Shown here: piece by piece, positions 1-64,000 of the stretch
How positions within the stretch are numbered: position 1 is the first letter of the stretch
Layout of the letters: the number at the start of each line of letters is the position of its first letter
NCBI RefSeq assembly: GCF_000746025.2
Contig: NZ_CP045798.1
Location: 3,641,501-3,705,500 of the forward strand
Direction: 5' to 3'
From: Thermanaerosceptrum fracticalcis
GTDB taxonomy: Bacteria; Bacillota; Peptococcia; DRI-13
DNA length: 64,000 nucleotides
Notes under the pieces: generated by a model
The model's input: the letters and a program-made list of their open reading frames with translations, nothing else
Databases searched by the model: none
What the model was told of the DNA's origin: nothing
Program-made: the position numbers and the translations under genes

Positions 1-70
1 GTTGAGCCTTTTTTGCACGCAAAACTTCCGATTGACCCCTTCAAGAACCGTCCCCGTCGACTCTCTTAGG

Positions 71-91
71 TTAGGGGACGGAGTCCCCTAA
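71..91. other. Short perfect hairpin in left-edge gap
   Basis: Arms TTAGGGGAC and GTCCCCTAA flank a three-base loop. There is no T run on either side, so this is not a clear terminator. The rest of positions 1-263 shows no gene that I can support and probably holds the promoter of the following regulator. Confidence 0.4.
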
Positions 92-263
92 ATTAGATAA
101 GGAGATTATAGAGGGAGATGATTCGGTAAGAGGGAAAGGTTTGTTAACTACTGTTATGCTTGAAAAAAGAATCGGAAAAAGGATAATTTTAAATTAGAGC
201 GAATTAATTAAAAATAAACTCTTATATTATCACCTGGTTACATGAGAAAGGAAACGATGCAAG

Positions 264-953
264 TTGAAAAGTATTAAACGAACAAAACTTTATGAAGAAG
301 TTATGCTGCAAATTGAAGAAATGATTAGAGCAAACGGCATGAAGGAAGGAGATAGGCTGCAATCGGAAAAAGAACTTGCAACTCTTTTCGGTGTAAGCAG
401 AATGGCCATAAGGGAGGCCTTAAGTGCTCTTCAGTCAGTGGGTTTACTCGAGGTTAGACATGGTTCGGGTATCTATATTAGGGATATCAATGAGAACTTG
501 ACGAATCCAATAACATTAAAACTATTAACCGGAAAGGAGAACCTTTTAAATATTTTGGAACTGCGTATGGGTCTGGAAACAGAAGCAGCGTATCTTTCTG
601 CTATCCGTTCCGGGAAGGAAGATATTGCCAAAATGGAAGATGTATTAGAAAAAATGAGTTTTGAAGTAGAGTCCGGCGGTACTGCTGCTAATGAAGATTT
701 TCAATTCCATCATGTTCTTGTCCAATCTACTCGTAATCCACTTTTTATAAAGGTGTTTGAAACCATAGCTAATGTGTTTCACGAAGGATTAAGGTCCAGC
801 CACCAGATTTTCAGAGCCAGTTACGGGCCTAGATTAGTAGTTCTAGAGGAGCACCGCCTGATTTATGAACATATCAAAAATAGAGAAGCTGAAGCGGCAC
901 GTGAGGCTATGAGGAAACATCTCGATAATGTAAAAATGCGAGGACTTCTCTAG
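264..953 (+). CDS. FadR-subfamily GntR transcriptional regulator
   Basis: The N-terminal 70 residues are a GntR winged helix (LFGVSRMAIREALSALQSVG recognition helix region, then a wing with HGSGIYI). Residues ~90-225 fit the all-helical FCD ligand domain, with the usual metal-binding type histidines (FHH, EEHRLIYEHI, MRKHL). The total length of 229 residues is normal for FadR/LldR/DgoR-type repressors, which sense organic or sugar acids. The start is TTG, preceded by GAAAGGA about 12 bases upstream; an ATG at 257 is out of frame. It lies 2 kb upstream of a Tct transporter and hydroxyacid enzymes, so it may control them, but this is inference. The ligand cannot be read from the sequence. Confidence 0.9.
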   Translation: MKSIKRTKLYEEVMLQIEEMIRANGMKEGDRLQSEKELATLFGVSRMAIREALSALQSVGLLEVRHGSGIYIRDINENLTNPITLKLLTGKENLLNILELRMGLETEAAYLSAIRSGKEDIAKMEDVLEKMSFEVESGGTAANEDFQFHHVLVQSTRNPLFIKVFETIANVFHEGLRSSHQIFRASYGPRLVVLEEHRLIYEHIKNREAEAAREAMRKHLDNVKMRGLL

Positions 954-971
954 GCGCATTAGGGTAGTAGA

Positions 972-1037
972 GTACAAATTGATCAGGTAGTGTGAGGCAA
1001 TAGATAAAACTGTTGTGTCACACTACACTATTTGTAC
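972..1037. other. Long interrupted inverted repeat after the FadR-type gene
   Basis: Two nested pairs of arms are visible: GTACAAAT with ATTTGTAC (outer) and GTAGTGTGA with TCACACTAC (inner, 987-995 and 1018-1026). Together they would form a large imperfect stem. There is no T run directly after it. It could be a weak terminator for the regulator gene, an RNA structure, or a wide operator. Confidence 0.45.
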
Positions 1038-1073
1038 CTTTAGACTGTTGGTTGAGTTAATTAATTAAGGTAG

Positions 1074-1252
1074 TGTTCTTGTGTTACTCAAAAAGTTGTA
1101 CCAGCAAAAATTAAGGCCGTGGAAAACCTCCAAGTCCAATACCTTGCCACCGGTGGCCACACTTGCATGATGCAGTTGTCTCATACTTTTAGCGAGGCTG
1201 GTTTACCCACTGAAGTGGTTCATACCATCGAGCTTCTGGGGATGACCTATTA
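1074..1252 (+). pseudogene. Possible 3' remnant of an unrecognised gene
   Basis: An open frame without a plausible start or ribosome site runs for about 59 codons to a TAG. It reads ...KIKAVENLQVQYLATGG... and ends ...ELLGMTY. The composition is protein-like, but I do not recognise the family. The 384-base gap that it occupies otherwise holds only the inverted repeat before it and the terminator after it. It may be the tail of a deleted gene or chance. Confidence 0.25.
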
Positions 1253-1274
1253 GAAAAATAGCATAGTTTCTGTA

Positions 1275-1312
1275 TGAAAAAAGAGGTCCTGGGCTGCACA
1301 GCCCAGGACCTC
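1275..1312 (-). terminator. Rho-independent terminator of the LarA-like gene
   Basis: A perfect 14-bp stem (1283-1296 with 1299-1312) has a two-base loop. Read on the minus strand it is followed by six T residues (plus-strand A run at 1276-1282). It sits 26 bases beyond the stop of the minus-strand gene ending at 1338. Confidence 0.9.
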
Positions 1313-1337
1313 TTTCCATCAGTAATTAATATTAGTT

Positions 1338-2630
1338 TCAATCTACAATGTACCCTTCTTCATCAAACTTAAGTTCAAATGGACCCGTTAGTATTTCAAT
1401 GTTAGGATTGACCTTTGCTTCCGGCAAAAGGTTTTCGGAAATATAGATTTCTTCAATTTTTAAAGTATTTTTGATACGGACTATTCTGGCATCGTTCAAA
1501 TTGAGTAGATTACATGTCTTCATAGCCGCTTTGATCGCGTAATAATCATTGCGCATCACCATAGGCAGGAGACCATTTATGGTTAGGGTTGAAGTAATAC
1601 AATTGATATATGTTTTTGCCAGGTCAAATTTATCATAAAGCCTTTGGGTAACAAAATCAGCCTGTCCCATACCGACGGCACTTCCTTCGGTTTCAGGGGT
1701 AAGATCTCGTATGACTATGCGCCGGGGCGGTGTGAAGTCAGCTTTTTTATGTTCTGAGGTAAATTTACCTGTCACGTTAGGGTCTGCTCCGCTGCCGCTG
1801 ATATTTTTCCCGATTTCATCAACAATCAGGACATCGAGGGGGTTGAAGAGAATTCTCGGCATATACGATTTTGCTTTCTCCAAAAGTACGGGCTCTATCT
1901 CTTCAACTTTTTCCGCGGGCACACAGTGTATTTCCGCAGTTTCATCATAAGGGTTTTCAATGAGGGCTACGCCAAAAACAATAGGGACTGTCTTGAAAAC
2001 AATCCTGCTCATTTCCAATAGACGGTTGGCAAAATTTTTAAAACTCAGCTGATGGCATGTTTCCGCTCCTTTGTGCTTTCCAAGGCCGATTACGGACATT
2101 TTGATAATACCGCTCTCAATAGGGCCGCTAAAGGAAGTATGTGGTTTGATCCTGTTTACAATAATTACGGCATCCATCCCGGGGAGGTGCTTATCTACGA
2201 AGACAGGAGTGCCATCGGCGATTCTGCCCACTTCTACCACATCCATACAGGAGACAATTTCTGCTCCCATAGCCTCTTCTGTAATTCCGAATTCAGCAAG
2301 TATTGCCCTTTGGCCCTCTGCAGTAGCTGTACCATGACTCCCCATGGTAGGAATGATTATCGGCGTGGCTCCTAACTCCTTCACATATGAAACGGTTTCC
2401 CTGGTTATTGTGGCAATATTGGCAATTCCCCGGCTCCCTACACAGATAGCTACCTTTTGGCCGGGCTTTATTCTCTCCTTGATTTCATGCTTTGCTAACT
2501 CGTTTCTTAACGTACCTGGTATATCCGTTAATACAGGGGCAGGAAATACCTGACGAACCTTGACAAAACGAGGAATTATCACATCATCTACTGCTTGTTC
2601 CACAATATGCATGTTTTTTATTACCGGCAT
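1338..2630 (-). CDS. LarA-superfamily (DUF2088) protein, probable nickel-pincer enzyme
   Basis: This 430-residue protein belongs to the lactate racemase-domain family that includes LarA, the enzyme carrying the nickel-pincer nucleotide. It has the family pattern GSRGIAN (~65-71), TMGSHGTA (~95-102), then KPHTSFSG (~162-169) and GLGKHKG (~182-188). By eye, H99, H164, K177 and H193 line up with H108, H174, K184 and H200 of Lactiplantibacillus LarA; the 16-residue step from Lys to the last His is identical. Such proteins racemise or epimerise 2-hydroxy acids; the substrate here is unknown. It is transcribed divergently from tctC, with an AAAGGAGAG site before ATG. Hydroxyacid dehydrogenases in the facing operon fit a hydroxyacid substrate. 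The gene symbol is withheld because true lactate racemase activity is not shown. Confidence 0.8.
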   Translation of the reverse strand: MPVIKNMHIVEQAVDDVIIPRFVKVRQVFPAPVLTDIPGTLRNELAKHEIKERIKPGQKVAICVGSRGIANIATITRETVSYVKELGATPIIIPTMGSHGTATAEGQRAILAEFGITEEAMGAEIVSCMDVVEVGRIADGTPVFVDKHLPGMDAVIIVNRIKPHTSFSGPIESGIIKMSVIGLGKHKGAETCHQLSFKNFANRLLEMSRIVFKTVPIVFGVALIENPYDETAEIHCVPAEKVEEIEPVLLEKAKSYMPRILFNPLDVLIVDEIGKNISGSGADPNVTGKFTSEHKKADFTPPRRIVIRDLTPETEGSAVGMGQADFVTQRLYDKFDLAKTYINCITSTLTINGLLPMVMRNDYYAIKAAMKTCNLLNLNDARIVRIKNTLKIEEIYISENLLPEAKVNPNIEILTGPFELKFDEEGYIVD

Positions 2631-2744
2631 GACTTACTCTCCTTTCAAACAATTATGTCTTATTATTCTGGAAAGGAGGGGTATCATCCTACAAAAATAT
2701 GTACAAAAAAATGCCCCGGACAAGGCCTTTTTTTTAGGCAATAC

Positions 2745-2764
2745 AGACATTATTTCTAATGTCT
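2745..2764. promoter_or_regulatory. 20-bp palindrome, candidate operator in divergent promoter region
   Basis: AGACATTATTTCTAATGTCT has perfect 8-bp arms and a 4-bp centre. It lies between the divergent LarA-like and tctC genes, followed by an AT-rich stretch (2772-2787). The dimeric symmetry suits the FadR-type regulator encoded upstream, but the pairing is inference. Confidence 0.5.
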
Positions 2765-2919
2765 TTTAACAGGTATTATATATATATGAGCTTTATAATC
2801 ATTTTTTTCGCCCGCGAAAGTCAAAGGGTTGCCTCGATAAGAGGTTCCACAACGGAGGTGAGATCAGAGAATTTGTAATTTTTAACAATTAAGTGAAAAG
2901 GGTAAAAGGAGGAAAAATG

Positions 2920-3918
2920 ATGAGGAAAAATAGTAAGTTATTGGCCCTTGCAGTTATTTGTCTTTTTACGTTAGCAATTTTAGCCGGTTGTGGCGGCGGA
3001 GAAAAAGGTGCTGCGAAAAAAGATGACAAGTACCCCTCTAAGCCCATTAACGTCATCGTTTCTTACGCTGCCGGCGGCGGAACTGATGTAGGCGCCCGCA
3101 TCCTCTTACCTTATGTAGAAAAAGAATTAGGTGTTCCTCTAAACGTTATCAACAAACCAGGTGGCGGCGGCTGGGTAGGCTGGACCGACCTGCTTAAGGC
3201 AGATCCGGACGGTTATACAATAGGCTACATCAACACACCCAACTTAATGACCGGTTACCTCGACCCCCAGTATAAGCGGGATAAAACTATCGATGACTTT
3301 GCTGTCATCGCTAACCACGTCCTTGACTACGGCGCCATTGCTATCAATCCCAAGGAGACACGCTTTAAAGACCTGAAGGAACTCCTGGAATACGCTAAAA
3401 AGAATGAAGTAACAGCTACTACTACAGGGGTGGGCAGTGACGACCATATTGCCATCTTAAAAATTAATAAGGCCCTGGGGACCAAGTTCGTACCTGTGCA
3501 TACTAAAGGTGCTGCTGAAGGCAAAGCCAGTGTTATGGGCGGGCACGTAGACACCTATTTCGCTAACGTTGGGGAAGTTCTGGCTCCTCATAAGAGCGGT
3601 GAGTTGAAGACCATTGGTGTTATGGCACCGGAGCGCTCTGAATTCTTCCCTGATATTCCCACATTAAAAGAAGCCGGCGCTGATGTTACTTCCTGGTCCG
3701 GACGCGGCCTGGCTGCTCCTAAAGGCATTGACCCGGCTAAATTAGAAAAGCTGGTTGCAGCTTTTGAAAAAGCTATGAAGAATGAGGAACACATCCAGAA
3801 GATGAAGGACATGGGCCTGGCACCCAAATTCATGAAAGGTGAGGAATACGTAAAATTCCTCAAAGATGACGAGAAGGGTGTTATCGAAGTTAGCGATCTC
3901 CTGGGCTGGAAGAAATAA
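2920..3918 (+). CDS. tctC: Tripartite tricarboxylate transporter, substrate-binding lipoprotein TctC
   Basis: This is a Bug/TctC-family periplasmic-type binding protein of about 332 residues, carried as a lipoprotein in this Gram-positive cell. The signal peptide MRKNSKLLALAVICLF... ends in the lipobox LAGC. It is followed by the family start YPSKPINVIVSYAAGGGTD, where the backbone binds carboxylate groups of the ligand. The start is set at the second of two tandem ATGs (2917, 2920), 7 bases after AAAGGAGG at 2905-2912; an upstream GTG at 2893 has no ribosome site. It is followed by tctB and tctA, so the three encode one uptake system for a carboxylic acid. The ligand cannot be predicted. Confidence 0.93.
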   Translation: MRKNSKLLALAVICLFTLAILAGCGGGEKGAAKKDDKYPSKPINVIVSYAAGGGTDVGARILLPYVEKELGVPLNVINKPGGGGWVGWTDLLKADPDGYTIGYINTPNLMTGYLDPQYKRDKTIDDFAVIANHVLDYGAIAINPKETRFKDLKELLEYAKKNEVTATTTGVGSDDHIAILKINKALGTKFVPVHTKGAAEGKASVMGGHVDTYFANVGEVLAPHKSGELKTIGVMAPERSEFFPDIPTLKEAGADVTSWSGRGLAAPKGIDPAKLEKLVAAFEKAMKNEEHIQKMKDMGLAPKFMKGEEYVKFLKDDEKGVIEVSDLLGWKK

Positions 3919-3921
3919 TCT

Positions 3922-3951
3922 AGATTGGGCCACAGCTATGTGGCCCAATCT
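3922..3951 (+). other. Stable hairpin between tctC and tctB
   Basis: AGATTGGGCCAC and GTGGCCCAATCT form a perfect 12-bp stem with a six-base loop, without a T run. Such hairpins behind binding-protein genes often protect the upstream mRNA, giving more binding protein than membrane subunits. That role here is inferred. Confidence 0.7.
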
Positions 3952-3974
3952 AAAACTTTGAAAGGGGGAAACAC

Positions 3975-4436
3975 ATGAAGAAACGGCTCATACATCAAGA
4001 CGTGTATATGAGTATCGCCATGCTTATCTTCGCTATAGTTGCCCTGGCCAGGACAAGTGTATTTCCTGCCGACGCTGCTCATTTCCCAAGGTTAATCTTA
4101 GGACTCCTTATCGTTTTTACCCTGTGGACCTTATATGAAGGAATTAAGAAGACTAAAGCCATTAATGCTGACGGTACAGGAGCCGATAAGGTTATCAGAC
4201 TTCCTCAACTAACCCTTCCCATGGCCACTTTCCTGATCGTTGTTGTTTATACTGCCTTGATAAATATTCTCGGCTTTTTCACAGCCACAACGCTGTTTAT
4301 CCTTGGCTTTATGTACTTTTACCAGGTGCGGAAAGTGCAAACAATACTCCTTACCTTAGTTGGCACCAATGTTTTTATTTATCTTCTCTTTGTCTACCAG
4401 TTAAATGTCCCGCTGCCTAAAGGGTTATTTTTCTAA
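3975..4436 (+). CDS. tctB: Tripartite tricarboxylate transporter, small membrane subunit TctB
   Basis: The 153-residue protein has about four to five predicted membrane helices (for example MLIFAIVALA near residue 15, LTLPMATFLIVVVYTALI near 75, and a C-terminal pair). This is typical of the poorly conserved TctB subunit. AAAGGGGG lies before the ATG. Its position between tctC and tctA supports the assignment more than its sequence does. Confidence 0.88.
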   Translation: MKKRLIHQDVYMSIAMLIFAIVALARTSVFPADAAHFPRLILGLLIVFTLWTLYEGIKKTKAINADGTGADKVIRLPQLTLPMATFLIVVVYTALINILGFFTATTLFILGFMYFYQVRKVQTILLTLVGTNVFIYLLFVYQLNVPLPKGLFF

Positions 4437-4455
4437 AGAAGGGAGGGCTTGAAAG

Positions 4456-5991
4456 TTGTTGATGCTTATTAATTTTTCCGCTTTAGCCCATGTAGCTGAA
4501 AGATTAGCTTCATTAGAAGTATTACTTGCCTTACTCGTGGGCGTAGTCGGTGGTATTATTATAGGAGCCCTGCCCGGTCTAAGTGCTACCATGGGGGTTG
4601 CTCTCTTGATACCTCTGACATTTGGTATGGACCCTGTAGCCGGCCTGACTATGCTTACAGCCATCTATACCTCGGCCGTTTATGGGGGTTCCATTTCTGC
4701 TATCCTGATTCACACTCCCGGTACCCCTGCTTCGGCCGCCACTGCCTTGGACGGTTACCAGATGACCCTCCAGGGCAAAGGCTTGAAGGCTTTAGGTGTA
4801 AGTACAATATCTTCCATGATTGGCGGATTACTTAGTGCCTTTGCCTTGTTACTCTTAGCCCCGCCCTTAGCCTTGATTTCCTTGAAGTTTAATGCTCCTG
4901 AATATTTCCTGATGGCTGTCTTTGGCCTGACTGTAATCGCCAGCTTAGCTCAAGACTCGATGATTAAAGGTCTGGCTTCCGGGTGCTTCGGTTTACTGGT
5001 TGGTACCGTCGGTGTAGATATCATGACCGGCTTTCCCCGTTATACCTTCGGCTTCTCTGCCTTGGAAGGCGGAATCTCCCTTGTCCCTGCCATGATCGGT
5101 CTCTTTTCCCTCTCCCAGGTGATGATCCAGGTAGAGAAAATGCATGAGAAAGGAGAACTGGTTATCGGCGAACTGAAGGGCAGCGTGCTCCTTACCTGGC
5201 AGGAGTTTAAGAGTATCTGGAATACCATTTGGCGATCTTCTATTATCGGTATTTTGATTGGTATCCTGCCCGGGGCCGGCGGTGATATTGCCTCCTGGGT
5301 AAGTTATAATGAGGCCAAAAGATTTTCCAAGACACCAGAGAAGTTTGGCACAGGTCATATGGAAGGTATTGCAGCTTCGGAAGCTTCAAATAACGCTGTG
5401 ACCGGTGGCGCCATTATCCCCCTTTTAACCTTAGGAATTCCGGGCAGTGCTACGACAGCAGTCTTATTAGGCGGTCTCTTGATCCAGGGGTTGCTGCCCG
5501 GTCATGAGCTTTTTGAAAAGCATGCTAACATCACTTATGCCGTAATCGTCGGATTTATCATTGCCAACATCTTAATGGGTCTTGTTGGTCTTGCCATTGC
5601 CAGGTATGTGGTAAAAGTCTCCACTATACCTTCCGGTATCCTGGCGCCCATTATCGTCGTATTGTCTGTAGTTGGTTCTTATGCCATTAACAACAGCATG
5701 TTCGATGTATACATCATGGTGGTCTTTGGTTTCATTGGTTATTTCATGAGAAAGACCGGTTACGTTACCGCTGCCGTAGTACTGGCGATGATCCTTGGAT
5801 CTATGGCTGAGCAGGGCTTCAGACAGTCCCTCGTTCTCTCCAAAGGTAATATGCTGGCATATTACTTCAGCCGTCCTATCTCCATTGTCATCATGGTTTT
5901 AATTGTCCTGGGTTTGCTCTCGCCTATTCTCATGAAGAAGTGGCAAAACAAGAGCGGCATCCAGACTGCAGCTACCTCAGATGATAACTAA
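4456..5991 (+). CDS. tctA: Tripartite tricarboxylate transporter, large permease subunit TctA
   Basis: The 511-residue protein with about 12 membrane segments carries the TctA signatures GALPGLSATMGVALLIPLTF (near 35) and GILIGILPGAGGDIASWVSY (near 270), plus LGIPGSATTAVLLGG (near 330). It forms the ion-driven channel for the carboxylate delivered by TctC. The start is TTG at 4456, 8 bases after GGGAGGG; ATG at 4462 is the alternative. It lies 20 bases downstream of tctB and is followed by catabolic enzymes in the same direction, so uptake and breakdown appear co-transcribed. Confidence 0.94.
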   Translation: MLMLINFSALAHVAERLASLEVLLALLVGVVGGIIIGALPGLSATMGVALLIPLTFGMDPVAGLTMLTAIYTSAVYGGSISAILIHTPGTPASAATALDGYQMTLQGKGLKALGVSTISSMIGGLLSAFALLLLAPPLALISLKFNAPEYFLMAVFGLTVIASLAQDSMIKGLASGCFGLLVGTVGVDIMTGFPRYTFGFSALEGGISLVPAMIGLFSLSQVMIQVEKMHEKGELVIGELKGSVLLTWQEFKSIWNTIWRSSIIGILIGILPGAGGDIASWVSYNEAKRFSKTPEKFGTGHMEGIAASEASNNAVTGGAIIPLLTLGIPGSATTAVLLGGLLIQGLLPGHELFEKHANITYAVIVGFIIANILMGLVGLAIARYVVKVSTIPSGILAPIIVVLSVVGSYAINNSMFDVYIMVVFGFIGYFMRKTGYVTAAVVLAMILGSMAEQGFRQSLVLSKGNMLAYYFSRPISIVIMVLIVLGLLSPILMKKWQNKSGIQTAATSDDN

Positions 5992-6020
5992 ATTCATACT
6001 AAAAAATGGAGGATTAAGAC

Positions 6021-7001
6021 ATGGCTTCAAAAGTTATCTATTTTGACAAGGTTTTTCCCGCCTTTAAAGAACTCTTACAGTCCCACAATGCAGAAGGTTT
6101 GGAACTTTTGTACTGGTATGACATGAATGAGGCTGAAAAAGAAGCAAGCTTAAAGGAAGCCGACTACTTCTTAGTGGCAACCACCAAGATTACCAAAGAC
6201 ATGTTAAATAAAGCCGCGAAAGTTCGCATGGTACAAAAAACCGGCATTGGTGTAGACAACATTGACCTGCAGGCTGCTTTTGACTTAGGTATTCCCGTTT
6301 GTAACACTCCCGGCGGTAATGCGACAGGTGTGGCTGAGTTGACGATCGGTATGATTTTAAGCCTTTATCGTAAGCTTAATGTCCTGGACAGAGCTACCAA
6401 AAACGGGGAATGGCTCATGTGGGAACTTCGTCCGTCTTCTTATGAGATGAGTGGCAAAACCCATGGTTTTATCGGCTTTGGCAATATTGGCAAGACCACA
6501 GCCAAGCTTTCCCAGGCCTTTGGAACCAACGTTATTTACTACGATAAATATAGACTGCCGGAAAGTGAGGAAAAGACTTTAGGGGTTACTTATATGGAAA
6601 TGGATGAAGTCTTAAAGAACGCCGATATCATAAGCCTTCACATTCCTCTCCTTCCTGAAACCAGAAACCTCATCAGCACCAGAGAACTCTCCCTCATGAA
6701 GCCGACAGCCATATTAATCAACGTTTCCCGGGGTCATATTGTAGACGAAAAAGCCCTGGCCGAAGCCCTGGAGAATAAGCTGATCGCAGGTGCAGGCATT
6801 GATACCTTTGCTTCCGAACCTGTAGAGAAGGATAATCCCTTGTTAAAATTCGATAATGTTTTAGCCACACCCCATATCGGTGCTGGTACCAGAGATACCC
6901 TAAATAAAGTATTAGGCCTGGCTTTCCAGAACTTCTCCTTGATTGAAAAAGGAGAGAACCCCAAATTTGTCGTCAATAAAGTAGAGAAGGCCCGGCTGTA
7001 G
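6021..7001 (+). CDS. D-2-hydroxyacid dehydrogenase (phosphoglycerate dehydrogenase-like)
   Basis: This is a 326-residue NAD-dependent D-2-hydroxyacid dehydrogenase. The Rossmann motif GFGNIGKTTAKLSQAFG is near residue 152. The catalytic Arg lies in NVSRGHIVDE, Glu in DTFASEPVE, and His in ATPHIGAGT. It reversibly oxidises a 2-hydroxyacid to a 2-oxoacid. It has no C-terminal ACT domain, so it is not a regulated serine-pathway SerA. It follows tctA by 29 bases and starts a run of organic-acid enzymes, so a catabolic role on the imported acid is likely. Confidence 0.88.
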   Translation: MASKVIYFDKVFPAFKELLQSHNAEGLELLYWYDMNEAEKEASLKEADYFLVATTKITKDMLNKAAKVRMVQKTGIGVDNIDLQAAFDLGIPVCNTPGGNATGVAELTIGMILSLYRKLNVLDRATKNGEWLMWELRPSSYEMSGKTHGFIGFGNIGKTTAKLSQAFGTNVIYYDKYRLPESEEKTLGVTYMEMDEVLKNADIISLHIPLLPETRNLISTRELSLMKPTAILINVSRGHIVDEKALAEALENKLIAGAGIDTFASEPVEKDNPLLKFDNVLATPHIGAGTRDTLNKVLGLAFQNFSLIEKGENPKFVVNKVEKARL

Positions 7002-7072
7002 TGTTAGTCTATACTATGCCGGAGAATACCTCTATTCATAAATTACAGACAAAAATGAAAGGAGCTTAACCA

Positions 7073-7948
7073 ATGAGACTAGCTACTATCAAATTAAACG
7101 GTGCTGAAGTTGCCGCCATTGTTTCAGCTGCCGGAGTCGTACCGGTAGAGGAGGTAAATAAAAAACTAAACCAGAACTGGTCCACGGATATGCTGGAGAT
7201 TATCACCTCCGGGCAATTAGAAAAGCTAAATGACTGGTACCGTGCAGGCGGGAAAGAAAAAGTTGAAGCCCTGGAGGCTATACCCAGAGAAAAAGCGGTA
7301 TTCGCCCCTCTTTACCGCCGGCCCAGAAAAATTTGGGGGATTGGTCTGAACTACGTTGACCATGCTTCTGATTTGGCCGAAAAGGCTCCCAATGAAGAGC
7401 CTGCCAGCTTTATGAAACCCGACACAGCAATAATTGGACATATGGATAACATTAAAATTCCTCTGCAATCTGAGAAGACCACCGCTGAAAGTGAATTAGG
7501 GGTTATTTTCGGTAAACAGTGTAAGGACGTGGAACGTGAAGACTGGTTAAGTGTCGTGGCCGGTTTTACTACAATTATTGACATGACTACTGAAGACATC
7601 CTGAGAAAGAATCCCAGATTCTTAACGAGATCCAAGAGCTTTGATACATTCTTCAGCTTTGGCCCTGAACTGGTAACACCCGATGAAGTGGAAGATGTTA
7701 TGAAACTCAAAGTGGCTACTGTTATCAATGGTCAAATCCATGCTCAGAACGTGGTTTCTAATATGACTTTCCCGCCCGACTACCTTGTGTCTTTCCACTC
7801 CAAAGTAATGACAATGCTTCCCGGTGACATAATTTCCACCGGAACACCACGCGCTGTGCATATTAACGACGGTGACGTGGTAGAGTGCTGGATTGATGGT
7901 TTTGCTCCTCTGAAAAATCCTGTTATCGACTTAAAAAAGCAGAAGTAA
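7073..7948 (+). CDS. Fumarylacetoacetate hydrolase (FAH) family protein
   Basis: The 291-residue protein has the FAH fold: GIGLNYVDHASD near residue 88, then ESELGVIFGKQC with acidic metal ligands near 138-146, and PGDIISTGTPRAVH near the C terminus. The family includes acylpyruvate hydrolases, 2-keto-3-deoxy-acid dehydratases and oxaloacetate decarboxylases, all acting on 2-oxoacids with a divalent metal. Which of these applies cannot be told. An AAAGGAG site precedes the ATG. It is in the same run as the hydroxyacid dehydrogenases. Confidence 0.85.
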   Translation: MRLATIKLNGAEVAAIVSAAGVVPVEEVNKKLNQNWSTDMLEIITSGQLEKLNDWYRAGGKEKVEALEAIPREKAVFAPLYRRPRKIWGIGLNYVDHASDLAEKAPNEEPASFMKPDTAIIGHMDNIKIPLQSEKTTAESELGVIFGKQCKDVEREDWLSVVAGFTTIIDMTTEDILRKNPRFLTRSKSFDTFFSFGPELVTPDEVEDVMKLKVATVINGQIHAQNVVSNMTFPPDYLVSFHSKVMTMLPGDIISTGTPRAVHINDGDVVECWIDGFAPLKNPVIDLKKQK

Positions 7949-7968
7949 ATAAAAAGAGGTGATATATC

Positions 7969-8757
7969 ATGGATTTAGGTTTAAAGGATAAGGGGGCCAT
8001 AGTGATGGCCTCCAGTGCAGGCCTGGGTAAAGCCATTGCTTTGGAATTTGCCAGAGAAGGGGCAAAAGTGATGCTGTTTAGCCCCTTCGAGGACGAATTA
8101 AAGCAGGCCCAGGCTGATATTAAAGAAGCTACCGGAAACGAACCGGCTTTCTTCGTAGGTGATATTACTAACTATGACCATATCAAGGCTATGGTCAAAG
8201 AGGCCTATGATAAATTTGGCAATATCTTTGCCTTGGTTAATAATACTGCCGGCCCTCCTGCGGGGACCTTTGACAATTTTGATGATGCCGCCTGGCAAAA
8301 AGCCTATGAATTAACCTTATTATCCTATATTCGTACCATTAGAGAAGTCCTTCCTTATATGAGACAAGGAGGCGGAGGAAGAATTCTCTGCTCCACTTCT
8401 TCTTCTGTAAAACAGGTGTTAGAAAATCTCATCCTTTCCAATACCTTTAGAATGGGTGTTGTGGGTTTGGCCAAAACCCTGTCTCAAGAGCTGGGTAAGG
8501 ACAACATCCTGGTTAACGTAATCGGACCCGGCAGGATTGGTACGGCCAGAATCGAGTATCTTGACAAAGTAAGGGCTGATAAAGCCGGTATTACGCCTGA
8601 ACAAGTACGTCAAAATACCGAAAAGATTATCCCGTTAGGTCGCTACGGCTATCCGGAGGAGTATGGCAAAACTGCTGTATTCTTATGTGCGGCAACTAAT
8701 ACTTACGTTACCGGTCAAACTGTACTGGTGGATGGCGGTATGGTTAAAGCCTTTTAG
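7969..8757 (+). CDS. Short-chain dehydrogenase/reductase, atypical active site
   Basis: The 262-residue SDR has a cofactor motif ASSAGLGKAIALEFAREGA near residue 14, NNTAGP near 89 (NNAG-like) and PGRIGTAR after the active-site strand. The usual Tyr-x-x-x-Lys is not evident: the equivalent helix reads LILSNTFRMGVVGLAKTLS. This looks like a divergent SDR group that I remember with LSN...R at this place. It likely oxidises or reduces a hydroxy/oxo group on a pathway intermediate with NAD(P). The C terminus VTGQTVLVDGGMVKAF is standard. AAGAGGTG precedes the ATG. Confidence 0.85.
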   Translation: MDLGLKDKGAIVMASSAGLGKAIALEFAREGAKVMLFSPFEDELKQAQADIKEATGNEPAFFVGDITNYDHIKAMVKEAYDKFGNIFALVNNTAGPPAGTFDNFDDAAWQKAYELTLLSYIRTIREVLPYMRQGGGGRILCSTSSSVKQVLENLILSNTFRMGVVGLAKTLSQELGKDNILVNVIGPGRIGTARIEYLDKVRADKAGITPEQVRQNTEKIIPLGRYGYPEEYGKTAVFLCAATNTYVTGQTVLVDGGMVKAF

Positions 8758-8791
8758 TTCAACCCTTTAAAATTAAGAGGAGGCGAGAATT

Positions 8792-9469
8792 ATGTCAAAT
8801 GTAGGATTTAGAATCTATACCAAAATAGAAAGACCGGACAGGAAACTGGTTGAGGCTTTTAAAGGGTTGCCAACGCCTAACATTGCGGATAATATGAGTC
8901 GCTTTTTCTGTGTGGATGCCGCCATTAAACCGATGAACAAACACCATTTGTTAGGGACAGCTTTCACCGTAAGGTCCAGCACAGCGGACAATCTTCTCTT
9001 CCATAAGGCCTTAGATATGGCCCAACCCGGTGATATCATTGTGGTTGACGTGCAGGGAGATACCATTAACTCCGTAGTCGGTGAGATTATGATGCGTTAT
9101 GCCATGAAGAGAGGTATCGCCGGATTCCTGGTGGATGGAGCCATCAGAGACTTTGGTGGCCTGCAGGAACTTGACTTCCCCGTTTATGCCAGAGCAGTAA
9201 CGCCTATGGGTCCTTATAAGGATGGTCCTGGAGAAATCAATGTTCCCGTTAGCTGTGGCGGTGTTGTTGTTAACCCTGGAGATATCATCGTTGGCGACGA
9301 TGACGGCGTCGTGGTGATCAGTCCTAAAGATGCACCTGAAATCCTGGAAAAAGCCAGGGCTACCTTTGCCAAAGAATCCGCAATATTTAAGGCTATTGAA
9401 GAGGGAACCTGGGACAGAAGCTGGGTTGATAAAACACTGAAGGAAAAAGGTTGTGAATTCATTGACTAA
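8792..9469 (+). CDS. RraA-family protein, probable 4-hydroxy-2-oxoglutarate-type aldolase
   Basis: The 225-residue protein has the RraA/HMG-aldolase fold with VDGAIRDFGGLQELDFPVYAR near residues 114-134, whose Arg and Asp bind the oxoacid enolate and metal. Family members cleave 4-hydroxy-4-methyl-2-oxoglutarate or decarboxylate oxaloacetate; others (true RraA) inhibit RNase E. The neighbourhood of 2-oxoacid enzymes favours an aldolase or decarboxylase. A strong AGGAGG precedes the ATG. Its end overlaps the next gene by 17 bases. Confidence 0.85.
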   Translation: MSNVGFRIYTKIERPDRKLVEAFKGLPTPNIADNMSRFFCVDAAIKPMNKHHLLGTAFTVRSSTADNLLFHKALDMAQPGDIIVVDVQGDTINSVVGEIMMRYAMKRGIAGFLVDGAIRDFGGLQELDFPVYARAVTPMGPYKDGPGEINVPVSCGGVVVNPGDIIVGDDDGVVVISPKDAPEILEKARATFAKESAIFKAIEEGTWDRSWVDKTLKEKGCEFID

Positions 9470-10520
9470 CAATGTTAAGTATGTACAGGCCGAACCCTTA
9501 CGCCAATACTGTACAGCCCTTTTTGAAAGTGTCGGGATGCCTGAAGATGAGGCTTATATCAATGCAGACAACCTGGTGGATGCTGATTTAACCGGCGTCG
9601 AATCACACGGTGTCAGCAGAATGGCAATCTATCTAAAAAGGATTCGCGATGGCGTTGTAAATCCGAAATGTGAAATTAAAGTTGTGGCTGAGCATCCCGC
9701 AGTGCTTGTTATAGATGCCAAGAACAGTATGGGTGCCGTTGCCTCCTATAAAGCAATGGAGATGGCTATTAAGAAAGCAAAAGAAAGCGGTGTGGCCTTT
9801 GTCACTGTAAGAAATTCCAATCATTATGGTACGGCAGCCTACTATACCAAGATGGCCCTGGAACATGATATGATTGGTTTTTCCTCCACCAACGGACCAG
9901 CCAGGATGGCACCGTGGGGCGGCAAAGACCCGTATTTTGGCACAAACCCCTTTTCCATAGCTGTCCCTGCCGGGCAGGAATTGCCAGTTGTGGCAGACAT
10001 GGCCACCAGCCTGGTCGCCAGGGGGAAAATCATCCTGGCCGCCAAAAACAATAAAGAAATTCCACTTGGCTGGGCCATAAATAAAGACGGGGAGGATACA
10101 ACAAATGCCAAAGAAGCCCTGGAGGGTACGGTGTTGCCTTTTGGCGGACCTAAAGGTTCAGCCATTGCCCTCTTAATAGATGTTTTCTCCGGTATCCTGG
10201 CGGGAGCAAGTTTTGGCCCCCATATTAAAGATATGTATGCCAACTTTGAAGAGCCTACCAATACGGGCCATATCTTCGGAGCCTTTGATATTAGTAAATT
10301 TATTGATACAAGCCTTTTTAAACAAAACATGGATCAAATGATCAGGGAAATCAAAGGGAGTACACCTGCTAAGGGAGTTCAGGAAATATTCCTCCCCGGG
10401 GAGATTGAACTTAAAAAGAAGCAACAACGACTCAAGGAAGGAATACCTCTTAGTCCGGCAGTGATTAAGGAATTAAAAGAAGAAGGAGCCCTTTGTCGAG
10501 TCGCCTGGACTTTAGATTAA
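9453..10520 (+). CDS. Malate/L-lactate dehydrogenase (Ldh_2) family oxidoreductase
   Basis: The 355-residue NAD(P)-dependent dehydrogenase is of the non-Rossmann Ldh_2 family (malate, sulfolactate, ureidoglycolate and 2,3-diketogulonate enzymes). Family landmarks are ESHGVSRMAIYLKR (~50), VRNSNHYGTAAYYTKMA with the catalytic His (~115), and GTNPFSIAVPA (~163). The start is GTG inside the upstream gene, 8 bases after AGGA at 9441. It interconverts a 2-hydroxyacid and a 2-oxoacid, giving this operon dehydrogenases of more than one fold. Confidence 0.88.
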   Translation: MNSLTNNVKYVQAEPLRQYCTALFESVGMPEDEAYINADNLVDADLTGVESHGVSRMAIYLKRIRDGVVNPKCEIKVVAEHPAVLVIDAKNSMGAVASYKAMEMAIKKAKESGVAFVTVRNSNHYGTAAYYTKMALEHDMIGFSSTNGPARMAPWGGKDPYFGTNPFSIAVPAGQELPVVADMATSLVARGKIILAAKNNKEIPLGWAINKDGEDTTNAKEALEGTVLPFGGPKGSAIALLIDVFSGILAGASFGPHIKDMYANFEEPTNTGHIFGAFDISKFIDTSLFKQNMDQMIREIKGSTPAKGVQEIFLPGEIELKKKQQRLKEGIPLSPAVIKELKEEGALCRVAWTLD

Positions 10521-10557
10521 AAAAAAGGATAATTTGGATAATATACGTGGAGGTAAT

Positions 10558-11538
10558 ATGAAACCAAGAGTATTTATAACGCGTTTAATTCCTGATATTG
10601 GAATTAAAAAATTGCAAGAAGTAGCGGAGGTCAAAGTGTGGTCCGGAGAATTGCCTCCACCCCGTGAGGTCCTCATGCAGGAAGTAAAAGAAGTAGATGG
10701 CTTAGTTTCTTTACTAACAGACAAAATAGATGGGGAATTAATGGATGCTGGGAAGAACTTGAAGGTTATCAGTAATTATGCAGTTGGTTTTGATAATATT
10801 GATTTGGACGCTGCCACACAAAGAGGTCTGTTAGTTACTAACACCCCTGGTGTACTCACTGAAACTACCGCTGATTTAGCATTTGCCTTACTGCTGGCTA
10901 CTGCCCGGAGCGTGGTGTGGGCAGATAAGTTTACCCGGGAGGGTAAATGGAAAACCTGGGAACCCCTGAAATTTTTGGGTCAGGATATCTATGGCGCCCA
11001 ACTGGGGCTTTTAGGTTTTGGCAGAATTGGCTGTGCTGTCGCTAAAAGAGCACGTGGTTTCGATATGAAGGTTAAATATTATGACTTATTTAGGAACGAG
11101 CAGGCGGAAAAAGAGTTAGGGGTGGAATATGCGAGCATAGACGAAATATTGACACAATCTGACTTTATAAGTTTGCATGTACCCTTAACCAAGGATACGA
11201 GACACCTTATTAATAAAGACAGCCTTAAGAAGATGAAAAAAAATGCTGTCATCATAAATACGGCCAGGGGGCCTATCATTAATGAAGATGATTTATACGA
11301 AGCTTTAGTGAATGGTACTATTTGGGCCGCGGGTTTAGATGTGATGGACCCTGAACCACCAAGGGCCGACCATCCCCTATTCAAATTAGATAATGTAGTT
11401 GTCTTACCCCATATAGCCAGCGCCAGTATAGCTACGAGAAATAAGATGGCCCTGATGGCAGCGGAAAACATGATTGCGGGTTTAAGAGGAGAGATACCAC
11501 CTAATTTGGTTAATACAAGTGTGTTGCGGAATAACTGA
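10558..11538 (+). CDS. D-2-hydroxyacid dehydrogenase (glyoxylate/hydroxypyruvate reductase-like)
   Basis: It shows the D-isomer dehydrogenase pattern: NAD motif GFGRIGCAVAKRARGFD near residue 148, the Arg in NTARGPIINED, Glu in DVMDPEPPR, and His in LPHIASAS. The closest-looking groups are glyoxylate/hydroxypyruvate reductases. ATG 10558 is chosen because GTGGAGG at 10547-10553 directly precedes it; a TTG at 10534 would need an unsupported start. The length is about 326 residues. It is the last gene before a bidirectional terminator, so it closes the catabolic run that begins at tctC. Confidence 0.88.
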   Translation: MKPRVFITRLIPDIGIKKLQEVAEVKVWSGELPPPREVLMQEVKEVDGLVSLLTDKIDGELMDAGKNLKVISNYAVGFDNIDLDAATQRGLLVTNTPGVLTETTADLAFALLLATARSVVWADKFTREGKWKTWEPLKFLGQDIYGAQLGLLGFGRIGCAVAKRARGFDMKVKYYDLFRNEQAEKELGVEYASIDEILTQSDFISLHVPLTKDTRHLINKDSLKKMKKNAVIINTARGPIINEDDLYEALVNGTIWAAGLDVMDPEPPRADHPLFKLDNVVVLPHIASASIATRNKMALMAAENMIAGLRGEIPPNLVNTSVLRNN

Positions 11539-11560
11539 GATAATAACATTAAAAAGGAAA

Positions 11561-11615
11561 AAGGCGATTTAAAACCCTACTATAGTATGAAAAGGTTGTA
11601 AATCGCCTTTTTTTT
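11561..11615. terminator. Bidirectional terminator
   Basis: AAGGCGATTTA pairs with TAAATCGCCTT around a loop of about 28 bases. Eight T residues follow on the plus strand, and an A-rich stretch before it gives a T run on the minus strand. It separates the converging hydroxyacid operon and the CdaR-type gene. Confidence 0.88.
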
Positions 11616-11647
11616 GAGGAGGGCGATATCATAGGTACTGATATAAT

Positions 11648-12868
11648 TTACTGTGCCAGCTTTACGATGGCTTCCTCCTGTTTGAGAAGGGTTTTGTTAA
11701 GTAAGAATAGGATTTTTAATTCAATGGCTTCGTCAAAAATCCTGGGGTCTCTCTTGGTAAGCTTATAAATTTTATCCAACCGGTAAAGCAGAGTGTTTCT
11801 ATGGATGAATAAGGCTCTGGCTGTCTCGCTGATGTTTAAGTTACAGTCAAAGAACACTTTTAGGGTATATAATAGCGTCTCGTCTAAGATTCCCGTAATG
11901 GCTTTCTTCTTTTCTCCCAGGGTGTTCTTTATAAATTTGTCAGCGGTATCACTGGGTACACAATTAAGAATCAGCTCTAAGCCCAGGTCATCAGTAAAGT
12001 AAACACCACCGTGGCCTTTAAATTTTTTGCCTATGGCAAGAGAATCAGCTGCGTCTCGATAACTTTTTTTATAGGAAAGTACTGTTTCTGAACAAAGGGA
12101 ACTGACACCTATTGTACAGTCCAGATTAAGATAGTTTTTAATTGTATTGGCAATACTCTTGCAAGTCCGGGAGATATATTTTTTAAGGGATGATTTTTCG
12201 TCGGATGGGTTAACAGGCAAAAAGACAACAAACTCATTACTGCCGGTATAGGCTGAAAGGTAATGTTTATTACCGGCCATTACATATTTTATGCAGTCCA
12301 GTACTTTATCTTTTTCTGCATTTGCAATTTTACAGTTTTCGTAACCATCTAAATGCAGGACCACTGCCACCCGGGGAATGTCTATATCGAAGCCTAAAAG
12401 GGCAGCCCGCTGTTTAAGAGTTTCTCTTGTTTCATCTATTTGTTCAAAGATGATATTATACAGGATATGTTCTTTAGCTTTAGAGTCAAGCTGTGCTTCC
12501 TTTTCCATAAAAGCCATTTTAATCATGGTTTCCACTGTCATTTTTGTTAAATAGGTAAGTGTTCTAACTTTATCGGGGGACCCTGTAATTCCTACCGCTC
12601 CGATTGTACTGCCGTTAAACTCCAGAGGGAGATTAACTCCCGGCTTTACACCTTTAAGTTTAGAACTTTTTTCGTCCGTGATTGTTACTTCACGGCCTGT
12701 TTTTATGGCTTCTAAGGCTCCCTGATGAAAGCCGTCAATTCTTTCAGAATCCAGGCTGCCGATTATTATTCCTTCCATATTAAAAATATTGACATTATGG
12801 CCTATGAGAGGTGAAACTTTATTTGCGATCTCCTGGGCAAAGGCATGTGATAATATCACTTTAATCAC
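11648..12868 (-). CDS. CdaR-family sugar-diacid regulator
   Basis: The 406-residue protein begins with the diacid recognition domain typical of CdaR (ISHAFAQEIANKVSPLIGHNVNIF-like start, SDERIDGFHQGALEA region, residues ~1-135). A middle domain follows. It ends with a PucR-type helix-turn-helix (NISETARALFIHRNTLLYRL, ~355-385). CdaR proteins activate uptake and use of glucarate, galactarate or glycerate. Here a glycerate kinase (21598) and several hydroxyacid enzymes lie nearby, in keeping with that role. It converges with the Tct operon, and the korDABC genes lie upstream of it on the same strand. Confidence 0.9.
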   Translation of the reverse strand: MIKVILSHAFAQEIANKVSPLIGHNVNIFNMEGIIIGSLDSERIDGFHQGALEAIKTGREVTITDEKSSKLKGVKPGVNLPLEFNGSTIGAVGITGSPDKVRTLTYLTKMTVETMIKMAFMEKEAQLDSKAKEHILYNIIFEQIDETRETLKQRAALLGFDIDIPRVAVVLHLDGYENCKIANAEKDKVLDCIKYVMAGNKHYLSAYTGSNEFVVFLPVNPSDEKSSLKKYISRTCKSIANTIKNYLNLDCTIGVSSLCSETVLSYKKSYRDAADSLAIGKKFKGHGGVYFTDDLGLELILNCVPSDTADKFIKNTLGEKKKAITGILDETLLYTLKVFFDCNLNISETARALFIHRNTLLYRLDKIYKLTKRDPRIFDEAIELKILFLLNKTLLKQEEAIVKLAQ

Positions 12869-12907
12869 CCTTTCACCTTAAATATAATATCGCAGAATAC
12901 AGGTAGA

Positions 12908-12930
12908 GGCCCCGCAAAGGGGCCATTTTT
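12908..12930. terminator. Short hairpin after korC, possible terminator
   Basis: GGCCCC and GGGGCC pair around GCAAA, followed on the plus strand by ATTTTT. On the minus strand, where korC ends, there is no T run, so it may only trim or partly stop korC transcripts. Confidence 0.45.
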
Positions 12931-12941
12931 CTATCTTCTTT

Positions 12942-13475
12942 TTACAAAATATTCTTACCTGCAATAAAGCCTAGCTCCAAAGCCTTTAGATTACGTTCTT
13001 CTGTTCCCTTTGGTACCCGGGCCAGTACTGCCTCCTTAATAGTAGATTCTTTTACAATATTGGTCACACCGATAAGAACGCCCAGAGCTACGATATTACT
13101 AAAAAGGGGGCTGCCCACTTCTTTCTCGGCCAGGGCAGTAATAGGAACTTCGTGAAGGTCGCCCCGTGTTAAAGTGGGGTTCTTTACATAAGTACTGTCA
13201 ACAATAACTGCAGCATTTTCCTTAAGGCATTTCGTATATTTATTGAAGGCTTCTTCAGTCATGGCCAGGACTACATCGGGTTTCTCAATATGGGGAAAAG
13301 AGATTTTTTTATTAGCGATGATAACCTCAGCTTTAGAGGCTCCACCCCGAGCTTCTGGACCATAGGATTGAGTCTGTACAACCTCTTTGCCTTCTCTTAA
13401 TGCTGCTTCTGCTAAAATGATTCCAGCTAAAATCATTCCCTGTCCACCCGAGCCACTTAAAAGAATCTCCCTCAT
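12942..13475 (-). CDS. korC: 2-oxoacid:ferredoxin oxidoreductase, gamma subunit
   Basis: The 177-residue protein matches the gamma domain of the pyruvate/2-oxoglutarate:ferredoxin oxidoreductase family. It has the start ILLSGSGGQGMILAG, then QSYGPEARGGAS and PDVVLAMTEEA. It joins the alpha and beta subunits to bind and oxidatively decarboxylate a 2-oxoacid to an acyl-CoA with reduction of ferredoxin. It overlaps korB by four bases, as in other Kor/Vor operons. Whether the substrate is 2-oxoglutarate, a branched oxoacid or another 2-oxoacid is not decided. Confidence 0.9.
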   Translation of the reverse strand: MREILLSGSGGQGMILAGIILAEAALREGKEVVQTQSYGPEARGGASKAEVIIANKKISFPHIEKPDVVLAMTEEAFNKYTKCLKENAAVIVDSTYVKNPTLTRGDLHEVPITALAEKEVGSPLFSNIVALGVLIGVTNIVKESTIKEAVLARVPKGTEERNLKALELGFIAGKNIL

Positions 13476-14296
13476 TGCCCATTACCTCCCGTCACCCTAT
13501 CGATAACTTTCTGATACTCAGCTGTATATTCCGGTGCTTGACGCCGGTAGAGTTCACCAATGACAACTTTTCCAGCCAACTGTTCAGCCGGTAGTTTAGA
13601 TGCAGCCTTTACGGAAATGGTATTTTCCTTCTGCCATTTCATCATGGCAGGGGCATTGCCAAGCTTGTTTTGACGTCCAAAGGAAATAGGACAGGCAGTG
13701 ATGGCTTCTACTACGGAGAAACCTTTATGAGAGATAGCATCGGCAATTAAGTTGATGAGTTCCCAAGTGTGGTAGGTGGTACCCCTGGCCACATAGCTTG
13801 CGCCTGAAGCTCTGGCCAGTTCCGTAATATCAAAGGGATTTTCGATATGGCCATAGGGTGATGTGGTAGCTTTACTATGAGTGGGAGTAAGGGGAGAATA
13901 CTGACCTCCTGTCATGCCGTAAATGTTATTATTGAAAACAATTGTAGTAAGGTCAATGTTACGGCGGGCAGCGTGGATGAAGTGGTTTCCGCCTATAGCC
14001 GTGGCATCTCCGTCTCCTGTCAACACAATTACGTTAAGGTCCGGTCTTGCCAGCTTAAGACCGGTGGCAAAGGTTAAGGCACGACCATGGGCGGTATGAA
14101 CTGTATCAAAGTTTAAGTAACCGGAAGAACGGGAGGAACAGCCTATCCCCGAGATGATTGACGTTTTGTCAGGGTTGAGACCAAGTTTATCAATGGCTCT
14201 TACCAGTGCCCCCACCACAATGCCATTACCGCAGCCGGGACACCAGATATGAGGTAAACGATTCATACGGAAATATTTTTTCAGCGTCTCCTTCAT
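13472..14296 (-). CDS. korB: 2-oxoacid:ferredoxin oxidoreductase, beta (TPP-binding) subunit
   Basis: The 274-residue subunit carries the thiamine diphosphate site: GDGDATAIGGNHFIHAARRN near residue 95 (GDGD metal motif) and NNNIYGMTGGQ near 123. CPGCGNG and GIGCSSR near the N terminus supply iron-sulfur cysteines. It catalyses decarboxylation and electron transfer to ferredoxin together with KorA. The last codons overlap korC. Confidence 0.92.
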   Translation of the reverse strand: MKETLKKYFRMNRLPHIWCPGCGNGIVVGALVRAIDKLGLNPDKTSIISGIGCSSRSSGYLNFDTVHTAHGRALTFATGLKLARPDLNVIVLTGDGDATAIGGNHFIHAARRNIDLTTIVFNNNIYGMTGGQYSPLTPTHSKATTSPYGHIENPFDITELARASGASYVARGTTYHTWELINLIADAISHKGFSVVEAITACPISFGRQNKLGNAPAMMKWQKENTISVKAASKLPAEQLAGKVVIGELYRRQAPEYTAEYQKVIDRVTGGNGQ

Positions 14297-14297
14297 G

Positions 14298-15416
14298 TTA
14301 ATTGCCCTCCCTGGTAATAGCCTCTAGAATCTGCCGGGGTGTAATCATCTGGGTATCCACCCGTAAAACGGGTTGTACCTTGCTGCGGCCCAGAACCTTT
14401 GTAACTTCACCGGTTACCTGCCCATAGTTCATTTCTGCCACAAAGACTTTTTTAAACCTTGCACACTTTTCCTCTATTAAATCGGAGGGGAAAGGCCAGA
14501 TGCTGATAAGTCTCAGTAAGCCAGCCTTAATACCCTTTTCGCGGGCCATTCTTACTGCTTCTTCTGCGGAACGGGCGGAACAGCCATAGGAGATAATCAG
14601 GTATTCAGCATCTGCGCTATGAAGTTCGTCATAGCGAAGTATTTCGTCCATGTTGTTTTCCAGTTTCTGATGTAACCGTTTAATGGTCTTCTCAGTAACT
14701 TCCGGGCTGCCTGTGGGGAAGCCGGTCTCATCATGAATAAGCCCTGTCACGTGAAAATGATAGCCTTCGCCAAAAGGTGGAAGTGCCGGAACCCCATCCG
14801 GTCCCGGTGCATAGGGCAACTCGCCAGGTTCCGGTTTCCGCCGGTTGATTATGGTAGGTGTAGTTTTGGGAATGACTAGCTTTTCCCGCATATGCCCCAC
14901 CACCTCGTCCATTAGAAAGATGACAGGGGTTCTAAAACGTTCGGCAAGGTTTACAGCATCGATCATTAACTGATAGGATTCCTGAACCGATGAAGGAACG
15001 AGGGCGATGACGCCTCTATCACCATGGGAACCCCAGCGGGCCTGCATTACATCAGATTGACTGGGGGAAGTTGGTTGTCCGGTACTGGGACCACCCCGCT
15101 GTACATTGACTATAACTAAAGGAATCTCCGCTAAGGATGCATAACCTATTAATTCCTGCATGAGGGAAAAACCCGGGCCACTGGTAGCAGTTATGGCTTT
15201 GAACCCGCCCAGTGAAGCACCACATATTGCCCCCATGCTGGCAATCTCATCTTCCATTTGGATAAATTTGCCGCCTACTTTTGGTAGTTCTTTTGCTAAA
15301 ATTTCTGCAATTTCAGTAGACGGAGTGATGGGATACCCGGCAAAAAATCTTACACCTGCGGCTAAAGCTCCTAATGCGCAGGCGTGATTACCTTGAACTA
15401 ACATTGTTTGGGACAT
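14298..15416 (-). CDS. korA: 2-oxoacid:ferredoxin oxidoreductase, alpha subunit
   Basis: The 372-residue alpha subunit has the family start GNHACALGALAAGVRFFAGYPITPSTE, then TATSGPGFSLMQE and QRGGPSTGQPT. It pairs with KorB to form the TPP pocket and CoA site. It lies one base from korB and 27 bases from the small ferredoxin gene, in the usual D-A-B-C order. The reduced ferredoxin made here could feed the hydrogenase encoded at 29.5-34.1 kb. Confidence 0.92.
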   Translation of the reverse strand: MSQTMLVQGNHACALGALAAGVRFFAGYPITPSTEIAEILAKELPKVGGKFIQMEDEIASMGAICGASLGGFKAITATSGPGFSLMQELIGYASLAEIPLVIVNVQRGGPSTGQPTSPSQSDVMQARWGSHGDRGVIALVPSSVQESYQLMIDAVNLAERFRTPVIFLMDEVVGHMREKLVIPKTTPTIINRRKPEPGELPYAPGPDGVPALPPFGEGYHFHVTGLIHDETGFPTGSPEVTEKTIKRLHQKLENNMDEILRYDELHSADAEYLIISYGCSARSAEEAVRMAREKGIKAGLLRLISIWPFPSDLIEEKCARFKKVFVAEMNYGQVTGEVTKVLGRSKVQPVLRVDTQMITPRQILEAITREGN

Positions 15417-15443
15417 AAATTACACCTCCTTCTGTCACCATTA

Positions 15444-15626
15444 TCATTCTTTAACTACTGTTATGGCATAATCAGGGCATCTCAGCTCACAAAAACCGCA
15501 TGAGATGCACTTACTTTGATCAATAATCTGGGCCTTCTGCATATCATCCAGTTTGATGATATGTTTCGGACAAAAATCGACACATATTTGACATCCTTTA
15601 CAGAACTTGGTGTTGATAATGACCAA
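15444..15626 (-). CDS. korD: 2-oxoacid:ferredoxin oxidoreductase, delta subunit (2[4Fe-4S] ferredoxin)
   Basis: The 60-residue protein has two cluster motifs, CKGCQICVDFCPKH and CISCGFCELRCPDY. It passes electrons from the TPP centre to ferredoxin. It is first in the kor operon; its upstream gap (15627-15823) is AT-rich and should hold the operon promoter, but I could not choose a single -35/-10 pair. Confidence 0.92.
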   Translation of the reverse strand: MVIINTKFCKGCQICVDFCPKHIIKLDDMQKAQIIDQSKCISCGFCELRCPDYAITVVKE

Positions 15627-15823
15627 AACTTTTCCCCCCTTTCAGGCGCTTCCTACTATTAGCCAAAAAAAAACGAAATTTAAACAAGTATTTCAATTCC
15701 AACAATAAACTATTAGCGAAAAAAAGATAACAAATATTCTACCACCGGCACTATTTTGCTACGGGTTAACATATATGCCTACGAGAAATACAAACATTAA
15801 TGGTGTAACAAAGTTTCTGTTCA

Positions 15824-15847
15824 TAAAAAAACACCCCTAGGGGGTGT
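15824..15847 (-). terminator. Terminator of the LytS/LytR-like operon
   Basis: On the minus strand ACACCCC-TAG-GGGGTGT (minus strand equivalent) is followed by seven T residues. It ends one base before the stop of the response regulator gene. Confidence 0.88.
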
Positions 15848-16594
15848 CTAGATACCTAACAGTTCTTTAAAGCTTTTTACATTGTTTCTGCTGACAGGAA
15901 TTTCAGTCTTCTCGGGGTCATCCATAATCAGCAGGTAGGTCCCATTAAACCAGGGAACTACTTCTTTAATTTTGTACAGGTTAATAATATAGTTGCGGTG
16001 ACAGCGGAAAAACATACCGGGATGAAGTTTGTTTTCAAACTCAGAAAGGGAGAAACTGGTCTGGTAGTCTTTACCGTTGGCACGTAGATAAACCGATCTG
16101 TTTTTTGCGTAAACCATCAGCAACTCTTCCTGGTCAAGAAGTTTCATTTTGCCGTTTAGTTCGCCGACAACACGGGAAAAAGGTGCAGCGGTTTGGGGGG
16201 CTTGGCCGGATCTCTGCATTCCTTTTTCATCCAGATAAGTGACGGCGGCAGTTAACTGCTCTTTAACATCTTTATCTGAAAAAGGTTTAAGAATATATCC
16301 CTTCGCCCCCACTTTAAAGGCTTCCACGGCAAACTTGTCATAAGCTGTTACATAGATGATATATGGGCAGTTTTTTAGATTTTTTAGACAATTGCCAAGT
16401 TTAATGCCGTCCAGTCCTGGCATATCAATATCGAGAAAAACCACGTCCGGTTTGAGCTGGCAAATATTCTCAAGGGCTTCGTCACCAGAGGAACAGATGG
16501 CTACCACTTCCACGTTTTTTTCCTGACCCAGGAGGTAATTCAGTTCCTGGCAGATATGATCTTCATCATCTGCAATGAGAACCCTGGTAATCAC
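15848..16594 (-). CDS. LytTR-family response regulator
   Basis: The 248-residue protein has an N-terminal receiver (acidic DDED at 10-13, phospho-acceptor Asp in DVVFLDIDMPG near 57, Lys in GYILKPFSD near 105). A linker follows, then a C-terminal LytTR DNA-binding domain (MFFRCHRNYIINLYKIKEV near 195-215). It is co-transcribed with the sensor kinase 15 bases upstream. LytTR proteins bind paired repeats in promoters; the inverted repeat at 18345-18387 is the obvious candidate target. Confidence 0.93.
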   Translation of the reverse strand: MITRVLIADDEDHICQELNYLLGQEKNVEVVAICSSGDEALENICQLKPDVVFLDIDMPGLDGIKLGNCLKNLKNCPYIIYVTAYDKFAVEAFKVGAKGYILKPFSDKDVKEQLTAAVTYLDEKGMQRSGQAPQTAAPFSRVVGELNGKMKLLDQEELLMVYAKNRSVYLRANGKDYQTSFSLSEFENKLHPGMFFRCHRNYIINLYKIKEVVPWFNGTYLLIMDDPEKTEIPVSRNNVKSFKELLGI

Positions 16595-16609
16595 CTTTAC
16601 ACACCCCCT

Positions 16610-18286
16610 TTAATTATAAGAGACCGGAATTTTTATCAACACCAGGGAGCCGTCCATAGTGTTTTCTAAGCGGAAGGTATAATTGCTGCCATAGAGGCTT
16701 TTCAAGCGACGGTTGATGTTTGTTAAGCCGATTCCCATATTGCTTTTCGTGGAATTGGTTTTTACAGCCTGGATCACTTCTTCAGGGATTCCTATGCCAT
16801 TGTCAAGTACTGATACTACAAGATAACCATTTTTCACCTGTGCATTAATTTTTAGAATTAGCAATCCTTTTTTATGAGAGAGCCCGTGGTTCATAGAATT
16901 TTCCACCAGGGGTTGGAGGGCAAAGGTAGGGAATAACACATCGCCACAACTTTCTTCTACATTAATGTCGATCTGCAGGCGTTCGCCAAAACGGGCTTTT
17001 TGAAGATCAAGATATATCTGAACACCTTCAAGCTCTTCTGAGAAGGGAAGAAGGTCTTCGTTATGTTTAAGGGTTCTACGGAAGAAAGCCGCTAAACTCA
17101 CTATGAGGTCCTGAGCGCGCTTGGGGTCTGTCCGGATTAACAGTTTAATGACACTTAAGGCGTTAAATAAAAAATGGGGATTGATCTGGGCTCTTAAGGT
17201 GGCATATTCGGCTTTGGCCAAAAGTTTGGCCTGCTCGTCCAACTTTAAATTCTCCAGTTGAAGGCTGAGTAGATTGGCAATACCCGTCACCATTTTAATA
17301 TCAGGCAGATGCATGATGTCCCCAACTTTATATACTTTCAAACAACCTATAAATTCACCGTTACAGGTTAATGGTGCTTCAATTACCGCATCTAAAGGGC
17401 AGCTAGCTACAGGACAGCCGATTTCTTCCTTGGAATTTGCAATCAAAACATTTTCACCTTTAATAGCCTCCCGGGTTGATGAAGTCAGGACAGGATTGCC
17501 AGGTATATGATGATCACTGGCAGCTCCTTTAAAAGCCAGGATTTTCTTGTTATCAGTAATGGCAACTGCATCTACCCCGGCAATATTATAAATGACCTGG
17601 GCTATTTCACCTGCGGTTTTCTCATTGAAACCCTTTTTTAGAATAGGTAAGGTTTGACGTGCAATTTCCAAAGCTTTTTCGGCATAGCTGGCACCAATTA
17701 AATGCTGACTGGATTGCACATCCTGGACAAAAGTCACGAAGATTGCGACCCCCAGGGCATTGACAAGGGTAGTGGTTAAGCCGATCATACTCACCAGGGC
17801 TTTTGCTACGATTGCCGGTTTGGCCAGAAGCAGCGTTAATCCCTTTAAAACCAGTTCTGCCAGGCCACCGGCCAAAAAAGCTATCATAAAATTCATTCTC
17901 TTTTTCCCGTATTTATGGTAAATTACACCGCCAATGATTCCACCAATAATATTGGCAATAAAATCAGGCACAATCGTAAAACCGCCCATAGATAAACGGT
18001 GCAGGCCGCCTAAGAGACCGGCAGCAATACCGACCACCGGACCGGCTACAATACCACCAACAACTGGCCCTACAATACGGCTGTCGATGAGAGCGCCGTT
18101 AAAAGTCTCGATACCCAGCAGGTTCCCGAGGATGGAGAAGCCCCCAAAAAGCAGTGACAATATTAATTTATCTTCCGTGTTTGGGTTCATAATAAGAGAG
18201 CGGCGAAAACTGGCATTCTTGGTTAAGGGATAGGCAATAAGAGCGATAGCAGCAATATTTTTAAAACTATCGTAAAATAGGTCCAT
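16610..18286 (-). CDS. LytS-type sensor histidine kinase (5TMR-LYT, GAF, His kinase)
   Basis: The 558-residue protein has an N-terminal membrane domain of the 5TMR_LYT type (GGIVAGPVVGIAAGLLGGLHRLSM near 85 is the signature). A GAF-like sensor follows (~220-345), with the helix FNEKTAGEIAQVIYNIAGVDAVAI. It ends in a His_kinase domain with ATLRAQINPHFLFNALS (His near 372) and HATPase motifs NSMNHGL and DNGIGIP. Relatives such as BtsS and YpdA sense pyruvate and control nearby transporters. The divergently transcribed permease at 18497 is the likely target, which is inference. Confidence 0.92.
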   Translation of the reverse strand: MDLFYDSFKNIAAIALIAYPLTKNASFRRSLIMNPNTEDKLILSLLFGGFSILGNLLGIETFNGALIDSRIVGPVVGGIVAGPVVGIAAGLLGGLHRLSMGGFTIVPDFIANIIGGIIGGVIYHKYGKKRMNFMIAFLAGGLAELVLKGLTLLLAKPAIVAKALVSMIGLTTTLVNALGVAIFVTFVQDVQSSQHLIGASYAEKALEIARQTLPILKKGFNEKTAGEIAQVIYNIAGVDAVAITDNKKILAFKGAASDHHIPGNPVLTSSTREAIKGENVLIANSKEEIGCPVASCPLDAVIEAPLTCNGEFIGCLKVYKVGDIMHLPDIKMVTGIANLLSLQLENLKLDEQAKLLAKAEYATLRAQINPHFLFNALSVIKLLIRTDPKRAQDLIVSLAAFFRRTLKHNEDLLPFSEELEGVQIYLDLQKARFGERLQIDINVEESCGDVLFPTFALQPLVENSMNHGLSHKKGLLILKINAQVKNGYLVVSVLDNGIGIPEEVIQAVKTNSTKSNMGIGLTNINRRLKSLYGSNYTFRLENTMDGSLVLIKIPVSYN

Positions 18287-18344
18287 GTGTACCTCCCTTC
18301 TCTTATTGCATTTACTCTTATTATTAAATTCTAATAAAAAATAA

Positions 18345-18387
18345 TTATTTGTATAGTCCTAAAAAACAAGGCAATTTATACAAATAA
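18345..18387. promoter_or_regulatory. Paired inverted repeat, candidate LytTR operator
   Basis: TTATTTGTATA (18345-18355) and TATACAAATAA (18377-18387) are perfect inverted copies, 32 bases apart start to start, or about three helical turns. They lie in the 210-base divergent gap between the sensor kinase gene and the permease gene. LytTR regulators bind two half-sites on one DNA face, which suits this spacing. Confidence 0.6.
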
Positions 18388-18496
18388 CATGTAGGGAGAA
18401 GCTATTTTTTTAGTTAAAAAGACTATAGAGTCTATGAATATTAATAAAATACAATTTTTCTAGAACTGTATTAATTACATATAAGTTGGGTGAATT

Positions 18497-19855
18497 ATGG
18501 AGCGGTTGAAAAAAAACAGCAGAATATATCTGATGTTCGCCTACGTCTTTTTATTTCTCGTAAATTCTTTTTACTCGTGGGAATTTTTTCAATATTCCAT
18601 GGTCATTAGCATTTTTATTATTTTCCTTGTGGTTTTTCCTGATGTGAAAAATTCTAATAAATTACTAGCAATGGCTCTTTTCATTCTAGGCGCATACATC
18701 CTAATAAAAAGTAATGCTGGGCTAAAAGACTTGCTAAGGGCCTTTACCGAGAATGCGGGTATCATTACTCTTTTATTAACAGTGCCCCTTTTGAGCATTA
18801 TTTTACACTACGACAACTATGCCGAAGGCATATTAGAACTTGCAGAAAAATATATAACTTCCAACTTTAGTTTTTATACCATCACTGTTTTCATTGTAAA
18901 TGGATTAGGTATGATCCTCAATTTGGCCACCATACCTTTGGTCTACCAGCTTATGGAGAAAACCAGTCAATATTACCCCCAAAAGCTATATTATAAAGCT
19001 TTAACCAGGGGGTTCTGTACCAACCTGATGTGGTCTCCCAACTTTATTTCCGTAGCTGTTGTTTTACACTATCTAAAGATCCCCTGGTATAAAATAGCGC
19101 CCCTTGGGCTATTGTTGGCCATTGTGGGAAATCTGTTAGGGATAGTCATTGAAAGATTAAGCCGAAAAGAACCTGACGTTAGGCTTCTTGTTTCCTCCCA
19201 TAAGGAAGGAACCTATGCGTCTAGGAAGAGATATTCTTATAAACTAATTGGGCTTATTGCCTTTTTTATCTTTTACATTATTCTCTTAGAATTGTGTATT
19301 GACCAAAGCGTCTTAGTCACGGTGCCTTTGGTCTCTTTTACGGCACCGCTTATCCTGGCTTTAATCTTAAAGAAAATGGGGATTTTTAAAGAGAAGTTCA
19401 GAGACTATCTTCACGTTTCGTTACCGGGTATGCATAATGAGGTTTTTCTCTTTACCGCTATCGGCTTTCTGGGCTATGCCCTACGTATTTCCAATATTGG
19501 GCAGTACATTGTCGACTTGATAAACAGGTTAGGCTTTAATTCGGCTTCGTGCCTTATACCTTTACTGTTAACGGTGATTGCGCTACTTTCTTTAATAGGT
19601 GTCCATCCAATTATCAGCATTTCCACTGTTGCGGTAACTTTACCCGTTGGCACTTTGCCTCTCACGGAACTGCAAATGGCTGTTACCTTACTGGCCGGTT
19701 ATTTACTTTATCTCATACTTTCACCTTTCTCTGCGCTGTCTCTGATCATGACCGGTATTACAAAGGAAAGTCCCTTGGAAGTAAGCATAAAGCTTAATTT
19801 TACCTATGGGGTTTCCTTTGCTGCAGTAACAAGCTTAATATTGTCACTGCTATAA
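18497..19855 (+). CDS. Multi-pass membrane permease, family not assigned
   Basis: The 452-residue, very hydrophobic protein has about 11-12 membrane helices. It has a repeat-like layout: a break near residue 200-255 with a charged loop (SRKEPDVRLLVSSHKEGTYASRKRYSY), then a second half with GFLGYALRISNIGQYIVDL and IGVHPIISISTVAVTLP. The overall look is that of an anion transporter of the ion-transporter superfamily, but I do not recognise a specific family. It is divergent from a LytS/LytR pair and upstream of an IlvD-type dehydratase and a glycerate kinase, so it may import a sugar acid or glycerate. The start ATG follows a weak TTGGGTG. Confidence 0.75.
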   Translation: MERLKKNSRIYLMFAYVFLFLVNSFYSWEFFQYSMVISIFIIFLVVFPDVKNSNKLLAMALFILGAYILIKSNAGLKDLLRAFTENAGIITLLLTVPLLSIILHYDNYAEGILELAEKYITSNFSFYTITVFIVNGLGMILNLATIPLVYQLMEKTSQYYPQKLYYKALTRGFCTNLMWSPNFISVAVVLHYLKIPWYKIAPLGLLLAIVGNLLGIVIERLSRKEPDVRLLVSSHKEGTYASRKRYSYKLIGLIAFFIFYIILLELCIDQSVLVTVPLVSFTAPLILALILKKMGIFKEKFRDYLHVSLPGMHNEVFLFTAIGFLGYALRISNIGQYIVDLINRLGFNSASCLIPLLLTVIALLSLIGVHPIISISTVAVTLPVGTLPLTELQMAVTLLAGYLLYLILSPFSALSLIMTGITKESPLEVSIKLNFTYGVSFAAVTSLILSLL

Positions 19856-19893
19856 AGCAAAACTTTTAAAAAAAGAACAAAAGGTGGTTTGTT

Positions 19894-21570
19894 ATGATTA
19901 GAAAATACGAAAGCAGCAAAGTTTTGGAAGGTATACCCGGTGCTTATCCCAGGCAGATGTTTAGAGCAGCAGGTTATACGGACAGGGAAATCCAGGGTCC
20001 CATCATCGGTGTGGTCAGTTCCTACAATGAGATCCACCCGGCCACCGCTCATCTCAAAGAGTTAGCGCAATATGTTAAAGCAGGTGTATGGATGGCAGGG
20101 GGTACTCCTGTAGAATTTCATACTATTGCCGTTTGTGATGCTATCGCCCAGGGAAAAGGGATGCATTACGTATTACCCAGCAGGGAATTAATCGCCGCAG
20201 AGATTGAAGTGATGGTTGGAGGCCACAGGTGCTTTGACGGCTTAGTGTTATTATCTTCCTGTGATAAGGTTCCTGGCGCTATGCTCATGGCGGCGGCCAG
20301 ATTAAACATTCCAACTATTATGATACCTGCAGGACCTATGTTACCGCATAAACATAACGGCAGGGAATGGGTGATGTGCGACATCAAAGAGGCTATGGGG
20401 GAATTCAAGGCAGGTAAAATTGATGAAGTGGAATTCTCCAGAATAGAAGCTAATACCTGCCCTACCTTTGGTGTCTGTTCCATGATGGGGACAGGAAACA
20501 CTATGAGTTCTGTAGTGGAGGCTTTAGGCATGTGCCTGCCGGGCCTGGCTACGATTCCAGCTGTCTCTTCCGAAAGAATTCGCCTGGCCAAGTTGACAGG
20601 GATACGCATTGTCGAAATGGTAAAGGAAGGGCTGAAACCTAGGGATATACTGAACATAAAGAGCATGGAGAATGCTTTAAGGTTTGTCTTAGCCACCGGT
20701 GGTTCTTCCAACACCTTCTTACATTTGCCGGCCATTGCTAATGAGCTGGGTATAAAGATTACCCTGGACTGGTTTGATGAACTGAGCCGGGAGACGCCAT
20801 GCATTGCCAAATTCAAACCGGCTACGGATTATAATATCAACGATTTTTATGAAGCAGGTGGAGTTCAGGCCGTTTTATCAGAGTTACAAGAAATAATTTA
20901 TACTGATGTATTAACAGTTACCGGAAAGACTGTGGGCGAAAATATCAGAGATGCAGTGGTGAAAAGACCGGAAGTAATCAGAACTCTTTCTAATCCTCTT
21001 AGTCCTGAAGGAGGGTTGGCTGTTCTTAAAGGAAACTTAGCTCCCGAAGGAGCCATTGTCAAACAAAGTGCTGTCCATCCCAAGATGTTAATTCATTCGG
21101 GGCCTGCTGTAGTATTTGACAGTGAAGAAGAGGTACGAGATTATTTCTTCAAAGATAAAGTTAAGCCGGGAGATGTACTCGTCATTAGATACGAAGGCCC
21201 GAAAGGAGGGCCCGGAATGAGGGAACTTTCCATACCTGCGGCCATTTTAATCGGGATGGGACTTGGTGACTCTGTGGCCATGATTACTGATGCCAGGTAC
21301 TCGGGAGCTACCAGAGGACCATGTATTGGGCACGTATCCCCCGAGGCTGCTGACGGAGGTCCTATAGCTATTGTAGAAAACGGGGATATTATTGAGATAG
21401 ATATACCCAACAGAAAATTAAACTTAAAGGTCTCGCAGGAGGAAATTGAACAACGGTTAAAGAATTTGAAGATTAAAACTAAGGATATAGAATATAAACA
21501 AGGTTTTCTCGATGTTTACAGGAGAATAGTCACTTCTGCAAAAGATGGTGCGGTGATCAAGTTAGATTAA
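19894..21570 (+). CDS. Dihydroxy-acid / sugar-acid dehydratase (IlvD/Edd family)
   Basis: The 558-residue member of the Fe-S dehydratase family has cluster cysteines in [12 protein letters not shown] (~118) and [17 protein letters not shown] (~187), and the C-terminal [11 protein letters not shown] and [20 protein letters not shown] motifs. Such enzymes dehydrate 2,3-dihydroxyacids to 2-oxoacids. No other isoleucine/valine genes (ilvB, ilvC) are nearby; its neighbours are a permease and a glycerate kinase. A catabolic dehydratase for a sugar acid or glycerate is therefore at least as likely as IlvD. AAAGGTGG precedes the ATG. Confidence 0.88.
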
Positions 21571-21597
21571 AACACTTGATTGATGGAGGTGGGGAGG

Positions 21598-22740
21598 ATG
21601 AGAAAAATTGTTGTTGCTCCTGATTCTTTTAAAGGAAGCATGTCGGCTAGAGAGGCAGCAGAGGCCATGGAACGGGGAATTAAAGCTGTCTGCCCAAATG
21701 TTATAATCGAAAAAATCCCCATGGCCGACGGGGGAGAGGGTACGGTAGAAACGCTGGTTGATGCCACCGGTGGACGGGTTATCAAGGTTAATGTTCTTGG
21801 CCCTTTGGGAGAGAAACGGGAATCATATTTCGGTATTCTCGGCGACGGGAAAACGGCTGTGATTGAAATGGCCCTGGCTTCGGGATTGCCCCTGGTACCC
21901 AAAGAAAAAAGAAACCCCCTGGTTACCACTACTTATGGTACGGGGCAGTTGATCAAAGCCGCCCTGGACCAGGGCTGCCGGGAGTTTATTATCGGGATTG
22001 GCGGCAGCGCCACCAATGACGGTGGGGTTGGAATGGCTCAGGCTTTGGGTGTGCGTTTCTTAGATGCGGAGGGTAAAGAAATTCCTTTTGGCGGCGGCAG
22101 TCTAAACCGCCTGGAGAAAATCGATGCGAGCAAGATAGATCCACGGCTTCAGGAATGTAAGGTGATGGTGGCCTGCGACGTCAACAATCCTCTTTGCGGA
22201 CCAAAAGGGGCTTCCGCCGTATTCGGACCCCAGAAAGGGGCCACACCGGAAATGGTTGAGCTCTTAGATCATAACCTGGCTCACCTGGCTGCTGTGATCA
22301 AAAGAGATGTAGGGGAGGATGTAAAAGACTTTCCCGGAGCAGGTGCCGCCGGTGGTTTAGGAGCAGGTTTAATGGCCTTTTGTCATGCCCAGCTGCAAAG
22401 AGGCATTGAAATAATTATTCAGGCTACCAGGCTTGCGGCAAAGATGGCAGGTGCCGATCTGGTAATTACAGGCGAAGGGCAGATCGATTTCCAGACCGCC
22501 CATGGCAAAACCCCCATGGGCGTAGCAACTGTGGCTAAAAGTATGAACATCCCTGTCATTGCCCTCGTAGGCAACATTGGACGCGGAGCTGACATGCTTT
22601 ATGACCTGGGCATAGACGCTATTTTTTCCATTGCCGAAGGGCCCATGGGGCTTGAGGAGTGTATGAAGAATGGTGCGGAACTAATGGAAAGGGCAGCTAA
22701 TAGAGTAATGAGAGCAATAAATATAAATTTGTTGAGATAA
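21598..22740 (+). CDS. Glycerate kinase (GlxK/GarK family)
   Basis: The protein begins MRKIVVAPDSFKGSMSAREAAE, the hallmark start of glycerate 2-kinases. It also has MADGGEGTVETLVDATGG near 44, IGIGGSATNDGGVGMAQALG near 130 and ITGEGQIDFQTAHGKTP near 290. It phosphorylates D-glycerate with ATP to 2-phosphoglycerate for glycolysis. ATG 21598 is preferred because GGAGG at 21585-21589 sits 8 bases ahead; the upstream in-frame TTG/ATG at 21580 and 21583 overlap that site. The length is about 380 residues, normal for the family. It is 27 bases downstream of the dehydratase gene. Confidence 0.93.
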   Translation: MRKIVVAPDSFKGSMSAREAAEAMERGIKAVCPNVIIEKIPMADGGEGTVETLVDATGGRVIKVNVLGPLGEKRESYFGILGDGKTAVIEMALASGLPLVPKEKRNPLVTTTYGTGQLIKAALDQGCREFIIGIGGSATNDGGVGMAQALGVRFLDAEGKEIPFGGGSLNRLEKIDASKIDPRLQECKVMVACDVNNPLCGPKGASAVFGPQKGATPEMVELLDHNLAHLAAVIKRDVGEDVKDFPGAGAAGGLGAGLMAFCHAQLQRGIEIIIQATRLAAKMAGADLVITGEGQIDFQTAHGKTPMGVATVAKSMNIPVIALVGNIGRGADMLYDLGIDAIFSIAEGPMGLEECMKNGAELMERAANRVMRAININLLR

Positions 22741-22745
22741 TAGAA

Positions 22746-22776
22746 AAGAAGGATTGAGAACGGCTCAATCCTTCTT
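22746..22776. terminator. Terminator-like hairpin after the glycerate kinase gene
   Basis: AAGAAGGATTGAG and CTCAATCCTTCTT pair perfectly around AACGG. The T content after the stem is low, so it may act by its 13-bp stem. The stop of the minus-strand HD-GYP fragment lies inside it, so it serves both converging units. Confidence 0.7.
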
Positions 22777-23374
22777 AGAACACTTCTCGGATTTAAGTAG
22801 TGTTACAAATTCCTCGACTATTCTAGAATCAAATTGTTTTCCCGAACAGTCCTCCAGTTCCTTTATTGCCTCTTCCCTAGAGATTCCCTGGTGATAAGGG
22901 CGAGTATTTGTCATGGCATCATAGGCATCTATGACTGCGAGTATTCGGCACTCCAAGGGGATTTCTTCACCCTTAAGGCCATCAGGGTAACCTCTTCCAT
23001 CCCAGTGTTCGTGGTGATGAAGAATAAGGTTAGCAATATGGGCAAGTTCTGAGGAACGATTGGCAATGCTATAGCCGATTTGAGGATGCTCTTTCATCTT
23101 TTTATATTCTTCATCTGTCAGCTTACCGGATTTGTAAAGAATACTGTCAGGAATTCCAACTTTCCCCAGATCATGCACCTTGGCTAAAAGTACTAAATCT
23201 CTTTTTTTATTTTCCGAAAGACCTAATCTGTCTGCCATTCTCTCAGCCATATTTACTAAACGCTCAACATGACCCTGAGCTACAAAATCTCTTTGGGCCA
23301 GGGCTTCCAGAAGCAGGTCAATTATTTTGCTTTTTGGACTGCCTGCCTGGCTCAGTTTATATTGATACATATTA
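22765..23374 (-). pseudogene. 3' half of a GGDEF-HD-GYP gene split by an insertion sequence
   Basis: From NMYQYKLSQAG onward this half encodes a full HD-GYP c-di-GMP phosphodiesterase domain: HDLGKVGIPDSIL (HD) and HHEHWDGRGYPDGL (HHExxDGxGYP). The reading frame continues upstream into IS sequence to a possible ATG at 23484, so a hybrid-start protein of up to 239 residues might still be made. Removing 23375-25010 joins it in frame to the GGDEF half (…YQAADNNM/YQYKLSQ…). Before insertion it was one regulator making and breaking c-di-GMP (or sensing it). Confidence 0.9.
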
Positions 23375-23391
23375 CAGTAGTTATGCAGTTT
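23375..23391. repeat. Left terminal inverted repeat of the insertion sequence
   Basis: CAGTAGTTATGCAGTTT matches the right end at 15 of 17 positions (the mismatches are the fourth and the last base). The target duplication CATATTA lies immediately outside at 23368-23374. The transposase stop codon falls inside this repeat. Confidence 0.92.
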
Positions 23392-24844
23392 CAGGATAAT
23401 TTTTCCAATTCCATAACCTAAGTTCCAAAGAATGTGGCCAGAATTTATCAATAAGCCTTGAAAAACGCTGGGTTGCCGTGTCAAAATAGACTTGGATCAA
23501 CTGCTCGCAACAGCGGATCCGACAACCGGCGTTGAAGAAGTACCTTATCACTTCGCAGAGGGAGGGGGCTTGTTCGGCGCCTTCTTTATTGCACTCCCAA
23601 GAGGCATAACAAAGAAGGGTCTTCGCTGTAAACAAGAGCTCCACATGTGCGAAATGAGCTGTTTCAGACTGAGCATAGCAAGATGTTAAACCAAGATTCT
23701 GTTTAGCGGTGCGGTAAAAAACTTCTATTCTCCATCGTTTAGCATAGGCAGTTGCAGCTTCTTCCGGCGTATCTACGCGATTGCTTATCAGGAGATACGC
23801 ATCCTTGAAGGTTGCCGGGCATTCTTCCTCCGGAAGAACTATGCTGCCCTCGACAGCCTGCTTCTCATAAGTGGCTGCAATGGCAGCTATGGGTAAAAAA
23901 CGTTGTCTAGTAATGGGTTTTCCCTTGCGTGTTAAGGTCTCATAGGGCATTTTGATGTAAATGTCCGGAATACTGAGAACCGATTCTTTGCCAAGGACCC
24001 GAAGCTGGGAATAAACTTCTCGCAGCAGTTGCTTCGGATTAAGTTTAATGTAGCGTTCCTTTCCTAGTACCGGGTCGTAGATTTTCCTGAATAGCGCCGT
24101 GTTACGTTTGGCTTTGGTAACCCAGTCAAAATTTTGACCCATCAGCCAGTTCAGGAACTTTTTACACAAAAACCAGCGATCCATGGCTACCCAGAGTCTG
24201 GCCTTGTTCAACTGACGCACCTCTGCGAGCATCTGTTTAGCAAGATCAAGCTTGGTTTGTTTTTCATTCTCCTGGCCATTTTTAACCCAGAAGCGCCACA
24301 GCATAGGATATTCGAGCCCATTCTTTAAGACAGCCAGGGTCGACACAAGATTAATGCACCATACATGGCACTTATCCGAACTGTCAAAGAGCCAACAGAG
24401 AAAGGGGATTTTTTTACCGTGAGGATGCTCAATTTTAGTATCGTCTAAGGCAATGATATCGCCGTCGGTCAGCCTGCTATCCGTGTTTTCTTGTAACCTG
24501 GCAAATCTGCCCAAAGAGAACCGGAGCCACTGAAAGGGCTTGGAGAGAAACCGGCTGAAGGCACTTTGAGAGATGATTTGCCCGGAAAGCAGTTGTTGTA
24601 AAAATGGAGCTTCCGTTGAAAACTTAGCATTTTGATTTGCAGAACTTGAATGATTAGCAAGGCCGCAGATGTAGGCAAAAGCCAGGAGCCACGCTGGAAT
24701 TCCGGAGTGTTTGCGTATTCCGGACTGGGAAAACAGCAGAGACAGGTCAAACAAATCCCAAATTGTCTTGAGTACCGGGATTCCGGCACCTTGACCGTGA
24801 TCCTTTTTTTCGAAAGTTGGTTTACACAGTTTCTTCATCAACAT
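23381..24844 (-). CDS. IS4-like DDE transposase
   Basis: The protein of about 487 residues has a first catalytic Asp in IIALDDTKIEHPHGKK and a second in LWVAMDRWFLCKKF. The last acidic residue is in KRWRIEVFYRTAKQNLGL, resembling the Y-x2-R-x3-E-x6-K region of IS4 relatives. A start at the ATG giving MLMKKLCK is chosen; an in-frame ATG at 24880 is closer to the right end but lacks a ribosome site. The protein looks intact, with no frameshift. It cuts and moves the 1629-bp element. Confidence 0.9.
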   Translation of the reverse strand: MLMKKLCKPTFEKKDHGQGAGIPVLKTIWDLFDLSLLFSQSGIRKHSGIPAWLLAFAYICGLANHSSSANQNAKFSTEAPFLQQLLSGQIISQSAFSRFLSKPFQWLRFSLGRFARLQENTDSRLTDGDIIALDDTKIEHPHGKKIPFLCWLFDSSDKCHVWCINLVSTLAVLKNGLEYPMLWRFWVKNGQENEKQTKLDLAKQMLAEVRQLNKARLWVAMDRWFLCKKFLNWLMGQNFDWVTKAKRNTALFRKIYDPVLGKERYIKLNPKQLLREVYSQLRVLGKESVLSIPDIYIKMPYETLTRKGKPITRQRFLPIAAIAATYEKQAVEGSIVLPEEECPATFKDAYLLISNRVDTPEEAATAYAKRWRIEVFYRTAKQNLGLTSCYAQSETAHFAHVELLFTAKTLLCYASWECNKEGAEQAPSLCEVIRYFFNAGCRIRCCEQLIQVYFDTATQRFSRLIDKFWPHSLELRLWNWKNYPETA

Positions 24845-24976
24845 CACCCATATCGCTAGAGTGATGGTAAAAAATACCATCCAAAGCGATTATGGGGGCT
24901 TTTCGAAAAAGTCAAGACCTTTTTTGTCGAAAATTAGGATCTTTTTTAAAATATTTTTTGAGTTATTATTTTCTAT

Positions 24977-26524
24977 TTATTTCCACCAACTGCATAACTC
25001 CTGCATATTATTATCTGCTGCCTGATAAATATCATAGATGGACTCACTCTCAGACCCCTGGGAGGTGGCTATCCCCACGGAAATGCTTATGGGTATGACC
25101 GAATGATTTGCATTGTATTGTTCAATTAGTTTTATAATTTCCCCCGCTTTTATATGGGCTGTTTCATTAGTTGTGCCGGGGAGAATAATACAGAATTCAT
25201 CACCACCAACTCTGGCAATTACATCTGTTTTCCTAAAGGGTTTGGCCAGCAATCTCGCAAAGGATATTAATAAATCATCGCCGGCTCTGTGGCCTAAGGT
25301 GTCATTTGTAAGTTTTAGACCATCTACATCTACACAAATGATGCTTAAGGGTGTGTAATTCTTTAGATCTCTATTTAAACGGGCCATCTCTTCATCAAAG
25401 AAAGTCCTATTATATAAGCCGGTAAGACTATCATGATAACTGAGGTATCTATACCGGTTTTTACTTACCTTAAGTTCTTGTTGGGTATTCTCAATTACTG
25501 ACAGCATTTTGTTAATTTCTGCTGCCAAACTGGATATTTCATCTTTGCCTTCAACGGGTACTCTTGAGGATAGGTCACTGTTAACGGCAATCTTTTGCAC
25601 TGCAGCGCTCAATCTAGCTATGGGGGATAAAACCATTTTATGTAAAAGCAAAAAGATTAATGTGAAAAATGATACAATAGCGATAAACACAATGGCAATG
25701 TAAAAATATAAGGTAGCCAGTCCCTGGTTATAAATCTCCCGTTGTGCAGTAACCCCCAGCAGCATCACCGGCTGGTCAAAAATGTCCTTCAATACGGTAT
25801 ATCCTGTAATGAAGTCTTTGTCATAAATCTTGCTTATTAAATTATTATTTTTATCAGGTAAGGTTCTTAAGGAAGCATAATCAGGCAATTCTTTAATGGG
25901 TTTCAGTGTTAATGTCAATTGAGTAATGTCAGAAAGGATGCTTAATTCTGTATCATCAAATTTACGGGCCATGACTAAAGCACCTTTTGAAGGACCATCG
26001 TAATTACTGGTCAAAATGGGGCGGGAAGCTACCAGGAAGAGTCCCTCGGGTACTGATATGAGGCCAGATTTACTCATGTTTTTATCTGAAAGCTCAAAAT
26101 GAAATAATTTTTTTCTCACCATTTCCCTAGAGCTTTCGGGAATATCAGTTTCTTTCTTATTGATTAAATCAAACCCTTTACTAAAAACAATTTCATCAGA
26201 GTTATTGATAAACATCATTAAACTGAGTTTATTGGTAATAAATGTTGGGTCAGTAAGGTTTGAGTTTATATATTCGGTTGAGAGATTTTGTACAAACTGG
26301 TAGCTATCGTCCCAAAAGGCCCAGTCACCCACTGTAACATTTAACGTCATAATTTCTCTTTGCAATGCATTTAGTCCCCGGTCAACATTTCTTTTGAGTA
26401 TTCGCTCTTCCAGTTCCAGATAACCATTGTAGAGAACAAACTGAGAAGTGAAATAGACGAAAAGAAGGAGCCCTATTAAGAAAAACGCTATAAGAATCAA
26501 GGTTTTTTTCCGAAGAGTCATCAC
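24977..26524 (-). pseudogene. 5' half of the split gene: CHASE4-HAMP-GGDEF diguanylate cyclase
   Basis: This is a membrane sensor with a first helix (TLILIAFFLIGLLLFVYF, residues ~8-25), an extracellular CHASE4-type domain (NALQREIMTLNVTVGDWAFW), a second helix near 270-295, a HAMP linker, and a GGDEF domain with the active motif RVGGDEFCIIL near 450. The last eight residues (QELCSWWK) come from the insertion sequence; native sequence ends at ...QAADNNM. The GGDEF core is nearly complete, so a cyclase without its HD-GYP partner may still be produced. Before insertion the gene ran 26524 to 22765. Confidence 0.92.
24987..25003. repeat. Right terminal inverted repeat of the insertion sequence
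   Basis: The reverse complement reads CAGGAGTTATGCAGTTG. The second copy of the target duplication CATATTA follows at 25004-25010. Confidence 0.92.
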
Positions 26525-26783
26525 TTAACCTCACTAAATATTTTCCGAAATATTACTTGAAATCTATGTTTCTTCAAAAATAAGCAATAATCCTCTCTAC
26601 CATAAAAATAAATAGTGACAACAAAAATTTCGCCCTTGGTCTTACCTTCCGGTAGCCAGGGGCTTACTACAGCTTTTCTTATATTACTTCTTAAACATTT
26701 TATAGCATTTTGGTTGGAATAAATGTATATGCTTACCCGTTTTATTTAGGAAACAGAGGGTAGTATACCTTTTTGATGTTTGC

Positions 26784-27623
26784 TTACACAATTGAACAAT
26801 ACGACCCCAGATTTTTTAACAACGCCGTTTTCTTTTCCAAATTACGAAGGACTTCCTGTAACCCAGGATGGTCATGGCCCGCTTCACAATCAATAAAAAA
26901 GATATAGTTACCCAATTCTTTTTTAGCCGGGCGGGATTCTATTTTGGTGAGATTAATGTTTTCCCTGGCGAACTCCCCTAAAACTTCATAGAGTCCTCCC
27001 GGGCGGTCCTTTTCCAGGGCCAGCACCAGGGAGGTTTTTTTCGTATCTGAATGGGGACAAGGGGTACGGCCTACCAAAAGAAAGCGTGTTTGATTACAGG
27101 GATAATCCCCAATGTCAGGGACCAGGATAGGTACGTTGTAGAACCGGTGAGTATCCCGTGAGGCAATGGCGGCCGTACCGGGGCCCATACTTGCGAGATT
27201 CTGTACTGCCTCGGCTGTACTATTGGCGGGAAGGCAACGTGCCTGGGGCAGTTTTTGCTGCAGAAACCTGCGGCACTGGGCCAGGGCCTGGGGATGGGAG
27301 AGCACGGTATGGATTTCCCCCAGGTCCTGGCTGTGACTGAAAAGGCAGTGGTTAATATTGAGAACTGTTTCCCCCTGGATATAGAGGGATAATTCATGGG
27401 CCAGCATGTCCAGGGTAATATTGACGGTCCCTTCAATAGAATTTTCGCCAGGCACTAAACCTGCATCCACACTTCCTTCTGCAACTGCCGTGAGGATATG
27501 GGGGATAGTGGGTAAGGCTTGCAACGTCCATTCCTGGGTATTCTCCAGGGTGAGGAGACAGCGGGAAGCGGCCTCGTAAGAATATGTTCCCACAGGTCCG
27601 AGAAAAGCCAAAATCTTTTTCAT
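26784..27623 (-). CDS. pheA: Prephenate dehydratase
   Basis: The 279-residue monofunctional prephenate dehydratase has LGPVGTYSYEAA at the start, VPGENSIEGTVNITLDML near 78, NSTAEAVQNL and the TRFLLVGR catalytic Thr-Arg-Phe near 180. A C-terminal ACT domain (SLVLALEKDRPGGLYEVLGEFARENINLTKIESRP) binds phenylalanine for feedback inhibition. It converts prephenate to phenylpyruvate. It starts directly at the aroF stop, so the two are translationally coupled and share the T-box leader. Confidence 0.95.
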   Translation of the reverse strand: MKKILAFLGPVGTYSYEAASRCLLTLENTQEWTLQALPTIPHILTAVAEGSVDAGLVPGENSIEGTVNITLDMLAHELSLYIQGETVLNINHCLFSHSQDLGEIHTVLSHPQALAQCRRFLQQKLPQARCLPANSTAEAVQNLASMGPGTAAIASRDTHRFYNVPILVPDIGDYPCNQTRFLLVGRTPCPHSDTKKTSLVLALEKDRPGGLYEVLGEFARENINLTKIESRPAKKELGNYIFFIDCEAGHDHPGLQEVLRNLEKKTALLKNLGSYCSIV

Positions 27624-28682
27624 CTAGATCACCTGGGAGTAACCAAAATATTCGGGGGTACCGGAGAGATCAAATTTTTTGCCTACCGCCTGGGCAATGG
27701 GTTTGAGGCTGTTCATCAGCTTGTTAAAGTTCTCCGGCGTCAGGGACTGGGGACCGTCGGACAGAGCTTCGCTGGGATTAGGATGAACTTCGATTATCAG
27801 GCCGTCGGCGCCTGCAGCCACTGCCGCCTGGGCCATGGGCTGTACCCAGCGCCACTTGCCGGTACCGTGGCTGGGGTCGACGATGACCGGGAGATGGGTG
27901 AGGTACTTGATGACGGGAACGGCACTAAGGTCCAGGGTATTACGGGTATATGTTTCAAAGGTTCGGATACCACGTTCACATAATATTACCTGGGAATTTC
28001 CTTCCTTCAGAATATATTCTGCGGATAAAATCCATTCTTCGATAGTGGCGGAAAGTCCCCGCTTTAAGAGGACAGGTTTGCCTGATTTTGCTGCGGCCCG
28101 CAGTAAGGGGAAGTTCTGCATATTGCGGGCGCCTATTTGCAAGACATCAGCATAATAGGAAACAAGGTCAACCTTTTGGGTATCCATCACCTCAGTCACA
28201 ATGTAGAGGCCAGTTTCTTCTCTGGCCCGGGCCAAGTACTTAAGGCCTATTTCCTCCAGTCCCTGGAAGGAGTAGGGGGAAGAGCGGGGTTTATAAGCAC
28301 CGCCTCTTAATATTTTGGCTCCGGCGTTTTTCACTAAATGAGCTACTTCCAGCAGTTGTTCCTTGCTTTCCACGGCACAGGGACCGGCCATTACCTGTAA
28401 ATCATGACCACCGAGAGAAAGATTATCTATGTTTATGACGGTATCCTCCGGTTTATATTCCCGGCTGGCTAATTTATAGGGAGCCAGTATTGGTATCACT
28501 TTTTCTACACCGGTCATGGCCTCAATGGCTAAGTCTAAAAGCCTGGATTTATCCCCTACGGCCCCTATGATATTTTTTTCTGTTCCCCTCGTTATTTGGG
28601 TGCGAAAGCCTTTGTCTTCTAAAATTTGTACCACCTCCTGCAGTTGTTCTTCTGTGGCGCCTTTTTGCATTACGACAATCAT
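27624..28682 (-). CDS. aroF: 3-deoxy-7-phosphoheptulonate synthase (AroF, ferredoxin-like N-terminal domain type)
   Basis: This is a DAHP synthase of the type Ib group common in Firmicutes and Thermotoga. It has an N-terminal ACT-like regulatory domain ([19 protein letters not shown]..., ~1-70), then the barrel with [38 protein letters not shown] and [10 protein letters not shown]. It joins phosphoenolpyruvate and erythrose 4-phosphate at the start of the shikimate route. ATG 28682 is chosen because GGAGG lies 8 bases ahead; the longer frame from 28721 starts inside the leader terminator. Confidence 0.94.
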
Positions 28683-28709
28683 TTTTCTTTCCTCCTTGCT
28701 AATATAATT

Positions 28710-28849
28710 AAAAAAGTCCACAGTTTAAGTCCCTAAAGGGACGAAAACTGTGGACTTTCCGCGGTACCACCCTTTTTGGTTCATGGCATGAACCCTCTTT
28801 TAAGGGTACAGGATCACCAGGCTAAAGAGATAGAGTAGTTGGTAAATAA
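28710..28849 (-). promoter_or_regulatory. Second, shortened T-box antiterminator/terminator unit
   Basis: On the minus strand AGGGTGGTACCGCGG (28759-28773) is a canonical T-box sequence. It is followed by a terminator with arms AAAGTCCACAGTTT/AAACTGTGGACTTT and a T run (plus-strand A run at 28710-28715), just before aroF. Only about 75 bases separate it from the terminator of the unit upstream. They contain one hairpin (GGTTCATG-CCATGAACC) and no room for a full Stem I, so the unit looks like a partial duplication. Confidence 0.85.
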
Positions 28850-29215
28850 AAAAAGCCTTTCGTCCTCTAGGGACGAAAGGCTGTGCTTTCGCGGTACCAC
28901 CCTGGTTGGCAGATATAATCTACCCTCTTTAGCGCAAAGGTACAGGATAAATCCGATACCCCCTTCTTTGTAACGGTAGAAGTTTCCGGCCAGAACTACA
29001 TACTATTATTGGGGACATTCCTGTCTTAAGAGATAGACTCAAGCTTCAGCAGGTGTGTCCCCTAACCTTATTAGTACTCACCCTGGCAGTTTGGAAGGGA
29101 ACTTCAACTGGCGAAAGTACTAAGGGTGCTTCCAGTCACGACACCCTCTCCCTGGAGACTTTACAGCAGTTTACTTTTCTTCCGCATCACTGTTCTCTGT
29201 ATGTAATTTTATATC
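28850..29215 (-). promoter_or_regulatory. T-box riboswitch leader of aroF-pheA (first unit)
   Basis: The minus strand carries CAGGGTGGTACCGCG (28890-28905) followed by a terminator with arms AGCCTTTCGTCC and GGACGAAAGGCT (28854-28882) and a T run. About 300 bases upstream of the T-box motif contain a Stem I-like region with AAAAGTAAAC and GGAGAGGGTG elements. Uncharged tRNA would favour the antiterminator. Phe, Tyr or Trp would all make sense for aroF-pheA, but I could not fix the specifier codon. The 5' boundary is approximate. It occupies most of the 28722-29478 gap. Confidence 0.88.
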
Positions 29216-29342
29216 TATTATATGGGGTGAGTTTTTACTTTGTCAATGGCTAAGAACTATAAAACATAAATTACCTTATTTTAAAATTTTATATTTACTT
29301 ATGAAAATTGGAATAATGGGAGAAGGAATTTCTGGTTCTCAG

Positions 29343-29366
29343 CCCTTGCTAAGCAAGGGTTTTTTC
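29343..29366 (+). terminator. Terminator-like hairpin with no upstream gene
   Basis: CCCTTGCT-AAGCAAGGG is followed by six T residues, on the plus strand. There is no plus-strand gene between it and the divergent T-box leader. It may end a short transcript, act as an attenuator in a long hnd leader, or be coincidental. The rest of 29254-29490 shows only AT-rich promoter-like DNA and a short palindrome GGTTAGGCCAACC (about 29418). Confidence 0.6.
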
Positions 29367-29490
29367 AATTTTAGTATGAAAGATGGCCAAGGATTTTTTC
29401 TAAAAGGGTAAATGAGGTTAGGCCAACCTGTTTATTTCTCCAAGCACGCAGCATACTAAGAGTAATATATTTTAAAGGGTGGGATTATTG

Positions 29491-30117
29491 ATGACAACCT
29501 GTGGCTGCCGCCTGGGTGAAAAGAGGGTGCCAAACCCCGAAGAGTTTTTACGGCAACATCCTGATAAAAAATATCAGGAATTAGGCCGTGTCCTGGCCAG
29601 AAACAGGGAAAAACCCGAAAACCTGATTACTGTGCTCCATGAGGCCCAGCTTATCTTTGGTTATTTACCCAGTGATGTACAAATTTATATTGCCGATGCC
29701 TTAGATGTGCCCATCAGTGAGGTCTACGGCGTGGTTACTTTTTATTCCCTTTTCACCACTGTCCCTCGGGGAAAATATACCATTTCTGTATGCCTGGGGA
29801 CGGCTTGCTATGTAAAAGGGGCGGGAGATATTATGGAAGCCTTCAAGGAAAATTTAAAAATTGACGAAGGTGAGACTACCCAGGATGGTCTTTTTACCCT
29901 GCAAAGTGCCCGCTGTATCGGGGCCTGCGGGTTGGCCCCCGTTTTAACCATCAATAATGATATCCATGGCCAGTTGACCCCCGATGATGTTCCTAAACTC
30001 CTTGACCGTTACCGGGAAGCTGTCCAAAAAGACCAGCCCCTCAGTCAAGCCCGCATCCATAACAAGGACAGGAAAGTTGGGGGACCCGCTGAGGAAGGAG
30101 AGAAGAAAAGAGTATGA
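29491..30117 (+). CDS. hndA: NAD(P)-linked [FeFe]-hydrogenase, NuoE-like subunit HndA
   Basis: The protein of about 208 residues is of the 24-kDa NuoE/HndA type. It carries a thioredoxin-like [2Fe-2S] domain with CLGTACYVKG and SARCIGACGLAPV, which provide four cysteines in the usual spacing. The N-terminal helical part has ENLITVLHEAQLIFGYLP. ATG 29491 follows AAAGGGTGGG; an upstream GTG at 29479 lies inside that site. It is first of four overlapping genes encoding a soluble, possibly electron-bifurcating hydrogenase linking NAD(P)H and ferredoxin to H2. Confidence 0.93.
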   Translation: MTTCGCRLGEKRVPNPEEFLRQHPDKKYQELGRVLARNREKPENLITVLHEAQLIFGYLPSDVQIYIADALDVPISEVYGVVTFYSLFTTVPRGKYTISVCLGTACYVKGAGDIMEAFKENLKIDEGETTQDGLFTLQSARCIGACGLAPVLTINNDIHGQLTPDDVPKLLDRYREAVQKDQPLSQARIHNKDRKVGGPAEEGEKKRV

Positions 30118-30515
30118 AGTCCCTGGAGGAATTAAAAAAGATTAAAGAAGAGACCCGGGAGCGTATGGCACTCAGGGAGGCAAAGGAAGGCCAGGTGCGT
30201 GTTACGGTGGGAATGGGTACCTGTGGTATTGCGGCAGGAGCCCGGGAAATTTTAAATATTCTCCTTGAAGAGATCAACAAGCGGAATTTACCCTGGGTAG
30301 CGGTGTTAACCACCGGTTGCCCGGGGATATGTAAAAAAGAGCCCATCGTCCAGATTACGGAGAGTGAGGGTACTACCTATACCTATGGAGAGATGACGCC
30401 GGAAAGGGTAAAAATAGTGGTAGCCCGGCACTTGGTAAACAAACAGCCCGTGTGGGACTGGCTGATAGGTACCCGCAATCCCTGTGGACATAGGGGAGGG
30501 GAGCAAGAGGCATGA
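30114..30515 (+). CDS. hndB: [2Fe-2S] thioredoxin-fold subunit HndB
   Basis: The 133-residue protein is of the HndB type, with cysteines in VGMGTCGIAAGA (~36) and TTGCPGICKKEP (~67). It overlaps hndA by four bases (ATGA) and hndC by four. HndB is present in four-subunit enzymes (Desulfovibrio and Clostridia) and absent from the three-subunit HydABC form, so this locus is of the HndABCD type. Its role in electron transfer is taken from the family. Confidence 0.9.
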   Translation: MKSLEELKKIKEETRERMALREAKEGQVRVTVGMGTCGIAAGAREILNILLEEINKRNLPWVAVLTTGCPGICKKEPIVQITESEGTTYTYGEMTPERVKIVVARHLVNKQPVWDWLIGTRNPCGHRGGEQEA

Positions 30516-32308
30516 AAATTCAACGTGCCCATTTATTACTTTGTCATGGTACGGCCTGTACATCCTCGGCCAGTGAAGCGGTAAAAAAAGCCCTGGAAGA
30601 GGAACTTGCACGCTCTCAGCTTGCTGAACAGGTGAAGGTAATCCCTACGGGCTGTTTTGGTTTTTGTGCCATGGGGCCTATCATGGTTGTTTACCCGGAA
30701 GGTATCATGTACTGTAAAGTAAAGCCTGGTGACGCCAGGGAAATAGTGGAAACCCATCTCATCAAGGGGCGTGTGATAGAGCGCCTGTTGTACAAGGACC
30801 CTGTAGATAAGGCGCGGGTATCTGAACTGGATGACATTGACTTTTTCCGGCATCAGCGGCGGGAGGTACTGCATAACTGTGGTCATATCAACCCTGAAGA
30901 TATCAGAGAATATATTGCCCGTGACGGTTATCTTGCTCTGGGGCAAGTCCTGACCGGCTATAAACCCCAGGAGGTCATTGAGATGGTGAAAGCCTCCGGT
31001 TTAAGGGGAAGAGGTGGTGGTGGTTTTCCCACAGGCAGGAAATGGGAATTTGCCGCCCAGGCAGAAGGTGAGGAAAAATTCGTCGTCTGTAATGCTGACG
31101 AAGGTGATCCGGGGGCTTTCATGGACCGGAGCATCCTGGAAGGTGACCCTCATGCCGTACTGGAAGGAATGGCTATTGCCGGTTATGCTATTGGCGCAAG
31201 CAAAGGCTTTGTTTACATCCGGGCCGAATATCCTATCGCCGTGGAAAGATTGAACATTGCCATTAAACAGGCCCGGGAACTGGGCCTCTTAGGCAAAAAT
31301 CTCTTTGCTTCAGGCTTTGATTTTGATATAGAACTGCGCTTGGGGGCAGGGGCCTTCGTCTGTGGAGAAGAGACAGCCCTCTTAAATTCCATTTCAGGCA
31401 AACGGGGGGAGCCCCGGCCCCGTCCGCCCTTCCCCGCCGTCAAAGGGCTGTTTTTTAAGCCAACATTAATTAATAACGTAGAAACCCTGGCTAACATACC
31501 CCGAATTATCCTGAAGGGACCGGAGTGGTTTGCCGGCATAGGCACGGAAAAAAGCAAGGGGACCAAGGTTTTTGCTATTGCCGGTAAAGTTGTGAATACG
31601 GGCCTGATTGAAGTCCCCATGGGTACTACTTTGCGTACGATTATTTTCGAGATCGGCGGCGGGATACCTAAGGGGAGAAAGTTTAAAGCGGCCCAAATCG
31701 GGGGACCCTCAGGGGGCTGTGTTCCCGAAGCCCATTTGGATGTGCCCATAGATTATGACAGCTTATTGGAAATAGGGGCCATGATGGGTTCAGGCGGCTT
31801 GATTGTCATGGACGAAAGCGACTGTATGGTGGATATTGCCAGGTTCTTTTTAGAGTTTACCCAGGATGAATCCTGTGGTAAATGTACACCCTGCCGGGTA
31901 GGAACCAAACGCATGCTGGAGATTTTACAGCGTATTACCATGGGGGATGGTAGAGAGGGTGATCTTGACCTTCTAAAAAGCCTGGCCGAGGATATTAAAG
32001 ATACCTCTTTGTGTGGACTGGGACAGACTGCACCCAACCCGGTCCTGAGCACCCTTCGCTTTTTCGAAGATGAATACCTGGCTCATATTCTGGAGAAACG
32101 CTGTCCGGCGGGAGTATGTGCCAGGCTTGTCCGTTACGAGATAATTCCCGAAAAGTGTACAGCCTGTACCGTGTGTGCCAGGGTCTGTCCCGTTGACGCT
32201 GTCACGGGCACCCCTAAGAAGCCGCCCTATTTTATTCACCAGGATATCTGTATTAAATGCGGAGCCTGCCAGGCCAAATGTCCTTTTAGCGCCATAGCCA
32301 AGGAGTGA
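30512..32308 (+). CDS. hndC: NAD(P)-binding flavoprotein subunit HndC (NuoF-like)
   Basis: In order, the 598-residue subunit has an N-terminal thioredoxin-like [2Fe-2S] domain (CHGTACTSSA, PTGCFGFCAMGP), and a NuoF core with FMN/NADH sites (GLRGRGGGGFPTGRKWEFA and GDPGAFMDRSILEGDPH). An SLBB domain follows, then the cluster motif ESCGKCTPCRVGTKRM. The C-terminal 2[4Fe-4S] ferredoxin domain has CTACTVCARVCPVDA and CIKCGACQAKCPFSA. It exchanges electrons between NAD(P)H and the hydrogenase subunit, and in bifurcating relatives also with ferredoxin. The stop overlaps the start region of hndD. Confidence 0.95.
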   Translation: MKIQRAHLLLCHGTACTSSASEAVKKALEEELARSQLAEQVKVIPTGCFGFCAMGPIMVVYPEGIMYCKVKPGDAREIVETHLIKGRVIERLLYKDPVDKARVSELDDIDFFRHQRREVLHNCGHINPEDIREYIARDGYLALGQVLTGYKPQEVIEMVKASGLRGRGGGGFPTGRKWEFAAQAEGEEKFVVCNADEGDPGAFMDRSILEGDPHAVLEGMAIAGYAIGASKGFVYIRAEYPIAVERLNIAIKQARELGLLGKNLFASGFDFDIELRLGAGAFVCGEETALLNSISGKRGEPRPRPPFPAVKGLFFKPTLINNVETLANIPRIILKGPEWFAGIGTEKSKGTKVFAIAGKVVNTGLIEVPMGTTLRTIIFEIGGGIPKGRKFKAAQIGGPSGGCVPEAHLDVPIDYDSLLEIGAMMGSGGLIVMDESDCMVDIARFFLEFTQDESCGKCTPCRVGTKRMLEILQRITMGDGREGDLDLLKSLAEDIKDTSLCGLGQTAPNPVLSTLRFFEDEYLAHILEKRCPAGVCARLVRYEIIPEKCTACTVCARVCPVDAVTGTPKKPPYFIHQDICIKCGACQAKCPFSAIAKE

Positions 32309-32310
32309 TG

Positions 32311-34122
32311 ATGATGAAGGAAGAGCAAAAGGTCAGCCTGACCATTGACGGCAGAAAAGTGACGGTACCCGAAGGAATGTCGGTTTTAGAGGCGGCACGG
32401 CATGCAGGGGTGGATATTCCTTCCCTGTGCTATTTAAAGGGTGTGAACGAGGTGGGGACCTGCCGGATTTGTGTAGTAGAAATAGAGGGATCCAAAAACC
32501 TGCAGGCCTCCTGTACCTATCCTGTTTCTGAAGGTCTGGTGGTAAGAACCAATACCAAGAGGGTGCTGAAGGCCCGCCGTACCGTACTGCAGCTTTTGTT
32601 GTCGGAACATCCCCAGGATTGTTTGACCTGCTACCGCAATACCAACTGTGAACTCCAGGCCATGGCCCATCGTTTCAATATAGTGGAAATTCCTTTTCAC
32701 GGGGAGCGCACCACCTTTCCCAATGATGACAAGTCTGTTGCTGTCATGCGGGAACCTTCTAAATGTATTCGCTGCCGCCGTTGTATCGGTGTGTGCTCGG
32801 CTATACAAACAGCCTATGTTTATTCTGCTACCCATCGGGGTTTTGAGTCTATTATTTCCCCTGCCTTTGGGATGAGTCTGGATGATGTAGCCTGTATCAC
32901 CTGCGGGCAGTGTGCCAATGTCTGCCCTACTGCGGCTATACATGAGCCTGATAATACCAGTCAGGTGTGGGATGCCCTAAATGATCCGGAAAAATATGTT
33001 ATTGTCCAGGTGGCTCCCTCGGTTCGTGTTACCCTGGGAGAGGAATTTGGGTTTCCCATTGGCTCTGTAGTTACAGGACAGATGGTAGCTGCCTTGCGCA
33101 AGATGGGTTTTGCTAAGGTCTTTGATACAGATTTTACGGCCGACCTCACGATTATGGAGGAGGGTTATGAATTCCTGCAAAAACTAAAAGCGGGGGGCCC
33201 CTTCCCCCATTTAAGCTCTTGCAGTCCCGGCTGGATTAAGTTTTGCGAACACTTTTATCCCGAGTTCTTAGACTGTGTATCCACAGTTAAGTCTCCCCAC
33301 TCCATGTTTGGTGCTTTAGCTAAAACCTATCATGCTGAAAAAGTGGGGATAGACCCTGCCAAAATGGTGGTCGTCTCTGTAATGCCCTGTACTGCCAAAA
33401 AATATGAGCTAAACCGCCCGGAGATGAATGACAGTGGGTTTAAGGATGTGGATATAGCCATTACTACCCGGGAGTTGGCCCGCATGATTCGCCAGGCCGG
33501 TATTGACTTTGCCAATTTGCCGGAAGAAGAATTTGATACCCCCATGGGTATAGCCAGCGGCGCCGGCCTGATCTTTGGGGCTACAGGGGGAGTGATCGAA
33601 GCGGCTTTACGGACGATTTACGAGATCACCACAGGTAAGGAATTACCTTTACCCCAATATGTCCAGTCTCTTCGCGGCATGGATGGTCTCAAACAGGCGG
33701 AAGTTGAGCTGCCCCAGGGAAAAATCAGGGTAGCCATTGCCCATGGCACGGGGAATGCCCGGATGCTTTTAGAAAAAATAAAAAGCGGGGAAGTTTATCA
33801 TTTTGTAGAAATCATGGGTTGTCCCGGTGGCTGCGTGGGAGGAGGAGGGCAACCCATCCTCCCCTTGCGCAGGGGTTGGGAAGGGACCATAGATTATAGA
33901 ATGGATCGCGCCGATTCCCTTTATAAAGCTGAAAAGGAACTGCCCTACCGCAAATCCCATGAAAACCCGGCAGTAAAAAAGCTGTATGAAGAATTTTTGG
34001 GTCATCCCCTTAGTGAAAAGGCCCACAAGCTCCTGCATACCAGCTACACGCCCCGTTCCCGCTATCCGAAAGGGATTCCCCAGGTGTACGCGTTGCCTGA
34101 ACCTGCCGTATACGAACAGTGA
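32311..34122 (+). CDS. hndD: [FeFe]-hydrogenase catalytic subunit HndD/HydA
   Basis: The protein of about 603 residues has an N-terminal plant-type [2Fe-2S] domain (CYLKGVNEVGTCRICVVE), a His/Cys cluster (HPQDCLTC), a 2[4Fe-4S] domain (CIRCRRCIGVC, CITCGQCANVC) and the H-cluster domain. The H-cluster motifs are SSCSPGWIKF (L1, with Ser replacing the more usual Thr), MPCTAKKYE (L2) and MGCPGGCVGGGGQP (L3). A small-subunit domain ends the protein (LGHPLSEKAHKLL). It makes or oxidises H2. The start is one of three tandem ATGs after AGGAG at 32301-32305; 32311 is given, and 32314 is equally possible. No maturases (hydE, hydF, hydG) are in the window. Confidence 0.95.
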   Translation: MMKEEQKVSLTIDGRKVTVPEGMSVLEAARHAGVDIPSLCYLKGVNEVGTCRICVVEIEGSKNLQASCTYPVSEGLVVRTNTKRVLKARRTVLQLLLSEHPQDCLTCYRNTNCELQAMAHRFNIVEIPFHGERTTFPNDDKSVAVMREPSKCIRCRRCIGVCSAIQTAYVYSATHRGFESIISPAFGMSLDDVACITCGQCANVCPTAAIHEPDNTSQVWDALNDPEKYVIVQVAPSVRVTLGEEFGFPIGSVVTGQMVAALRKMGFAKVFDTDFTADLTIMEEGYEFLQKLKAGGPFPHLSSCSPGWIKFCEHFYPEFLDCVSTVKSPHSMFGALAKTYHAEKVGIDPAKMVVVSVMPCTAKKYELNRPEMNDSGFKDVDIAITTRELARMIRQAGIDFANLPEEEFDTPMGIASGAGLIFGATGGVIEAALRTIYEITTGKELPLPQYVQSLRGMDGLKQAEVELPQGKIRVAIAHGTGNARMLLEKIKSGEVYHFVEIMGCPGGCVGGGGQPILPLRRGWEGTIDYRMDRADSLYKAEKELPYRKSHENPAVKKLYEEFLGHPLSEKAHKLLHTSYTPRSRYPKGIPQVYALPEPAVYEQ

Positions 34123-34146
34123 GGCTTCCTGCTATAATTTAGTTAT

Positions 34147-34180
34147 ACTGCCAACTATCAACTAACAACTACCAACTAAA
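34147..34180. repeat. Short AACTAACAACTATCAACT-type repeat
   Basis: This is a run of imperfect 7-8-base units (CCAACTAT, CAACTAAC, AACTACC) between hndD and the peptidase gene. The same units recur on either strand at 35510, 43318, 58110 and 61955. Confidence 0.6.
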
Positions 34181-34194
34181 ACGGGGTGTGTCTA

Positions 34195-35313
34195 ATGATT
34201 AACCAGGAACGTATAGTTAAGGAATTCATGGAAATGGTGCAGGTAGCCAGTCCTACCAAAAAGGAAGGGCAATTTGCCCAGCTGTTAAAACATAAGCTGG
34301 AGGCCATGGGCCTGGAAGTTTATGTGGACAATGCGGGCAAAGAGGCGGGGTCAGACACCGGAAACGTGATTGGACGGTTAAAGGGCAATAAACCCGGGCT
34401 GCCTGCCGTGATTTTTGCTGCCCATATGGATACCGTATCACCCGGTGAGGGTATTAGACCGGTGATTAAAGAGGGTATTATTTACTCGAGAGGCGATACT
34501 GTCCTGGGTTCTGATGATAAAGCGGGAATCGCCGCCATATTGGAGGCCCTGCGTCATCTCAAGGAAGAGGGCATATCCCATGGCGACATTGAGGTTGTTT
34601 TTACTATTGCCGAAGAAGGGGGCCTGTTTGGTTCGAAATACCTGGACTACAGCTTATTAAAGGGTAAGATTGCCTTTGTTTTAGACAGCGGTGGGGCACC
34701 GGGAACGATTATCAACAGGGCCCCTGCCCAGGATAAACTCTCTTTTGTTATCCACGGCAAAGCTGCCCATGCCGGCGTAAGCCCCCAAGAAGGAATCAGT
34801 GCCATTCAGGCAGCAGCTAGAGCTATTGACCGGATGAAACTCCTGCGGATTGATGAAGAAACCACTGCCAACATTGGGGTTATTAAAGGAGGTAGTGTCA
34901 CCAATATTGTTTGTGACCGGGTGGAAATTGAGGCCGAAGCCAGAAGCCTTTCCGTAGAAAAGCTGGAGAAGCAGAGCCGGCATATGGTGGAGTGTATGGA
35001 AGAGGCCTGCCGGGAATTTGGCGCCAGGCTGGAAAGCAATGTGGAAAGGGCTTATAACCCCTTTTTTGTAGAGGAACAGGACCCCCTGGTATTGGCAGCC
35101 AGGAAGGCTGCAGAGAAATTAGGCCTGGAGAGCAGGGTAATTTCCACCGGTGGGGGCAGTGATACCAATAATTTTAACGCCCGGGGGATTAAAGCCGTTA
35201 ATCTGGGTGTCGGCATGAGCAAGGTGCATACTCTTGATGAGTTTATTCCCATTAAGGATCTGGTCGATAGTGCCCGGTATGTGGTGTCTATAATTGAAGA
35301 GCTGGGAAAATAA
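34195..35313 (+). CDS. M20-family metallopeptidase (PepT-like)
   Basis: The protein of about 372 residues has the M20 zinc ligands AAHMDTVSPG (His and Asp near 75), GSDDKAGIAAILEAL (Asp near 105), the EEGGLFGSKYLD Glu pair (~140), DSGGAP (~162) and the C-terminal His in MSKVHTLDEFIP. Tripeptidase-T-like proteins of this length cleave N-terminal residues from short peptides in the cytoplasm. ATG 34195 follows GGGGTG; an upstream GTG at 34186 lies in that site. It appears to stand alone. Confidence 0.92.
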   Translation: MINQERIVKEFMEMVQVASPTKKEGQFAQLLKHKLEAMGLEVYVDNAGKEAGSDTGNVIGRLKGNKPGLPAVIFAAHMDTVSPGEGIRPVIKEGIIYSRGDTVLGSDDKAGIAAILEALRHLKEEGISHGDIEVVFTIAEEGGLFGSKYLDYSLLKGKIAFVLDSGGAPGTIINRAPAQDKLSFVIHGKAAHAGVSPQEGISAIQAAARAIDRMKLLRIDEETTANIGVIKGGSVTNIVCDRVEIEAEARSLSVEKLEKQSRHMVECMEEACREFGARLESNVERAYNPFFVEEQDPLVLAARKAAEKLGLESRVISTGGGSDTNNFNARGIKAVNLGVGMSKVHTLDEFIPIKDLVDSARYVVSIIEELGK

Positions 35314-35370
35314 AAAAGGTTGTTTGACGTTTTAAAATACTTGCGTTAAGATATGATTAAACTACATAAG

Positions 35371-35458
35371 AGGGGAGCTGGGTGAACCCGGCTGAGAGGG
35401 CATTACTATAATATGCCGACCCTTTAACCTGATCTGGATAATGCCAGCGGAGGGAATA
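35371..35458 (+). promoter_or_regulatory. TPP riboswitch (THI element)
   Basis: The conserved halves AGCTGGGTGAACCCGGCTGA and CTGATCTGGATAATGCCAGC, flanked by pairing GGGG/AGGGAA ends, are the classic thiamine pyrophosphate aptamer. A variable stem (CATTACTATAATATG) joins them. It lies ahead of a thiamine or precursor ABC transporter operon and should repress it when TPP is plentiful. Confidence 0.97.
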
Positions 35459-35475
35459 TGAGCATAAAGTGTAGA

Positions 35476-35503
35476 GCCGCTTCCTAGCTGGGGGCGGCGT
35501 TTT
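35476..35503 (+). terminator. Probable expression-platform terminator of the TPP riboswitch
   Basis: GCCGC and GCGGC pair around a 13-base loop and are followed by TTTT, 18 bases beyond the aptamer. The stem is short but G+C-rich and well placed for transcription control. Confidence 0.6.
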
Positions 35504-35509
35504 AGTTGC

Positions 35510-35545
35510 AGTTGATAGTTGTTAGATGATAGTTGTTAGTATAAT
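35510..35545. repeat. Short GTTGATAGTTGTTAG-type repeat
   Basis: Imperfect tandem units of AGTTGATAGTTG and TTAGATGATAGTTG lie between the riboswitch and its first gene. They match the repeat family seen in other gaps. Confidence 0.6.
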
Positions 35546-35590
35546 ACAGGAAGTCCCATAGTCGAAGCGAAAATCGGGAGGAGTGGAATT

Positions 35591-35881
35591 ATGGCAACGG
35601 TCAATCTGAGCTTACAGGTAATACCCAAAGTAGAGGACGAGAGAACCTACGAGGTAGTGGATGAAGCCATTAAAGTCATCCGGGAATCAGGGGTCAAATA
35701 CCTGGTGGGTCCCATGGAGACTACCATGGAAGGAGAATTGGACACCCTCTGGGAAGTGGTGAAAAAGGCTCAGGATGCCTGTATCCGGGCAGGAGCTTCC
35801 AGGGTTATGTCCGTGATCAAGATTGACTATAAGCCGGAGGGAGTGACCATGGAAGAAAAAATACATAAGTACAGGAGTTGA
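35591..35881 (+). CDS. Thiamine-binding protein of the MTH1187/YkoF family
   Basis: The 96-residue protein of the UPF0045/MTH1187 type starts ATVNLSLQVIPKV and contains SGVKYLVGPMETTMEGELDTLW, the ligand-pocket region. Members bind thiamine or related molecules in the cytoplasm and often sit in TPP-controlled operons. Here it is the first gene after the TPP riboswitch and is followed by an ABC permease. GGGAGGAG precedes the ATG. Confidence 0.92.
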   Translation: MATVNLSLQVIPKVEDERTYEVVDEAIKVIRESGVKYLVGPMETTMEGELDTLWEVVKKAQDACIRAGASRVMSVIKIDYKPEGVTMEEKIHKYRS

Positions 35882-35885
35882 TGTG

Positions 35886-36656
35886 ATGAAACGATATGTC
35901 TCGTCTTTTCTTGCTTTTCTCATTTTATTGCTCTTGTGGGAATTTTCTGTGGAGATTTTCCAAATTGAGAAATTTATTTTACCTGCCCCCAGTCTCGTGG
36001 CCGGGGCTTTGATAGCATCCTTTCCTCTTCTTCTGGAGCACAGCCTGCAAACCGCTGTGGAAGCTCTTTTAGGCTTTGGCCTTGCCGTAATCATGGGCAC
36101 GTGTCTGGCTTTGGCCATGGGCTTGCTTCCCTGGGTGAAAAGGACAGTTTATCCTTTAATTGTGGTTTCCCAGACCATACCCATTATGGCCGTAGCTCCC
36201 CTGCTGATCATCTGGTTTGGTTATGACATTCTGCCTAAGGTACTGGTGGTGGCCCTGGTTTGCTTTTTCCCCATCACCGTAAGTACGGTAGAAGGTCTGG
36301 ATCATATTGACCAGGATATGGTGAAACTGCTTTTGACCATGGGGGCTACCCCCGGGCAGATCCTGAGGCTGGTAAAGTTCCCGGGAGCCTTACCGTCCTT
36401 TTTTGCAGGACTGAAAATATCGGCCACCTACAGTATTATGGGCGCTGTCATCGGTGAATGGCTGGGTGGGTCCAAAGGTTTAGGAATATACATGACTCGT
36501 TCCATGCACTCTTTTCTTACGGAGCGGGTATTTGCCTCCATTGTGGCGATTACCGCCATGAGTCTAATCCTTGTCGGAATCATTGAAATAATCGCCAGGT
36601 TAACTATGCCCTGGCTGTATCAGAAAATATCCTGGCAACAGGATGAAAAGGTGTAA
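35886..36656 (+). CDS. thiX: ABC transporter permease for thiamine precursor (ThiX-type)
   Basis: The permease of about 256 residues with six membrane helices is of the SsuC/ThiX family. The EAA loop is visible as TVEGLDHIDQDMVKLLLTMGATPGQILRLVKFPGALP near 140-175. ATG 35886 lies 8 bases after AGGAG; a GTG at 35883 also fits. It works with the binding lipoprotein and ATPase encoded next. The TPP riboswitch upstream and the NMT1-type binding protein suggest that hydroxymethylpyrimidine or a thiamine breakdown product is carried. Confidence 0.9.
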   Translation: MKRYVSSFLAFLILLLLWEFSVEIFQIEKFILPAPSLVAGALIASFPLLLEHSLQTAVEALLGFGLAVIMGTCLALAMGLLPWVKRTVYPLIVVSQTIPIMAVAPLLIIWFGYDILPKVLVVALVCFFPITVSTVEGLDHIDQDMVKLLLTMGATPGQILRLVKFPGALPSFFAGLKISATYSIMGAVIGEWLGGSKGLGIYMTRSMHSFLTERVFASIVAITAMSLILVGIIEIIARLTMPWLYQKISWQQDEKV

Positions 36657-36661
36657 AGCCT

Positions 36662-36692
36662 CTCCCGCTTACACTTCGCTTAGCGGCGGGAG
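36662..36692 (+). other. Hairpin before the binding-protein gene
   Basis: CTCCCGC and GCGGGAG pair around a 17-base loop just after the permease stop. There is no T run. It may protect one side of the mRNA or attenuate transcription. Confidence 0.45.
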
Positions 36693-36724
36693 CTTCCTAA
36701 TTCATAGAAAGGTAGGAATGATTT

Positions 36725-37744
36725 ATGAAAAAATTGTTTACAGCCTACACCCTCCTCATCTTTGTTTTGATGGCGCTGACCGGATGTACATCTACTGCTC
36801 CGCCCAAGAAAGAGGAACCTGCCCCCGTTCCTGCTCCTCCACCTCTCACTAAAGTTACAGTGATGCTGGATTGGACCCCCAATACCAACCACACAGGCTT
36901 ATATGTAGCTAAAGAAAAAGGCTTTTATAAAGAGCAGGGGCTCGATGTGGAAATTCTACAGTCAGGTGAACCGGGACCGGCCCAGTTAGTAGCTGCGGGC
37001 AAAGTGGATTTCGGAGTCAGTTACCAGGAGGAAGTGACTAATGCGCGCGCAGCCGATATTCCTATCGTTTCCCTGGCGGCAGTTATTCAACATAATACCT
37101 CAGGTTTTGCTTCGCTGAAAGAAGCCAATCTAACCCGTCCCAAAGATCTGGAAGGCAAGCGCTATGGGGGATGGGGGTCCCCGGCTGAACATGCGGTCAT
37201 TGAAGCGGTCATGGCCAAAGACGGCGGTAATGGGAAAAAAGTAAAATTTATCGATATCGGTTCCGCTGATTTTTTCTCTGTTATTGGTAAAAAAGTGGAT
37301 TTTACCTGGATTTATTATGGTTGGGACGGGATCCAGGCCGAATTAAGAAAGATCCCTTTGAATGTCATCATGCTCAAAGATTTTGATAAAGCCCTGGATT
37401 ATTACACTCCTGTCATTATTACCAGCGAAAAGAATATTAAAGAGCGGGCAGACCTTGTAAAAAAGTTTATGCATGCAACAAGCAAGGGCTACGAATTGGC
37501 TATTGCCCAACCGGAAGAAGGAGCCAAGATTCTTCTCAAACATGCTCCCGAACTTAACGCCGAACTGGTAATGGCCAGCCAGAAGTGGCTGAGTACTCAG
37601 CTTCAGGCCGATGCTCCCCAGTGGGGCCGGCAAAAAAAAGAGGTCTGGGAGGGGTATGCCCAGTGGATGTTTGAACGCAAGCTTCTTGATAAAATGATTG
37701 AAGCTGACAAGGCCTTTACCAATGAATTTTTGCCCCCAAAATAA
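36725..37744 (+). CDS. thiY: NMT1/THI5-like substrate-binding lipoprotein (ThiY-type)
   Basis: The 339-residue binding protein has a signal peptide whose lipobox LTGC lies near residue 21, followed by a proline-rich spacer (PPKKEEPAPVPAPPP). The mature domain starts VTVMLDWTPNTNHTGLYVAKEKGFY, the NMT1 signature of proteins that bind pyrimidine precursors of thiamine. It lies between the permease and ATPase genes. The mature protein would be membrane-anchored and deliver ligand to ThiX. Confidence 0.92.
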   Translation: MKKLFTAYTLLIFVLMALTGCTSTAPPKKEEPAPVPAPPPLTKVTVMLDWTPNTNHTGLYVAKEKGFYKEQGLDVEILQSGEPGPAQLVAAGKVDFGVSYQEEVTNARAADIPIVSLAAVIQHNTSGFASLKEANLTRPKDLEGKRYGGWGSPAEHAVIEAVMAKDGGNGKKVKFIDIGSADFFSVIGKKVDFTWIYYGWDGIQAELRKIPLNVIMLKDFDKALDYYTPVIITSEKNIKERADLVKKFMHATSKGYELAIAQPEEGAKILLKHAPELNAELVMASQKWLSTQLQADAPQWGRQKKEVWEGYAQWMFERKLLDKMIEADKAFTNEFLPPK

Positions 37745-37791
37745 GAGGTATACAGAGGGGAATATTAGGATGAAGGTAAGGGGAGAGAAAT

Positions 37792-38553
37792 ATGTTGGAA
37801 ATTAAAAATATTACAAAGACCTATAGCTCTCCCCAGGGAGAAATATGGACATTAAAGGATATTTCCCTGGCCGTTGGCAAAGGTGAATTTGTTAGTATCA
37901 TCGGGCCCAGCGGTTGTGGCAAGAGCACCCTCTTTAATATCATCAGCGGTTTGGAGAGGCCGGACCGGGGGAAGGTCCTTTTATCCGGCCAGGATATCAC
38001 GGGACAGAAGGGGCATACGGCTTACATGCTGCAAAAAGATTTGCTCCTCCCCTGGCGTACCGTGTTGGACAATTGTATTTTGGGGCTGGAAGTACAAGGG
38101 GTTGCCAGGGACGTGGGCCGGAAACGGGCTGAGGCCCTTTTGCCGGAATTCGGCCTTGAGGGGTTTGCGCGGAGTTTTCCCGTCGTATTATCGGGTGGTA
38201 TGAGACAAAGGGTGGCTTTCCTCCGGACCATGCTGCAGGGGAAAGAGATTTTGCTCTTAGATGAACCCTTTGGTTCCCTGGATGCCTTTACCAAAGGGGA
38301 AATGCACGAGTGGCTCCTGGGAATCTGGGAAAAATATCATCCTACCGTCCTCTTTATCACCCACGATGTAGACGAGGCCCTGCTTTTGTCGGACCGGGTC
38401 TATGTCCTCAGTACACGGCCCGCTACGGTGAAACTGGATGTAGAGGTAAAACTGGAAAGACCCCGTTTTCGTGATCTGATCACGGAGGAAAAATTTGTAA
38501 AATTGAAGAAGTTGTTACTGGAAGCATTAGCCCAAAACAAACCTCACTCTTAG
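37792..38553 (+). CDS. thiZ: ABC transporter ATP-binding protein (ThiZ-type)
   Basis: The 253-residue ATPase has Walker A GPSGCGKST (~37), signature LSGGMRQRVAFLR (~133), Walker B EILLLDEPFGSLDA (~155) and the switch His in ITHDVDEA. It is of the nitrate/sulfonate/taurine/thiamine-precursor group. It is the last gene of the TPP-controlled operon and ends inside a terminator. Confidence 0.94.
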   Translation: MLEIKNITKTYSSPQGEIWTLKDISLAVGKGEFVSIIGPSGCGKSTLFNIISGLERPDRGKVLLSGQDITGQKGHTAYMLQKDLLLPWRTVLDNCILGLEVQGVARDVGRKRAEALLPEFGLEGFARSFPVVLSGGMRQRVAFLRTMLQGKEILLLDEPFGSLDAFTKGEMHEWLLGIWEKYHPTVLFITHDVDEALLLSDRVYVLSTRPATVKLDVEVKLERPRFRDLITEEKFVKLKKLLLEALAQNKPHS

Positions 38554-38566
38554 CGGTGAGGTTTTG
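38541..38566 (+). terminator. Terminator of the thiamine transport operon
   Basis: CCTCAC and GTGAGG pair around an eight-base loop, with TTTT following. The thiZ stop lies in the loop. Confidence 0.78.
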
Positions 38567-38571
38567 TATTT

Positions 38572-38775
38572 ATGCACTTACGGAAGCATGATCCCATTCT
38601 CCAGTACTTTAATACGAATGAATTTACCAGGATTCATGATGATCTTGAGTATTATCACAGGAACGTAGTAAAACACTATGAAACCTTCTCCCAAACCCGC
38701 CAGGTATGGAAGAAAATTGTAACTTTTTTAACCTCACAGCAACCGGTGAACAGGGCCCACAAAGAAATTGTGTAA
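38572..38775 (+). CDS. Small hypothetical protein, 67 residues
   Basis: The protein starts MHLRKHDPILQYFNTNEF and has a charged, helical character, with no recognised domain. The ribosome site would be GGTGAGG, which is also the 3' arm of the thiZ terminator, so translation could depend on read-through. It slightly resembles the 52-residue protein at 43410 in its WKK-I-V-x-FL region, which may be chance. Coding status is moderate. Confidence 0.5.
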   Translation: MHLRKHDPILQYFNTNEFTRIHDDLEYYHRNVVKHYETFSQTRQVWKKIVTFLTSQQPVNRAHKEIV

Positions 38776-38845
38776 AAATCACGCTCCCGGTTACAAAAAG
38801 ACTCCTTTGAAAAAGGGCTGACCTAATGTGTTTTTAGGTCAGCCT

Positions 38846-39127
38846 TTAAATGGCAAATTCGTCACCGCCAATCCTGGCTGCTATACCTTGAGTACCCAAA
38901 GCAGTAGAAATAATTTCTGCCGTTGTTATAAGTAATGAGTCACCAATCTCATGACCCAGGGTATCATTGATCAGTTTGAGTCCGTCCACGTCACAAATTA
39001 TCATACCTACCGGCTGGATGGGTCCTTTTTCCAGGGTGCGCATTATTTCCTGGAAGTAGGCGCGGTTATATAGCCCGGTCAGGGCATCATGGAGGCTAAG
39101 GTATTGATGATGTCTTAAATTAACCAA
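38846..39127 (-). pseudogene. Truncated GGDEF domain fragment
   Basis: The frame starts near the canonical LSLHDALTGLYNRAYFQ. It includes CDVDGLKLINDTLGHEIGD and stops immediately after ARIGGDEFAI, so the second half of the cyclase domain is missing. No sensor domain precedes it. It resembles the GGDEF domain of the split gene at 24977-26524 and may be a decayed duplicate. Confidence 0.85.
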
Positions 39128-39213
39128 AAGGGTTAATTTTTTGGTTACAAATAGGATTAACCACAGATTTGGCGAAAGGAATAAATGTTTAGTTTTTACA
39201 GAGGAGGAATTTC

Positions 39214-40401
39214 ATGAGTATCGTAGCTATAACCCGGGGCAACCTCTATCCCTCCCGAGAAGAGATACACCGGCAGGTATACCGGGCTATTGACCTGTTG
39301 GGAGGGATTAATTCCTTTATAAAAAAGGGCGAGCGTGTCCTGATTAAGCCTAATGTAACCGAGGATCATCCAGCCGATAGAGGGACAACCACCGACCCCT
39401 ATATAGTAGAAGCCCTGGTAGGGCTGTGCCGGCAGGCTGGAGCCGGGGAGATCATCATCGGCGAAGGGGCAGGGGTAGGCAAAGATTCTTTAGAATGTAT
39501 GGAAAAAACAGGCTGGTTCATGTTTACAGAAAAAGGCATTCGCCTGGTGGATCTTAATAAAGAAGAGAAAGTGAAAATTTCTATTCCCAATGGTCTTGTC
39601 TTTAAAGAGTTAAAAATAGCCAAACTGGCCCTGGAAGTAGATGCCATTATTAATGTGCCGGTTTTGAAGACCCATGTGGCTACTCTAATTACCTGCTGTT
39701 TAAAAAATATGAAAGGTGTTATACCCTACGAAAGCAAAAAAGCCATGCATTTTCACGGCCTCCACGAGGGAATTGTGGACTTAAACACTGTGATCAAACC
39801 TCGCCTGAATGTGGTGGATGCCCTTGTGGCCCAGGAGGGGCTGGGGCCTGTTTCCGGTACTCCCCTGCCCTTGGGCATGATTATGGCTGGAGCCGATGCC
39901 GCAGCTGTGGATACGGTGGGCGCTCATATCATGGGTGTGGAAGTACGGGAAGTAAGACACCTGGTCCTGGCAGGAGAAAAAGGTGTAGGCTGCAACCAGC
40001 TAAAAGAAATCAAGGTTGTGGGAGAAAAACTGGAAGACTGTGTTCATCCCTTTGTGCGGCCTGACCTGAAGCTGGAGTTTGCCGGTTTTAAAATAATTAG
40101 TGAAAAGGGCTGCAGCGGCTGTAACATGCAGGTCATGATGACTTTGAAGAGGATGGATGCAGCCGGGGAATTAGACCTTCTCCGGAAAAGATACAGTAAG
40201 GTAAATATTATCTTTGGGCAAGGAGATTTAACGGAGGAAGGTTTAAGCATCCTGGTTGGTAACTGCCAGAAAAAGAATAGAGCGAAAGGCGCTCTCTTCG
40301 TGGAGGGCTGTCCGCCGGCAGGCTGGTATATAAGGGATGCTATCCGGAAGGAACTTCTGGGGTTAGAGACCTTAGTGGATCCGGGGCCCATTGATTTATA
40401 G
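39214..40401 (+). CDS. DUF362 family protein
   Basis: The 395-residue protein has the DUF362 core: VLIKPNVTEDHPADRGTTTDP near 44-64, NVPVLKTHVATLITCCLKNMKGV near 147, and DALVAQEGLGPVSGTPLPLG near 205. Cysteine pairs appear near the C terminus (EKGCSGCN, VEGCPPAG) and could bind an iron-sulfur cluster. The family function is not established. AGAGGAGG precedes the ATG. It does not have the ferredoxin domain that some family members carry. Confidence 0.85.
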   Translation: MSIVAITRGNLYPSREEIHRQVYRAIDLLGGINSFIKKGERVLIKPNVTEDHPADRGTTTDPYIVEALVGLCRQAGAGEIIIGEGAGVGKDSLECMEKTGWFMFTEKGIRLVDLNKEEKVKISIPNGLVFKELKIAKLALEVDAIINVPVLKTHVATLITCCLKNMKGVIPYESKKAMHFHGLHEGIVDLNTVIKPRLNVVDALVAQEGLGPVSGTPLPLGMIMAGADAAAVDTVGAHIMGVEVREVRHLVLAGEKGVGCNQLKEIKVVGEKLEDCVHPFVRPDLKLEFAGFKIISEKGCSGCNMQVMMTLKRMDAAGELDLLRKRYSKVNIIFGQGDLTEEGLSILVGNCQKKNRAKGALFVEGCPPAGWYIRDAIRKELLGLETLVDPGPIDL

Positions 40402-40483
40402 CCGGTACTATAAATTTCCTTCCCTGTATAAAATATCAGCCAGCGAACAGAATAAAGGTAGCAAATACAGAGGAGGATGGTTT

Positions 40484-40855
40484 ATGGCTGATAAAAATAT
40501 CCTGGCTTATTTCAAAAGCCCTGATCAGGCCCAGGAAGCGGCGGCTAAACTTAGAGACTTGGGTGTCATTGATCTCCAGATAGATCGTTATCGTAAATAT
40601 CCGGGTGATGGTGTAAGCCAGTTCATGAATCCGATTACCGGCCAAATTGAAAGCCTGGCCGATTTGACTTTGGGGTTGGAAGATTCCGGACCCGATTCAC
40701 GTGTCTTATTGGATGCAGATGTGACGGCTAGCGGCTTCAGTGACGGGGGCAATGAGGTGGTAACCGGTCATGATATCCTTCTTACGGCTGTGGTGGATGA
40801 AGCCAAACATCATCAAGCTTTAGATCTTTTACGAGAAGCTGGGGCCCTTGTGTGA
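40484..40855 (+). CDS. Hypothetical protein, 123 residues
   Basis: The frame from ATG 40484 begins MADKNILAYFKSPDQAQEAAAKL and has a predicted alpha/beta (ferredoxin-like) pattern ending EAKHHQALDLLREAGALV. It resembles the N-terminal half of general-stress-protein-like domains that begin with a residue-pairing YFKS/SPEQA motif. AGAGGAGG sits just upstream, so the longer frame from 40391 is rejected. I do not know the function. Confidence 0.8.
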   Translation: MADKNILAYFKSPDQAQEAAAKLRDLGVIDLQIDRYRKYPGDGVSQFMNPITGQIESLADLTLGLEDSGPDSRVLLDADVTASGFSDGGNEVVTGHDILLTAVVDEAKHHQALDLLREAGALV

Positions 40856-40868
40856 ACATATATCTATT

Positions 40869-40899
40869 AAACCTGGTTATAAAGCGACCAGGTTTTTTT
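40869..40899 (+). terminator. Terminator after the 123-residue hypothetical gene
   Basis: ACCTGGT and ACCAGGT pair around TATAAAGCG (approximate), followed by seven T residues. Confidence 0.88.
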
Positions 40900-40903
40900 G
40901 TTT

Positions 40904-40960
40904 TTTTCTTTGCACCACAGGCACAAGGGCAACTAGGCTTCTGCCTTCACCTTTGGCTCG
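40904..40960. repeat. 57-bp direct repeat, copy 1
   Basis: The unit begins TTTTCTTTGCACCACAGGCA and ends CACCTTTGGCTCG. It is repeated exactly 120 bases on. The gap 40856-41176 holds this pair of repeats plus the terminator, and no gene. Confidence 0.9.
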
Positions 40961-41023
40961 TACCTCAGGCATAAGTCTCGCTACGTCACTGCGTTCCTAG
41001 TCTCGCTATAGCACAAGGCCAAG

Positions 41024-41080
41024 TTTTCTTTGCACCACAGGCACAAGGGCAACTAGGCTTCTGCCTTCACCTTTGGCTCG
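41024..41080. repeat. 57-bp direct repeat, copy 2
   Basis: This copy appears identical to copy 1 by eye. The flanks also share GCACAAGGCCAAG / GCACAAGCCAAG, so the duplicated array once extended further. There is no coding signal. Confidence 0.9.
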
Positions 41081-41176
41081 GCACAAGCCAAGTTTTCTTT
41101 GACTTTTTTAAGTTGGTGACATATAATAACAACATAATAGATACCCCTTGGGGGTATATATGTGAGGTGGTTATTT

Positions 41177-41404
41177 GTGGAAACAAAGAGAAAGGTTAAG
41201 CCCGTAGCCAAAATATTGAATGAGCGGTGTGATGGTAATCCCTGGTGTCCTTCGATGCGGGTATGTCCGATAGGAGCGATTAAAGTAAAAGAATCAAGAG
41301 GGTTGATCATGAAAAAGGTGGTTCTGGAAGTGGATAAAACCAAGTGTACAGGCTGTGGAAAGTGTTTAAACTACTGTGCTCACAGGGCTATCACAATTAA
41401 TTAA
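41177..41404 (+). CDS. Small 4Fe-4S ferredoxin-like protein
   Basis: The 75-residue protein has a canonical C-terminal cluster motif (CTGCGKCLNYCAH). The N-terminal one is altered (CDGNPWCPSMRVCP), where the first two cysteines have unusual spacing. GTG 41177 is chosen, 6 bases after GAGGTGG; an earlier GTG at 41162 overlaps that site. The electron partner is unknown. It is followed by a good terminator, so it is probably a single-gene unit. Confidence 0.82.
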   Translation: METKRKVKPVAKILNERCDGNPWCPSMRVCPIGAIKVKESRGLIMKKVVLEVDKTKCTGCGKCLNYCAHRAITIN

Positions 41405-41427
41405 AATAATTCTCCCAAGAAAAAAAG

Positions 41428-41465
41428 AACTGCTGGAGGGTTTAGTACTCACCAGCAGTTTTTCT
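41428..41465 (+). terminator. Terminator of the small ferredoxin gene
   Basis: AACTGCTGG and CCAGCAGTT pair perfectly around a 15-base loop, followed by TTTCTTT. Confidence 0.88.
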
Positions 41466-41563
41466 TTATCTGTAGAAATAAAAGAGACCAGTATGATACT
41501 ATTTAGATGTACTCTATAATAAAGATGCACCGTTTTTAATATAGAAGAAAGGTGGAGAAGAAT

Positions 41564-41971
41564 TTGAGTATATTAGTGGTAGATGGTTTGGGGGGGGGAT
41601 TAGGCGCACAGATCGTAGCCCAGTTGCGCCTGCAGCTGCCTCAAGCCGAAATTATAGCGGTAGGAACAAATTCCACAGCCACCACGGCCATGGTTAAGGC
41701 GGGAGCCAGCAAAGGGGCCACAGGGGAAAACGCAGTACGGGTATGTTTGAAAAATGCCGGCTGCGTCATAGGGCCAATAGGAATCGTTTTGGCGGATTCC
41801 ATGCTGGGTGAGATTTCCCAGGCAGTTGCCAGCATGATTGCCAGCAGTCCTGTTCCTAAAATACTCATTCCCGTGAATCACAAAAACCTGGAGATAGTGG
41901 GTATGCAAACCCAGCAGCCCCTGGCCGAATTGATTAAAGAGGCCGTACAAAGGGCGAAAAACTACCTGTAA
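41564..41971 (+). CDS. DUF3842 family protein
   Basis: The protein of about 135 residues starts LSILVVDGLGGGLGAQIV, a Rossmann-like GxGGGxG start. It contains GTNSTATTAMVKAGASKGATGENA and GPIGIVLADSMLGEIS, the DUF3842 hallmarks. The function is unknown; the family is common in Clostridia. TTG 41564 follows GGTGGAG by 6 bases; a GTG at 41552 lies within that site. Confidence 0.85.
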   Translation: MSILVVDGLGGGLGAQIVAQLRLQLPQAEIIAVGTNSTATTAMVKAGASKGATGENAVRVCLKNAGCVIGPIGIVLADSMLGEISQAVASMIASSPVPKILIPVNHKNLEIVGMQTQQPLAELIKEAVQRAKNYL

Positions 41972-42155
41972 TAACAAACAAACTAAAAATCCTTCCGGAG
42001 GCTTTGATAACTTTCCAATGTCTCCATCTGTCAAGAATGAAGACATCATGCTACATAAGTAAAATATTAGATGGGTGGTTTCGAATTGTCTAACATCAAT
42101 ACATTATTTTATAATAAAATAGTACAAGAAGTGTCAACAAAATTAGGAGGTAAAT

Positions 42156-43007
42156 ATGCATATTAATGGCAAACCCGAACTGCTAGACCATTTCCAGGGA
42201 GCAGCGCCTTTCTTTAATGTTATTCTGGAGGAAGACATAGGAATTTTTGTTTATGACAGGAGTTCACTGCTTACCTACATACCCAGTTCTAAGGTAGACC
42301 TTGGTTTGAAACCTGGCAGTCCCGTTACGGAAGGGTCTATTCCTGACCGCTGCATGAAGAGTGGGAAACGCATAGTGGTAATGATCAGCAAGGAAAGGTC
42401 ACGCTGTGGCGTACCTTATTTAAGCTGTGCTACTCCTGTTTATGCCGAGGGGCAGGTGATCGGCTGCATTATTACCAACCAGAGCTTAGATGCATATTTT
42501 AAAATTACCGATGTAGCGAACAACCTGGACCATTCTTCGCAAGACCTTTCTGCCTCTATGGAAGAAGTGGCTGCCCAGGCCCAGAACCTGGCGGAAACAG
42601 TGAAAGCTTTAGACCAACTGGGTAAATCTTTATCCGAAAACATCATCAAGACTGATAATATCATACATTTTATCAAGAATATTGCAGAGCAAACCAATTT
42701 ACTGGGTTTGAATGCGGCTATTGAGGCGGCCCGGGTAGGTGAGATGGGGCGCGGTTTTGGTGTGGTAGCGGAAGAAATCCGTAAATTAGCCACGGAGAGC
42801 GCTCGTTCGGTCAAAGAGATTACGGAGGCTTTACGTCAGGTTCAGGCAGGGATAGCTGAGTTGTCACAGAGGGTGGGAAACATAGAAAACGCTGCCCAGG
42901 AACAGGCGGCTGTGGTTGAAGAGGTTACAGCATCCAGTTCTGAGTTATCTCATGTGGCAGGTGATTTGGCAGTGTTCGCTAAAAATATGTATAAACTTAC
43001 AGAGTAG
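42156..43007 (+). CDS. Soluble methyl-accepting chemotaxis-type protein
   Basis: The 283-residue protein has no membrane helix. Residues ~1-115 form a small sensor domain with several cysteines ([24 protein letters not shown]) that could bind a metal, cluster or redox signal. A short coiled coil follows, then the MCP signalling tip ([37 protein letters not shown] near 170-205). It would signal to CheA/CheW in the cytoplasm. There are no other chemotaxis genes nearby. AGGAGG precedes the ATG. Confidence 0.9.
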
Positions 43008-43186
43008 GAACAAAGACTGGTTTATACCAGGGCTTCAAAGTTATGAAATTTTGTTAAACATGTTGCTCTTTCCTGGTGCAGTCTCTGAGTGATTGCAGTG
43101 GAAAAAACATTTAAAAAAGTTTGCCCGCAAGTAGTAAAAATGTATTAAAATAATTATAAAGTTCATATAAAATAAGGGGGTATTGT

Positions 43187-43249
43187 ATGTTCACGAAACA
43201 CTGGATGTTAAGAGAAACTGCTCATTGCAAAGAAGGGTGCATACGTTAG
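43187..43249 (+). CDS. Possible 20-residue peptide
   Basis: The ORF encodes MFTKHWMLRETAHCKEGCIR with GGGGG six bases upstream. A terminator follows 26 bases after the stop, and a promoter-like TTGCCC-16-TATTAA lies near 43120-43150. It contains HC and GC pairs. It could be a real small gene, an RNA gene, or a leader. There is no homologue that I can name. Confidence 0.4.
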   Translation: MFTKHWMLRETAHCKEGCIR

Positions 43250-43274
43250 TCCTGGGCATGACGAAAACTGCCCG

Positions 43275-43305
43275 AAACCCCTGGCCCATAAGGCCAGGGG
43301 TTTTT
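43275..43305 (+). terminator. Strong terminator
   Basis: AAACCCCTGGCC and GGCCAGGGGTTT pair around CATAA, followed by a T run. It ends the transcript carrying the possible 20-residue peptide. Confidence 0.92.
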
Positions 43306-43317
43306 AAAATATTTCTA

Positions 43318-43346
43318 ACAACTAACAACTATCAACTATCAACTAA
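43318..43346. repeat. Short AACTAACAACTATCAACT-type repeat
   Basis: These are imperfect 7-10-base units (AACAACT, AACTATC, AACTATCAACT) directly after the terminator. They are the same as those at 34147 and the complement of those at 35510, 58110 and 61955. Confidence 0.6.
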
Positions 43347-43409
43347 AAAATGACCATGCACCATCATACTCTACACCGCATATATAGTTGAAAAACAGGT
43401 GGTGAGTGT

Positions 43410-43568
43410 ATGTTTAAGGGTTTCTTTACCGGTACCGTAGCTCAGAAAAAAATGGCCCGGGCTCTTGCAGATTTCAATACCCTTACCCAAAAGAGAGAAA
43501 AAGGAACTCACTGGAAAAAAGAAATTGTGCAGGAGTTCCTAATTCCCTATGGTAAAACATTAGCATAA
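43410..43568 (+). CDS. Small hypothetical protein, 52 residues
   Basis: The ORF is ATG to TAA, beginning MFKGFFTGTVAQKKMARALA and rich in Lys/Ala. AGGTGGTGAG lies about 7 bases upstream and a terminator 18 bases after the stop. No domain is recognised. The single-gene unit layout makes it more likely real than chance. Confidence 0.55.
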   Translation: MFKGFFTGTVAQKKMARALADFNTLTQKREKGTHWKKEIVQEFLIPYGKTLA

Positions 43569-43585
43569 ATTAAGGATAAACACGT

Positions 43586-43617
43586 GTCGCTGATTTACTT
43601 CAGCGGCATATTTTTTT
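43586..43617 (+). terminator. Terminator after the 52-residue ORF
   Basis: CGCTGA and TCAGCG pair around TTTACT, followed by GCATA and seven T residues. Confidence 0.8.
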
Positions 43618-43710
43618 GGATAATTTTTTGTCTTGGGGTCTTTGCTTTTCCAAAGAAGGACTAAATAGCCAAAAAATAAAAATAAAATAAAATATATTTT
43701 TTAGAAGGAA

Positions 43711-43726
43711 TATCTACTAGTAGATA
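43711..43726. promoter_or_regulatory. Perfect 16-bp palindrome, candidate operator of the LarA-like operon
   Basis: TATCTACTAGTAGATA is fully self-complementary. It lies 128-143 bases before the first gene of the operon at 43854, in an AT-rich promoter region. The cognate regulator is unknown; the broken IclR-type gene at the operon's far end is one candidate, although its own upstream palindrome differs. Confidence 0.55.
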
Positions 43727-43853
43727 GAAATATATATACAACAATATAAAACTGCGTTCAATAATATGGAACGATTTGATGGGGGTGAGAGTAAGGGGAG
43801 TTTTTTAGGCGTTGAAAGTTTATTAGTCCATTACAATATGGGGAGGTATGCTT

Positions 43854-44465
43854 GTGAAACTCATAACCTTAGTGGCTAAAGTGGACAAAGAAAAATGTAC
43901 GGGTTGTAAAACCTGTGCGAAGGTATGTCCCACAGTAGCGATTGAAATTGTGGATAGGAAAGCAGTTATTAACGAAGAATTATGCCGCGGCTGTGGCAAC
44001 TGTAATCAGAGATGCCCTGTTTATGCCGTGACCATGGAAAAGCTGGAGAAACCTTATAAGGTTTCGGTGGCTGTGGAGGATGTTCCTTATGAAAAGATTG
44101 ACGAGTTATGCAAAAAGGCCTTATTAAATCCTGAACAAATCATTTGCTACTGTACCGCTACCCGCGCTGAGGAAGTGGCGGCCGCAGTTCTAAAAGGTGC
44201 AAAATCTCCGGAAGAACTGTCGCAGCTTACCGGGGTTAGGACAGGTTGTAAGGTTGAATGTATTCAACCTATGCTTCGTCTCTTAGAAGCTCATGGCGTT
44301 ACACCTGTACCTCCAGAAGGTGGTTATCAATGGTATGGCCGGACCCCCACAATATGGGATATACCGGAGGAAGTAAAGAAAAAATATAGCAGCCGTGGCT
44401 TTTATTTCGATGAAGATATTAAACTCCTTAACAAAGTTAAAGATACTAGAAAGGAGGAGAAATAG
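43854..44465 (+). CDS. 2[4Fe-4S] ferredoxin fused to a BFD-like [2Fe-2S] domain
   Basis: Residues ~1-65 are a bacterial ferredoxin with CTGCKTCAKVCPT and CRGCGNCNQRCPV. Residues ~95-145 look like a BFD/Fer2_BFD [2Fe-2S] domain, with ICYCTATRAEEV and, 33 residues on, TGCKVEC. The last pair spacing is C-x3-C rather than the usual C-x2-C. The C-terminal ~50 residues are unique. GTG 43854 follows GGGAGG by 7 bases; ATG 43848 is too close to it. It is the first gene of the catabolic operon and stops two codons from the next start, so it may donate or accept electrons for the LarA-like enzyme or its maturation, which is inference. Confidence 0.82.
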   Translation: MKLITLVAKVDKEKCTGCKTCAKVCPTVAIEIVDRKAVINEELCRGCGNCNQRCPVYAVTMEKLEKPYKVSVAVEDVPYEKIDELCKKALLNPEQIICYCTATRAEEVAAAVLKGAKSPEELSQLTGVRTGCKVECIQPMLRLLEAHGVTPVPPEGGYQWYGRTPTIWDIPEEVKKKYSSRGFYFDEDIKLLNKVKDTRKEEK

Positions 44466-45911
44466 ATGTTGAGAAAGCCTATTACCCCGCAGAAACCCCG
44501 TGTGTCCCAGTATGGTGTGGATCCTAAATATGTAACGAAAAGGGTAGCCGAATATCCTGAGATTACCTCCGTTATGTTGAGTGATCTGTTTCCTGATACT
44601 CCCAAGGTGATTTACCCCAGTGAAAAGGGTATTGCCGCTGTAAGGGAAGCTGCCGAAAAAGCCTTAGAAAACATCGATATGAGTATGATAAAACCCGGAG
44701 ACTCTGTTAATGTATGTGCCTCTCACCATGGCTTTACCTTACTGGGTGGAGAGCCTTATGCGGAGCTTTTGCGGACAGTCAGAGATGTGATTGCCAGAAA
44801 AACCGGAACCGACAATATTCGTTTAAGAGCCGGGGTTGGTCTTCGCTTCCGGGAGACTGAAGAATATATTAAAGCTTTTAAGCTGGATGAACACTATAAA
44901 GGTAAGGCCCGTGGCGTAGCTCCTGTTGATGAAGGCATACCCATTGAAACTGAGATAGGGACCCTTTATGGGATTAAGGCTATTTATGATGCTGACTGGA
45001 TAGTTCACGTTCATAACAGTGATGTGCGCGAAGTCCACTTCCACCGCCAGGTTGACAGGGCGGTAAAACCCTTTGGCATGTCTTATGCCAGGATTGAAAC
45101 CCGTTCCACATATCACCAGAATTTGGGCCCCAGAGGGGCCAACTTTACCGCCCGTTCTATCTTTGCTTCAGAATTTGTACAAAGCAAGTTTGCTTTCACT
45201 GCCTTTCTGGATATGTCGCCTGTGGGTGTGGTGGGTGTTGATGCCGACAATGACCTCTATGCCTTAAACGACAGGCTAACCGTGGCAGGCTGTAAATATT
45301 ACGGGAAAATTATGACTCTTTTGGGGCAAATAGATGAGTGTATTGCCGCTTTAGATTTCCCCTGCCCCGTACCTTATGTATTTGCTGCTGGTGTCATCTA
45401 TGCCAACTTCGTAGGGGCCAATGTAGATCTCTTTGATTTAGAAGGTGACCTGCCTCCTTATACCTGGTATACGGAAGCCTTCTATGGCAAGGACGGTAAA
45501 CCTTTAATCGAGGGAGTTGCTCCCGTTAACCCCGCTATTAAGATGTGTGTGCAAAATTACGGGTGGGGTGGTTATCCCAGCGCCTTCTTCAGTGAACACA
45601 TTCCCACCATCGTTGTAGGCCGGGAACAGGCAGAAGTAATGAACCGTGACCCCCAGAATATCGAATACATGTCTCATGCAGTAATTGCTGATAACCTTGA
45701 TACGGCAATGGCATTTGCCTATAAGACTGCCAAAACCGATAAAGTGATTATCTTTGACGGGGCAGCCGGTGGTATCAACGTCAGCGAATCCCTGGCCAAG
45801 TTCCTGATAGAAAAAGCTCCCTATGTCAACAAACTGGTGGATGAAGAATTACTCCCCAAATGGTTGCGTCAGCGTGGTGTAGACCCTGAGGTTCTGAAAA
45901 ATTTCAAGTGA
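44466..45911 (+). CDS. Distant LarA-superfamily protein, candidate nickel-pincer enzyme
   Basis: This 481-residue protein is not one I can name. Its layout parallels LarA. There is a G-D-x-V-x-V-x-A-S-H-H stretch (78-88) where LarA has its SDHTRP segment, and a motif GTDNIRLRAGVG (114-125) where LarA has the strand before His108. H191, K201 and H217 are spaced exactly as LarA H174, K184 and H200 (steps of 10 and 16). The C-terminal DNLDTAMAFAYKTAKTDKV resembles the LarA end. The His108 equivalent is not conserved (GLRFRE). Its position in a carboxylate-degrading operon and the LarC paralogue at 52622 support a nickel-pincer role. I rate the fold as likely and the cofactor as plausible. Confidence 0.65.
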   Translation: MLRKPITPQKPRVSQYGVDPKYVTKRVAEYPEITSVMLSDLFPDTPKVIYPSEKGIAAVREAAEKALENIDMSMIKPGDSVNVCASHHGFTLLGGEPYAELLRTVRDVIARKTGTDNIRLRAGVGLRFRETEEYIKAFKLDEHYKGKARGVAPVDEGIPIETEIGTLYGIKAIYDADWIVHVHNSDVREVHFHRQVDRAVKPFGMSYARIETRSTYHQNLGPRGANFTARSIFASEFVQSKFAFTAFLDMSPVGVVGVDADNDLYALNDRLTVAGCKYYGKIMTLLGQIDECIAALDFPCPVPYVFAAGVIYANFVGANVDLFDLEGDLPPYTWYTEAFYGKDGKPLIEGVAPVNPAIKMCVQNYGWGGYPSAFFSEHIPTIVVGREQAEVMNRDPQNIEYMSHAVIADNLDTAMAFAYKTAKTDKVIIFDGAAGGINVSESLAKFLIEKAPYVNKLVDEELLPKWLRQRGVDPEVLKNFK

Positions 45912-45938
45912 GCGGATTGTAGAAGGGGGATATAAAGC

Positions 45939-47183
45939 ATGAGTTTAGAAGTCAAAGAGGCTAGGAAAAGCATTATAGAACCGGGACCGGGATTTGCCAG
46001 CGGTTTAGCCGATCTGGGCAAACATTTAAACGCCAATACCATCACGGCCGGTACTGTGGCCGCCGTATTCGGCTGTACGGGGCCTGCGCTGATTGTCTTA
46101 AATGCCGCCCAGACCGGTAAATTGACACAGCCCCAGGCTATATCCTGGTTATTTGCCATTTACTTTTTCGGTGGTTTGATTAGTATTATCCTGGCCTTGA
46201 AATACAAACAGCCCATTAACGGTGCCTACTCCATACCAGGTGCTGTAATGCTCATTGATTCATTAAAAAACAATTCTCTAAGTGATGCAGCAGGGGCCTA
46301 TCTGGTGGCCGGTCTCATCGTCCTTATCCTCGGCTTGACAGGTTTGATCGGAAAAGTGATGAGATGGTTACCGGTTCCTATCGTCATGGCTATGATTGCA
46401 GGGGCTATGATCAGATTCGGTACAGGTATCGTAACTTCCACACAGGCTGCTCCCGTGATTGGCTTTGCCACCTTAGTTGGTTACTTTTTGGCACCTAAAG
46501 TTTCTAAAAAACTACCCCCAATTCTTACGGCTTTAGTACTGGGTATAGCCGCTGCCGGTTTCACAGGACAATTAAATTTTGCCGGGGTTCAATATAAATT
46601 AATCGGCCCGGAGATTATCATACCCACCTTTAATATGGGAACTATGCTTTCCATAGCCATCCCCCTAGCGGTGCTGGTCATGGGTGCGGAAAATGCCCAG
46701 GCCTACGGAGTTCTAGTTTCTCAAGGGTATAAACCCCCTATTAACACTATGACTATTATCAGTGGTATTGGTGGAATCCTTACTTCTTTCTTCGGTGGTC
46801 ATAACGCCAATATTGCAGGACCCATGACAGCCATTTGTTCTTCCGAGGAAGCTGGCGAAAACAAAGAAGGCAGATACGCAGCTACCGTTGTCAATGGTAT
46901 CCTCTTTGGAAGCTTCGGACTCATTGCCAGTATTGCTGTAGCCTTTGTCACAGGCTTACCTAAAACATTAATCGCCATTGTGGCCGGGCTGGCCATGGTG
47001 GGCGTTTTGATCAGTTCTTTTGAATATGCCTTTAGTACCAAAAAATTCAGAATGGGTGCTTTCTTCGCCTTAGTAATCGCCATGTCTGGCGTAACTATTC
47101 TTAAAATCAGTTCTCCCTTCTGGGCTTTACTGGGGGGCGTTGTTGCCTCACTGATTGCCGAACCCAAAGATTTTGACAGTTAA
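45939..47183 (+). CDS. BenE-family benzoate/carboxylate:H+ symporter
   Basis: The 414-residue protein has about 12 membrane helices. The family motif is visible as GGHNANIAGPMTAICSSEEAG near residue 285, followed by RYAA. BenE proteins take up benzoate and similar aromatic acids with protons. In this operon it probably imports the substrate of the downstream hydratase-aldolase route or its precursor. An aromatic or unsaturated carboxylate is likely, but not shown. GAAGGGGG precedes the ATG. Confidence 0.85.
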   Translation: MSLEVKEARKSIIEPGPGFASGLADLGKHLNANTITAGTVAAVFGCTGPALIVLNAAQTGKLTQPQAISWLFAIYFFGGLISIILALKYKQPINGAYSIPGAVMLIDSLKNNSLSDAAGAYLVAGLIVLILGLTGLIGKVMRWLPVPIVMAMIAGAMIRFGTGIVTSTQAAPVIGFATLVGYFLAPKVSKKLPPILTALVLGIAAAGFTGQLNFAGVQYKLIGPEIIIPTFNMGTMLSIAIPLAVLVMGAENAQAYGVLVSQGYKPPINTMTIISGIGGILTSFFGGHNANIAGPMTAICSSEEAGENKEGRYAATVVNGILFGSFGLIASIAVAFVTGLPKTLIAIVAGLAMVGVLISSFEYAFSTKKFRMGAFFALVIAMSGVTILKISSPFWALLGGVVASLIAEPKDFDS

Positions 47184-47207
47184 AAAACAGGTCTATAGGA
47201 GGTCATA

Positions 47208-48020
47208 ATGCACATTGCCCAGGATTTGCGGGACGATATATTTCTCTCGGTAATGCATAAAAAAGTAAGGGCCAATATTACTGTAGAAGACAGTGGTATC
47301 GTCTGTGGCATGAAATTTGCGGCAGAAAAATTAGATTCTTTGGGAGCCGTCATTCACCAAATGGTGAATGACGGCACTCCTGTAGAAAAAGGGGATGTAA
47401 TCCTTTCTTTTTCGGGAGATCCCAAAACTATTGCCATGGCGGAAGATCTGGTGATGGGCTATATTGCTAAGCCTTCCGGTATTGCCAGGGCGGCTCGGAA
47501 AGCAGTGGATTTAGCACAAGGTAAAATAGAGATAGTTAGTGGTGCCTGGAAAAAAATGCCCTTTGACATCAAACACCTGGTCCGTCACGGGATTATGACC
47601 GGCGGCTCCGCGGGCAGGATAGTACAAGGCCCTTTTATCTATCTTGATAAGAATTACGTGCGGATATTTGGCAGTGTCAAGGCGACCCTGGAAGCAGTGC
47701 GGGGATTGGAAGACTATGCCAAAGTCATTCAACTGCGGGGAGAAATTGAGGATATTACCACTGAAGCAAAGGCGGCAGTTGAGGGAGGAGCCTATGTCTT
47801 AATGGTGGATACCGGCTCTTTAGATGATCTGGCTGCTGTCAGTGAGATTGTTAAGAGGATGGGAGCGAGGCAAAAAGTAAAAATTGCTTTTGCCGGGTCA
47901 ATCAAAATAAAGGACATCCCCAAACTCCTTGAATATGACGTGGATATTTTGGATATTGGGACCCAGATTATTGATGCTTCTTTATTAGACCTGAAAATGG
48001 ATGTTGTCCACATTTATTAG
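47208..48020 (+). CDS. Divergent NadC/ModD-like phosphoribosyltransferase-fold protein
   Basis: The 270-residue protein has the quinolinate phosphoribosyltransferase layout: an N-terminal domain with DSGIVCGMKFAAEKL (~28) and GDVILSFSGD (~65), and an alpha/beta barrel with KIAFAGSIKIKDIPKLLEYDVDILDIGT (~225-252). Key catalytic parts are altered: the usual TRKTxPG reads AWKKMPFD, and the GGGxNHR reads GGSAGR. ModD proteins of molybdenum loci are similarly diverged. It may act on a pyridine or other aromatic carboxylate, or be a scaffold. It overlaps the upstream end of the next frame closely, and AGGAGG precedes the ATG. Confidence 0.78.
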   Translation: MHIAQDLRDDIFLSVMHKKVRANITVEDSGIVCGMKFAAEKLDSLGAVIHQMVNDGTPVEKGDVILSFSGDPKTIAMAEDLVMGYIAKPSGIARAARKAVDLAQGKIEIVSGAWKKMPFDIKHLVRHGIMTGGSAGRIVQGPFIYLDKNYVRIFGSVKATLEAVRGLEDYAKVIQLRGEIEDITTEAKAAVEGGAYVLMVDTGSLDDLAAVSEIVKRMGARQKVKIAFAGSIKIKDIPKLLEYDVDILDIGTQIIDASLLDLKMDVVHIY

Positions 48021-48033
48021 GGGGATTAAGCCA

Positions 48034-48927
48034 ATGGAGCTAAACCTATTAGAAAAAACCGAAGTGAGAATAACGGATATTGAGCTGGAAAATGCAAATT
48101 TGACTGACCTGGCTCAAACTGTGGCCGATGTTATGCAATTACCAAGGGATAAAGTGCTGGTAGTAGATGTAAGAAATGACCACATTGCCCTGGATATTCT
48201 CCAGAGAACCGTTCAGGCAGAACAAATATTTGGGAAAAAAGGGGTTTTATTGGCAGCACTCGCCAAGTTGCCGGGGGTGCGTATTAAAACCTCAACGGAT
48301 ATCCATTCTGATGGCATCCTGGGTTATATCGGCTTAGATGAAGCTGAGGCCCACGTTGTTTTAGAACGGACCAGGTCCATGGTCAATAACATCATGTCTC
48401 AGAAACGTTCTAAGGCAAGAGTTTATCCAACGGGCTTTGAGATAATTGAAGGCAAGATTGAGGATACCAATACACCTTATATCGCCAAAAGAATGGAAGA
48501 GGCAGGGTTTATTGTTGAGATCGGGAAAGCCATCCATGACAGTAAAGAGGCTATTGTCCAAAGCTTAAAAGAGGCCGCCAGCCACTGTGGTGTTATCATC
48601 ACTACCGGCGGTGTAGGTGCCGAAGATAAGGATTTTACTATTGAAGGGATACTGGCTTTGGACCCGGAGGCTGCCACACCTTTTATCGTGAAATTTACTA
48701 AAGGACAGGGGAGACATGTCAAAGAGGGCGTCAAAGTTGGGGTCGGGGAGTATAACAACAGCTTGTTAATTGCTTTGCCAGGGCCTCATGATGAGGTAAA
48801 GATAACCGTGCCTCTAATCATTGAAGCTTTGAAAAATAATTATGACAAACATAGACTGGCTCAAATGTTAGTCGATGCGCTGCGGCACCGTTTACAGGAA
48901 AAAGCAGCCCATTGGCACCATCATTAA
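48034..48927 (+). CDS. MoaB/Mog-like domain protein with His-rich C terminus
   Basis: The 297-residue protein has an unassigned N-terminal ~135 residues. Then comes a MoCF_biosynth fold: TGFEIIEGKIEDTNTPYIAKRM (~140), IITTGGVGAEDKDFTIEGI (~190-210) and ALPGPHDEV (~250). In MoaB/MogA/CinA this fold binds nucleotides or molybdopterin and adenylylates it. The final residues are AAHWHHH, a possible metal site. ATG 48034 follows AGGGGG by 9 bases. It pairs with the NadC/ModD-like gene just upstream. No molybdoenzyme is encoded nearby, so a role in a different nucleotide cofactor is possible. Confidence 0.8.
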   Translation: MELNLLEKTEVRITDIELENANLTDLAQTVADVMQLPRDKVLVVDVRNDHIALDILQRTVQAEQIFGKKGVLLAALAKLPGVRIKTSTDIHSDGILGYIGLDEAEAHVVLERTRSMVNNIMSQKRSKARVYPTGFEIIEGKIEDTNTPYIAKRMEEAGFIVEIGKAIHDSKEAIVQSLKEAASHCGVIITTGGVGAEDKDFTIEGILALDPEAATPFIVKFTKGQGRHVKEGVKVGVGEYNNSLLIALPGPHDEVKITVPLIIEALKNNYDKHRLAQMLVDALRHRLQEKAAHWHHH

Positions 48928-48947
48928 ATAAAAAGAGGTGAAGAAAA

Positions 48948-49733
48948 ATGGATAAGGAGTTTATCGTCAAAGCTGCCGAGGCCTTAAGAGTGGCCATGAC
49001 AAACAAAAAACCTATTTCCGCTTTAACTGAACAAAAACCCGATATCACCATCGAAGAAGCTTACCAAGTACAACTGGTTAATGTGGAAGAGGCCGTAAAA
49101 GCTGGAAAAAGGATTGTGGGTAAGAAAATCGGCTTAACCAGTGTGGCTATGCAGAAGTTTTTAGGCGTTAATGAGCCTGATTATGGACATCTTCTGGATA
49201 CCATGATCTGGGATGAAGAAATCCCCATTAGTTTAAGTAATTTATTACAGCCTAAAATTGAAGCTGAAATCGCTTTTGTCCTGGGTGATGATTTACAGGG
49301 ACCTGGAGTAACTCTTACCGATGTATTAAGAGCTACTGCAGGAGTCGTTCCTTCTTTTGAAGTAATTGACAGCCGTATTAAGGATTGGAAAATCAAAATA
49401 CAGGACACCATAGCTGATAATGCCTCCAGTGCAGGCATTACTTTGGGCAGTCAGCTTATACCTGTTAACCAGGTGGAGCTAAAATATGTGGGAATGGTCT
49501 TACAGAAGAACGGGCAGATTATCGAAACGGCCGCAGGTGCCGCTGTCATGGGGCATCCTGCGTTAGCCGTAGCCTGGCTGGCTAATAAATTAGGTTCTAT
49601 GGGCATCGGTTTGAAAAAAGGAGAAATAATTTTGTCCGGTTCTCTTACGAAAGCAATAGAAGTAAAAGCAGGAGATGTGTTTGTAGCTACTTTTGGCGGA
49701 TTAGGTTCCGTTAAAGCAGTGTTTACAGAATAA
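48948..49733 (+). CDS. mhpD: 2-oxopent-4-enoate hydratase (MhpD/DmpE-like)
   Basis: The 261-residue protein has the hydratase signatures GKKIGLTSVAMQKFLGVNEP (~50) and PKIEAEIAFVLGDDL with the metal-binding acidic pair (~98). Members hydrate 2-hydroxypenta-2,4-dienoate (2-oxopent-4-enoate) to 4-hydroxy-2-oxovalerate. Related members decarboxylate 4-oxalocrotonate (DmpH); the two cannot be separated with certainty. It is first of a three-gene meta-cleavage lower pathway module. Confidence 0.88.
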   Translation: MDKEFIVKAAEALRVAMTNKKPISALTEQKPDITIEEAYQVQLVNVEEAVKAGKRIVGKKIGLTSVAMQKFLGVNEPDYGHLLDTMIWDEEIPISLSNLLQPKIEAEIAFVLGDDLQGPGVTLTDVLRATAGVVPSFEVIDSRIKDWKIKIQDTIADNASSAGITLGSQLIPVNQVELKYVGMVLQKNGQIIETAAGAAVMGHPALAVAWLANKLGSMGIGLKKGEIILSGSLTKAIEVKAGDVFVATFGGLGSVKAVFTE

Positions 49734-49751
49734 AGATGAGGAGTGACACGA

Positions 49752-50657
49752 GTGGAAAAAATAAAAGCAGCCATCATTGGCCCCGGCAACATCGGAATGG
49801 ACCTCATGTACAAGATATTGAAACGGGCCAGAAACATCGAACTAGATACTGTAACAGGTATTATTGCGGATTCTGAGGGACTGATGCTGGCAAAAAGTCA
49901 TGGGTTTAATACTTCTGCCGAAGGAATCGAGGCCATTATCAAGCGGGACGACATTAAAATTGTTTTTGATTGTACCAGTGCCAAAGCCCATCTCAAGCAT
50001 GCTCCGATCCTTAAAGCCCATAAGAAAATAGCCATTGATCTGACCCCGGCGGCAGTGGGACCCTATGTCTCCCCCGCTGTCAATATGCTGGAGAACTTTG
50101 ATAGTGACAATATCAACCTGATTACCTGTGGCGGGCAGGCTACTATACCTATAGTTGCCGCCATCAATAAGGTTGCTGATGTGGAATACGCGGAAATAGT
50201 GGCCACCATTTCCAGCCGCAGCGCCGGTCCCGGGACCAGGCAAAACATTGATGAGTTTACCCAAACAACGGCTAACGGTTTGGTTAAAGTAGCAGGGGCA
50301 GATACCGCCAAGGCTATTATCATCCTGAATCCTGCCGAGCCACCTATTATGATGAGAAACACCATTTACTGCCGGGTAAAAAATCCCGATCATATGGCCA
50401 TTATGGCTAGTGTTACTGAAATGGTGAGCAGAGTTAAAGAATATGTACCTGGGTATACCCTGAAACTGGCGCCCATTGTTGATGGAAACAAAGTGACCAC
50501 AATGATTGAAGTGGAGGGTGAAGGTTCATACTTACCCAAATATTCGGGCAACCTGGATATTATTACTGCCGCTGCCCTGGGGGTAGCGGAAAAAATCGCT
50601 GAAAACATGCTAAAAGACGCAGAAAAAGTTGTAGAAAAGGGGAGGGCTGCCCAATGA
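49752..50657 (+). CDS. mhpF: Acetaldehyde dehydrogenase (acylating)
   Basis: The protein of about 301 residues starts [21 protein letters not shown] (NAD site) and has the catalytic Cys in [16 protein letters not shown] near 130. It turns acetaldehyde, passed through a channel from the aldolase, into acetyl-CoA with NAD and CoA. GTG 49752 is chosen, 8 bases after GAGGAG; a GTG at 49743 overlaps that site. It overlaps the aldolase gene by four bases. Confidence 0.94.
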
Positions 50658-51658
50658 AAAAGGTTAGAATATTTGATTCCACGCTGCGCGACGGTATGCA
50701 TGCCGTCAGCCACCAATTTACTCCCGAAGATATGGCTGCAATTGCCCGGGCTCTTGATGAAGCTGGTGTAGATACAATCGAGATGGGTCATGGTGACGGT
50801 TTGGGCGGCTCATCCTTCCAGTACGGGTTTGCCAAGGCCTCTGACGAAGACTATCTCAGAGCAGTTTCTTCCGTAATCAAAAGAGCTAAACTGGACATTC
50901 TTTTAATTCCCGGTATAGGGACGAAAAGAGACTTGGAAAAGGCGGCCAAATACAATGTAAAAGTTGCGCGGATTGCCACCCATGTTACGGAAGCAGATAT
51001 TGGGGAGCAGCATATTAAAATGGCTAAAGACTATGGTATGGAAGCTATAGGATTCTTGATGATGGCCCATATGGCTCCCCCCGAAAAAGTGGTAGAGCAG
51101 GCAAAGCTTTTTGAAAGCTATGGCGCCGATGCCGTTTATGTGACAGATTCTGCCGGGGCTATGGTGCCCCATCAAGTGAAAGAGAGGGTAGCCGCTGTGA
51201 AAGCTGCTGTTCAGATACCGGTAGGGTTTCATGCCCATAATAATCTAGGATTAGCCATTGGCAATTCCCTGGCTGCCTTTGAAGCAGGGGCCGATTATAT
51301 TGACGGCACTGTGAAAGGTTTGGGGGCAGGGGCCGGTAATGCTCCTACGGAAGTTTTAGTTGCTGTGTTTGACAAACTTAATGTGGAAACGGGTGTGGAC
51401 CTCTATAAAATAATGGATGTTGCGGAAGATGTGGTAACACCGCGTATGCACAGACCTCAGGTTATTGACAAGGCTGCCCTTACTTTAGGATGGGCCGGCG
51501 TATATGGCAGTTTCCTGCTTCATACCTTCCGTGCTGCCGAAAAGTTTAAGGTTGACCCCAGGGATATACTTGTTGAATTAGGTAAAAGGAAGACTGTCGG
51601 CGGACAGGAGGATTTAATCATAGAAGTAGCTTATCAACTGAGCCAATCCCCAAAATAG
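50654..51658 (+). CDS. mhpE: 4-hydroxy-2-oxovalerate aldolase
   Basis: The 334-residue DmpG/MhpE-type aldolase has [17 protein letters not shown] (Arg, Asp and His of the active site) at the start and [15 protein letters not shown] (metal His pair) near 195-208. It splits 4-hydroxy-2-oxovalerate to pyruvate plus acetaldehyde. With the dehydrogenase it forms the DmpFG channelling complex. Together the module feeds central metabolism without oxygen, but its usual upstream ring-cleavage dioxygenases are absent here. Confidence 0.95.
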
Positions 51659-51732
51659 GCTATTGTGTGGGGATGTTTTACTTCCTACCTTGAATTCCTT
51701 ACCGATTTCCCCAGAGAATTCATACAAATCAG

Positions 51733-51753
51733 TTGATTATATGATATAATCAA
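51733..51753. promoter_or_regulatory. 21-bp palindrome over a -10 box, candidate IclR operator
   Basis: Arms TTGATTATAT and ATATAATCAA flank one central base. The right arm contains TATAAT (51745-51750), so a bound protein would block polymerase. It lies 39 bases before the IclR-type gene, as in autoregulation. Confidence 0.65.
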
Positions 51754-51791
51754 ATAGTTATATTGTTCTCAAATTAAGGGGGATTTGGTGG

Positions 51792-52569
51792 ATGGGTACT
51801 CAAGGCAAAAACGGTCTTACTATACAATCAGTAGAAAGAGCCCTGGCTATTCTCGAAGAATTTAGCGTCAGAGAAAGAGAACTTGGCGTGACTGAGATAG
51901 CTAAAAGGGTAGGGCTAAATAAGAGTACCTGTTTCAACTTGATTAACACCCTGCTGCAAAAAGGATATCTGGAACAGAATCCTGACAATGGCAAATACCG
52001 TTTATCTTTAAAGATTTTTCAGCTTGGGAAAATATATGAAGCAGGTTTAGAGTTACGGGAAATTGCTAAGCCTTTTCTGCAGGAATTAGTGGATAAGACG
52101 GGAGAAACTGTTCACCTGGTAATAAGGGACAGAAGAGAAGCTGTTTATTATAGAAAAAGTGGAAGGGCCCAGTGCCATTAAAATTATTTCACAAATAGGC
52201 ACTAGAGTTAATCTTCATTGTACAGGCGTAGGAAAGGTTCTATTAGCTTTTTTGCCAAGTGAATATATTGATAGACTTACACAACATCCCCTGAAAAAAT
52301 TTACAGAAAATACCATAACTGATAAAGAAAAATTATTAGCACATCTCAGAGAGATTAAGGAAAAAGGATATAGTATTGATGATGAGGAGATTGAGGTCGG
52401 TTTACGCTGCGTAGCTGCACCGATTTTTGACCACAGGAAAGAGGTTATCGCTGCAATCAGCGTTTCCGGCCCAACCATCAGGATGACTTATGAAAAAATC
52501 AATGAGTTAACAGAAATTGTTAAAGAAACAGCTTTTAATATTTCAGTGAGGTTAGGATACACTAAATAA
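51792..52569 (+). pseudogene. IclR-family regulator with a frameshift
   Basis: The first part (130 codons, 51792-52181) has the IclR winged helix (SVERALAILEEFSVRERELG, then TEIAKRVGLNKSTCFNLINTLLQKGYLE). The second part has the effector domain (VNLHCTGVGKVLLAFLP, EEIEVGLRCVAAPIFDH). The join is a +1 shift near 52147-52152: reading ATT ATA GAA AAA GTG GAA restores IIEKVEGPSAIKI. Either one T has been gained or this is a sequencing error. IclR proteins of this type control aromatic and carboxylic acid routes, so it probably regulated the upstream operon and the LarC-like gene. Confidence 0.88.
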
Positions 52570-52593
52570 GCTACCAGTTTTGGTAGCTTTTTT
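52570..52593 (+). terminator. Terminator after the IclR-type gene
   Basis: GCTACC and GGTAGC pair around AGTTTT, followed by a T run. It separates the regulator and the LarC-like gene, although partial read-through is possible. Confidence 0.85.
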
Positions 52594-52621
52594 TATACAA
52601 AAATAAAAGGAGGAATTCTCC

Positions 52622-53707
52622 ATGTGCTCTATCTATATTGATTGTCCATCAGAAATAAGTTCATGTGCATTATTGGCGGGTATGATCGACTGTATGCTTA
52701 TAGATCTTGACAAAATTAAACAAGATTTAAGTTATCCAGTCGGGGGTAAAGGGCTGATAAACGCCAAAAAGTTAGTTAAACAAGGGTCTACGGTGACTTT
52801 GCTTATACGCGATGTGTCAAGACAAATTAATTTGAGTGAAGCATACGAGATTATTGGCAATATAACACCGGAAGCAAAGGTCAACCGCAAATTAAAAGAG
52901 TATTTAGATTATCATACCGATTCTTCTGTTGAAAAAATATCGTTACAGGATCTTCTGGTTGCTGCGATAATAATATATAGTCTGGAAAAGTCAGACATAA
53001 AAAAAGTTATTTGTTCTTCTATTAAGGGGCGAATTAATAACCCGGCTTTGCTAAAAATTTTACCAGGTATGTTAATGAAAGGAGATTTTTCAGTAACTTC
53101 GTCTCTAGACATTTCCACCCTGGCATTGTTAAAAATAATTGTCCATGAATACAGTGATACTTTCACAATAAAGGTAAAATCGGTAGGGATTGGTTATCAT
53201 AGTTTAACACAAGATGAGGGTATAAAAATATTTCTCGTAGAAAGCACTTATGAAAAGTACAGGGAGGTGGATGTTATAGAAACAAATATTGATGATATGA
53301 ACCCGCAATTCTATGATTATGTATGTGAAAAGATAAGAGCTCTTGGAGCACATGAGGTATATCTGACTCCAGTCTATATGAAGAAAGGTAGACCAGGCAT
53401 CGTCATAAGAATTATATGTAGTCCTTCTTTAACCCATTCCGTAATTAGGTTAATCTATCTGGAGAGCTCTTCTATCGGTGTTAGAGTATATAAAGCCTTT
53501 ACTACAAAAGCTGAAAAAGAACTACATGAAATTCATACTCCTTACGGAAAAGTACGTGTTAAAACAGCCCAAAATGGTGGAAGTTTAGTAAATGTGAGTC
53601 CTGAATATGAGGATTGCAAAAAAATAGCGATAAAGACTGGGAAACCCTTAAAGTTCATTTACCAGGAAGTGACAAACATATTCTTACAAAGTCAAAGTGA
53701 GAATTGA
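52622..53707 (+). CDS. Divergent LarC paralogue (nickel-pincer nickel insertion protein)
   Basis: The 361-residue protein aligns end to end with LarC (compare 58890-60107). The C-terminal half (~215-361) is well kept: ETNIDDMNPQFYDYVCEKI, VYLTPVYMKKGRPG, ESSSIGVRVYKAF, SPEYEDCKKIA. The N-terminal half has lost the His-rich linker, the FDCFSGISGNM start (here YIDCPSEISSC) and the HEVHFHEVGAVDAIID motif. In LarC the C-terminal region binds CTP and inserts nickel into the pincer nucleotide. This copy may be a dedicated, altered nickel inserter for the LarA-like protein of the adjacent operon. AAAGGAGG precedes the ATG. Codon use is more AT-rich than the neighbours. Confidence 0.82.
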   Translation: MCSIYIDCPSEISSCALLAGMIDCMLIDLDKIKQDLSYPVGGKGLINAKKLVKQGSTVTLLIRDVSRQINLSEAYEIIGNITPEAKVNRKLKEYLDYHTDSSVEKISLQDLLVAAIIIYSLEKSDIKKVICSSIKGRINNPALLKILPGMLMKGDFSVTSSLDISTLALLKIIVHEYSDTFTIKVKSVGIGYHSLTQDEGIKIFLVESTYEKYREVDVIETNIDDMNPQFYDYVCEKIRALGAHEVYLTPVYMKKGRPGIVIRIICSPSLTHSVIRLIYLESSSIGVRVYKAFTTKAEKELHEIHTPYGKVRVKTAQNGGSLVNVSPEYEDCKKIAIKTGKPLKFIYQEVTNIFLQSQSEN

Positions 53708-53811
53708 ATCTCCACATTTTCTTCATAATTTGCCAACGGATTCCTCATAATTTTTTGTTAGGATAGGGGTAAAGATAAATTTACCCCGAAAAGAACAAGG
53801 AGGAATCGGTT

Positions 53812-54078
53812 ATGATGAGATACGGTTACGGTATGTACGGTATGCCTGGAGGTGGGCTGTTTATGATTTTTGTGTGGATACTACTGATTGCCGCCCTGGG
53901 TTTTGCCCTCTATGGCTTTATCAACTGGCTGGGGAAAAACAAGGTATCTGTAGTAGAAAGACAAGTCACCCATACCGGTGAAAGTACTCCTGTGCAAATC
54001 CTGAAGGAACGGTTTGCCAAAGGAGAGATTACCCAAGAGCAGTACCTGGAAATGAAGAAAACTCTGGAAGAAAGTTAA
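53812..54078 (+). CDS. Small membrane protein with SHOCT domain
   Basis: The 88-residue protein has a Met/Gly/Tyr-rich start (MMRYGYGMYGMPGGG), one membrane helix (IFVWILLIAALGFALYGFI) and a C-terminal SHOCT motif (ILKERFAKGEITQEQYLEMK). Such proteins are widespread and of unknown function; the Met-rich tail could bind copper. AGGAGG precedes the ATG, and a terminator follows. Confidence 0.88.
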   Translation: MMRYGYGMYGMPGGGLFMIFVWILLIAALGFALYGFINWLGKNKVSVVERQVTHTGESTPVQILKERFAKGEITQEQYLEMKKTLEES

Positions 54079-54103
54079 AGGAAGACAAAGAAATCGCTTC
54101 TCC

Positions 54104-54137
54104 AGGCTGTTGACAAAGACACGTCAGCAGCCTTTTT
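54104..54137 (+). terminator. Terminator of the SHOCT gene
   Basis: AGGCTGTTGAC and GTCAGCAGCCT pair with one G-T, followed by TTTTT. Confidence 0.9.
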
Positions 54138-54176
54138 CATTGGCAAATCTACTAAGGCTAGACATAGGGGGAGGCA

Positions 54177-54202
54177 AAAAAAGAAGGGGACAATGCCCCT
54201 TA
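54177..54202 (-). terminator. Terminator of the coiled-coil gene
   Basis: On the minus strand AAGGGG-CATTGT-CCCCTT is followed by CTTTTTTT. The stop codon of the gene lies in the stem. Confidence 0.82.
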
Positions 54203-54820
54203 TGCTCCTACGACTTTTTCCTGCAATTCCAAGATATCCCGTTCCATTTCCAATTGTCTGCGTTTGGTGGTAATCAGGGCCCTGGATAAAAAGTCTACTT
54301 TCCCATTTAATTCGCTTACGTCGTTCTTGACTTTGGACAAGTCTTCTTTTATTTGGGTCACGTCTGTTTTCACGTTGGCCAGCTCCGCTTTTACCCCGGC
54401 CATATCCTCTTTAACGTTGCCCATTTCACCTTTTAACATGGTTACTTCGCCCTTGAGGTACTGCATGTCTTCTCCCAGGGCGGCAAGCGCGGCGGTATTT
54501 TCTTCCGTGCGGTGTTCCAGTGCTTTTAGTAAGGCGGTATTTTCCTCTGTAGCAGCTTTTAGCCCAGTGACATCATTCTTCAGCACAGTGACATCATTCT
54601 TCAGCACAGTAACATCATTCTTCAGCACAGTAACATCATTCTTCAGCACAGTAACATCATTCTTCAGCCCTGCAACTTCGGTTTTCAGCCCTGCAACATC
54701 ATTCTTTAGCCCCTCAATATCAGACTTGATACCCTTTAGTTCTTTGGTTACCGTATCAAACTGTTTTGCAAAATTGTTAAACTGTTCCAACACGACTTTT
54801 TGGAATTCTTCATTAGTCAT
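54200..54820 (-). CDS. Heptad-repeat coiled-coil protein
   Basis: The 206-residue protein is almost wholly a coiled coil with a strict seven-residue pattern (LKNDVTVLKNDVTVL..., then VKAELANVKTDVTQI). It starts MTNEEFQKVVLEQFNNFAKQF and ends in a Arg/Lys/Glu-rich helix. There is no membrane helix or signal peptide. The central units are near-identical at DNA level, so copy number may vary. It resembles a class of small, abundant coiled-coil proteins of unknown role in Firmicutes. Confidence 0.85.
   Translation of the reverse strand: MTNEEFQKVVLEQFNNFAKQFDTVTKELKGIKSDIEGLKNDVAGLKTEVAGLKNDVTVLKNDVTVLKNDVTVLKNDVTVLKNDVTGLKAATEENTALLKALEHRTEENTAALAALGEDMQYLKGEVTMLKGEMGNVKEDMAGVKAELANVKTDVTQIKEDLSKVKNDVSELNGKVDFLSRALITTKRRQLEMERDILELQEKVVGA
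54558..54680. repeat. 21-bp tandem repeat inside the coiled-coil gene
   Basis: About five units of ACATCATTCTTCAGCACAGT(G/A) start at 54570, 54591, 54612, 54633 and 54654, with degenerate copies on both sides. Each unit encodes one heptad (KNDVTVL). Because 21 is divisible by 3, gain or loss of units keeps the frame. Confidence 0.93.
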
Positions 54821-54910
54821 AAGCGAATCCCACCTTGTGACGGTGCTCGGCTCATGCTCCTATTATAGCACCGATGTTTGATTTAAAACAGTCCATAAAT
54901 GAAGACAAAT

Positions 54911-55384
54911 TTACTCCATAAAATACTTCATACTGGTTTTTTTCAGTTCTGCTGTACTGAAAAGTAGCTGATATTCGGTAATCCCTGTTTCCCGGGATAT
55001 TTTCGCTGCCAGATTAAAACACTCTTCCTCAGTTTCACTGTGAATCATGGAGAAAAGGTTATAAGGGAATTTGGGCAGGGGCGGGCGGTGATAACAATGG
55101 GTAACCTGGGGGTAGGCAGCAATTTTTCTGCCTACTATATCAATGAGCTGTTCAGGTACCCGCCAGACAATCATGGGGTTGGCTTTGAGACCCATTTCCC
55201 TGTGGCGGAGTGCAGCCCCGAAACGCCGGATATATCCTTTCTCCCGGAACTCCCGGATTTTTTCCAGGAGCATTTCTTCCGGGATATCCAGTCGCTGGGC
55301 AATACGGAGAAAGGGCCGTGGTTCCAGAGGGATGTTGCCCTGGAGTTCGCGAATGATGGCCTTGTCCAAAGGGCTAAAGGGCAT
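54911..55384 (-). CDS. ahbB: Siroheme decarboxylase subunit AhbB
   Basis: The 157-residue Lrp/AsnC-like protein has a winged helix (RIAQRLDIPEEMLLEKIREFREKGYIRRFGAALRHREMG) and a C-terminal domain with VTHCYHRPPLPKFPYNLFSMIH. It decarboxylates siroheme with AhbA to didecarboxysiroheme. The A/B assignment rests on the HCYxRxx...WPYNL-like segment. The last gene of the ahbCDAB run, it overlaps ahbA by 11 bases. Confidence 0.85.
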   Translation of the reverse strand: MPFSPLDKAIIRELQGNIPLEPRPFLRIAQRLDIPEEMLLEKIREFREKGYIRRFGAALRHREMGLKANPMIVWRVPEQLIDIVGRKIAAYPQVTHCYHRPPLPKFPYNLFSMIHSETEEECFNLAAKISRETGITEYQLLFSTAELKKTSMKYFME

Positions 55385-55853
55385 GGGACTTCTCCTCCCG
55401 TCCGGGAACGGTGAAATTTACTTTTATTTTGAAAAGCTTGAGGGCGGGCAGGTTATAAACCTTTAAGCCCGTCTTTTTTTCTATCTCACCGATGATTTGC
55501 TGTAAAACTTCAGGCGAAGGTGTAATGAGGGTAAACCAGAGATTATAATCATGCTGGCGTGTATAGTTATGGGTAACCCCGGGGTAACTGTTAATCACCC
55601 GGGCTGTTTCCGCTATTCTTTCCTCAGGAACTTCCATGGCACAAAGGGTACTGGTATAGCCCAGGGCCCGGGAATCGAAAATAGCGCCTATGCGGCGAAT
55701 GAGTCCTTCTTCGCTCATTTTCCTTAAACGTGTAATAACTTCTTCTTCCGTAATTCCCAGTTGGATGGCTAAATCCAGGTAGGGCCGGGGGGAGATGGGA
55801 AAATCACTCTGGATGAGGGTAAGAAGCTCTTTGTCTAAGTTATCCACCGTCAT
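55374..55853 (-). CDS. ahbA: Siroheme decarboxylase subunit AhbA
   Basis: The protein of about 159 residues is related to AhbB. It has LDKELLTLIQSDFPISPRPY, then GLIRRIGAIFDSRALGYTSTLCAM and VTHNYTRQHDYNLWFTLI. The last motif carries the catalytic-type His/Tyr pair of the A subunit. The ATG at 55853 makes an ATGA overlap with the ahbD stop and has GGAAGG upstream; the longer frame from 55883 is less likely. Confidence 0.87.
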   Translation of the reverse strand: MTVDNLDKELLTLIQSDFPISPRPYLDLAIQLGITEEEVITRLRKMSEEGLIRRIGAIFDSRALGYTSTLCAMEVPEERIAETARVINSYPGVTHNYTRQHDYNLWFTLITPSPEVLQQIIGEIEKKTGLKVYNLPALKLFKIKVNFTVPGREEKSHAL

Positions 55854-56845
55854 GCACCTGTCCTTCCGTGGTAAAGGCACCATGGTTCTTCCGCCATGTA
55901 ATCCCCTTCATGGTAGAAATAAGCCCGGGCCCGGCATCCTCCACATACTTTTCGATATTCACAGCCACCGCATCCCCCACCGTACTCTTCAGTACGCAAC
56001 TTTAAAAAGAGCGGACTTTCCCGCCAGATCTGGTCGAAAGGGGTTTCTCTCACGTTGCCGGCCAGGATGTTTAAATAAGCACAGGGCTGGACGTCACCTT
56101 TAGGGCTGATGATGCAGTAAGAAGTACCGGCCAGGCAGCCCTTGGAGAACCTCATTTTTAAACCCTTTTGCCTGGCAATACGCATAAACTGGGGTGCGCA
56201 GGTAGGCTTTAATTCGATAGGCACCTGTTTTTGCTTCTCGAGAATGCGCTCAAGGAGGTCTTCATATTCCCTGGCCCGCAGGGATTCCTCCTCAATATTG
56301 ACGGCACGGCCCGTGGGAACCAGGAAAAAAATATGGTGGGCTACGGCTCCCAGTTCTACGGCCAGGTCCGTAATGGCTTCAATTTCAGCCTGATTCCAAT
56401 CCATCACCGTAGTGTGAATTTGAAAGGGAAGGCCAGCCTCCCGGCAGTATGCCATGCCGCGCAGGGCTTGTTCCCAGCCACCGGGATAGACCCTTAATTT
56501 GTCGTGTTTAGCCGGATCGGTACTATCCAGGCTGATACCCATGCCCATAGTTCCCGCTTTCTTAAGGGCGCGGGCTAAATCTTTGGTAAGGAGAGTGCCG
56601 TTAGAACCGAAGACAGGTCTTAAACCCAGGTTTGCGGCATGCTGGACCAGTTCAACGATATCCGGCCGCATCAGGGGTTCCCCCCCGCTGAAGATCATGA
56701 TTTTAAAGCCTGCCCTGGCGATTTCTTCCAGGAGTTTCTTGGCCTCAGAGGTATTAAGTTCGTCCTCGACTTTTTGCCCTGCCTCCCGGTAGCAGTGGGC
56801 ACAGTACATATTACACTGGTTAGTCGCATTCCAGGAAATAATCAT
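55850..56845 (-). CDS. ahbD: Radical SAM heme synthase AhbD
   Basis: The 331-residue radical SAM enzyme has CNMYCAHC (CxxxCxxC) at 12-19, FSGGEPLMRPDI near 52, and a SPASM-like cysteine tail (CLAGTSYCIISP, CGGCEYRKVCGGC). AhbD oxidatively decarboxylates two propionate chains of iron-coproporphyrin III to give heme b. It needs the product of AhbC, encoded just upstream on this strand. Confidence 0.9.
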   Translation of the reverse strand: MIISWNATNQCNMYCAHCYREAGQKVEDELNTSEAKKLLEEIARAGFKIMIFSGGEPLMRPDIVELVQHAANLGLRPVFGSNGTLLTKDLARALKKAGTMGMGISLDSTDPAKHDKLRVYPGGWEQALRGMAYCREAGLPFQIHTTVMDWNQAEIEAITDLAVELGAVAHHIFFLVPTGRAVNIEEESLRAREYEDLLERILEKQKQVPIELKPTCAPQFMRIARQKGLKMRFSKGCLAGTSYCIISPKGDVQPCAYLNILAGNVRETPFDQIWRESPLFLKLRTEEYGGGCGGCEYRKVCGGCRARAYFYHEGDYMAEEPWCLYHGRTGA

Positions 56846-56868
56846 CTTTTATCTCCTTAAATCTAAAT

Positions 56869-58044
56869 TTAGGTAAGGCTGATTTCGTCATCAGTGAGAT
56901 AACAGGCCGGGTCTGCTTCCCAGAAGTCACCGGTGACGGCCTCAGCCCGGGCCCGGAAGTTGCCGTTACAAATGCTGAGCCAGCGGCACTCCCGGCAGCG
57001 GCCCTTCAGGAGAGGCTTGCGGTCTTTTAAACCCCGCAAAATAGGATGGGAAAGGTCTGTCCAGATTTCCCCGAAAGGTCTCTCCCGCACATTGCCGAAG
57101 GTGTGGTTTTGGGTGAACTGGTCGGGGTGGACGTTGCCGTACCAGTCCACGCTGGCGATGGCAATGCCGGAACGGTTGCCTCCGTTGTTTTTCAGGAGAT
57201 TCCAGGCGATTTGAGCCAGCTCCGGATGAATTTCTTTTAACTTTAGATAGATATAAATCCCGTCGGCATGGTTATCTACGGTAAGAATTTCTTTATCCAA
57301 ACCTTTCTCATGAAAGCGAAGAGTTTGTTCCATGATCAGATCCAGGGCCCGGCGGGATTCCTCATGGCTGATATCTTCTTTGACCATCTCACTGCCCCGC
57401 CCGGCATAAACCAGGTGGTAAAAACAGACCCGCGGTATGCCTACTTCCTCAATTAAGGAAAAGATGCCCGGCAGTTCGCCGAGGTTATGTTTGTTGATGG
57501 TAAAGCGCAGGCCCACTTTCTGGCCTACGGCCAGGCAGTTTTCCATTCCTCTTAAAGCCAGGTCGAAGGCTCCCTTTTGGCCCCGAAAACGGTCGTTGTT
57601 CTCGCCAATGCCATCTAAACTTATGCCGACGTACCCTACACCGATCTCTTTTAATTTTTGGGCTACCTTGCGTGTGATGAGTGTGCCGTTGGTGGAAAAA
57701 GTAGTCCTGATGCCTAGACTTGCTGCATACTGGGCCAAGTGCAGGACATCTTCCCGCATGAATGGCTCCCCCCCGGAAAGGAGGAGAACAGGGACCTTAA
57801 ATGACTTTAAATCATCAATAAAGGCTTTGCCTTCTTCAGTCGTTAGTTCACCGGCATATTTTTGCTGATCAGAGGCTGCATAACAGTGAATGCATTTTAG
57901 ATTACAGGTCCGTGTACAATTCCAGACCACCACCGGGCCCACGCCGTGGGTAGTCCCGTGGGTGGCCCCGTGGGATGAAGTACTGTAGCGCAGGGAGTCA
58001 CCGTAATTATCACTGTTACAGAGGAGTTTCGTTACACTTATCAC
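56869..58044 (-). CDS. ahbC: 12,18-didecarboxysiroheme deacetylase AhbC
   Basis: The 391-residue radical SAM enzyme begins ISVTKLLCNSDNYGDSLRY, as AhbC/NirJ proteins do. It has CTRTCNLKCIHC near 43-54 and a C-terminal CRECRWLSICNGNFRARAE. It removes two acetate side chains from didecarboxysiroheme. Between the start and the cluster motif there is an unusual His/Gly repeat (HGATHGTTHG). The start is GTG, 8 bases after AGGAGG. With ahbD, ahbA and ahbB it completes the siroheme-dependent heme route. Confidence 0.91.
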   Translation of the reverse strand: MISVTKLLCNSDNYGDSLRYSTSSHGATHGTTHGVGPVVVWNCTRTCNLKCIHCYAASDQQKYAGELTTEEGKAFIDDLKSFKVPVLLLSGGEPFMREDVLHLAQYAASLGIRTTFSTNGTLITRKVAQKLKEIGVGYVGISLDGIGENNDRFRGQKGAFDLALRGMENCLAVGQKVGLRFTINKHNLGELPGIFSLIEEVGIPRVCFYHLVYAGRGSEMVKEDISHEESRRALDLIMEQTLRFHEKGLDKEILTVDNHADGIYIYLKLKEIHPELAQIAWNLLKNNGGNRSGIAIASVDWYGNVHPDQFTQNHTFGNVRERPFGEIWTDLSHPILRGLKDRKPLLKGRCRECRWLSICNGNFRARAEAVTGDFWEADPACYLTDDEISLT

Positions 58045-58109
58045 AATGAAGCCTCCTGTCAGTCAAGTAGAAGCATTAAATTTATTATATCTTAATATGT
58101 GGATGAAAG

Positions 58110-58400
58110 ACAATGTATGTTAGTTGTTAGCTGCTAGTTGCTAGTTGGTAGTTGGTAGTAATCTTTAACGTGAACCGTTAACAGTTAACCGTAAACCGTA
58201 AACCGAATTCCGACTACCGAATTCCGTTATCTGTAAATTAATAAGCATAAATTTAAAAATACGGATATGGTACGTCGGATAGTGGATGTCGGATGTCGGA
58301 ACTCAAGAAGCTGTAAAAAAAGGTTCACTGTTCACTGTTCACGGTTTACGGATATAGATAACCGGACTCAGGACACTGGTCACTGGTCACTTGCCGGACC
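58110..58400. repeat. Cluster of degenerate short repeats, no gene
   Basis: The gap 58045-58642 carries several patterns. Around 58118-58165 are TTAGTTGTTAGCTGCTAGTTG-like units. Around 58175-58230 are AACCGTTAAC/GTAAACCGTAAACC/GAATTCCG units. Around 58275-58300 are TCGGATAGTGGATG/TCGGATGTCGG units, and around 58322-58390 CACTGTTCACTGTTCA and GGACACTGGTCACTGGTCAC. An ORF at 58267-58608 on the + strand is made of these repeats and is not counted. I see nothing else supportable from 58400 to 58642. Confidence 0.75.
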
Positions 58401-58642
58401 GTCATCTGCCAGTTGGCCCTTCTTTAAGAGCAGGGTTTGCTCCGTTAATCCCGTTAAAGGCTTCTTCCCTAACGACGAAAAGGTAACGATAAGTGAAGAA
58501 ACCAGCTCCCGGGGCACTCCCAATCTGGTTAAGGAGGAGAGGGGCTGGGGGAAGGGGCTTAAGGCATTGATTGTGATTAGTACAGAAACAGCAAGGAAGG
58601 CTTTATAGATTAGAGACAGACAAATTACAAAGCATGTCTGGC

Positions 58643-58888
58643 TTAAAGCAAAGGAGATATTATACAACCGTAATATGACTTTACTGTACGGGTATAGGTG
58701 TCCATGAGGACAGGGAAGTTTAACATCTGGGTAGCAAAAATGAAAGCTCCTGTTATTCCTAAAAGGGGAATATTTTTTTCTTCCATAGTGGCACGGCACT
58801 TTTTAAGAGCATAGCTCAGAAATTCCGCAAAAGTTATACTTGTGGTGAGTAATGTAGGTGCATTCAGGAAGTTATCGGGTATATGCAC
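58643..58888 (-). pseudogene. Truncated CbiM/NikM nickel or cobalt transporter S component
   Basis: From GTG 58888 the frame reads (M)HIPDNFLNAPTLLTTSI..., then YALKKCRATMEEKNIPLLGITGAFIFATQMLNFPV. This is the N-terminal ~65 residues of CbiM/NikM, the substrate-specific part of ECF-type nickel/cobalt importers. After LNFPV the similarity ends and the frame stops about 20 residues later, so the other helices are missing. The conserved N-terminal His start motif, a metal ligand, is present. It is at the 3' end of the larB-larC unit and starts one base after the larC stop. Confidence 0.85.
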
Positions 58889-58889
58889 T

Positions 58890-60107
58890 TTAATCTTCCT
58901 TTTCAGTAACAAAGGTTTTATAGCCTAAAGTCATGGCTTCCTGGTAGATTTCTTTTAGGGGGATTCCCGTTTCCCGGGCGATAGTACGGCAGTCTTCGAA
59001 TTCGGGAGCGATATTTACGATTTTTCCTCCTGTTTTGGCTGCTTTAATCCGGACGGGACCGTACTTTGTTTCTAACACATGGGAAGATCTGACCAATTTA
59101 CGGCGGGTTACCTGGTACATCCGTACGCCTATGGTGGTAGATTCCGTAAATATGATATCGAGAAGAGGCTGGTGATCAGCCAAGTTGCTGGTCACGGATA
59201 AGAGCGTCCCCGGCCTGTTTTTTTTCATGTAAACGGGGGTAAGGAAGACATCGGCGGCGCCGGCCGCAAAGAGTTTTTCCATCAGGTAGTTGTAGAATTC
59301 AGGGTTCATATCATCAATTGTAGTTTCAATAATGGTGGAAGCATCTTCTTCTTCGGCTTTATCCACCAGTTCACCGACAAAAAGTCTCAGGACATTAGGA
59401 ATGGGGAGGTCCCAGGTTCCCGCTCCATAGGCAATTGACTCTGTTTTCAAGGGAGGCAGTGGGCCGAATTCCCGGGCAAGGGTGCTGATGATGGCAGCTC
59501 CCGTAGGTGTTACCAGTTCGCCTTTGATTTCACCGCTGTAAAAAGGGATACCTTTTAACAGTTCAGCAGTGGCAGGGGCGGGAACAGGCATGAGGCCGTG
59601 GGAGCATTTTACCATGCCGTTTCCCACATGGAGATGGGACGCATACACTCTGGGAGCACCCAGGTAATGAAAACAAAAGGCAGTGCCTACAATATCAATA
59701 ATGGCATCTACGGCACCTACTTCGTGGAAGTGGACTTCGTGCAAAGCACAGTTATGGACCTTGGCTTCCGCTTCTCCCAGGCGCTGGAAAATTTCAAGGG
59801 ACATGCCTTTCACTTTCGGGGACAGGGTGCTGTTTTCAATTATTTCTGTGATGTCCTGGAGGTTCCTGTGCTGGTGATGGCCATGCTGGTGTTCTTGGTG
59901 ATGGTGGTGGGGAAGCTTCACATCAAAATAGGCGGCGCTTATTCCTAATTTTTTTACCCGTTGATAAACCAATTCGTATTCATTATGTAAGGGCAGTTTT
60001 TGCAGTTCCCGGGCCAGGCACTCCAAGGGTATCCCGGCGTCCAGAAAGGCACCGATGACCATGTTGCCGCTAATACCGGAAAAACAGTCGAAATATAGAG
60101 CTTTCAT
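58890..60107 (-). CDS. larC: LarC, nickel insertion protein of nickel-pincer cofactor synthesis
   Basis: The 405-residue single-chain LarC has FDCFSGISGNMVIGAFLDAG at the start. It has a His-rich linker (HHHHQEHQHGHHQHR near 67-81), LHEVHFHEVGAVDAIIDIVG near 123, ELVTPTGAAIISTLA near 195, and the C-terminal CTP/nickel region (ETTIDDMNPEFYNYLMEKL, VYMKKNRPGT). LarC uses CTP to put nickel into the pyridinium dithiocarboxylate nucleotide. Unlike the Lactiplantibacillus gene, it is not split by a frameshift. It lies 5 bases after larB. Confidence 0.94.
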   Translation of the reverse strand: MKALYFDCFSGISGNMVIGAFLDAGIPLECLARELQKLPLHNEYELVYQRVKKLGISAAYFDVKLPHHHHQEHQHGHHQHRNLQDITEIIENSTLSPKVKGMSLEIFQRLGEAEAKVHNCALHEVHFHEVGAVDAIIDIVGTAFCFHYLGAPRVYASHLHVGNGMVKCSHGLMPVPAPATAELLKGIPFYSGEIKGELVTPTGAAIISTLAREFGPLPPLKTESIAYGAGTWDLPIPNVLRLFVGELVDKAEEEDASTIIETTIDDMNPEFYNYLMEKLFAAGAADVFLTPVYMKKNRPGTLLSVTSNLADHQPLLDIIFTESTTIGVRMYQVTRRKLVRSSHVLETKYGPVRIKAAKTGGKIVNIAPEFEDCRTIARETGIPLKEIYQEAMTLGYKTFVTEKED

Positions 60108-60112
60108 TGTTG

Positions 60113-60862
60113 TTACCTCGCGTCTTCGTTAATAATGGCGGCTAATCTTCCGGCGCCGAAACCGTTATCGATATTCACCACGCCAACTCCGGCAGCACAG
60201 CTGTTTAACATGCAGAGGAGGGCGGAGAGGCCGTGAAAGTTGGCGCCATAGCCCACGCTGGTAGGTACGGCAATGACCGGGCGGGAGACAAGGCCGCCTA
60301 CCACGCTGGCCAGGGCCCCTTCCATTCCCGCTACGACAACCAGGACATTGGCCTTTCTCAGCTTATCAAGATGGGCCAGGAGGCGGTGCAGCCCGGCTAC
60401 GCCTACGTCATAGAGACGCTCCACCCTGTTGCCCATGATTTCCGCCGTGATGGCTGCCTCTTCCGCCACGGGAAGATCGGCTGTGCCGGCGCTTACGACC
60501 AGGATGGTCCCTTTATTAAGCTGGAGGGGTTTCCGGTTCACCACCACCATCCGGGCTAAGGCATGATATTCGGCTTCAGGACATACTTCCTTAATGGCTT
60601 CATAGGCCTCCAGGCTGGCCCGGCTGGCCAGGATATTGTTACTGTTTTTGGCCAGGTAACCGACAATTTCTTTAATCTGCTGGGGAGTTTTACCCTGGCA
60701 GAAAATGACCTCAGGATGATTTTGCCGCAACGCCCGGTGGTTATCTACTTTGGCAAAGCCCAGGTCCTTAAAGGGTAATTCCTTAAGCTGTTCCATTCCT
60801 TCCTCGACAGTGACTTTTCCCTGCTGGATAGCTTGTAGAAGTTTTTTGATCTGTTCTTGCAT
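60113..60862 (-). CDS. larB: LarB, pyridinium-3,5-biscarboxylate mononucleotide synthase
   Basis: The 249-residue protein has a PurE-like carboxylase domain in its C-terminal half (VVSAGTADLPVAEEAAITAEIMG near 122; GMEGALASVVGGLVSRPVIAVPTSVGYGA near 177). It carboxylates and hydrolyses nicotinate adenine dinucleotide, the first step to the nickel-pincer nucleotide. GGAGG lies 8 bases ahead of ATG. It forms a unit with larC. Confidence 0.93.
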   Translation of the reverse strand: MQEQIKKLLQAIQQGKVTVEEGMEQLKELPFKDLGFAKVDNHRALRQNHPEVIFCQGKTPQQIKEIVGYLAKNSNNILASRASLEAYEAIKEVCPEAEYHALARMVVVNRKPLQLNKGTILVVSAGTADLPVAEEAAITAEIMGNRVERLYDVGVAGLHRLLAHLDKLRKANVLVVVAGMEGALASVVGGLVSRPVIAVPTSVGYGANFHGLSALLCMLNSCAAGVGVVNIDNGFGAGRLAAIINEDAR

Positions 60863-60944
60863 ACATTGTCCTCCAATCGCTGATAATTTAAAAGCAACGG
60901 GTTATAACTATTCTTGCATACGTGAACCCGTAAACCTTGGCCAG

Positions 60945-61065
60945 TATCTGGTAATCAGTGACCGGTGACCAGAGTCCAGAGTCCAGAGTCCAGTATCCGG
61001 TTCCCAGCGAAAAAAACCAGTTTTTACAAAAATTCGGTAGTCGGAAATCGGATGTCGGAAGTCGA
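60945..61065. repeat. Degenerate short repeats between larE and larB
   Basis: Tandem AGAGTCC/AGAGTCCAG units are visible at about 60968-60990, with TGACCGGTGACC just before and TCGGTAGTCGGAAATCGGATGTCGGAAG-like units after (about 61030-61060). These are the same motifs as at 58275-58390. No gene is present from 60863 to 61079. Confidence 0.75.
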
Positions 61066-61079
61066 GGCCGCCAAGGGGA

Positions 61080-61880
61080 CTACAGTGTCTCATTCATACT
61101 TCCCTGGCGGTAGCCAAGAAGGTCCAGGGTCACATAGGTGTAACCAAGTTTTTTTAATTCCCTAGTAACCTTATCACCCATATCAGGCGCGGTAATCCGG
61201 GGAAAAATTTCCGGGGGCAGTTCTATGCGGGCCAGCTGGCCGTGGTCCCTAACGCGCAGTTGTTTTTCTCCTAAAAGGTCTATGAGGTAATTCTCAGCCT
61301 GTCCCACCCGCTGTAAGATTTCCCGGGTAATAGTGGTGCCGTAGGGGACCCGCGTGGCTAAACAGGGTTTGGAGGGTTTGTTCCATACGGCTAATCCGTA
61401 AGAGCGGGCCAATTCCCTGATTTCTGCTTTGCTTAATCCCACTTCCAGTAAAGGACTTTTCACCCCCAGTTCCAGGACGGCCCTGTGCCCGGGGCGGTAG
61501 TCATTTTGATCATCGGCGTTAGACCCCTCTATGACCCAGTTTAATCCCTGTTCCTTGGCCAGTTCTAAAAGACCCAGGAAGCGGAACTTTTTACAATGAT
61601 AGCACCTATCCGGCGTGTTGGCGGTGAAGTTTTCATTCTCCAGGTCGGCCACCGGTACCAGGAGATGTCTGGCTCCTATCTGTTGGGCATAGAGCTGGGC
61701 TTCTGCAATTTCCTCTTCAGTGGATAATTCGGAAGCTGCTGTAACGGCAAGGACCTTTTCTTCTCCCAGACTTTGCCGGGCTACAGCCAGGAGCAGGGTA
61801 CTGTCTACTCCTCCGGAGTAAGCCACCAGCACACTGCCTAATTGTTTGAGGTTATCCTGCAATCTTTTAAGTTTCTCCAT
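61080..61880 (-). CDS. larE: LarE, sulfur insertion protein of nickel-pincer cofactor synthesis
   Basis: The protein of about 266 residues is of the PP-loop ATPase family (AYSGGVDSTLLLAVA near 22) with the LarE pattern: DRCYHCKKFRFLGLLELA near 85 and NKPSKPCLATRVPYG near 172. The three cysteines (two in CYHC, one in KPCL) resemble cluster-type LarE, which transfers sulfur catalytically, rather than the single sacrificial Cys form. It adenylates and sulfurates the LarB product. ATG 61880 follows AAAGGGTG; the longer frame to 61910 is rejected. It is separated from larB by a repeat-filled gap. Confidence 0.92.
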   Translation of the reverse strand: MEKLKRLQDNLKQLGSVLVAYSGGVDSTLLLAVARQSLGEEKVLAVTAASELSTEEEIAEAQLYAQQIGARHLLVPVADLENENFTANTPDRCYHCKKFRFLGLLELAKEQGLNWVIEGSNADDQNDYRPGHRAVLELGVKSPLLEVGLSKAEIRELARSYGLAVWNKPSKPCLATRVPYGTTITREILQRVGQAENYLIDLLGEKQLRVRDHGQLARIELPPEIFPRITAPDMGDKVTRELKKLGYTYVTLDLLGYRQGSMNETL

Positions 61881-61954
61881 ATTATCACCCTTTCTTAAAG
61901 AAAAAGCCACGAAAGCAAAACCCTTTTCTGGGCAGCCTTCATGGCTATCGTCAG

Positions 61955-62050
61955 TTATTAGTTACTGGTAATTTAGTTGTTGGTTGTTGATAGAAACGAG
62001 GTATTATCTAATAAATCGTTACTAGTAACTAGCAACTAGCAACTAGTAAC
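61955..62050. repeat. Degenerate TAGTTACTAGTAAC-type repeats
   Basis: Units such as TTATTAGTTACTGG, TTGTTGGTTGTTGATAG and ACTAGTAACTAGCAACTAGCAAC recur in the gap between larE and the flavoprotein gene (61881-62214). They belong to the same family as those at 34147, 43318 and 58110. The rest of the gap is AT-rich, with no gene that I can support. Confidence 0.7.
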
Positions 62051-62214
62051 TTACAGCAGGCCTTCATGGTCCTGTTAAATTTAAATATAACACTGGTGAG
62101 AAAACAGTGTCAATCTTATTCCTATTTTTTTCAGAATAGTACTACTTGCACCTTGTCAAAAGGGGGCCAGTTCATATACTCTTAAAAATAAAGAATATGT
62201 AATGGAGGAGTGCT

Positions 62215-63069
62215 ATGGGTAAGAAAGTCTTAGGCCTGGTGGCTTCACCCCGAAGGATGGGGAACTGTGAAATGCTCCTGAAAGAAATCATGCTGGCGGG
62301 AGAGGATTGGGAGAAAGAGATTATTTATTTACATGAGCTGGAGATCAAGCCTTGTAAAGCCTGCTATCGCTGTTTGCCCAGTGGCGCCCTCTGCCCGGAG
62401 AAGGATGATTTCAATTATCTCCTGGACAAAATAGCCCAGTCCGATGGTATTATTCTGGCCGCACCCTGTTATTTCTTAGGCCCTAACGCTATCCTGAAAA
62501 ATATCATGGATAGATTTATTTCCGTGGGGAATGAAGCAGACAGGTTTAAGGGGAAGCCTTGTTTCACCGTCACTACCTACGGTGTAGAGGGGTGGCAGGG
62601 GTTTAGCAGGGAATTTACCAATCTCTTTGCCCGTTTTCTCCACTTAGACCTGAAAGACAGTTTCCTTATTAAGTCATCCTATCCCGGTGAATGCTTTACT
62701 GATGAAAAATTGCTGCAGGCTTTAAGAGAAGCAGGAAGAAACCTTTTTAAACCCGGCTATATCTCGCAACCTCCTTCCCTGGCCTGCCCTGTTTGCTGGA
62801 ACCCTTATCTTTCCCTGCAGGCCGAGGGGGTGGTATGGTGTCCTGTCTGCGGCAGCCGGGGTAAAATAGACCTGAAAGAGGGCAATATTTTTCTTGAATT
62901 TACAGATGCAGGGGAACACCGTTTTACGCCTGAGGCCATGGGCCACCATTTTGGAGAGGTCTTGCCCGCTACCATGGAGACCTTTTTAGCCCGGCGCCAG
63001 GAAGTCAAGGAATTGCAAAAAAAATACCGCCAGTTTAACTGGGATGTAGAAAAACCCGCTCAAAAATAA
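62215..63069 (+). CDS. NAD(P)H-dependent FMN reductase / iron-sulfur flavoprotein-like
   Basis: The 284-residue protein has a flavodoxin-like N-terminal domain: VLGLVASPRRMGNCEMLLKE near 4, then CKACYRCLPSGALCPEKDDF, a compact Cys motif as in iron-sulfur flavoproteins, and SDGIILAAPCYFLGPNAILKNIMDR near 82. Residues ~190-225 form an extra zinc-ribbon-like part (CPVCWNPYLS...WCPVCGSRG), which is not usual for the family. It would carry FMN, probably with a 4Fe-4S cluster. AATGGAGGAG precedes the ATG. Confidence 0.85.
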   Translation: MGKKVLGLVASPRRMGNCEMLLKEIMLAGEDWEKEIIYLHELEIKPCKACYRCLPSGALCPEKDDFNYLLDKIAQSDGIILAAPCYFLGPNAILKNIMDRFISVGNEADRFKGKPCFTVTTYGVEGWQGFSREFTNLFARFLHLDLKDSFLIKSSYPGECFTDEKLLQALREAGRNLFKPGYISQPPSLACPVCWNPYLSLQAEGVVWCPVCGSRGKIDLKEGNIFLEFTDAGEHRFTPEAMGHHFGEVLPATMETFLARRQEVKELQKKYRQFNWDVEKPAQK

Positions 63070-63081
63070 GAGCGGGTTTTT
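63051..63081 (+). terminator. Terminator of the flavoprotein gene
   Basis: AAACCCGCTC and GAGCGGGTTT pair around AAAAATAA, followed by T residues. The stop codon lies in the loop. Confidence 0.92.
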
Positions 63082-63330
63082 AGCGTTTAAGGCCGATACG
63101 GGTAATACGGGCATCGACCCGGACTCCCACTGGGACCTGGGGAAAGATCTCTTCCCACTTGATATTCCGATAAACTGCAGGATAGGTGTTAAACAAACTC
63201 TGGCCAATGTGCAGATAGTCAATCAGGTCTTTAATACCCTTCCGGCCGAAATCCTCCCCGATGATGACCGCTCGCAGGTGAGCCAGGCTGATTTTGCGTT
63301 CGATTTGTCCTTGGGCCGGCCGTAAAGGTT
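63080..63330 (-). pseudogene. gerC-like (Ger(x)C) spore germination protein remnant
   Basis: On the minus strand the frame reads ISLAHLRAVIIGEDFGRKGIKDLIDYL, matching the middle of the GerAC N-terminal domain. It then passes straight to NTYPAVYRNIKWEEIF.PQVPVGVRVDARI (shown with a break), which matches the GerAC C terminus, ending at 63080. About 200 residues in between are absent and no start is present. It is a deleted gene next to the intact-looking gerA start. Confidence 0.75.
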
Positions 63331-63422
63331 ATTAAAATTGTTTATTCTTGTTATGCCTGAGGGAAATATTTCTTATTTTTCTAAGACATACTAAGTGTAG
63401 GCTGGAAAAACGGGGGATTGCT

Positions 63423-64000
63423 GTGTTCTGGCAGAAGAAAAAGAAACCGCAGGCACAAGAAAATAAAAGTGAACAAGAAAAGCAAAAAAGGAAAGTTAAC
63501 CAGCCTGAGGAGTTTACACTATGCCTGGAGGCCAATATTAAAGCCTTGCAAGACATTTTGCATAATTGCTCCGACGTAGTCTTTCGCTGTCTGACCGTAG
63601 CCAGGCGCCAGGCTTATCTTGTCTATGCCCAGGGGATGATTAACACCGACCTGCTAAGTAAAGGCATCCTGCAGATATGTTTTGAAGACTTCACCCAGGA
63701 AGCCCGTGACCTCCTGGAAGAGTTAAAATACCGGGGGCTGGCCATCGGTCGCATCACCCAATCCAACAAAGTGGACTCCTGTATCAAAGACCTGCTCGCC
63801 GGGAAGGCCCTGCTCTTACTAGAGGGTTACCGGGATGTTTTAGTGTTAGATATCCCTGGCGGGGAAAAACGCAGCATCGATACGCCCCAGGCCGAACCCA
63901 GCGTACGGGGGCCCATGGACAGTTTTGTTGAAGCCCTGGAGGTCAATATTTCTCTCCTGCGGCGCCGCCTGGCCACCCCTGATTTTAAAGTGGTTTCCCT
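63423..64000 (+). CDS. GerA-family spore germination protein, N-terminal part
   Basis: The frame runs off the right edge (about 192 codons). It starts GTG TTC TGG after CGGGGG at 63411-63416. A Lys/Gln/Glu-rich tail (~1-25) is followed by the GerA soluble domain: CSDVVFRCLTVARRQAYLVYAQGM near 45, and SVRGPMDSFVEALEVNISLLRRRL near 160-183, the conserved family signature. In spore formers GerAA forms the membrane nutrient receptor with GerAB and GerAC. The rest of the gene is outside the window. It supports a spore-forming organism. Confidence 0.9.
   Translation, partial: MFWQKKKKPQAQENKSEQEKQKRKVNQPEEFTLCLEANIKALQDILHNCSDVVFRCLTVARRQAYLVYAQGMINTDLLSKGILQICFEDFTQEARDLLEELKYRGLAIGRITQSNKVDSCIKDLLAGKALLLLEGYRDVLVLDIPGGEKRSIDTPQAEPSVRGPMDSFVEALEVNISLLRRRLATPDFKVVS

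Follow-up and report, generated by a model that had tools for sequence, protein, structure and literature searches.

The closest described relatives of the protein considered here belong to the LarA family, whose characterised members racemise or epimerise 2-hydroxy acids (PMC7583248, PMC11770544) with the aid of a nickel-pincer nucleotide (NPN). In LarA the pincer is bound by a lysine, K184, and the nickel is ligated by H200, whereas H108 and H174 form a catalytic histidine pair and D72 and R75 help to bind the ribose and phosphate of the cofactor. The residues H174, K184 and H200 are separated by steps of 10 and 16, and the LarA of Isosphaera pallida displays identical steps with H173, K183 and H199 (PMC12611868). 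About 15% of surveyed genomes contain all three of the cofactor genes larB, larC and larE without larA, from which further NPN users have been predicted (PMC11796402). The protein described below, which we call LARX, represents a concrete candidate for such a user; it is missed by sequence searches and is present in 29 of the 399 genomes sampled from its phylum.

LARX was encountered in a 64-kb window, this being the whole stretch of Thermanaerosceptrum fracticalcis DNA that was analysed. Its gene occupies positions 44466-45911 of the + strand and encodes 481 amino acids, as given in a preliminary description, which had also pointed out the LarA-like spacing of three residues. These are found where they were placed: H191 (codon 45036-45038), K201 (45066-45068) and H217 (45114-45116), the putative equivalents of H174, K184 and H200, respectively. 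In an alignment of 38 sequences, in which the homologues are 65-87% identical to the protein of the window, all three residues are invariant. Free variation of K201 and H217 had been named as grounds for abandoning the idea, and it is not seen. About a third of all columns (154 of 481) are likewise invariant. Seven invariant histidines (positions 87, 88, 181, 183, 191, 193 and 217) fall in the N-terminal, cofactor-binding half, and the histidine positions of the C-terminal half are variable. K201 and H217 thus reproduce, by position, the 16-residue spacing between the pincer lysine and the nickel-binding histidine. The complete triple nevertheless arises in 1.15% of shuffled LARX sequences (P 0.0115). 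Taken by itself the spacing is no more than a hint of kinship with LarA, and it was dropped as a sole line of evidence.

Sequence comparison proved to be of limited use in placing the protein. LARX matches no family in Pfam or NCBIfam, and searches of the PDB sequences with either a single query (phmmer) or a profile (hmmsearch) returned no match. Profile-profile comparison by hhalign with LarA profiles, built from 5 and 14 sequences, gave an alignment that follows the expected register, although 3 of 60 block-shuffled decoys score equally high. All of these routes were set aside, since none exceeds the decoys. The predicted structure is more informative. A first AlphaFold (AF2) model, made from 20 sequences, has a pTM of 0.80, and a second, made from 38, has a pLDDT of 83 and a pTM of 0.82. 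When the second model was compared with the PDB by Foldseek, the first eight structures were all of the LarA family, with E-values from 1.1e-8 to 1.3e-6 and the next at 1.4e-2; the first model likewise retrieved LarA-family structures in its first eight places, with a best E-value of 2.5e-7. The absence of a LarA fold, which the preliminary description had held to be fatal to its proposal, is therefore not what either model predicts. The two-domain LarA fold is recognisable in the predicted structure with TM-scores of 0.40-0.51 and an rmsd of 8-12 A over the whole chain, and these low scores and large deviations mean that the modelled domain orientation or detail differs from that of LarA. Domain orientation also varies among published LarA relatives. 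For the active-site loop, residues 187-223, the first model gives a pLDDT below 50 and the second one of about 60-80. Because sequence comparison is not significant by itself, membership of the superfamily is argued from the predicted structure together with synteny. LARX lies outside the Lar_N sequence family, and what is claimed instead is a relation at the level of the fold and a LarA-like mode of working.

The synteny is provided by the cofactor genes. The window contains a complete set on the - strand, comprising larC (58890-60107; over the cut-offs of TIGR00299 and NF052512), larB (60113-60862; NF033503, 303 bits against a cut-off of 175) and larE (61080-61910; TIGR00268, 320 bits against 150), none of which features in the preliminary description. 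The LarC paralogue that it did report is borne out: the gene at 52622-53707 (+) encodes a member of the nickel insertase family with a divergent N-terminal half, matching positions 167-375 of the PF01969 (Ni_insertion) profile with an E-value of 1.8e-49 and NCBIfam LarC2 with 133 bits (cut-off 50). Among the 29 LARX genomes, larE is over its cut-off in every one, and larB and larC are each found in 28. For larC this gives a Fisher P of 8e-7, but the gene is common (226 of the 399 genomes), which makes its co-occurrence a modest result and leaves the argument to be carried by linkage. In 15 of the 29 genomes a larC-family gene and LARX are no more than 20 kb apart; a simple model of uniform placement puts the P at about 5e-18. 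A sixteenth case is provided by genome G084, where the contig bearing LARX breaks off at 8.1 kb and a different one has a single run of genes for a MoCF-like protein, hydratase, aldehyde dehydrogenase and aldolase followed by larE, larB and larC. All three cofactor genes lie near LARX at eleven loci (L007, L009, L011, L018, L098, L101, L102, L104, L105, L107 and L116). Several ordinary LarA proteins are often present in LARX genomes, and three genomes (G084, G130 and G387) have larB, larC and larE without any Lar_N match, leaving LARX as the only LarA-type candidate. In a further 12 genomes with LARX, mostly MAGs whose completeness is not established, LarE was matched in only six, which counsels caution. 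The predicted dependence of LARX on NPN is well supported by computation, through both the co-occurrence and the linkage of these genes. A further LarA-like protein, again a distant one (Lar_N E 2.5e-8; DUF362 E 9e-5), is encoded in the window at 1338-2630 (-) and has at least two relatives in the genome (L026, L028).

LARX itself sits within what appears to be a catabolic operon on the + strand. Immediately upstream, and with its last base directly abutting the LARX start codon, is a gene (43848-44465) for a protein with two [4Fe-4S] motifs and a BFD-type [2Fe-2S] domain (Pfam Fer4, Fer2_BFD), termed FdBFD and proposed to be the electron partner; it precedes LARX at almost every locus, and its cluster cysteines are invariant. 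Downstream of LARX come a BenE-type importer of aromatic carboxylates (45939-47183; TIGR00843, 235.6 bits against a cut-off of 203.4), a NadC-like protein with the fold of quinolinate phosphoribosyltransferase and an altered acid-binding motif (47208-48020; Pfam QRPTase_N/C), and a MoCF-domain protein resembling MogA, MoeA and CinA (48001-48927; Pfam MoCF_biosynth, E 9e-22) that ends in a histidine-rich tail. Three catabolic genes follow. The first encodes a member of the 2-oxopent-4-enoate hydratase/2-oxo-3-hexenedioate decarboxylase family (48948-49733), which reaches no equivalog cut-off (TIGR03220, 317 bits against 408.8), and the others encode an acylating acetaldehyde dehydrogenase (49743-50657; TIGR03215, 437.9 bits) and a 4-hydroxy-2-oxovalerate aldolase (50654-51658; TIGR03217, 531.3 bits), both over their cut-offs. 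Judged by these three activities, the preceding steps probably yield the C5 acid 2-oxopent-4-enoate. An IclR-type regulator at 51792-52569 (+) is split into two overlapping frames, 51792-52181 and 52159-52569; it is intact in relatives, at about 260 amino acids, and the split is due to a genuine frameshift or to an error in the sequence. Parts of the operon were also found by tblastn at loci L011, L014, L015, L016 and L018. Other neighbours recur. An M24 peptidase or creatinase-like protein is frequent near LARX (L002, L005, L012-L014, L016, L018, L101, L105-L107 and others), and a small DUF3842-type protein occurs at two loci (41552-41971 of the window and 11459-11869 of L006, with the Pfam match on the L006 copy). 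At three loci (L119, L123 and L126) a split molybdenum hydroxylase is encoded downstream of LARX, with MoCo-binding subunits of 420 and 334 amino acids, an FAD subunit of 293 and a small subunit of about 160, and the same loci harbor a LarA relative of 28-30% identity, also downstream.

Taken together, it is highly probable that LARX has the predicted LarA fold, keeps the positions of the pincer lysine and the nickel histidine, and is genetically tied to larB, larC and larE, to the ferredoxin and to the NadC-like protein. As to its function, we lean, on balance, towards a ferredoxin-coupled NPN enzyme that acts as a reductase rather than a racemase and opens 2-furoate, a furan acid derived from plants, to 2-hydroxypenta-2,4-dienoate. 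The substrate would be imported by BenE or, in some genomes, also be formed by an alcohol dehydrogenase, an aldehyde:ferredoxin oxidoreductase (AOR) and an HmfF-type decarboxylase acting on furfural or HMF. Two electrons would pass from FdBFD to the pincer of LARX, from which a hydride would be delivered to C5 of the furan ring; the C5-O bond would then open to yield 2-hydroxypenta-2,4-dienoate, the enol of 2-oxopent-4-enoate (C5H4O3 + 2H = C5H6O3). Hydratase, aldolase and acetaldehyde dehydrogenase would convert this product into pyruvate and acetyl-CoA. Reductive opening is proposed because it fits in a single step, because a ferredoxin is present and because ferredoxin-reducing types of enzyme (AOR, PFOR) are among the neighbours; we infer from this context both which way the electrons flow and what the substrate is. 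The preliminary description had suggested a new superfamily branch that catalyses a different reaction, its substrate perhaps a carboxylate that the BenE-type transporter imports and that ends up as 2-oxopent-4-enoate; this suggestion is favoured by the predicted fold, the invariant K201 and H217 and the linkage to larB, larC and larE.

The clue to the substrate comes from a UbiD-type decarboxylase. HmfF of Pelotomaculum thermopropionicum interconverts furandicarboxylate and 2-furoate, and an HmfF-like UbiD is linked to LARX in seven sampled genomes. When such a protein was compared with the Pelotomaculum HmfF (6H6V) the score was 688 bits, against 240 for the next distinct protein, and a second comparison gave 527 bits against 203. 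The segment EHLLLG is kept in all six of the LARX-linked UbiDs in which it was compared, and its histidine, positioned by counting, appears to match the HmfF histidine that has a role in furan specificity (PMC7976604). The seven closest HmfF relatives in the 399 genomes are all on the contig that carries LARX, within about 17 kb; more widely, 17 of the 399 genomes, nine of them with LARX, have UbiDs that match the L102 copy at an E-value of 1e-110 or better (P 3e-7). The search of the 399 genomes found HmfF to be absent from most of those with LARX, Thermanaerosceptrum fracticalcis included, so that furoate is suggested by a minority of the clusters. Genes for an iron-dependent alcohol dehydrogenase (Fe-ADH) and AOR occur in several of the same neighbourhoods, and no CoA ligase that could serve as a furoyl-CoA synthetase was recognised among the conserved LARX neighbours that were annotated. 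A similar ferredoxin-coupled NPN enzyme could act instead on a different heteroaromatic acid with a five-membered ring, pyrrole-2-carboxylate or thiophene-2-carboxylate for example, to give a C5 dienoate: the genetic context would be identical, importers of the BenE type suit small aromatic acids in general, and pyrrole-2-carboxylate is a substrate of some UbiD enzymes (PMC7976604). The linked UbiDs, however, have HmfF as their nearest relative rather than the dimeric HudA/Fdc1 type, which acts on pyrrole-2-carboxylate, and AOR and Fe-ADH fit furan aldehydes and alcohols, which renders such a substrate unlikely, if still credible.

The active site can be compared with that of LarA through a hand alignment built on the weak hhalign register. 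It sets H87 opposite D72, F90 opposite R75 and R127 opposite H108; the neighbouring histidines H87 and H88 (codons 44724-44729) are invariant in the 38 sequences, with H88 opposite the neighbour of D72. Thus the cofactor-ribose aspartate and the phosphate-binding arginine or lysine would be replaced by H87 and F90, and of the catalytic pair H191 is kept at the position of H174 while the invariant R127 would occupy that of H108. The loss of His108 that was noted in the preliminary description agrees with this alignment, the weakness of the register leaving the assignment provisional. These apparent changes bear on whether LARX might use NPN to racemise, epimerise or isomerise a hydroxy acid of the pathway, with FdBFD serving another step. 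Such a role would agree with the characterised LarA-family enzymes, but it is decidedly unlikely given the apparent replacement of the ribose aspartate, the phosphate or substrate arginine and one catalytic histidine by invariant H87, F90 and R127, the location of FdBFD directly upstream of LARX almost everywhere, and a proposed C5 intermediate downstream of which no racemisation is needed. The same apparent replacement of D72 and R75, along with the ordinary LarA proteins that often share the genome, would also fit a LARX that has the LarA fold but does not use NPN, with the clustered larB, larC and larE serving other proteins. This is improbable, as linkage to those genes is tight in many families, including genomes with no other LarA, and as the lysine and histidine of the pincer positions do not vary.

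In the favoured reading, in which LARX reduces furoate with a pincer cofactor, the NadC-like and MoCF-like proteins find a place as accessory factors. The NadC-like protein is present in all 29 LARX genomes against 3 of 370 without LARX (P 5e-41, kinship among the genomes being ignored); counted by genus, the figures are 20 genera with LARX against 3 of 248 (P 2e-27). Two of the three genomes without LARX contain what are fragments of the operon, one on a contig of 4.3 kb and the other on a contig with runs of N. In the third, the gene stands next to larB and larE in the region 9596-12418 of locus L144 (G088), an arrangement that hints at a cofactor role for the NadC-like family beyond the LARX operon. 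Genes resembling XdhC and YqeB are also located nearby. Aligned with yeast NadC, the protein has YLDKNY in place of LKDNH and its acid-binding segments are altered. In the MoCF-like protein, histidine makes up 24% of the last 15 residues over ten members, compared with 1.8% in the body, and the tail is found in many members. Histidine-rich tails occur in nickel chaperones. We propose for the MoCF-like protein a part in cofactor maturation or nickel handling; either protein may be involved in making the cofactor, in modifying it or in supplying its metal, and with the LarC paralogue in some genomes they would make or load it, perhaps in a modified form. The likeness of the NadC-like protein to an enzyme of pyridine dicarboxylates, and the molybdenum hydroxylase beside LARX at three loci, would also suit a pyridine carboxylate (picolinate or dipicolinate) that is hydroxylated and then opened via 2-aminomuconate to 2-oxopent-4-enoate, but this is highly improbable, for few clusters have the hydroxylase, a deaminase was not recognised, the HmfF linkage would be left unexplained, and the placing of the NadC-like gene at L144, next to larB and larE but with no LARX, suggests a cofactor role instead.

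Within the open-access literature, to which the survey was confined, we found no prior description of anaerobic furoate or picolinate degradation, of NPN chemistry on furans, or of the LARX family. A differing route for furfural has been proposed for Desulfovibrio furfuralis, via 5-oxo-4,5-dihydrofuran-2-carboxylate, as outlined in a paper that cites that work (PMC11384913). We suggest, tentatively, that LARX is the first NPN enzyme to exchange electrons with ferredoxin, that it opens furans independently of O2, and that it does so with a modified pincer nucleotide in whose assembly the NadC-like and MoCF-like proteins assist. If the reaction is as proposed, NPN chemistry would include net as well as hidden redox, and an oxygen-free route would exist for the furan acids of heated or pretreated biomass.

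In some respects LARX mirrors the LarA superfamily (COG3875; Pfam Lar_N, PF09861), with which it shares the predicted fold, the H-10-K-16-H arrangement and the link to larB, larC and larE. However, it has no detectable sequence similarity to LarA, the positions of H108, D72 and R75 are apparently changed, and it has constant ferredoxin and NadC-like partners in a catabolic operon that implies net redox. The proteins LarASp and LarABw (PDB 9Q2U/9Q3J/9Q3K) are likewise divergent versions of the LarA fold of about 500 amino acids with a single catalytic histidine, but they have asparagine at H174 and keep H108, whereas LARX shows the reverse, with H174 kept and H108 apparently lost; they are also recovered by a LarA sequence search, which LARX is not. 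The aerobic 2-furoate pathway (hmfABCDE) has the same proposed substrate and, in some genomes, the same HmfF-type feed, but has 2-furoyl-CoA as an intermediate and reaches 2-oxoglutarate by way of a molybdenum dehydrogenase (PMC6678421), in contrast to the genes for 2-oxopent-4-enoate that lie downstream of LARX. Finally, a hydratase, an aldolase and an acylating acetaldehyde dehydrogenase also serve in the lower pathway of meta-cleavage (dmpE/F/G, mhpD/F/E), whereas no oxygenase was recognised at the LARX locus, where the C5 intermediate would come from LARX itself.

Follow-up and report, generated by a model that had tools for sequence, protein, structure and literature searches.

LarA-type enzymes have been described as racemases and epimerases (PMC12611868, PMC11770544). 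K184 of L. plantarum LarA is given as the presumed tether of the cofactor (PMC11796402), and His108 is described as the first catalytic histidine of the racemase mechanism (PMC12611868). For furoate, the described aerobic route runs through furoyl-CoA hydroxylation to 2-oxoglutarate, and the same source names the anaerobic degradation of furanic compounds as an open question (PMC6604932). A tungsten aldehyde oxidoreductase is reported to convert furfural to furoate with reduction of ferredoxin (PMC9424855). Furfural and furoate are relevant to biomass processing and cooked food.

Here, we describe a locus in which genes for a ferredoxin, a LarA-like protein, a NadC-like protein and a MoCF protein lie together on one strand. 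It was found in a window of 64,000 nt (the whole stretch of DNA analysed), and its features are given below in window coordinates; locus counts refer to 80 LarA-like loci, which contain the LarA-like gene by construction.

43848..44465, + strand: ferredoxin with two [4Fe-4S] motifs and a BFD-like [2Fe-2S] domain (Pfam Fer4, Fer2_BFD)
44466..45911, + strand: LarA-like enzyme, 481 aa, assigned by fold comparison (no Pfam or NCBIfam family)
45939..47183, + strand: BenE-type aromatic acid transporter (Pfam BenE, 282.5 bits; in 44/80 loci), likely the importer of the substrate
47208..48020, + strand: NadC-like protein, QPRTase fold, active site re-tooled (Pfam QRPTase_N, QRPTase_C)
48034..48927, + strand: MoCF protein with an N-terminal domain (1-120) and a MogA/MoaB-fold domain (125-271) (Pfam, model)
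48948..49733, + strand: 2-oxopent-4-enoate hydratase-like protein, DmpE family (NCBIfam catechol_dmpE, 317.4 bits, cut-off 408.8; in 64/80 loci)
49743..50657, + strand: acetylating acetaldehyde dehydrogenase, DmpF (TIGR03215, 437.9 bits, cut-off 282.25)
50654..51658, + strand: 4-hydroxy-2-oxovalerate aldolase, DmpG (TIGR03217, 531.3 bits, cut-off 286)
51792..52569, + strand: IclR-type regulator, broken into two overlapping frames (a single intact frame of about 257-298 aa in relatives)
52622..53707, + strand: LarC-like protein without a recognisable LarC1 domain (LarC2, 133.3 bits, cut-off 50; no LarC1 match)
58890..60107, - strand: LarC, nickel insertion (Pfam Ni_insertion, 499.8 bits; one of two matches in the genome)
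60113..60862, - strand: LarB, the sole LarB found in the genome
61080..61910, - strand: LarE-like sulfur insertase, a name given from its sequence

A conserved four-gene module

Scanned up to E = 1, the LarA-like protein matches neither a Pfam nor an NCBIfam family, and it lies outside the eight Lar_N matches of its genome. A PDB sequence search with the profile of its family gave no match up to E = 10, and profile comparison with canonical LarAs by hhalign was weak (probability about 1%, E 0.04-0.05), the LarA match being no better with larger alignments (88 LarA-like against 25 canonical sequences). Despite this, the predicted structure matches LarA. Foldseek returned three LarA-family entries at E 8.8e-8 to 2.8e-7 and no other match below 0.001, and VIA gave Z scores of 14.0-15.9 to 11 LarA entries, with the next entry at 6.6. 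The LarA-like operon named in the earlier note is thus borne out by fold comparison, and the protein, whose model has a mean pLDDT of 71, is a deeply branching LarA-fold protein that escapes both Pfam and NCBIfam.

Three residues, H191, K201 and H217, are invariant in 88/88 LarA-like sequences (an alignment that covers 77 of the 80 loci, the gene being cut or shifted in the other three). Their His-10-Lys-16-His spacing recurs in 23/25 canonical LarAs, although it also occurs in 4/224 unrelated ORFs and the LarA-like family has many invariant histidines. The register of K201 and H217 is taken from a weak profile alignment, the smaller of the two made, and both residues lie in a stretch (187-223) modelled at pLDDT below 50. 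In L. plantarum LarA, H200 is the nickel ligand. By this alignment we infer that K201 would be the lysine tether and H217 the nickel ligand. The protein is also predicted to bind the nickel-pincer nucleotide (NPN), in indirect agreement with the LarB counts below. The two catalytic histidines of LarA are not both present in the 88 sequences: the position of the first falls on or next to L126, which is L, M or V in 88/88.

The ferredoxin, presumed to be the electron partner of the LarA-like protein, was found in 78 of the 80 loci surveyed, in every case at most 20 bp from the LarA-like gene and on the same strand. Thirteen cysteines are conserved in 77-78 of its 78 sequences. This partner was absent from the earlier note, as were the NadC-like/MoCF fusions and the furan-catabolic context described below.

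The NadC-like and MoCF genes are tied to the LarA-like gene, as the earlier note had proposed: they are found in 68 and 66 of the 80 loci, respectively, and each in 31 of the 33 loci flanked by 9 kb or more on either side. Sixty relatives, own genome included, hold 12 LarA-like, 12 NadC-like and 12 MoCF genes (one truncated where its contig ends), with the genes sharing a contig in every case. Across 398 genomes of the phylum, LarA-like genes occur in 27 and NadC-like genes in 30, with an overlap of 27 (P = 7e-39). The two ORFs are not chance reading frames, because full-length orthologues with invariant residues occur throughout, and in three loci (L070, L073 and L074) full-length NadC-like and MoCF proteins are fused into one. 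Mirror-tree correlations, which are inflated by shared descent and carry no weight here, are 0.83 for the LarA-like protein and ferredoxin and 0.65 for the NadC-like and MoCF proteins. Ferredoxin, LarA-like, NadC-like and MoCF genes form one conserved four-gene module. Its hosts include acetogens, sulfate reducers, gut Clostridia, Bacilli and an Archaeoglobus MAG, and its presence in cultured strains, among them Moorella thermoacetica, Clostridium magnum and Flavonifractor plautii, makes direct testing possible.

Three of the phylum genomes have a NadC-like gene outside this overlap. Two (G093 and G410), in which the gene adjoins MoCF on a short MAG contig, may be assembly gaps. The third (G134) is a true exception: neither a LarA-like nor a MoCF gene is near, XdhC and a molybdenum hydroxylase are in the vicinity, and the NadC-like gene directly adjoins LarB and LarE. 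A search of three genomes of its order for NadC-like genes adjoining LarB matched this genome only.

LarB is present in 26/27 LarA-like genomes compared with 217/398 genomes of the phylum; one module genome (G086) gave no LarB match. Most module genomes also encode a canonical LarA. In G130 and G173, however, LarB is present and Lar_N is absent, which leaves the LarA-like protein as the sole recognised protein of LarA fold in these two genomes. These LarB counts, and the place of the NadC-like gene beside LarB and LarE in G134, make it plausible that the pair handles a cofactor, as had been suggested. A part in general pincer biosynthesis is not indicated, because LarB occurs in 217/398 genomes and the NadC-like family in 30.

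The NadC-like and MoCF proteins

The NadC-like protein carries both QPRTase domains (QRPTase_N, 51.6 bits, cut-off 27; QRPTase_C, 53.9 bits, cut-off 23.1). It scores 104.9 bits to NCBIfam nadC (cut-off 198.4) and 35.2 bits to ModD TIGR01334 (cut-off 178.85). With Pfam above and NCBIfam below the cut-offs, it has the QPRTase fold and is neither a NadC nor a ModD equivalog; the genome also carries a separate, lower-scoring NadC-type gene. The altered TRKTxPG and NHR motifs read by the earlier note were confirmed by alignment to 13 true NadCs (from 16 loci, three dropped for missing TRKT or length). None of TRKTxPG, NHR and KDNH is present in canonical form. The TRKT region reads WKK, with K115-K116 in place of the Arg-Lys pair; the NHR histidine is variable and its arginine (R137) is kept in 58/59 sequences. 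The KDNH lysine is replaced by D147 and two substrate-site arginines by lysine, while Q175 and R/K177 stand at two positions that are acidic, and almost without variation, in NadC. NadC-like catalysis could be gone, because these two acidic positions are lost. Within the family, D147, Q175, D201 and T202 are conserved in 59/59 and K115, R137, K148 and N149 in 58/59 sequences, fusion rows being left out here and in the MoCF alignment.

The MoCF reading frame opens at 48001, and its alignable start is the ATG at 48034. The protein has a Pfam MoCF domain (77.8 bits), and its model (pLDDT 91.9) has the MoCF domain fold, with a best Z of 17.2, to Mog. It falls below every curated NCBIfam cut-off: moaB (22.5 bits, cut-off 222.4), mogA (20.1, 158), cinA (42.9, 243.15) and molyb_syn (78.6, 85.35). 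G192, G193, G195, A196, E197, K199, D200 and E204 show no variation across 66 alignment rows. The HWHHH ending noted earlier is present as AHWHHH; as a conserved metal-binding feature it was rejected, the tail not being conserved in the family.

The linkage and the folds being as observed, we infer a chemistry for the pair, which probably tailors, releases or loads the cofactor of the LarA-like enzyme. LarB, LarE and LarC would first make NPN; LarC of Moorella reportedly yields a cytidinylylated product. The NadC-like protein, with its fold for binding nicotinate mononucleotide, may then hold an NPN-like pyridinium mononucleotide. MoCF, whose fold forms or cleaves phosphoanhydride bonds in cofactor nucleotides, would add or remove a nucleotide, such as the CMP remaining after LarC, and the pair could pass the cofactor to the LarA-like protein, tethered at K201 and with H217 to nickel. 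If true, the pair would act downstream of LarC, in cofactor tailoring or delivery. The mononucleotide variant of the cofactor envisaged in the earlier note offers no contrast, since the known pincer cofactor is described as already a mononucleotide (PMC11796402).

Alternatively, the two proteins may be structural or electron-relay subunits, or dedicated folding or insertion chaperones, without cofactor chemistry. One genome (G003) has four LarA-like paralogues, each with its own NadC-like and MoCF genes, which is beyond the need of a trans-acting enzyme; four module copies in one genome are equally compatible with subunits, dedicated chaperones and enzymes. Both proteins also diverge faster than the LarA-like protein (mean distances of 0.59 for NadC-like, 0.53 for MoCF and 0.29 for LarA-like), and the loss of the two acidic NadC positions is in keeping with such a role. 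On the other hand, polar active-site positions of the NadC-like family are kept in 58-59 of 59 sequences and the G192-E204 set of MoCF is invariant, and these conserved pockets argue for ligands or catalysis. We regard a purely structural, electron-relay or chaperone role as unlikely, though a serious contender.

Furan context and proposed chemistry

The module commonly lies with genes for a hydratase, an aldolase and a dehydrogenase, and in some loci with one for a UbiD-type decarboxylase. In all three UbiDs tested from loci with module and hydratase, the closest solved relative by a wide margin is 6h6v, which is PtHmfF (PMC8988006): 687.9 bits against 240.4 for the next family in L056, 558.7 against 186.8 in L073 and 580.6 against 193.6 in L099. 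The six best HmfF matches in the 398 genomes are all in LarA-like genomes, on the same contig (P = 6e-8). HmfF as a universal module neighbour was rejected: an HmfF-type UbiD is found in 9/80 loci (one partial), and the genome of the window gave no HmfF match. Four module copies lack the hydratase genes, and one of these carries instead a decarboxylase of VdcC type, as classified by testing its UbiD; thus furoate is not the substrate everywhere.

By formula, furoate plus 2 H equals the hydratase substrate, and no further conserved reductase was found across the 80 loci. The LarA-like protein and its ferredoxin are best read as a pincer-cofactor oxidoreductase, probably a furoate ring-opening reductase, and the enzyme looks like the missing oxygen-free ring-opening step for furoic acid. 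Ferredoxin would reduce the bound NPN, and the reduced NPN would act as hydride donor to an aromatic acid ring, the acid being most likely 2-furoate in loci with hydratase, aldolase and dehydrogenase. With hydride added at C5, C-O cleavage would then yield 2-hydroxypenta-2,4-dienoate, which the three enzymes would convert to pyruvate and acetyl-CoA.

Our preferred reading, which we consider about evenly poised between right and wrong, is that a ferredoxin-linked NPN oxidoreductase has its cofactor tailored by a dedicated pair, the NadC-like and MoCF proteins, the acid it acts on most likely being 2-furoate in the hydratase-aldolase-dehydrogenase loci. A bolder version is more tentative: that the LarA-fold enzyme breaks the ring of 2-furoate (other aromatic acids in paralogous modules) with ferredoxin-reduced NPN as hydride donor, and that the NadC-fold/MoCF pair makes this cofactor as a novel NPN variant, such as a dinucleotide or a form trimmed in another way. 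If true, NPN would here serve net redox catalysis for the first time, in a new oxygen-free opening of aromatic rings; a ferredoxin-linked LarA branch would mean that the pincer cofactor does net as well as hidden redox chemistry. Searches of open-licence PMC papers for furoate under anaerobic conditions, for NPN together with furoate and for NPN together with QPRT or MoCF brought up no account of such a system.

The LarA-like protein could instead be a racemase or epimerase of the ordinary kind, working on a hydroxy acid of the pathway, with ferredoxin acting elsewhere, as the activities of characterised LarA homologues (PMC12611868, PMC11770544) would suggest. This seems improbable given L, M or V at the His108 position, the adjacent ferredoxin, and a hydratase substrate two hydrogens richer than furoate with no other reductase conserved.

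Service to a molybdenum or tungsten cofactor, either for the AOR-type enzymes found in 9/80 loci or, as the earlier note allowed, for a molybdoenzyme elsewhere, would suit the MoCF fold and the neighbours of the G134 gene. We rejected a molybdenum accessory pair and hold such service very improbable, since a molybdenum hydroxylase occurs in 3/80 loci and XdhC in 0/80, against 68 and 66 for the pair; these counts run opposite to the linkage, to molybdenum hydroxylases and not to LarA-like genes, that the earlier note had named as refuting its proposal. Its statement that the window holds no molybdoenzyme was not contradicted by scans of 10 operon or lar proteins and 10 further proteins and by reading the remaining ORFs by eye. 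Just as hard to credit is a true phosphoribosyltransferase offering an alternative NPN entry (for example, from pyridine-3,5-dicarboxylate) that bypasses LarB, close to the earlier note's idea: the fold, the kept K116 and R137, and the module genome without a LarB match speak for it, but phosphoribosyl transfer is unsupported by the altered active site, with its acidic pair lost, and LarB is kept in 26/27 module genomes, hence a bypass is not needed.

Comparison with known systems

The LarA-like protein resembles the LarA family (Lar_N/DUF2088), including the single-histidine homologues 9q3j and 9q3k, in predicted fold across some 335 residues (Z 15.9 and 15.1) and in its His-10-Lys-16-His spacing. 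It differs in lacking a Lar_N match and the first catalytic histidine, whereas the single-histidine subfamily is described as lacking the second (PMC12611868), and in its ferredoxin neighbour (78/80 loci) and a gene context that is not one of alpha-hydroxy acids. LarB, LarC and LarE of NPN biosynthesis are present in the window, and LarB in nearly all module genomes, yet most LarB genomes lack the NadC-like family.

Compared with NadC (quinolinate phosphoribosyltransferase), the NadC-like protein keeps both QRPTase domains, K116, R137, N149 and D201, but scores below the NadC cut-off and carries two Arg-to-Lys changes, D147 for lysine, and Q175 and R/K177 for the acidic pair. The MoCF protein shares its domain fold (Z up to 17.2) and a TTGG-G-D motif with MogA, MoaB, Cnx1 and the COG1058 domain of CinA, the last a pyrophosphatase; it differs in its scores below all curated NCBIfam cut-offs, its extra 120-residue N-terminal domain and its genome context. 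Finally, the likeness to furan catabolism by the furandicarboxylate decarboxylase HmfF and the aerobic Trudgill furoate pathway lies in HmfF orthologues beside the module and in furoate as the presumed hub. The Trudgill pathway proceeds by furoyl-CoA hydroxylation, whereas the module route would be reductive and lead to 2-hydroxypenta-2,4-dienoate.

Gene order and spread of a four-gene module

The NadC-like and MoCF genes are embedded in a plus-strand operon, and further genes related to LarA and its cofactor lie elsewhere in the window.

Features of the window
1338-2630, minus strand: distant Lar_N protein (33.8 bits), adjoining genes for a 2-hydroxyacid dehydrogenase, FAA hydrolase, RraA-like aldolase and Ldh_2 dehydrogenase
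29479-34122, plus strand: HydABC-like [FeFe]-hydrogenase genes (NuoF-like and Fe-only hydrogenase subunits)
43848-51658, plus strand: run of eight genes, namely ferredoxin, LarA-like, BenE transporter, NadC-like, MoCF, DmpE-like hydratase, acetaldehyde dehydrogenase and 4-hydroxy-2-oxovalerate aldolase
51792-52569, plus strand: IclR regulator, broken into two frames that overlap (around 52159-52181); a single intact gene in relatives
52622-53707, plus strand: LarC-like gene 3' of the split regulator, with a LarC2 domain and without recognisable LarC1
About 5-8 kb beyond the LarC-like gene, minus strand: LarC, LarB and LarE, from open reading frames and a genome search

The third minus-strand lar gene is the one we take to be LarE, and LarB is the sole copy found in this genome (one contig, 3.8 Mb). 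The IclR split reflects a frameshift or a sequencing error. A second LarC homologue also lies 3' of MoCF in two Alicyclobacillus loci (L121, 13219-14424; L125, 8151-9329). The neighbourhood of the distant Lar_N protein is a second, separate hydroxy-acid cluster, and the hydrogenase is a possible source or sink for ferredoxin.

LarA-like, NadC-like and MoCF genes number 12 each in 60 relatives, a sample that includes the genome itself; one of the MoCF genes is truncated at a contig end, and there is a further LarA-like fragment of 47 residues. The genes of a set always share a contig, and one genome (G003) carries four sets. The LarA-like alignment, used to scan a species-genome collection, picked up 131 relatives; 80 of them were retained as loci. 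These contain ferredoxin (78), NadC-like (68), MoCF (66) and hydratase (64) genes; where at least 9 kb is available on either side (33 loci), the counts are 33, 31, 31 and 32. NadC-like and MoCF are fused into a single protein, both domains full length, in L070, L073 and L074. A conserved M24-family gene (Xaa-Pro dipeptidase-like) accompanies BenE and the module in 41 of the 80 loci (e.g., L060, 8229-9353), and the window operon showed no such gene; one idea is that the product acts on the aromatic acid in acyl-amino acid form.

Among 398 genomes drawn evenly from the phylum, all 27 with a LarA-like gene fall within the 30 that have the NadC-like family (P = 7e-39). The two genes share a contig, within about 10 kb, in 24 of the 27 and are on separate contigs in three. 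LarB occurs in 217 of the 398 genomes, and most of these manage without the NadC-like family; the pair is therefore specific to the LarA-like branch. Four of the relatives' modules (L049, L050, L051 and L055) are without genes for the hydratase, the aldolase and the aldehyde dehydrogenase and stand beside other catabolic neighbours, a sign that the pair goes with the enzyme and not with one pathway. These neighbours are 2-oxoacid oxidoreductase, acyl-CoA, TRAP transporter or VdcC-type UbiD genes; the LarA-like modules of L049, L050 and L051 (all G003) and L055 (G005) are about 50% identical. The earlier note had suggested that the pair builds or handles a cofactor for the LarA-like enzyme, and we are nearly certain that pair and enzyme act in the same process.

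A LarA fold and the nickel-pincer nucleotide

The LarA-like protein matched no Pfam or NCBIfam family up to E = 1, went undetected when its own genome was searched with Lar_N, and its profile found nothing in the PDB. A model built from a 12-sequence alignment (mean pLDDT 71) matched three LarA-family entries in Foldseek (E 8.8e-8, 2.5e-7 and 2.8e-7) and 11 LarA entries in VIA (Z 14.0-15.9; next Z 6.6). Only LarA structures match convincingly in either search: the protein has the LarA fold, although sequence families do not reveal it. H191, K201 and H217 are invariant in 88/88 members, at a spacing of 10 and 16 that recurs in 23/25 canonical LarAs and in 4/224 other ORFs of similar length. A weak profile alignment matches K201 and H217 to the Lys and His found C-terminal of the catalytic His in LarA; we infer this mapping, given the low quality of the model across 187-223. 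In L. plantarum LarA, a His completes the nickel site. A Lys is described there as the presumed cofactor tether (PMC11796402).

Of the 27 LarA-like genomes, 26 have LarB (vs 217/398 overall, P = 9e-7), G086 being the sole exception; by coordinates, at least 11 have it no more than 20 kb from the LarA-like gene. Across the 80 loci, LarB, LarC and LarE occur in 23, 23 and 15. Canonical LarA is also present in most LarA-like genomes; three of the 35 examined gave no Lar_N match (G005, G130 and G173), and the two of these included in the LarB draw, G130 and G173, have LarB nonetheless. Five of the 80 loci (L087, L090, L108, L110 and L133) have one particular canonical LarA, about 430 aa long, close to the module, and in G086 this LarA, together with LarC and molybdenum hydroxylase genes, adjoins a LarA-like fragment (L145).

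The complete genome G134, without a LarA-like gene, has a NadC-like gene directly adjoining LarB and LarE, and also XdhC, with a molybdenum hydroxylase about 6 kb away; this NadC-like protein has lost K115 and R137. The gene is placed between XdhC and LarB/LarE (L142, 9596-12418). This single case cuts both ways on the pincer tie, and a second role for the family is possible.

Furan context and a proposed reaction

Hydratase, aldolase and acetaldehyde dehydrogenase convert 2-hydroxypenta-2,4-dienoate to pyruvate and acetyl-CoA. Neighbouring genes in other loci indicate the preceding steps. Three UbiD genes beside hydratase-type modules score 687.9, 558.7 and 580.6 bits to 6h6v vs 240.4, 186.8 and 193.6 bits to the next family. 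6H6V is Pelotomaculum HmfF, a furandicarboxylate decarboxylase (PMC8988006), and by these scores the adjoining decarboxylases are HmfF orthologues. The six best HmfF matches among the 398 genomes (at least 600 bits) are all in LarA-like genomes (P = 6e-8), on the same contig as the LarA-like gene and within about 16 kb; the six that follow (446-566 bits) include two from LarA-like genomes. AOR-type aldehyde oxidoreductases occur in 9/80 loci, and a tungsten enzyme of this type is described as oxidizing furfural to furoate with ferredoxin as acceptor (PMC9424855).

By formula, furoate plus two hydrogens equals 2-hydroxypenta-2,4-dienoate, and across the loci no redox pair other than ferredoxin and LarA-like is conserved ahead of the hydratase step; we therefore propose reductive ring opening of furoate. 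Reduced NPN on the LarA-like protein would transfer a hydride to C5 of furoate, the C-O bond would open and the dienol would pass to the hydratase; furfural oxidation would then supply the electrons. One non-hydratase module encodes a phenolic acid decarboxylase of the VdcC type (7ae4, 650.6 bits). Paralogues may therefore have other aromatic acids as substrates, and the hydratase-free modules probably serve other aromatic substrates.

Role of the pair and comparison with known systems

The NadC fold binds pyridine mononucleotides and the MogA/MoeA/CinA fold handles nucleotide-activated cofactors. The simplest reading is that the pair, fused or adjacent, would be dedicated to an NPN-type enzyme, tailoring, releasing or loading NPN for the LarA-like branch. 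Action on an NPN-type cofactor is somewhat favoured; the full statement, in which the pair does so for a ferredoxin-linked LarA-like oxidoreductase, stands at even odds. Counted against it are the weak similarity of LarA-like to LarA sequences, HmfF (no match in the window's own genome, absent from most loci), the canonical LarA in most module genomes, the acidic residues lost in NadC-like and the four module copies in one genome. The main rival is that the pair are non-catalytic partner proteins of LarA-like.

For the NCBIfam NadC model, with a cut-off of 198.4 bits, the NadC-like protein reaches 104.9; for ModD, with a cut-off of 178.85, it reaches 35.2. Its family is clearly set apart from true NadC (members above 170 bits, next matches at most 108, in 398 genomes). 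In 59 family members aligned with 13 true NadCs, K116 and D201 (59/59) and R137 and N149 (58/59) are shared with NadC. The differences are two substrate-site Args changed to Lys (K88, K115), the KDNH Lys to Asp (D147, 59/59), and a pair of acidic positions, nearly invariant in NadC, to Gln (Q175, 59/59) and Arg/Lys (R177). The pocket is conserved yet shaped for something other than the NadC ligand, and it is doubtful that PRPP chemistry of the classical kind takes place there. MoCF falls under all NCBIfam cut-offs listed for MoaB, MogA, CinA and MoeA; its model (pLDDT 91.9) has the MogA/MoaB-type domain at 125-271 (Z 17.2), preceded by an N-terminal domain of 120 residues. The first catalytic His of the LarA racemase mechanism (PMC12611868) seems to have no counterpart in LarA-like, where the aligned position is Leu, Met or Val.
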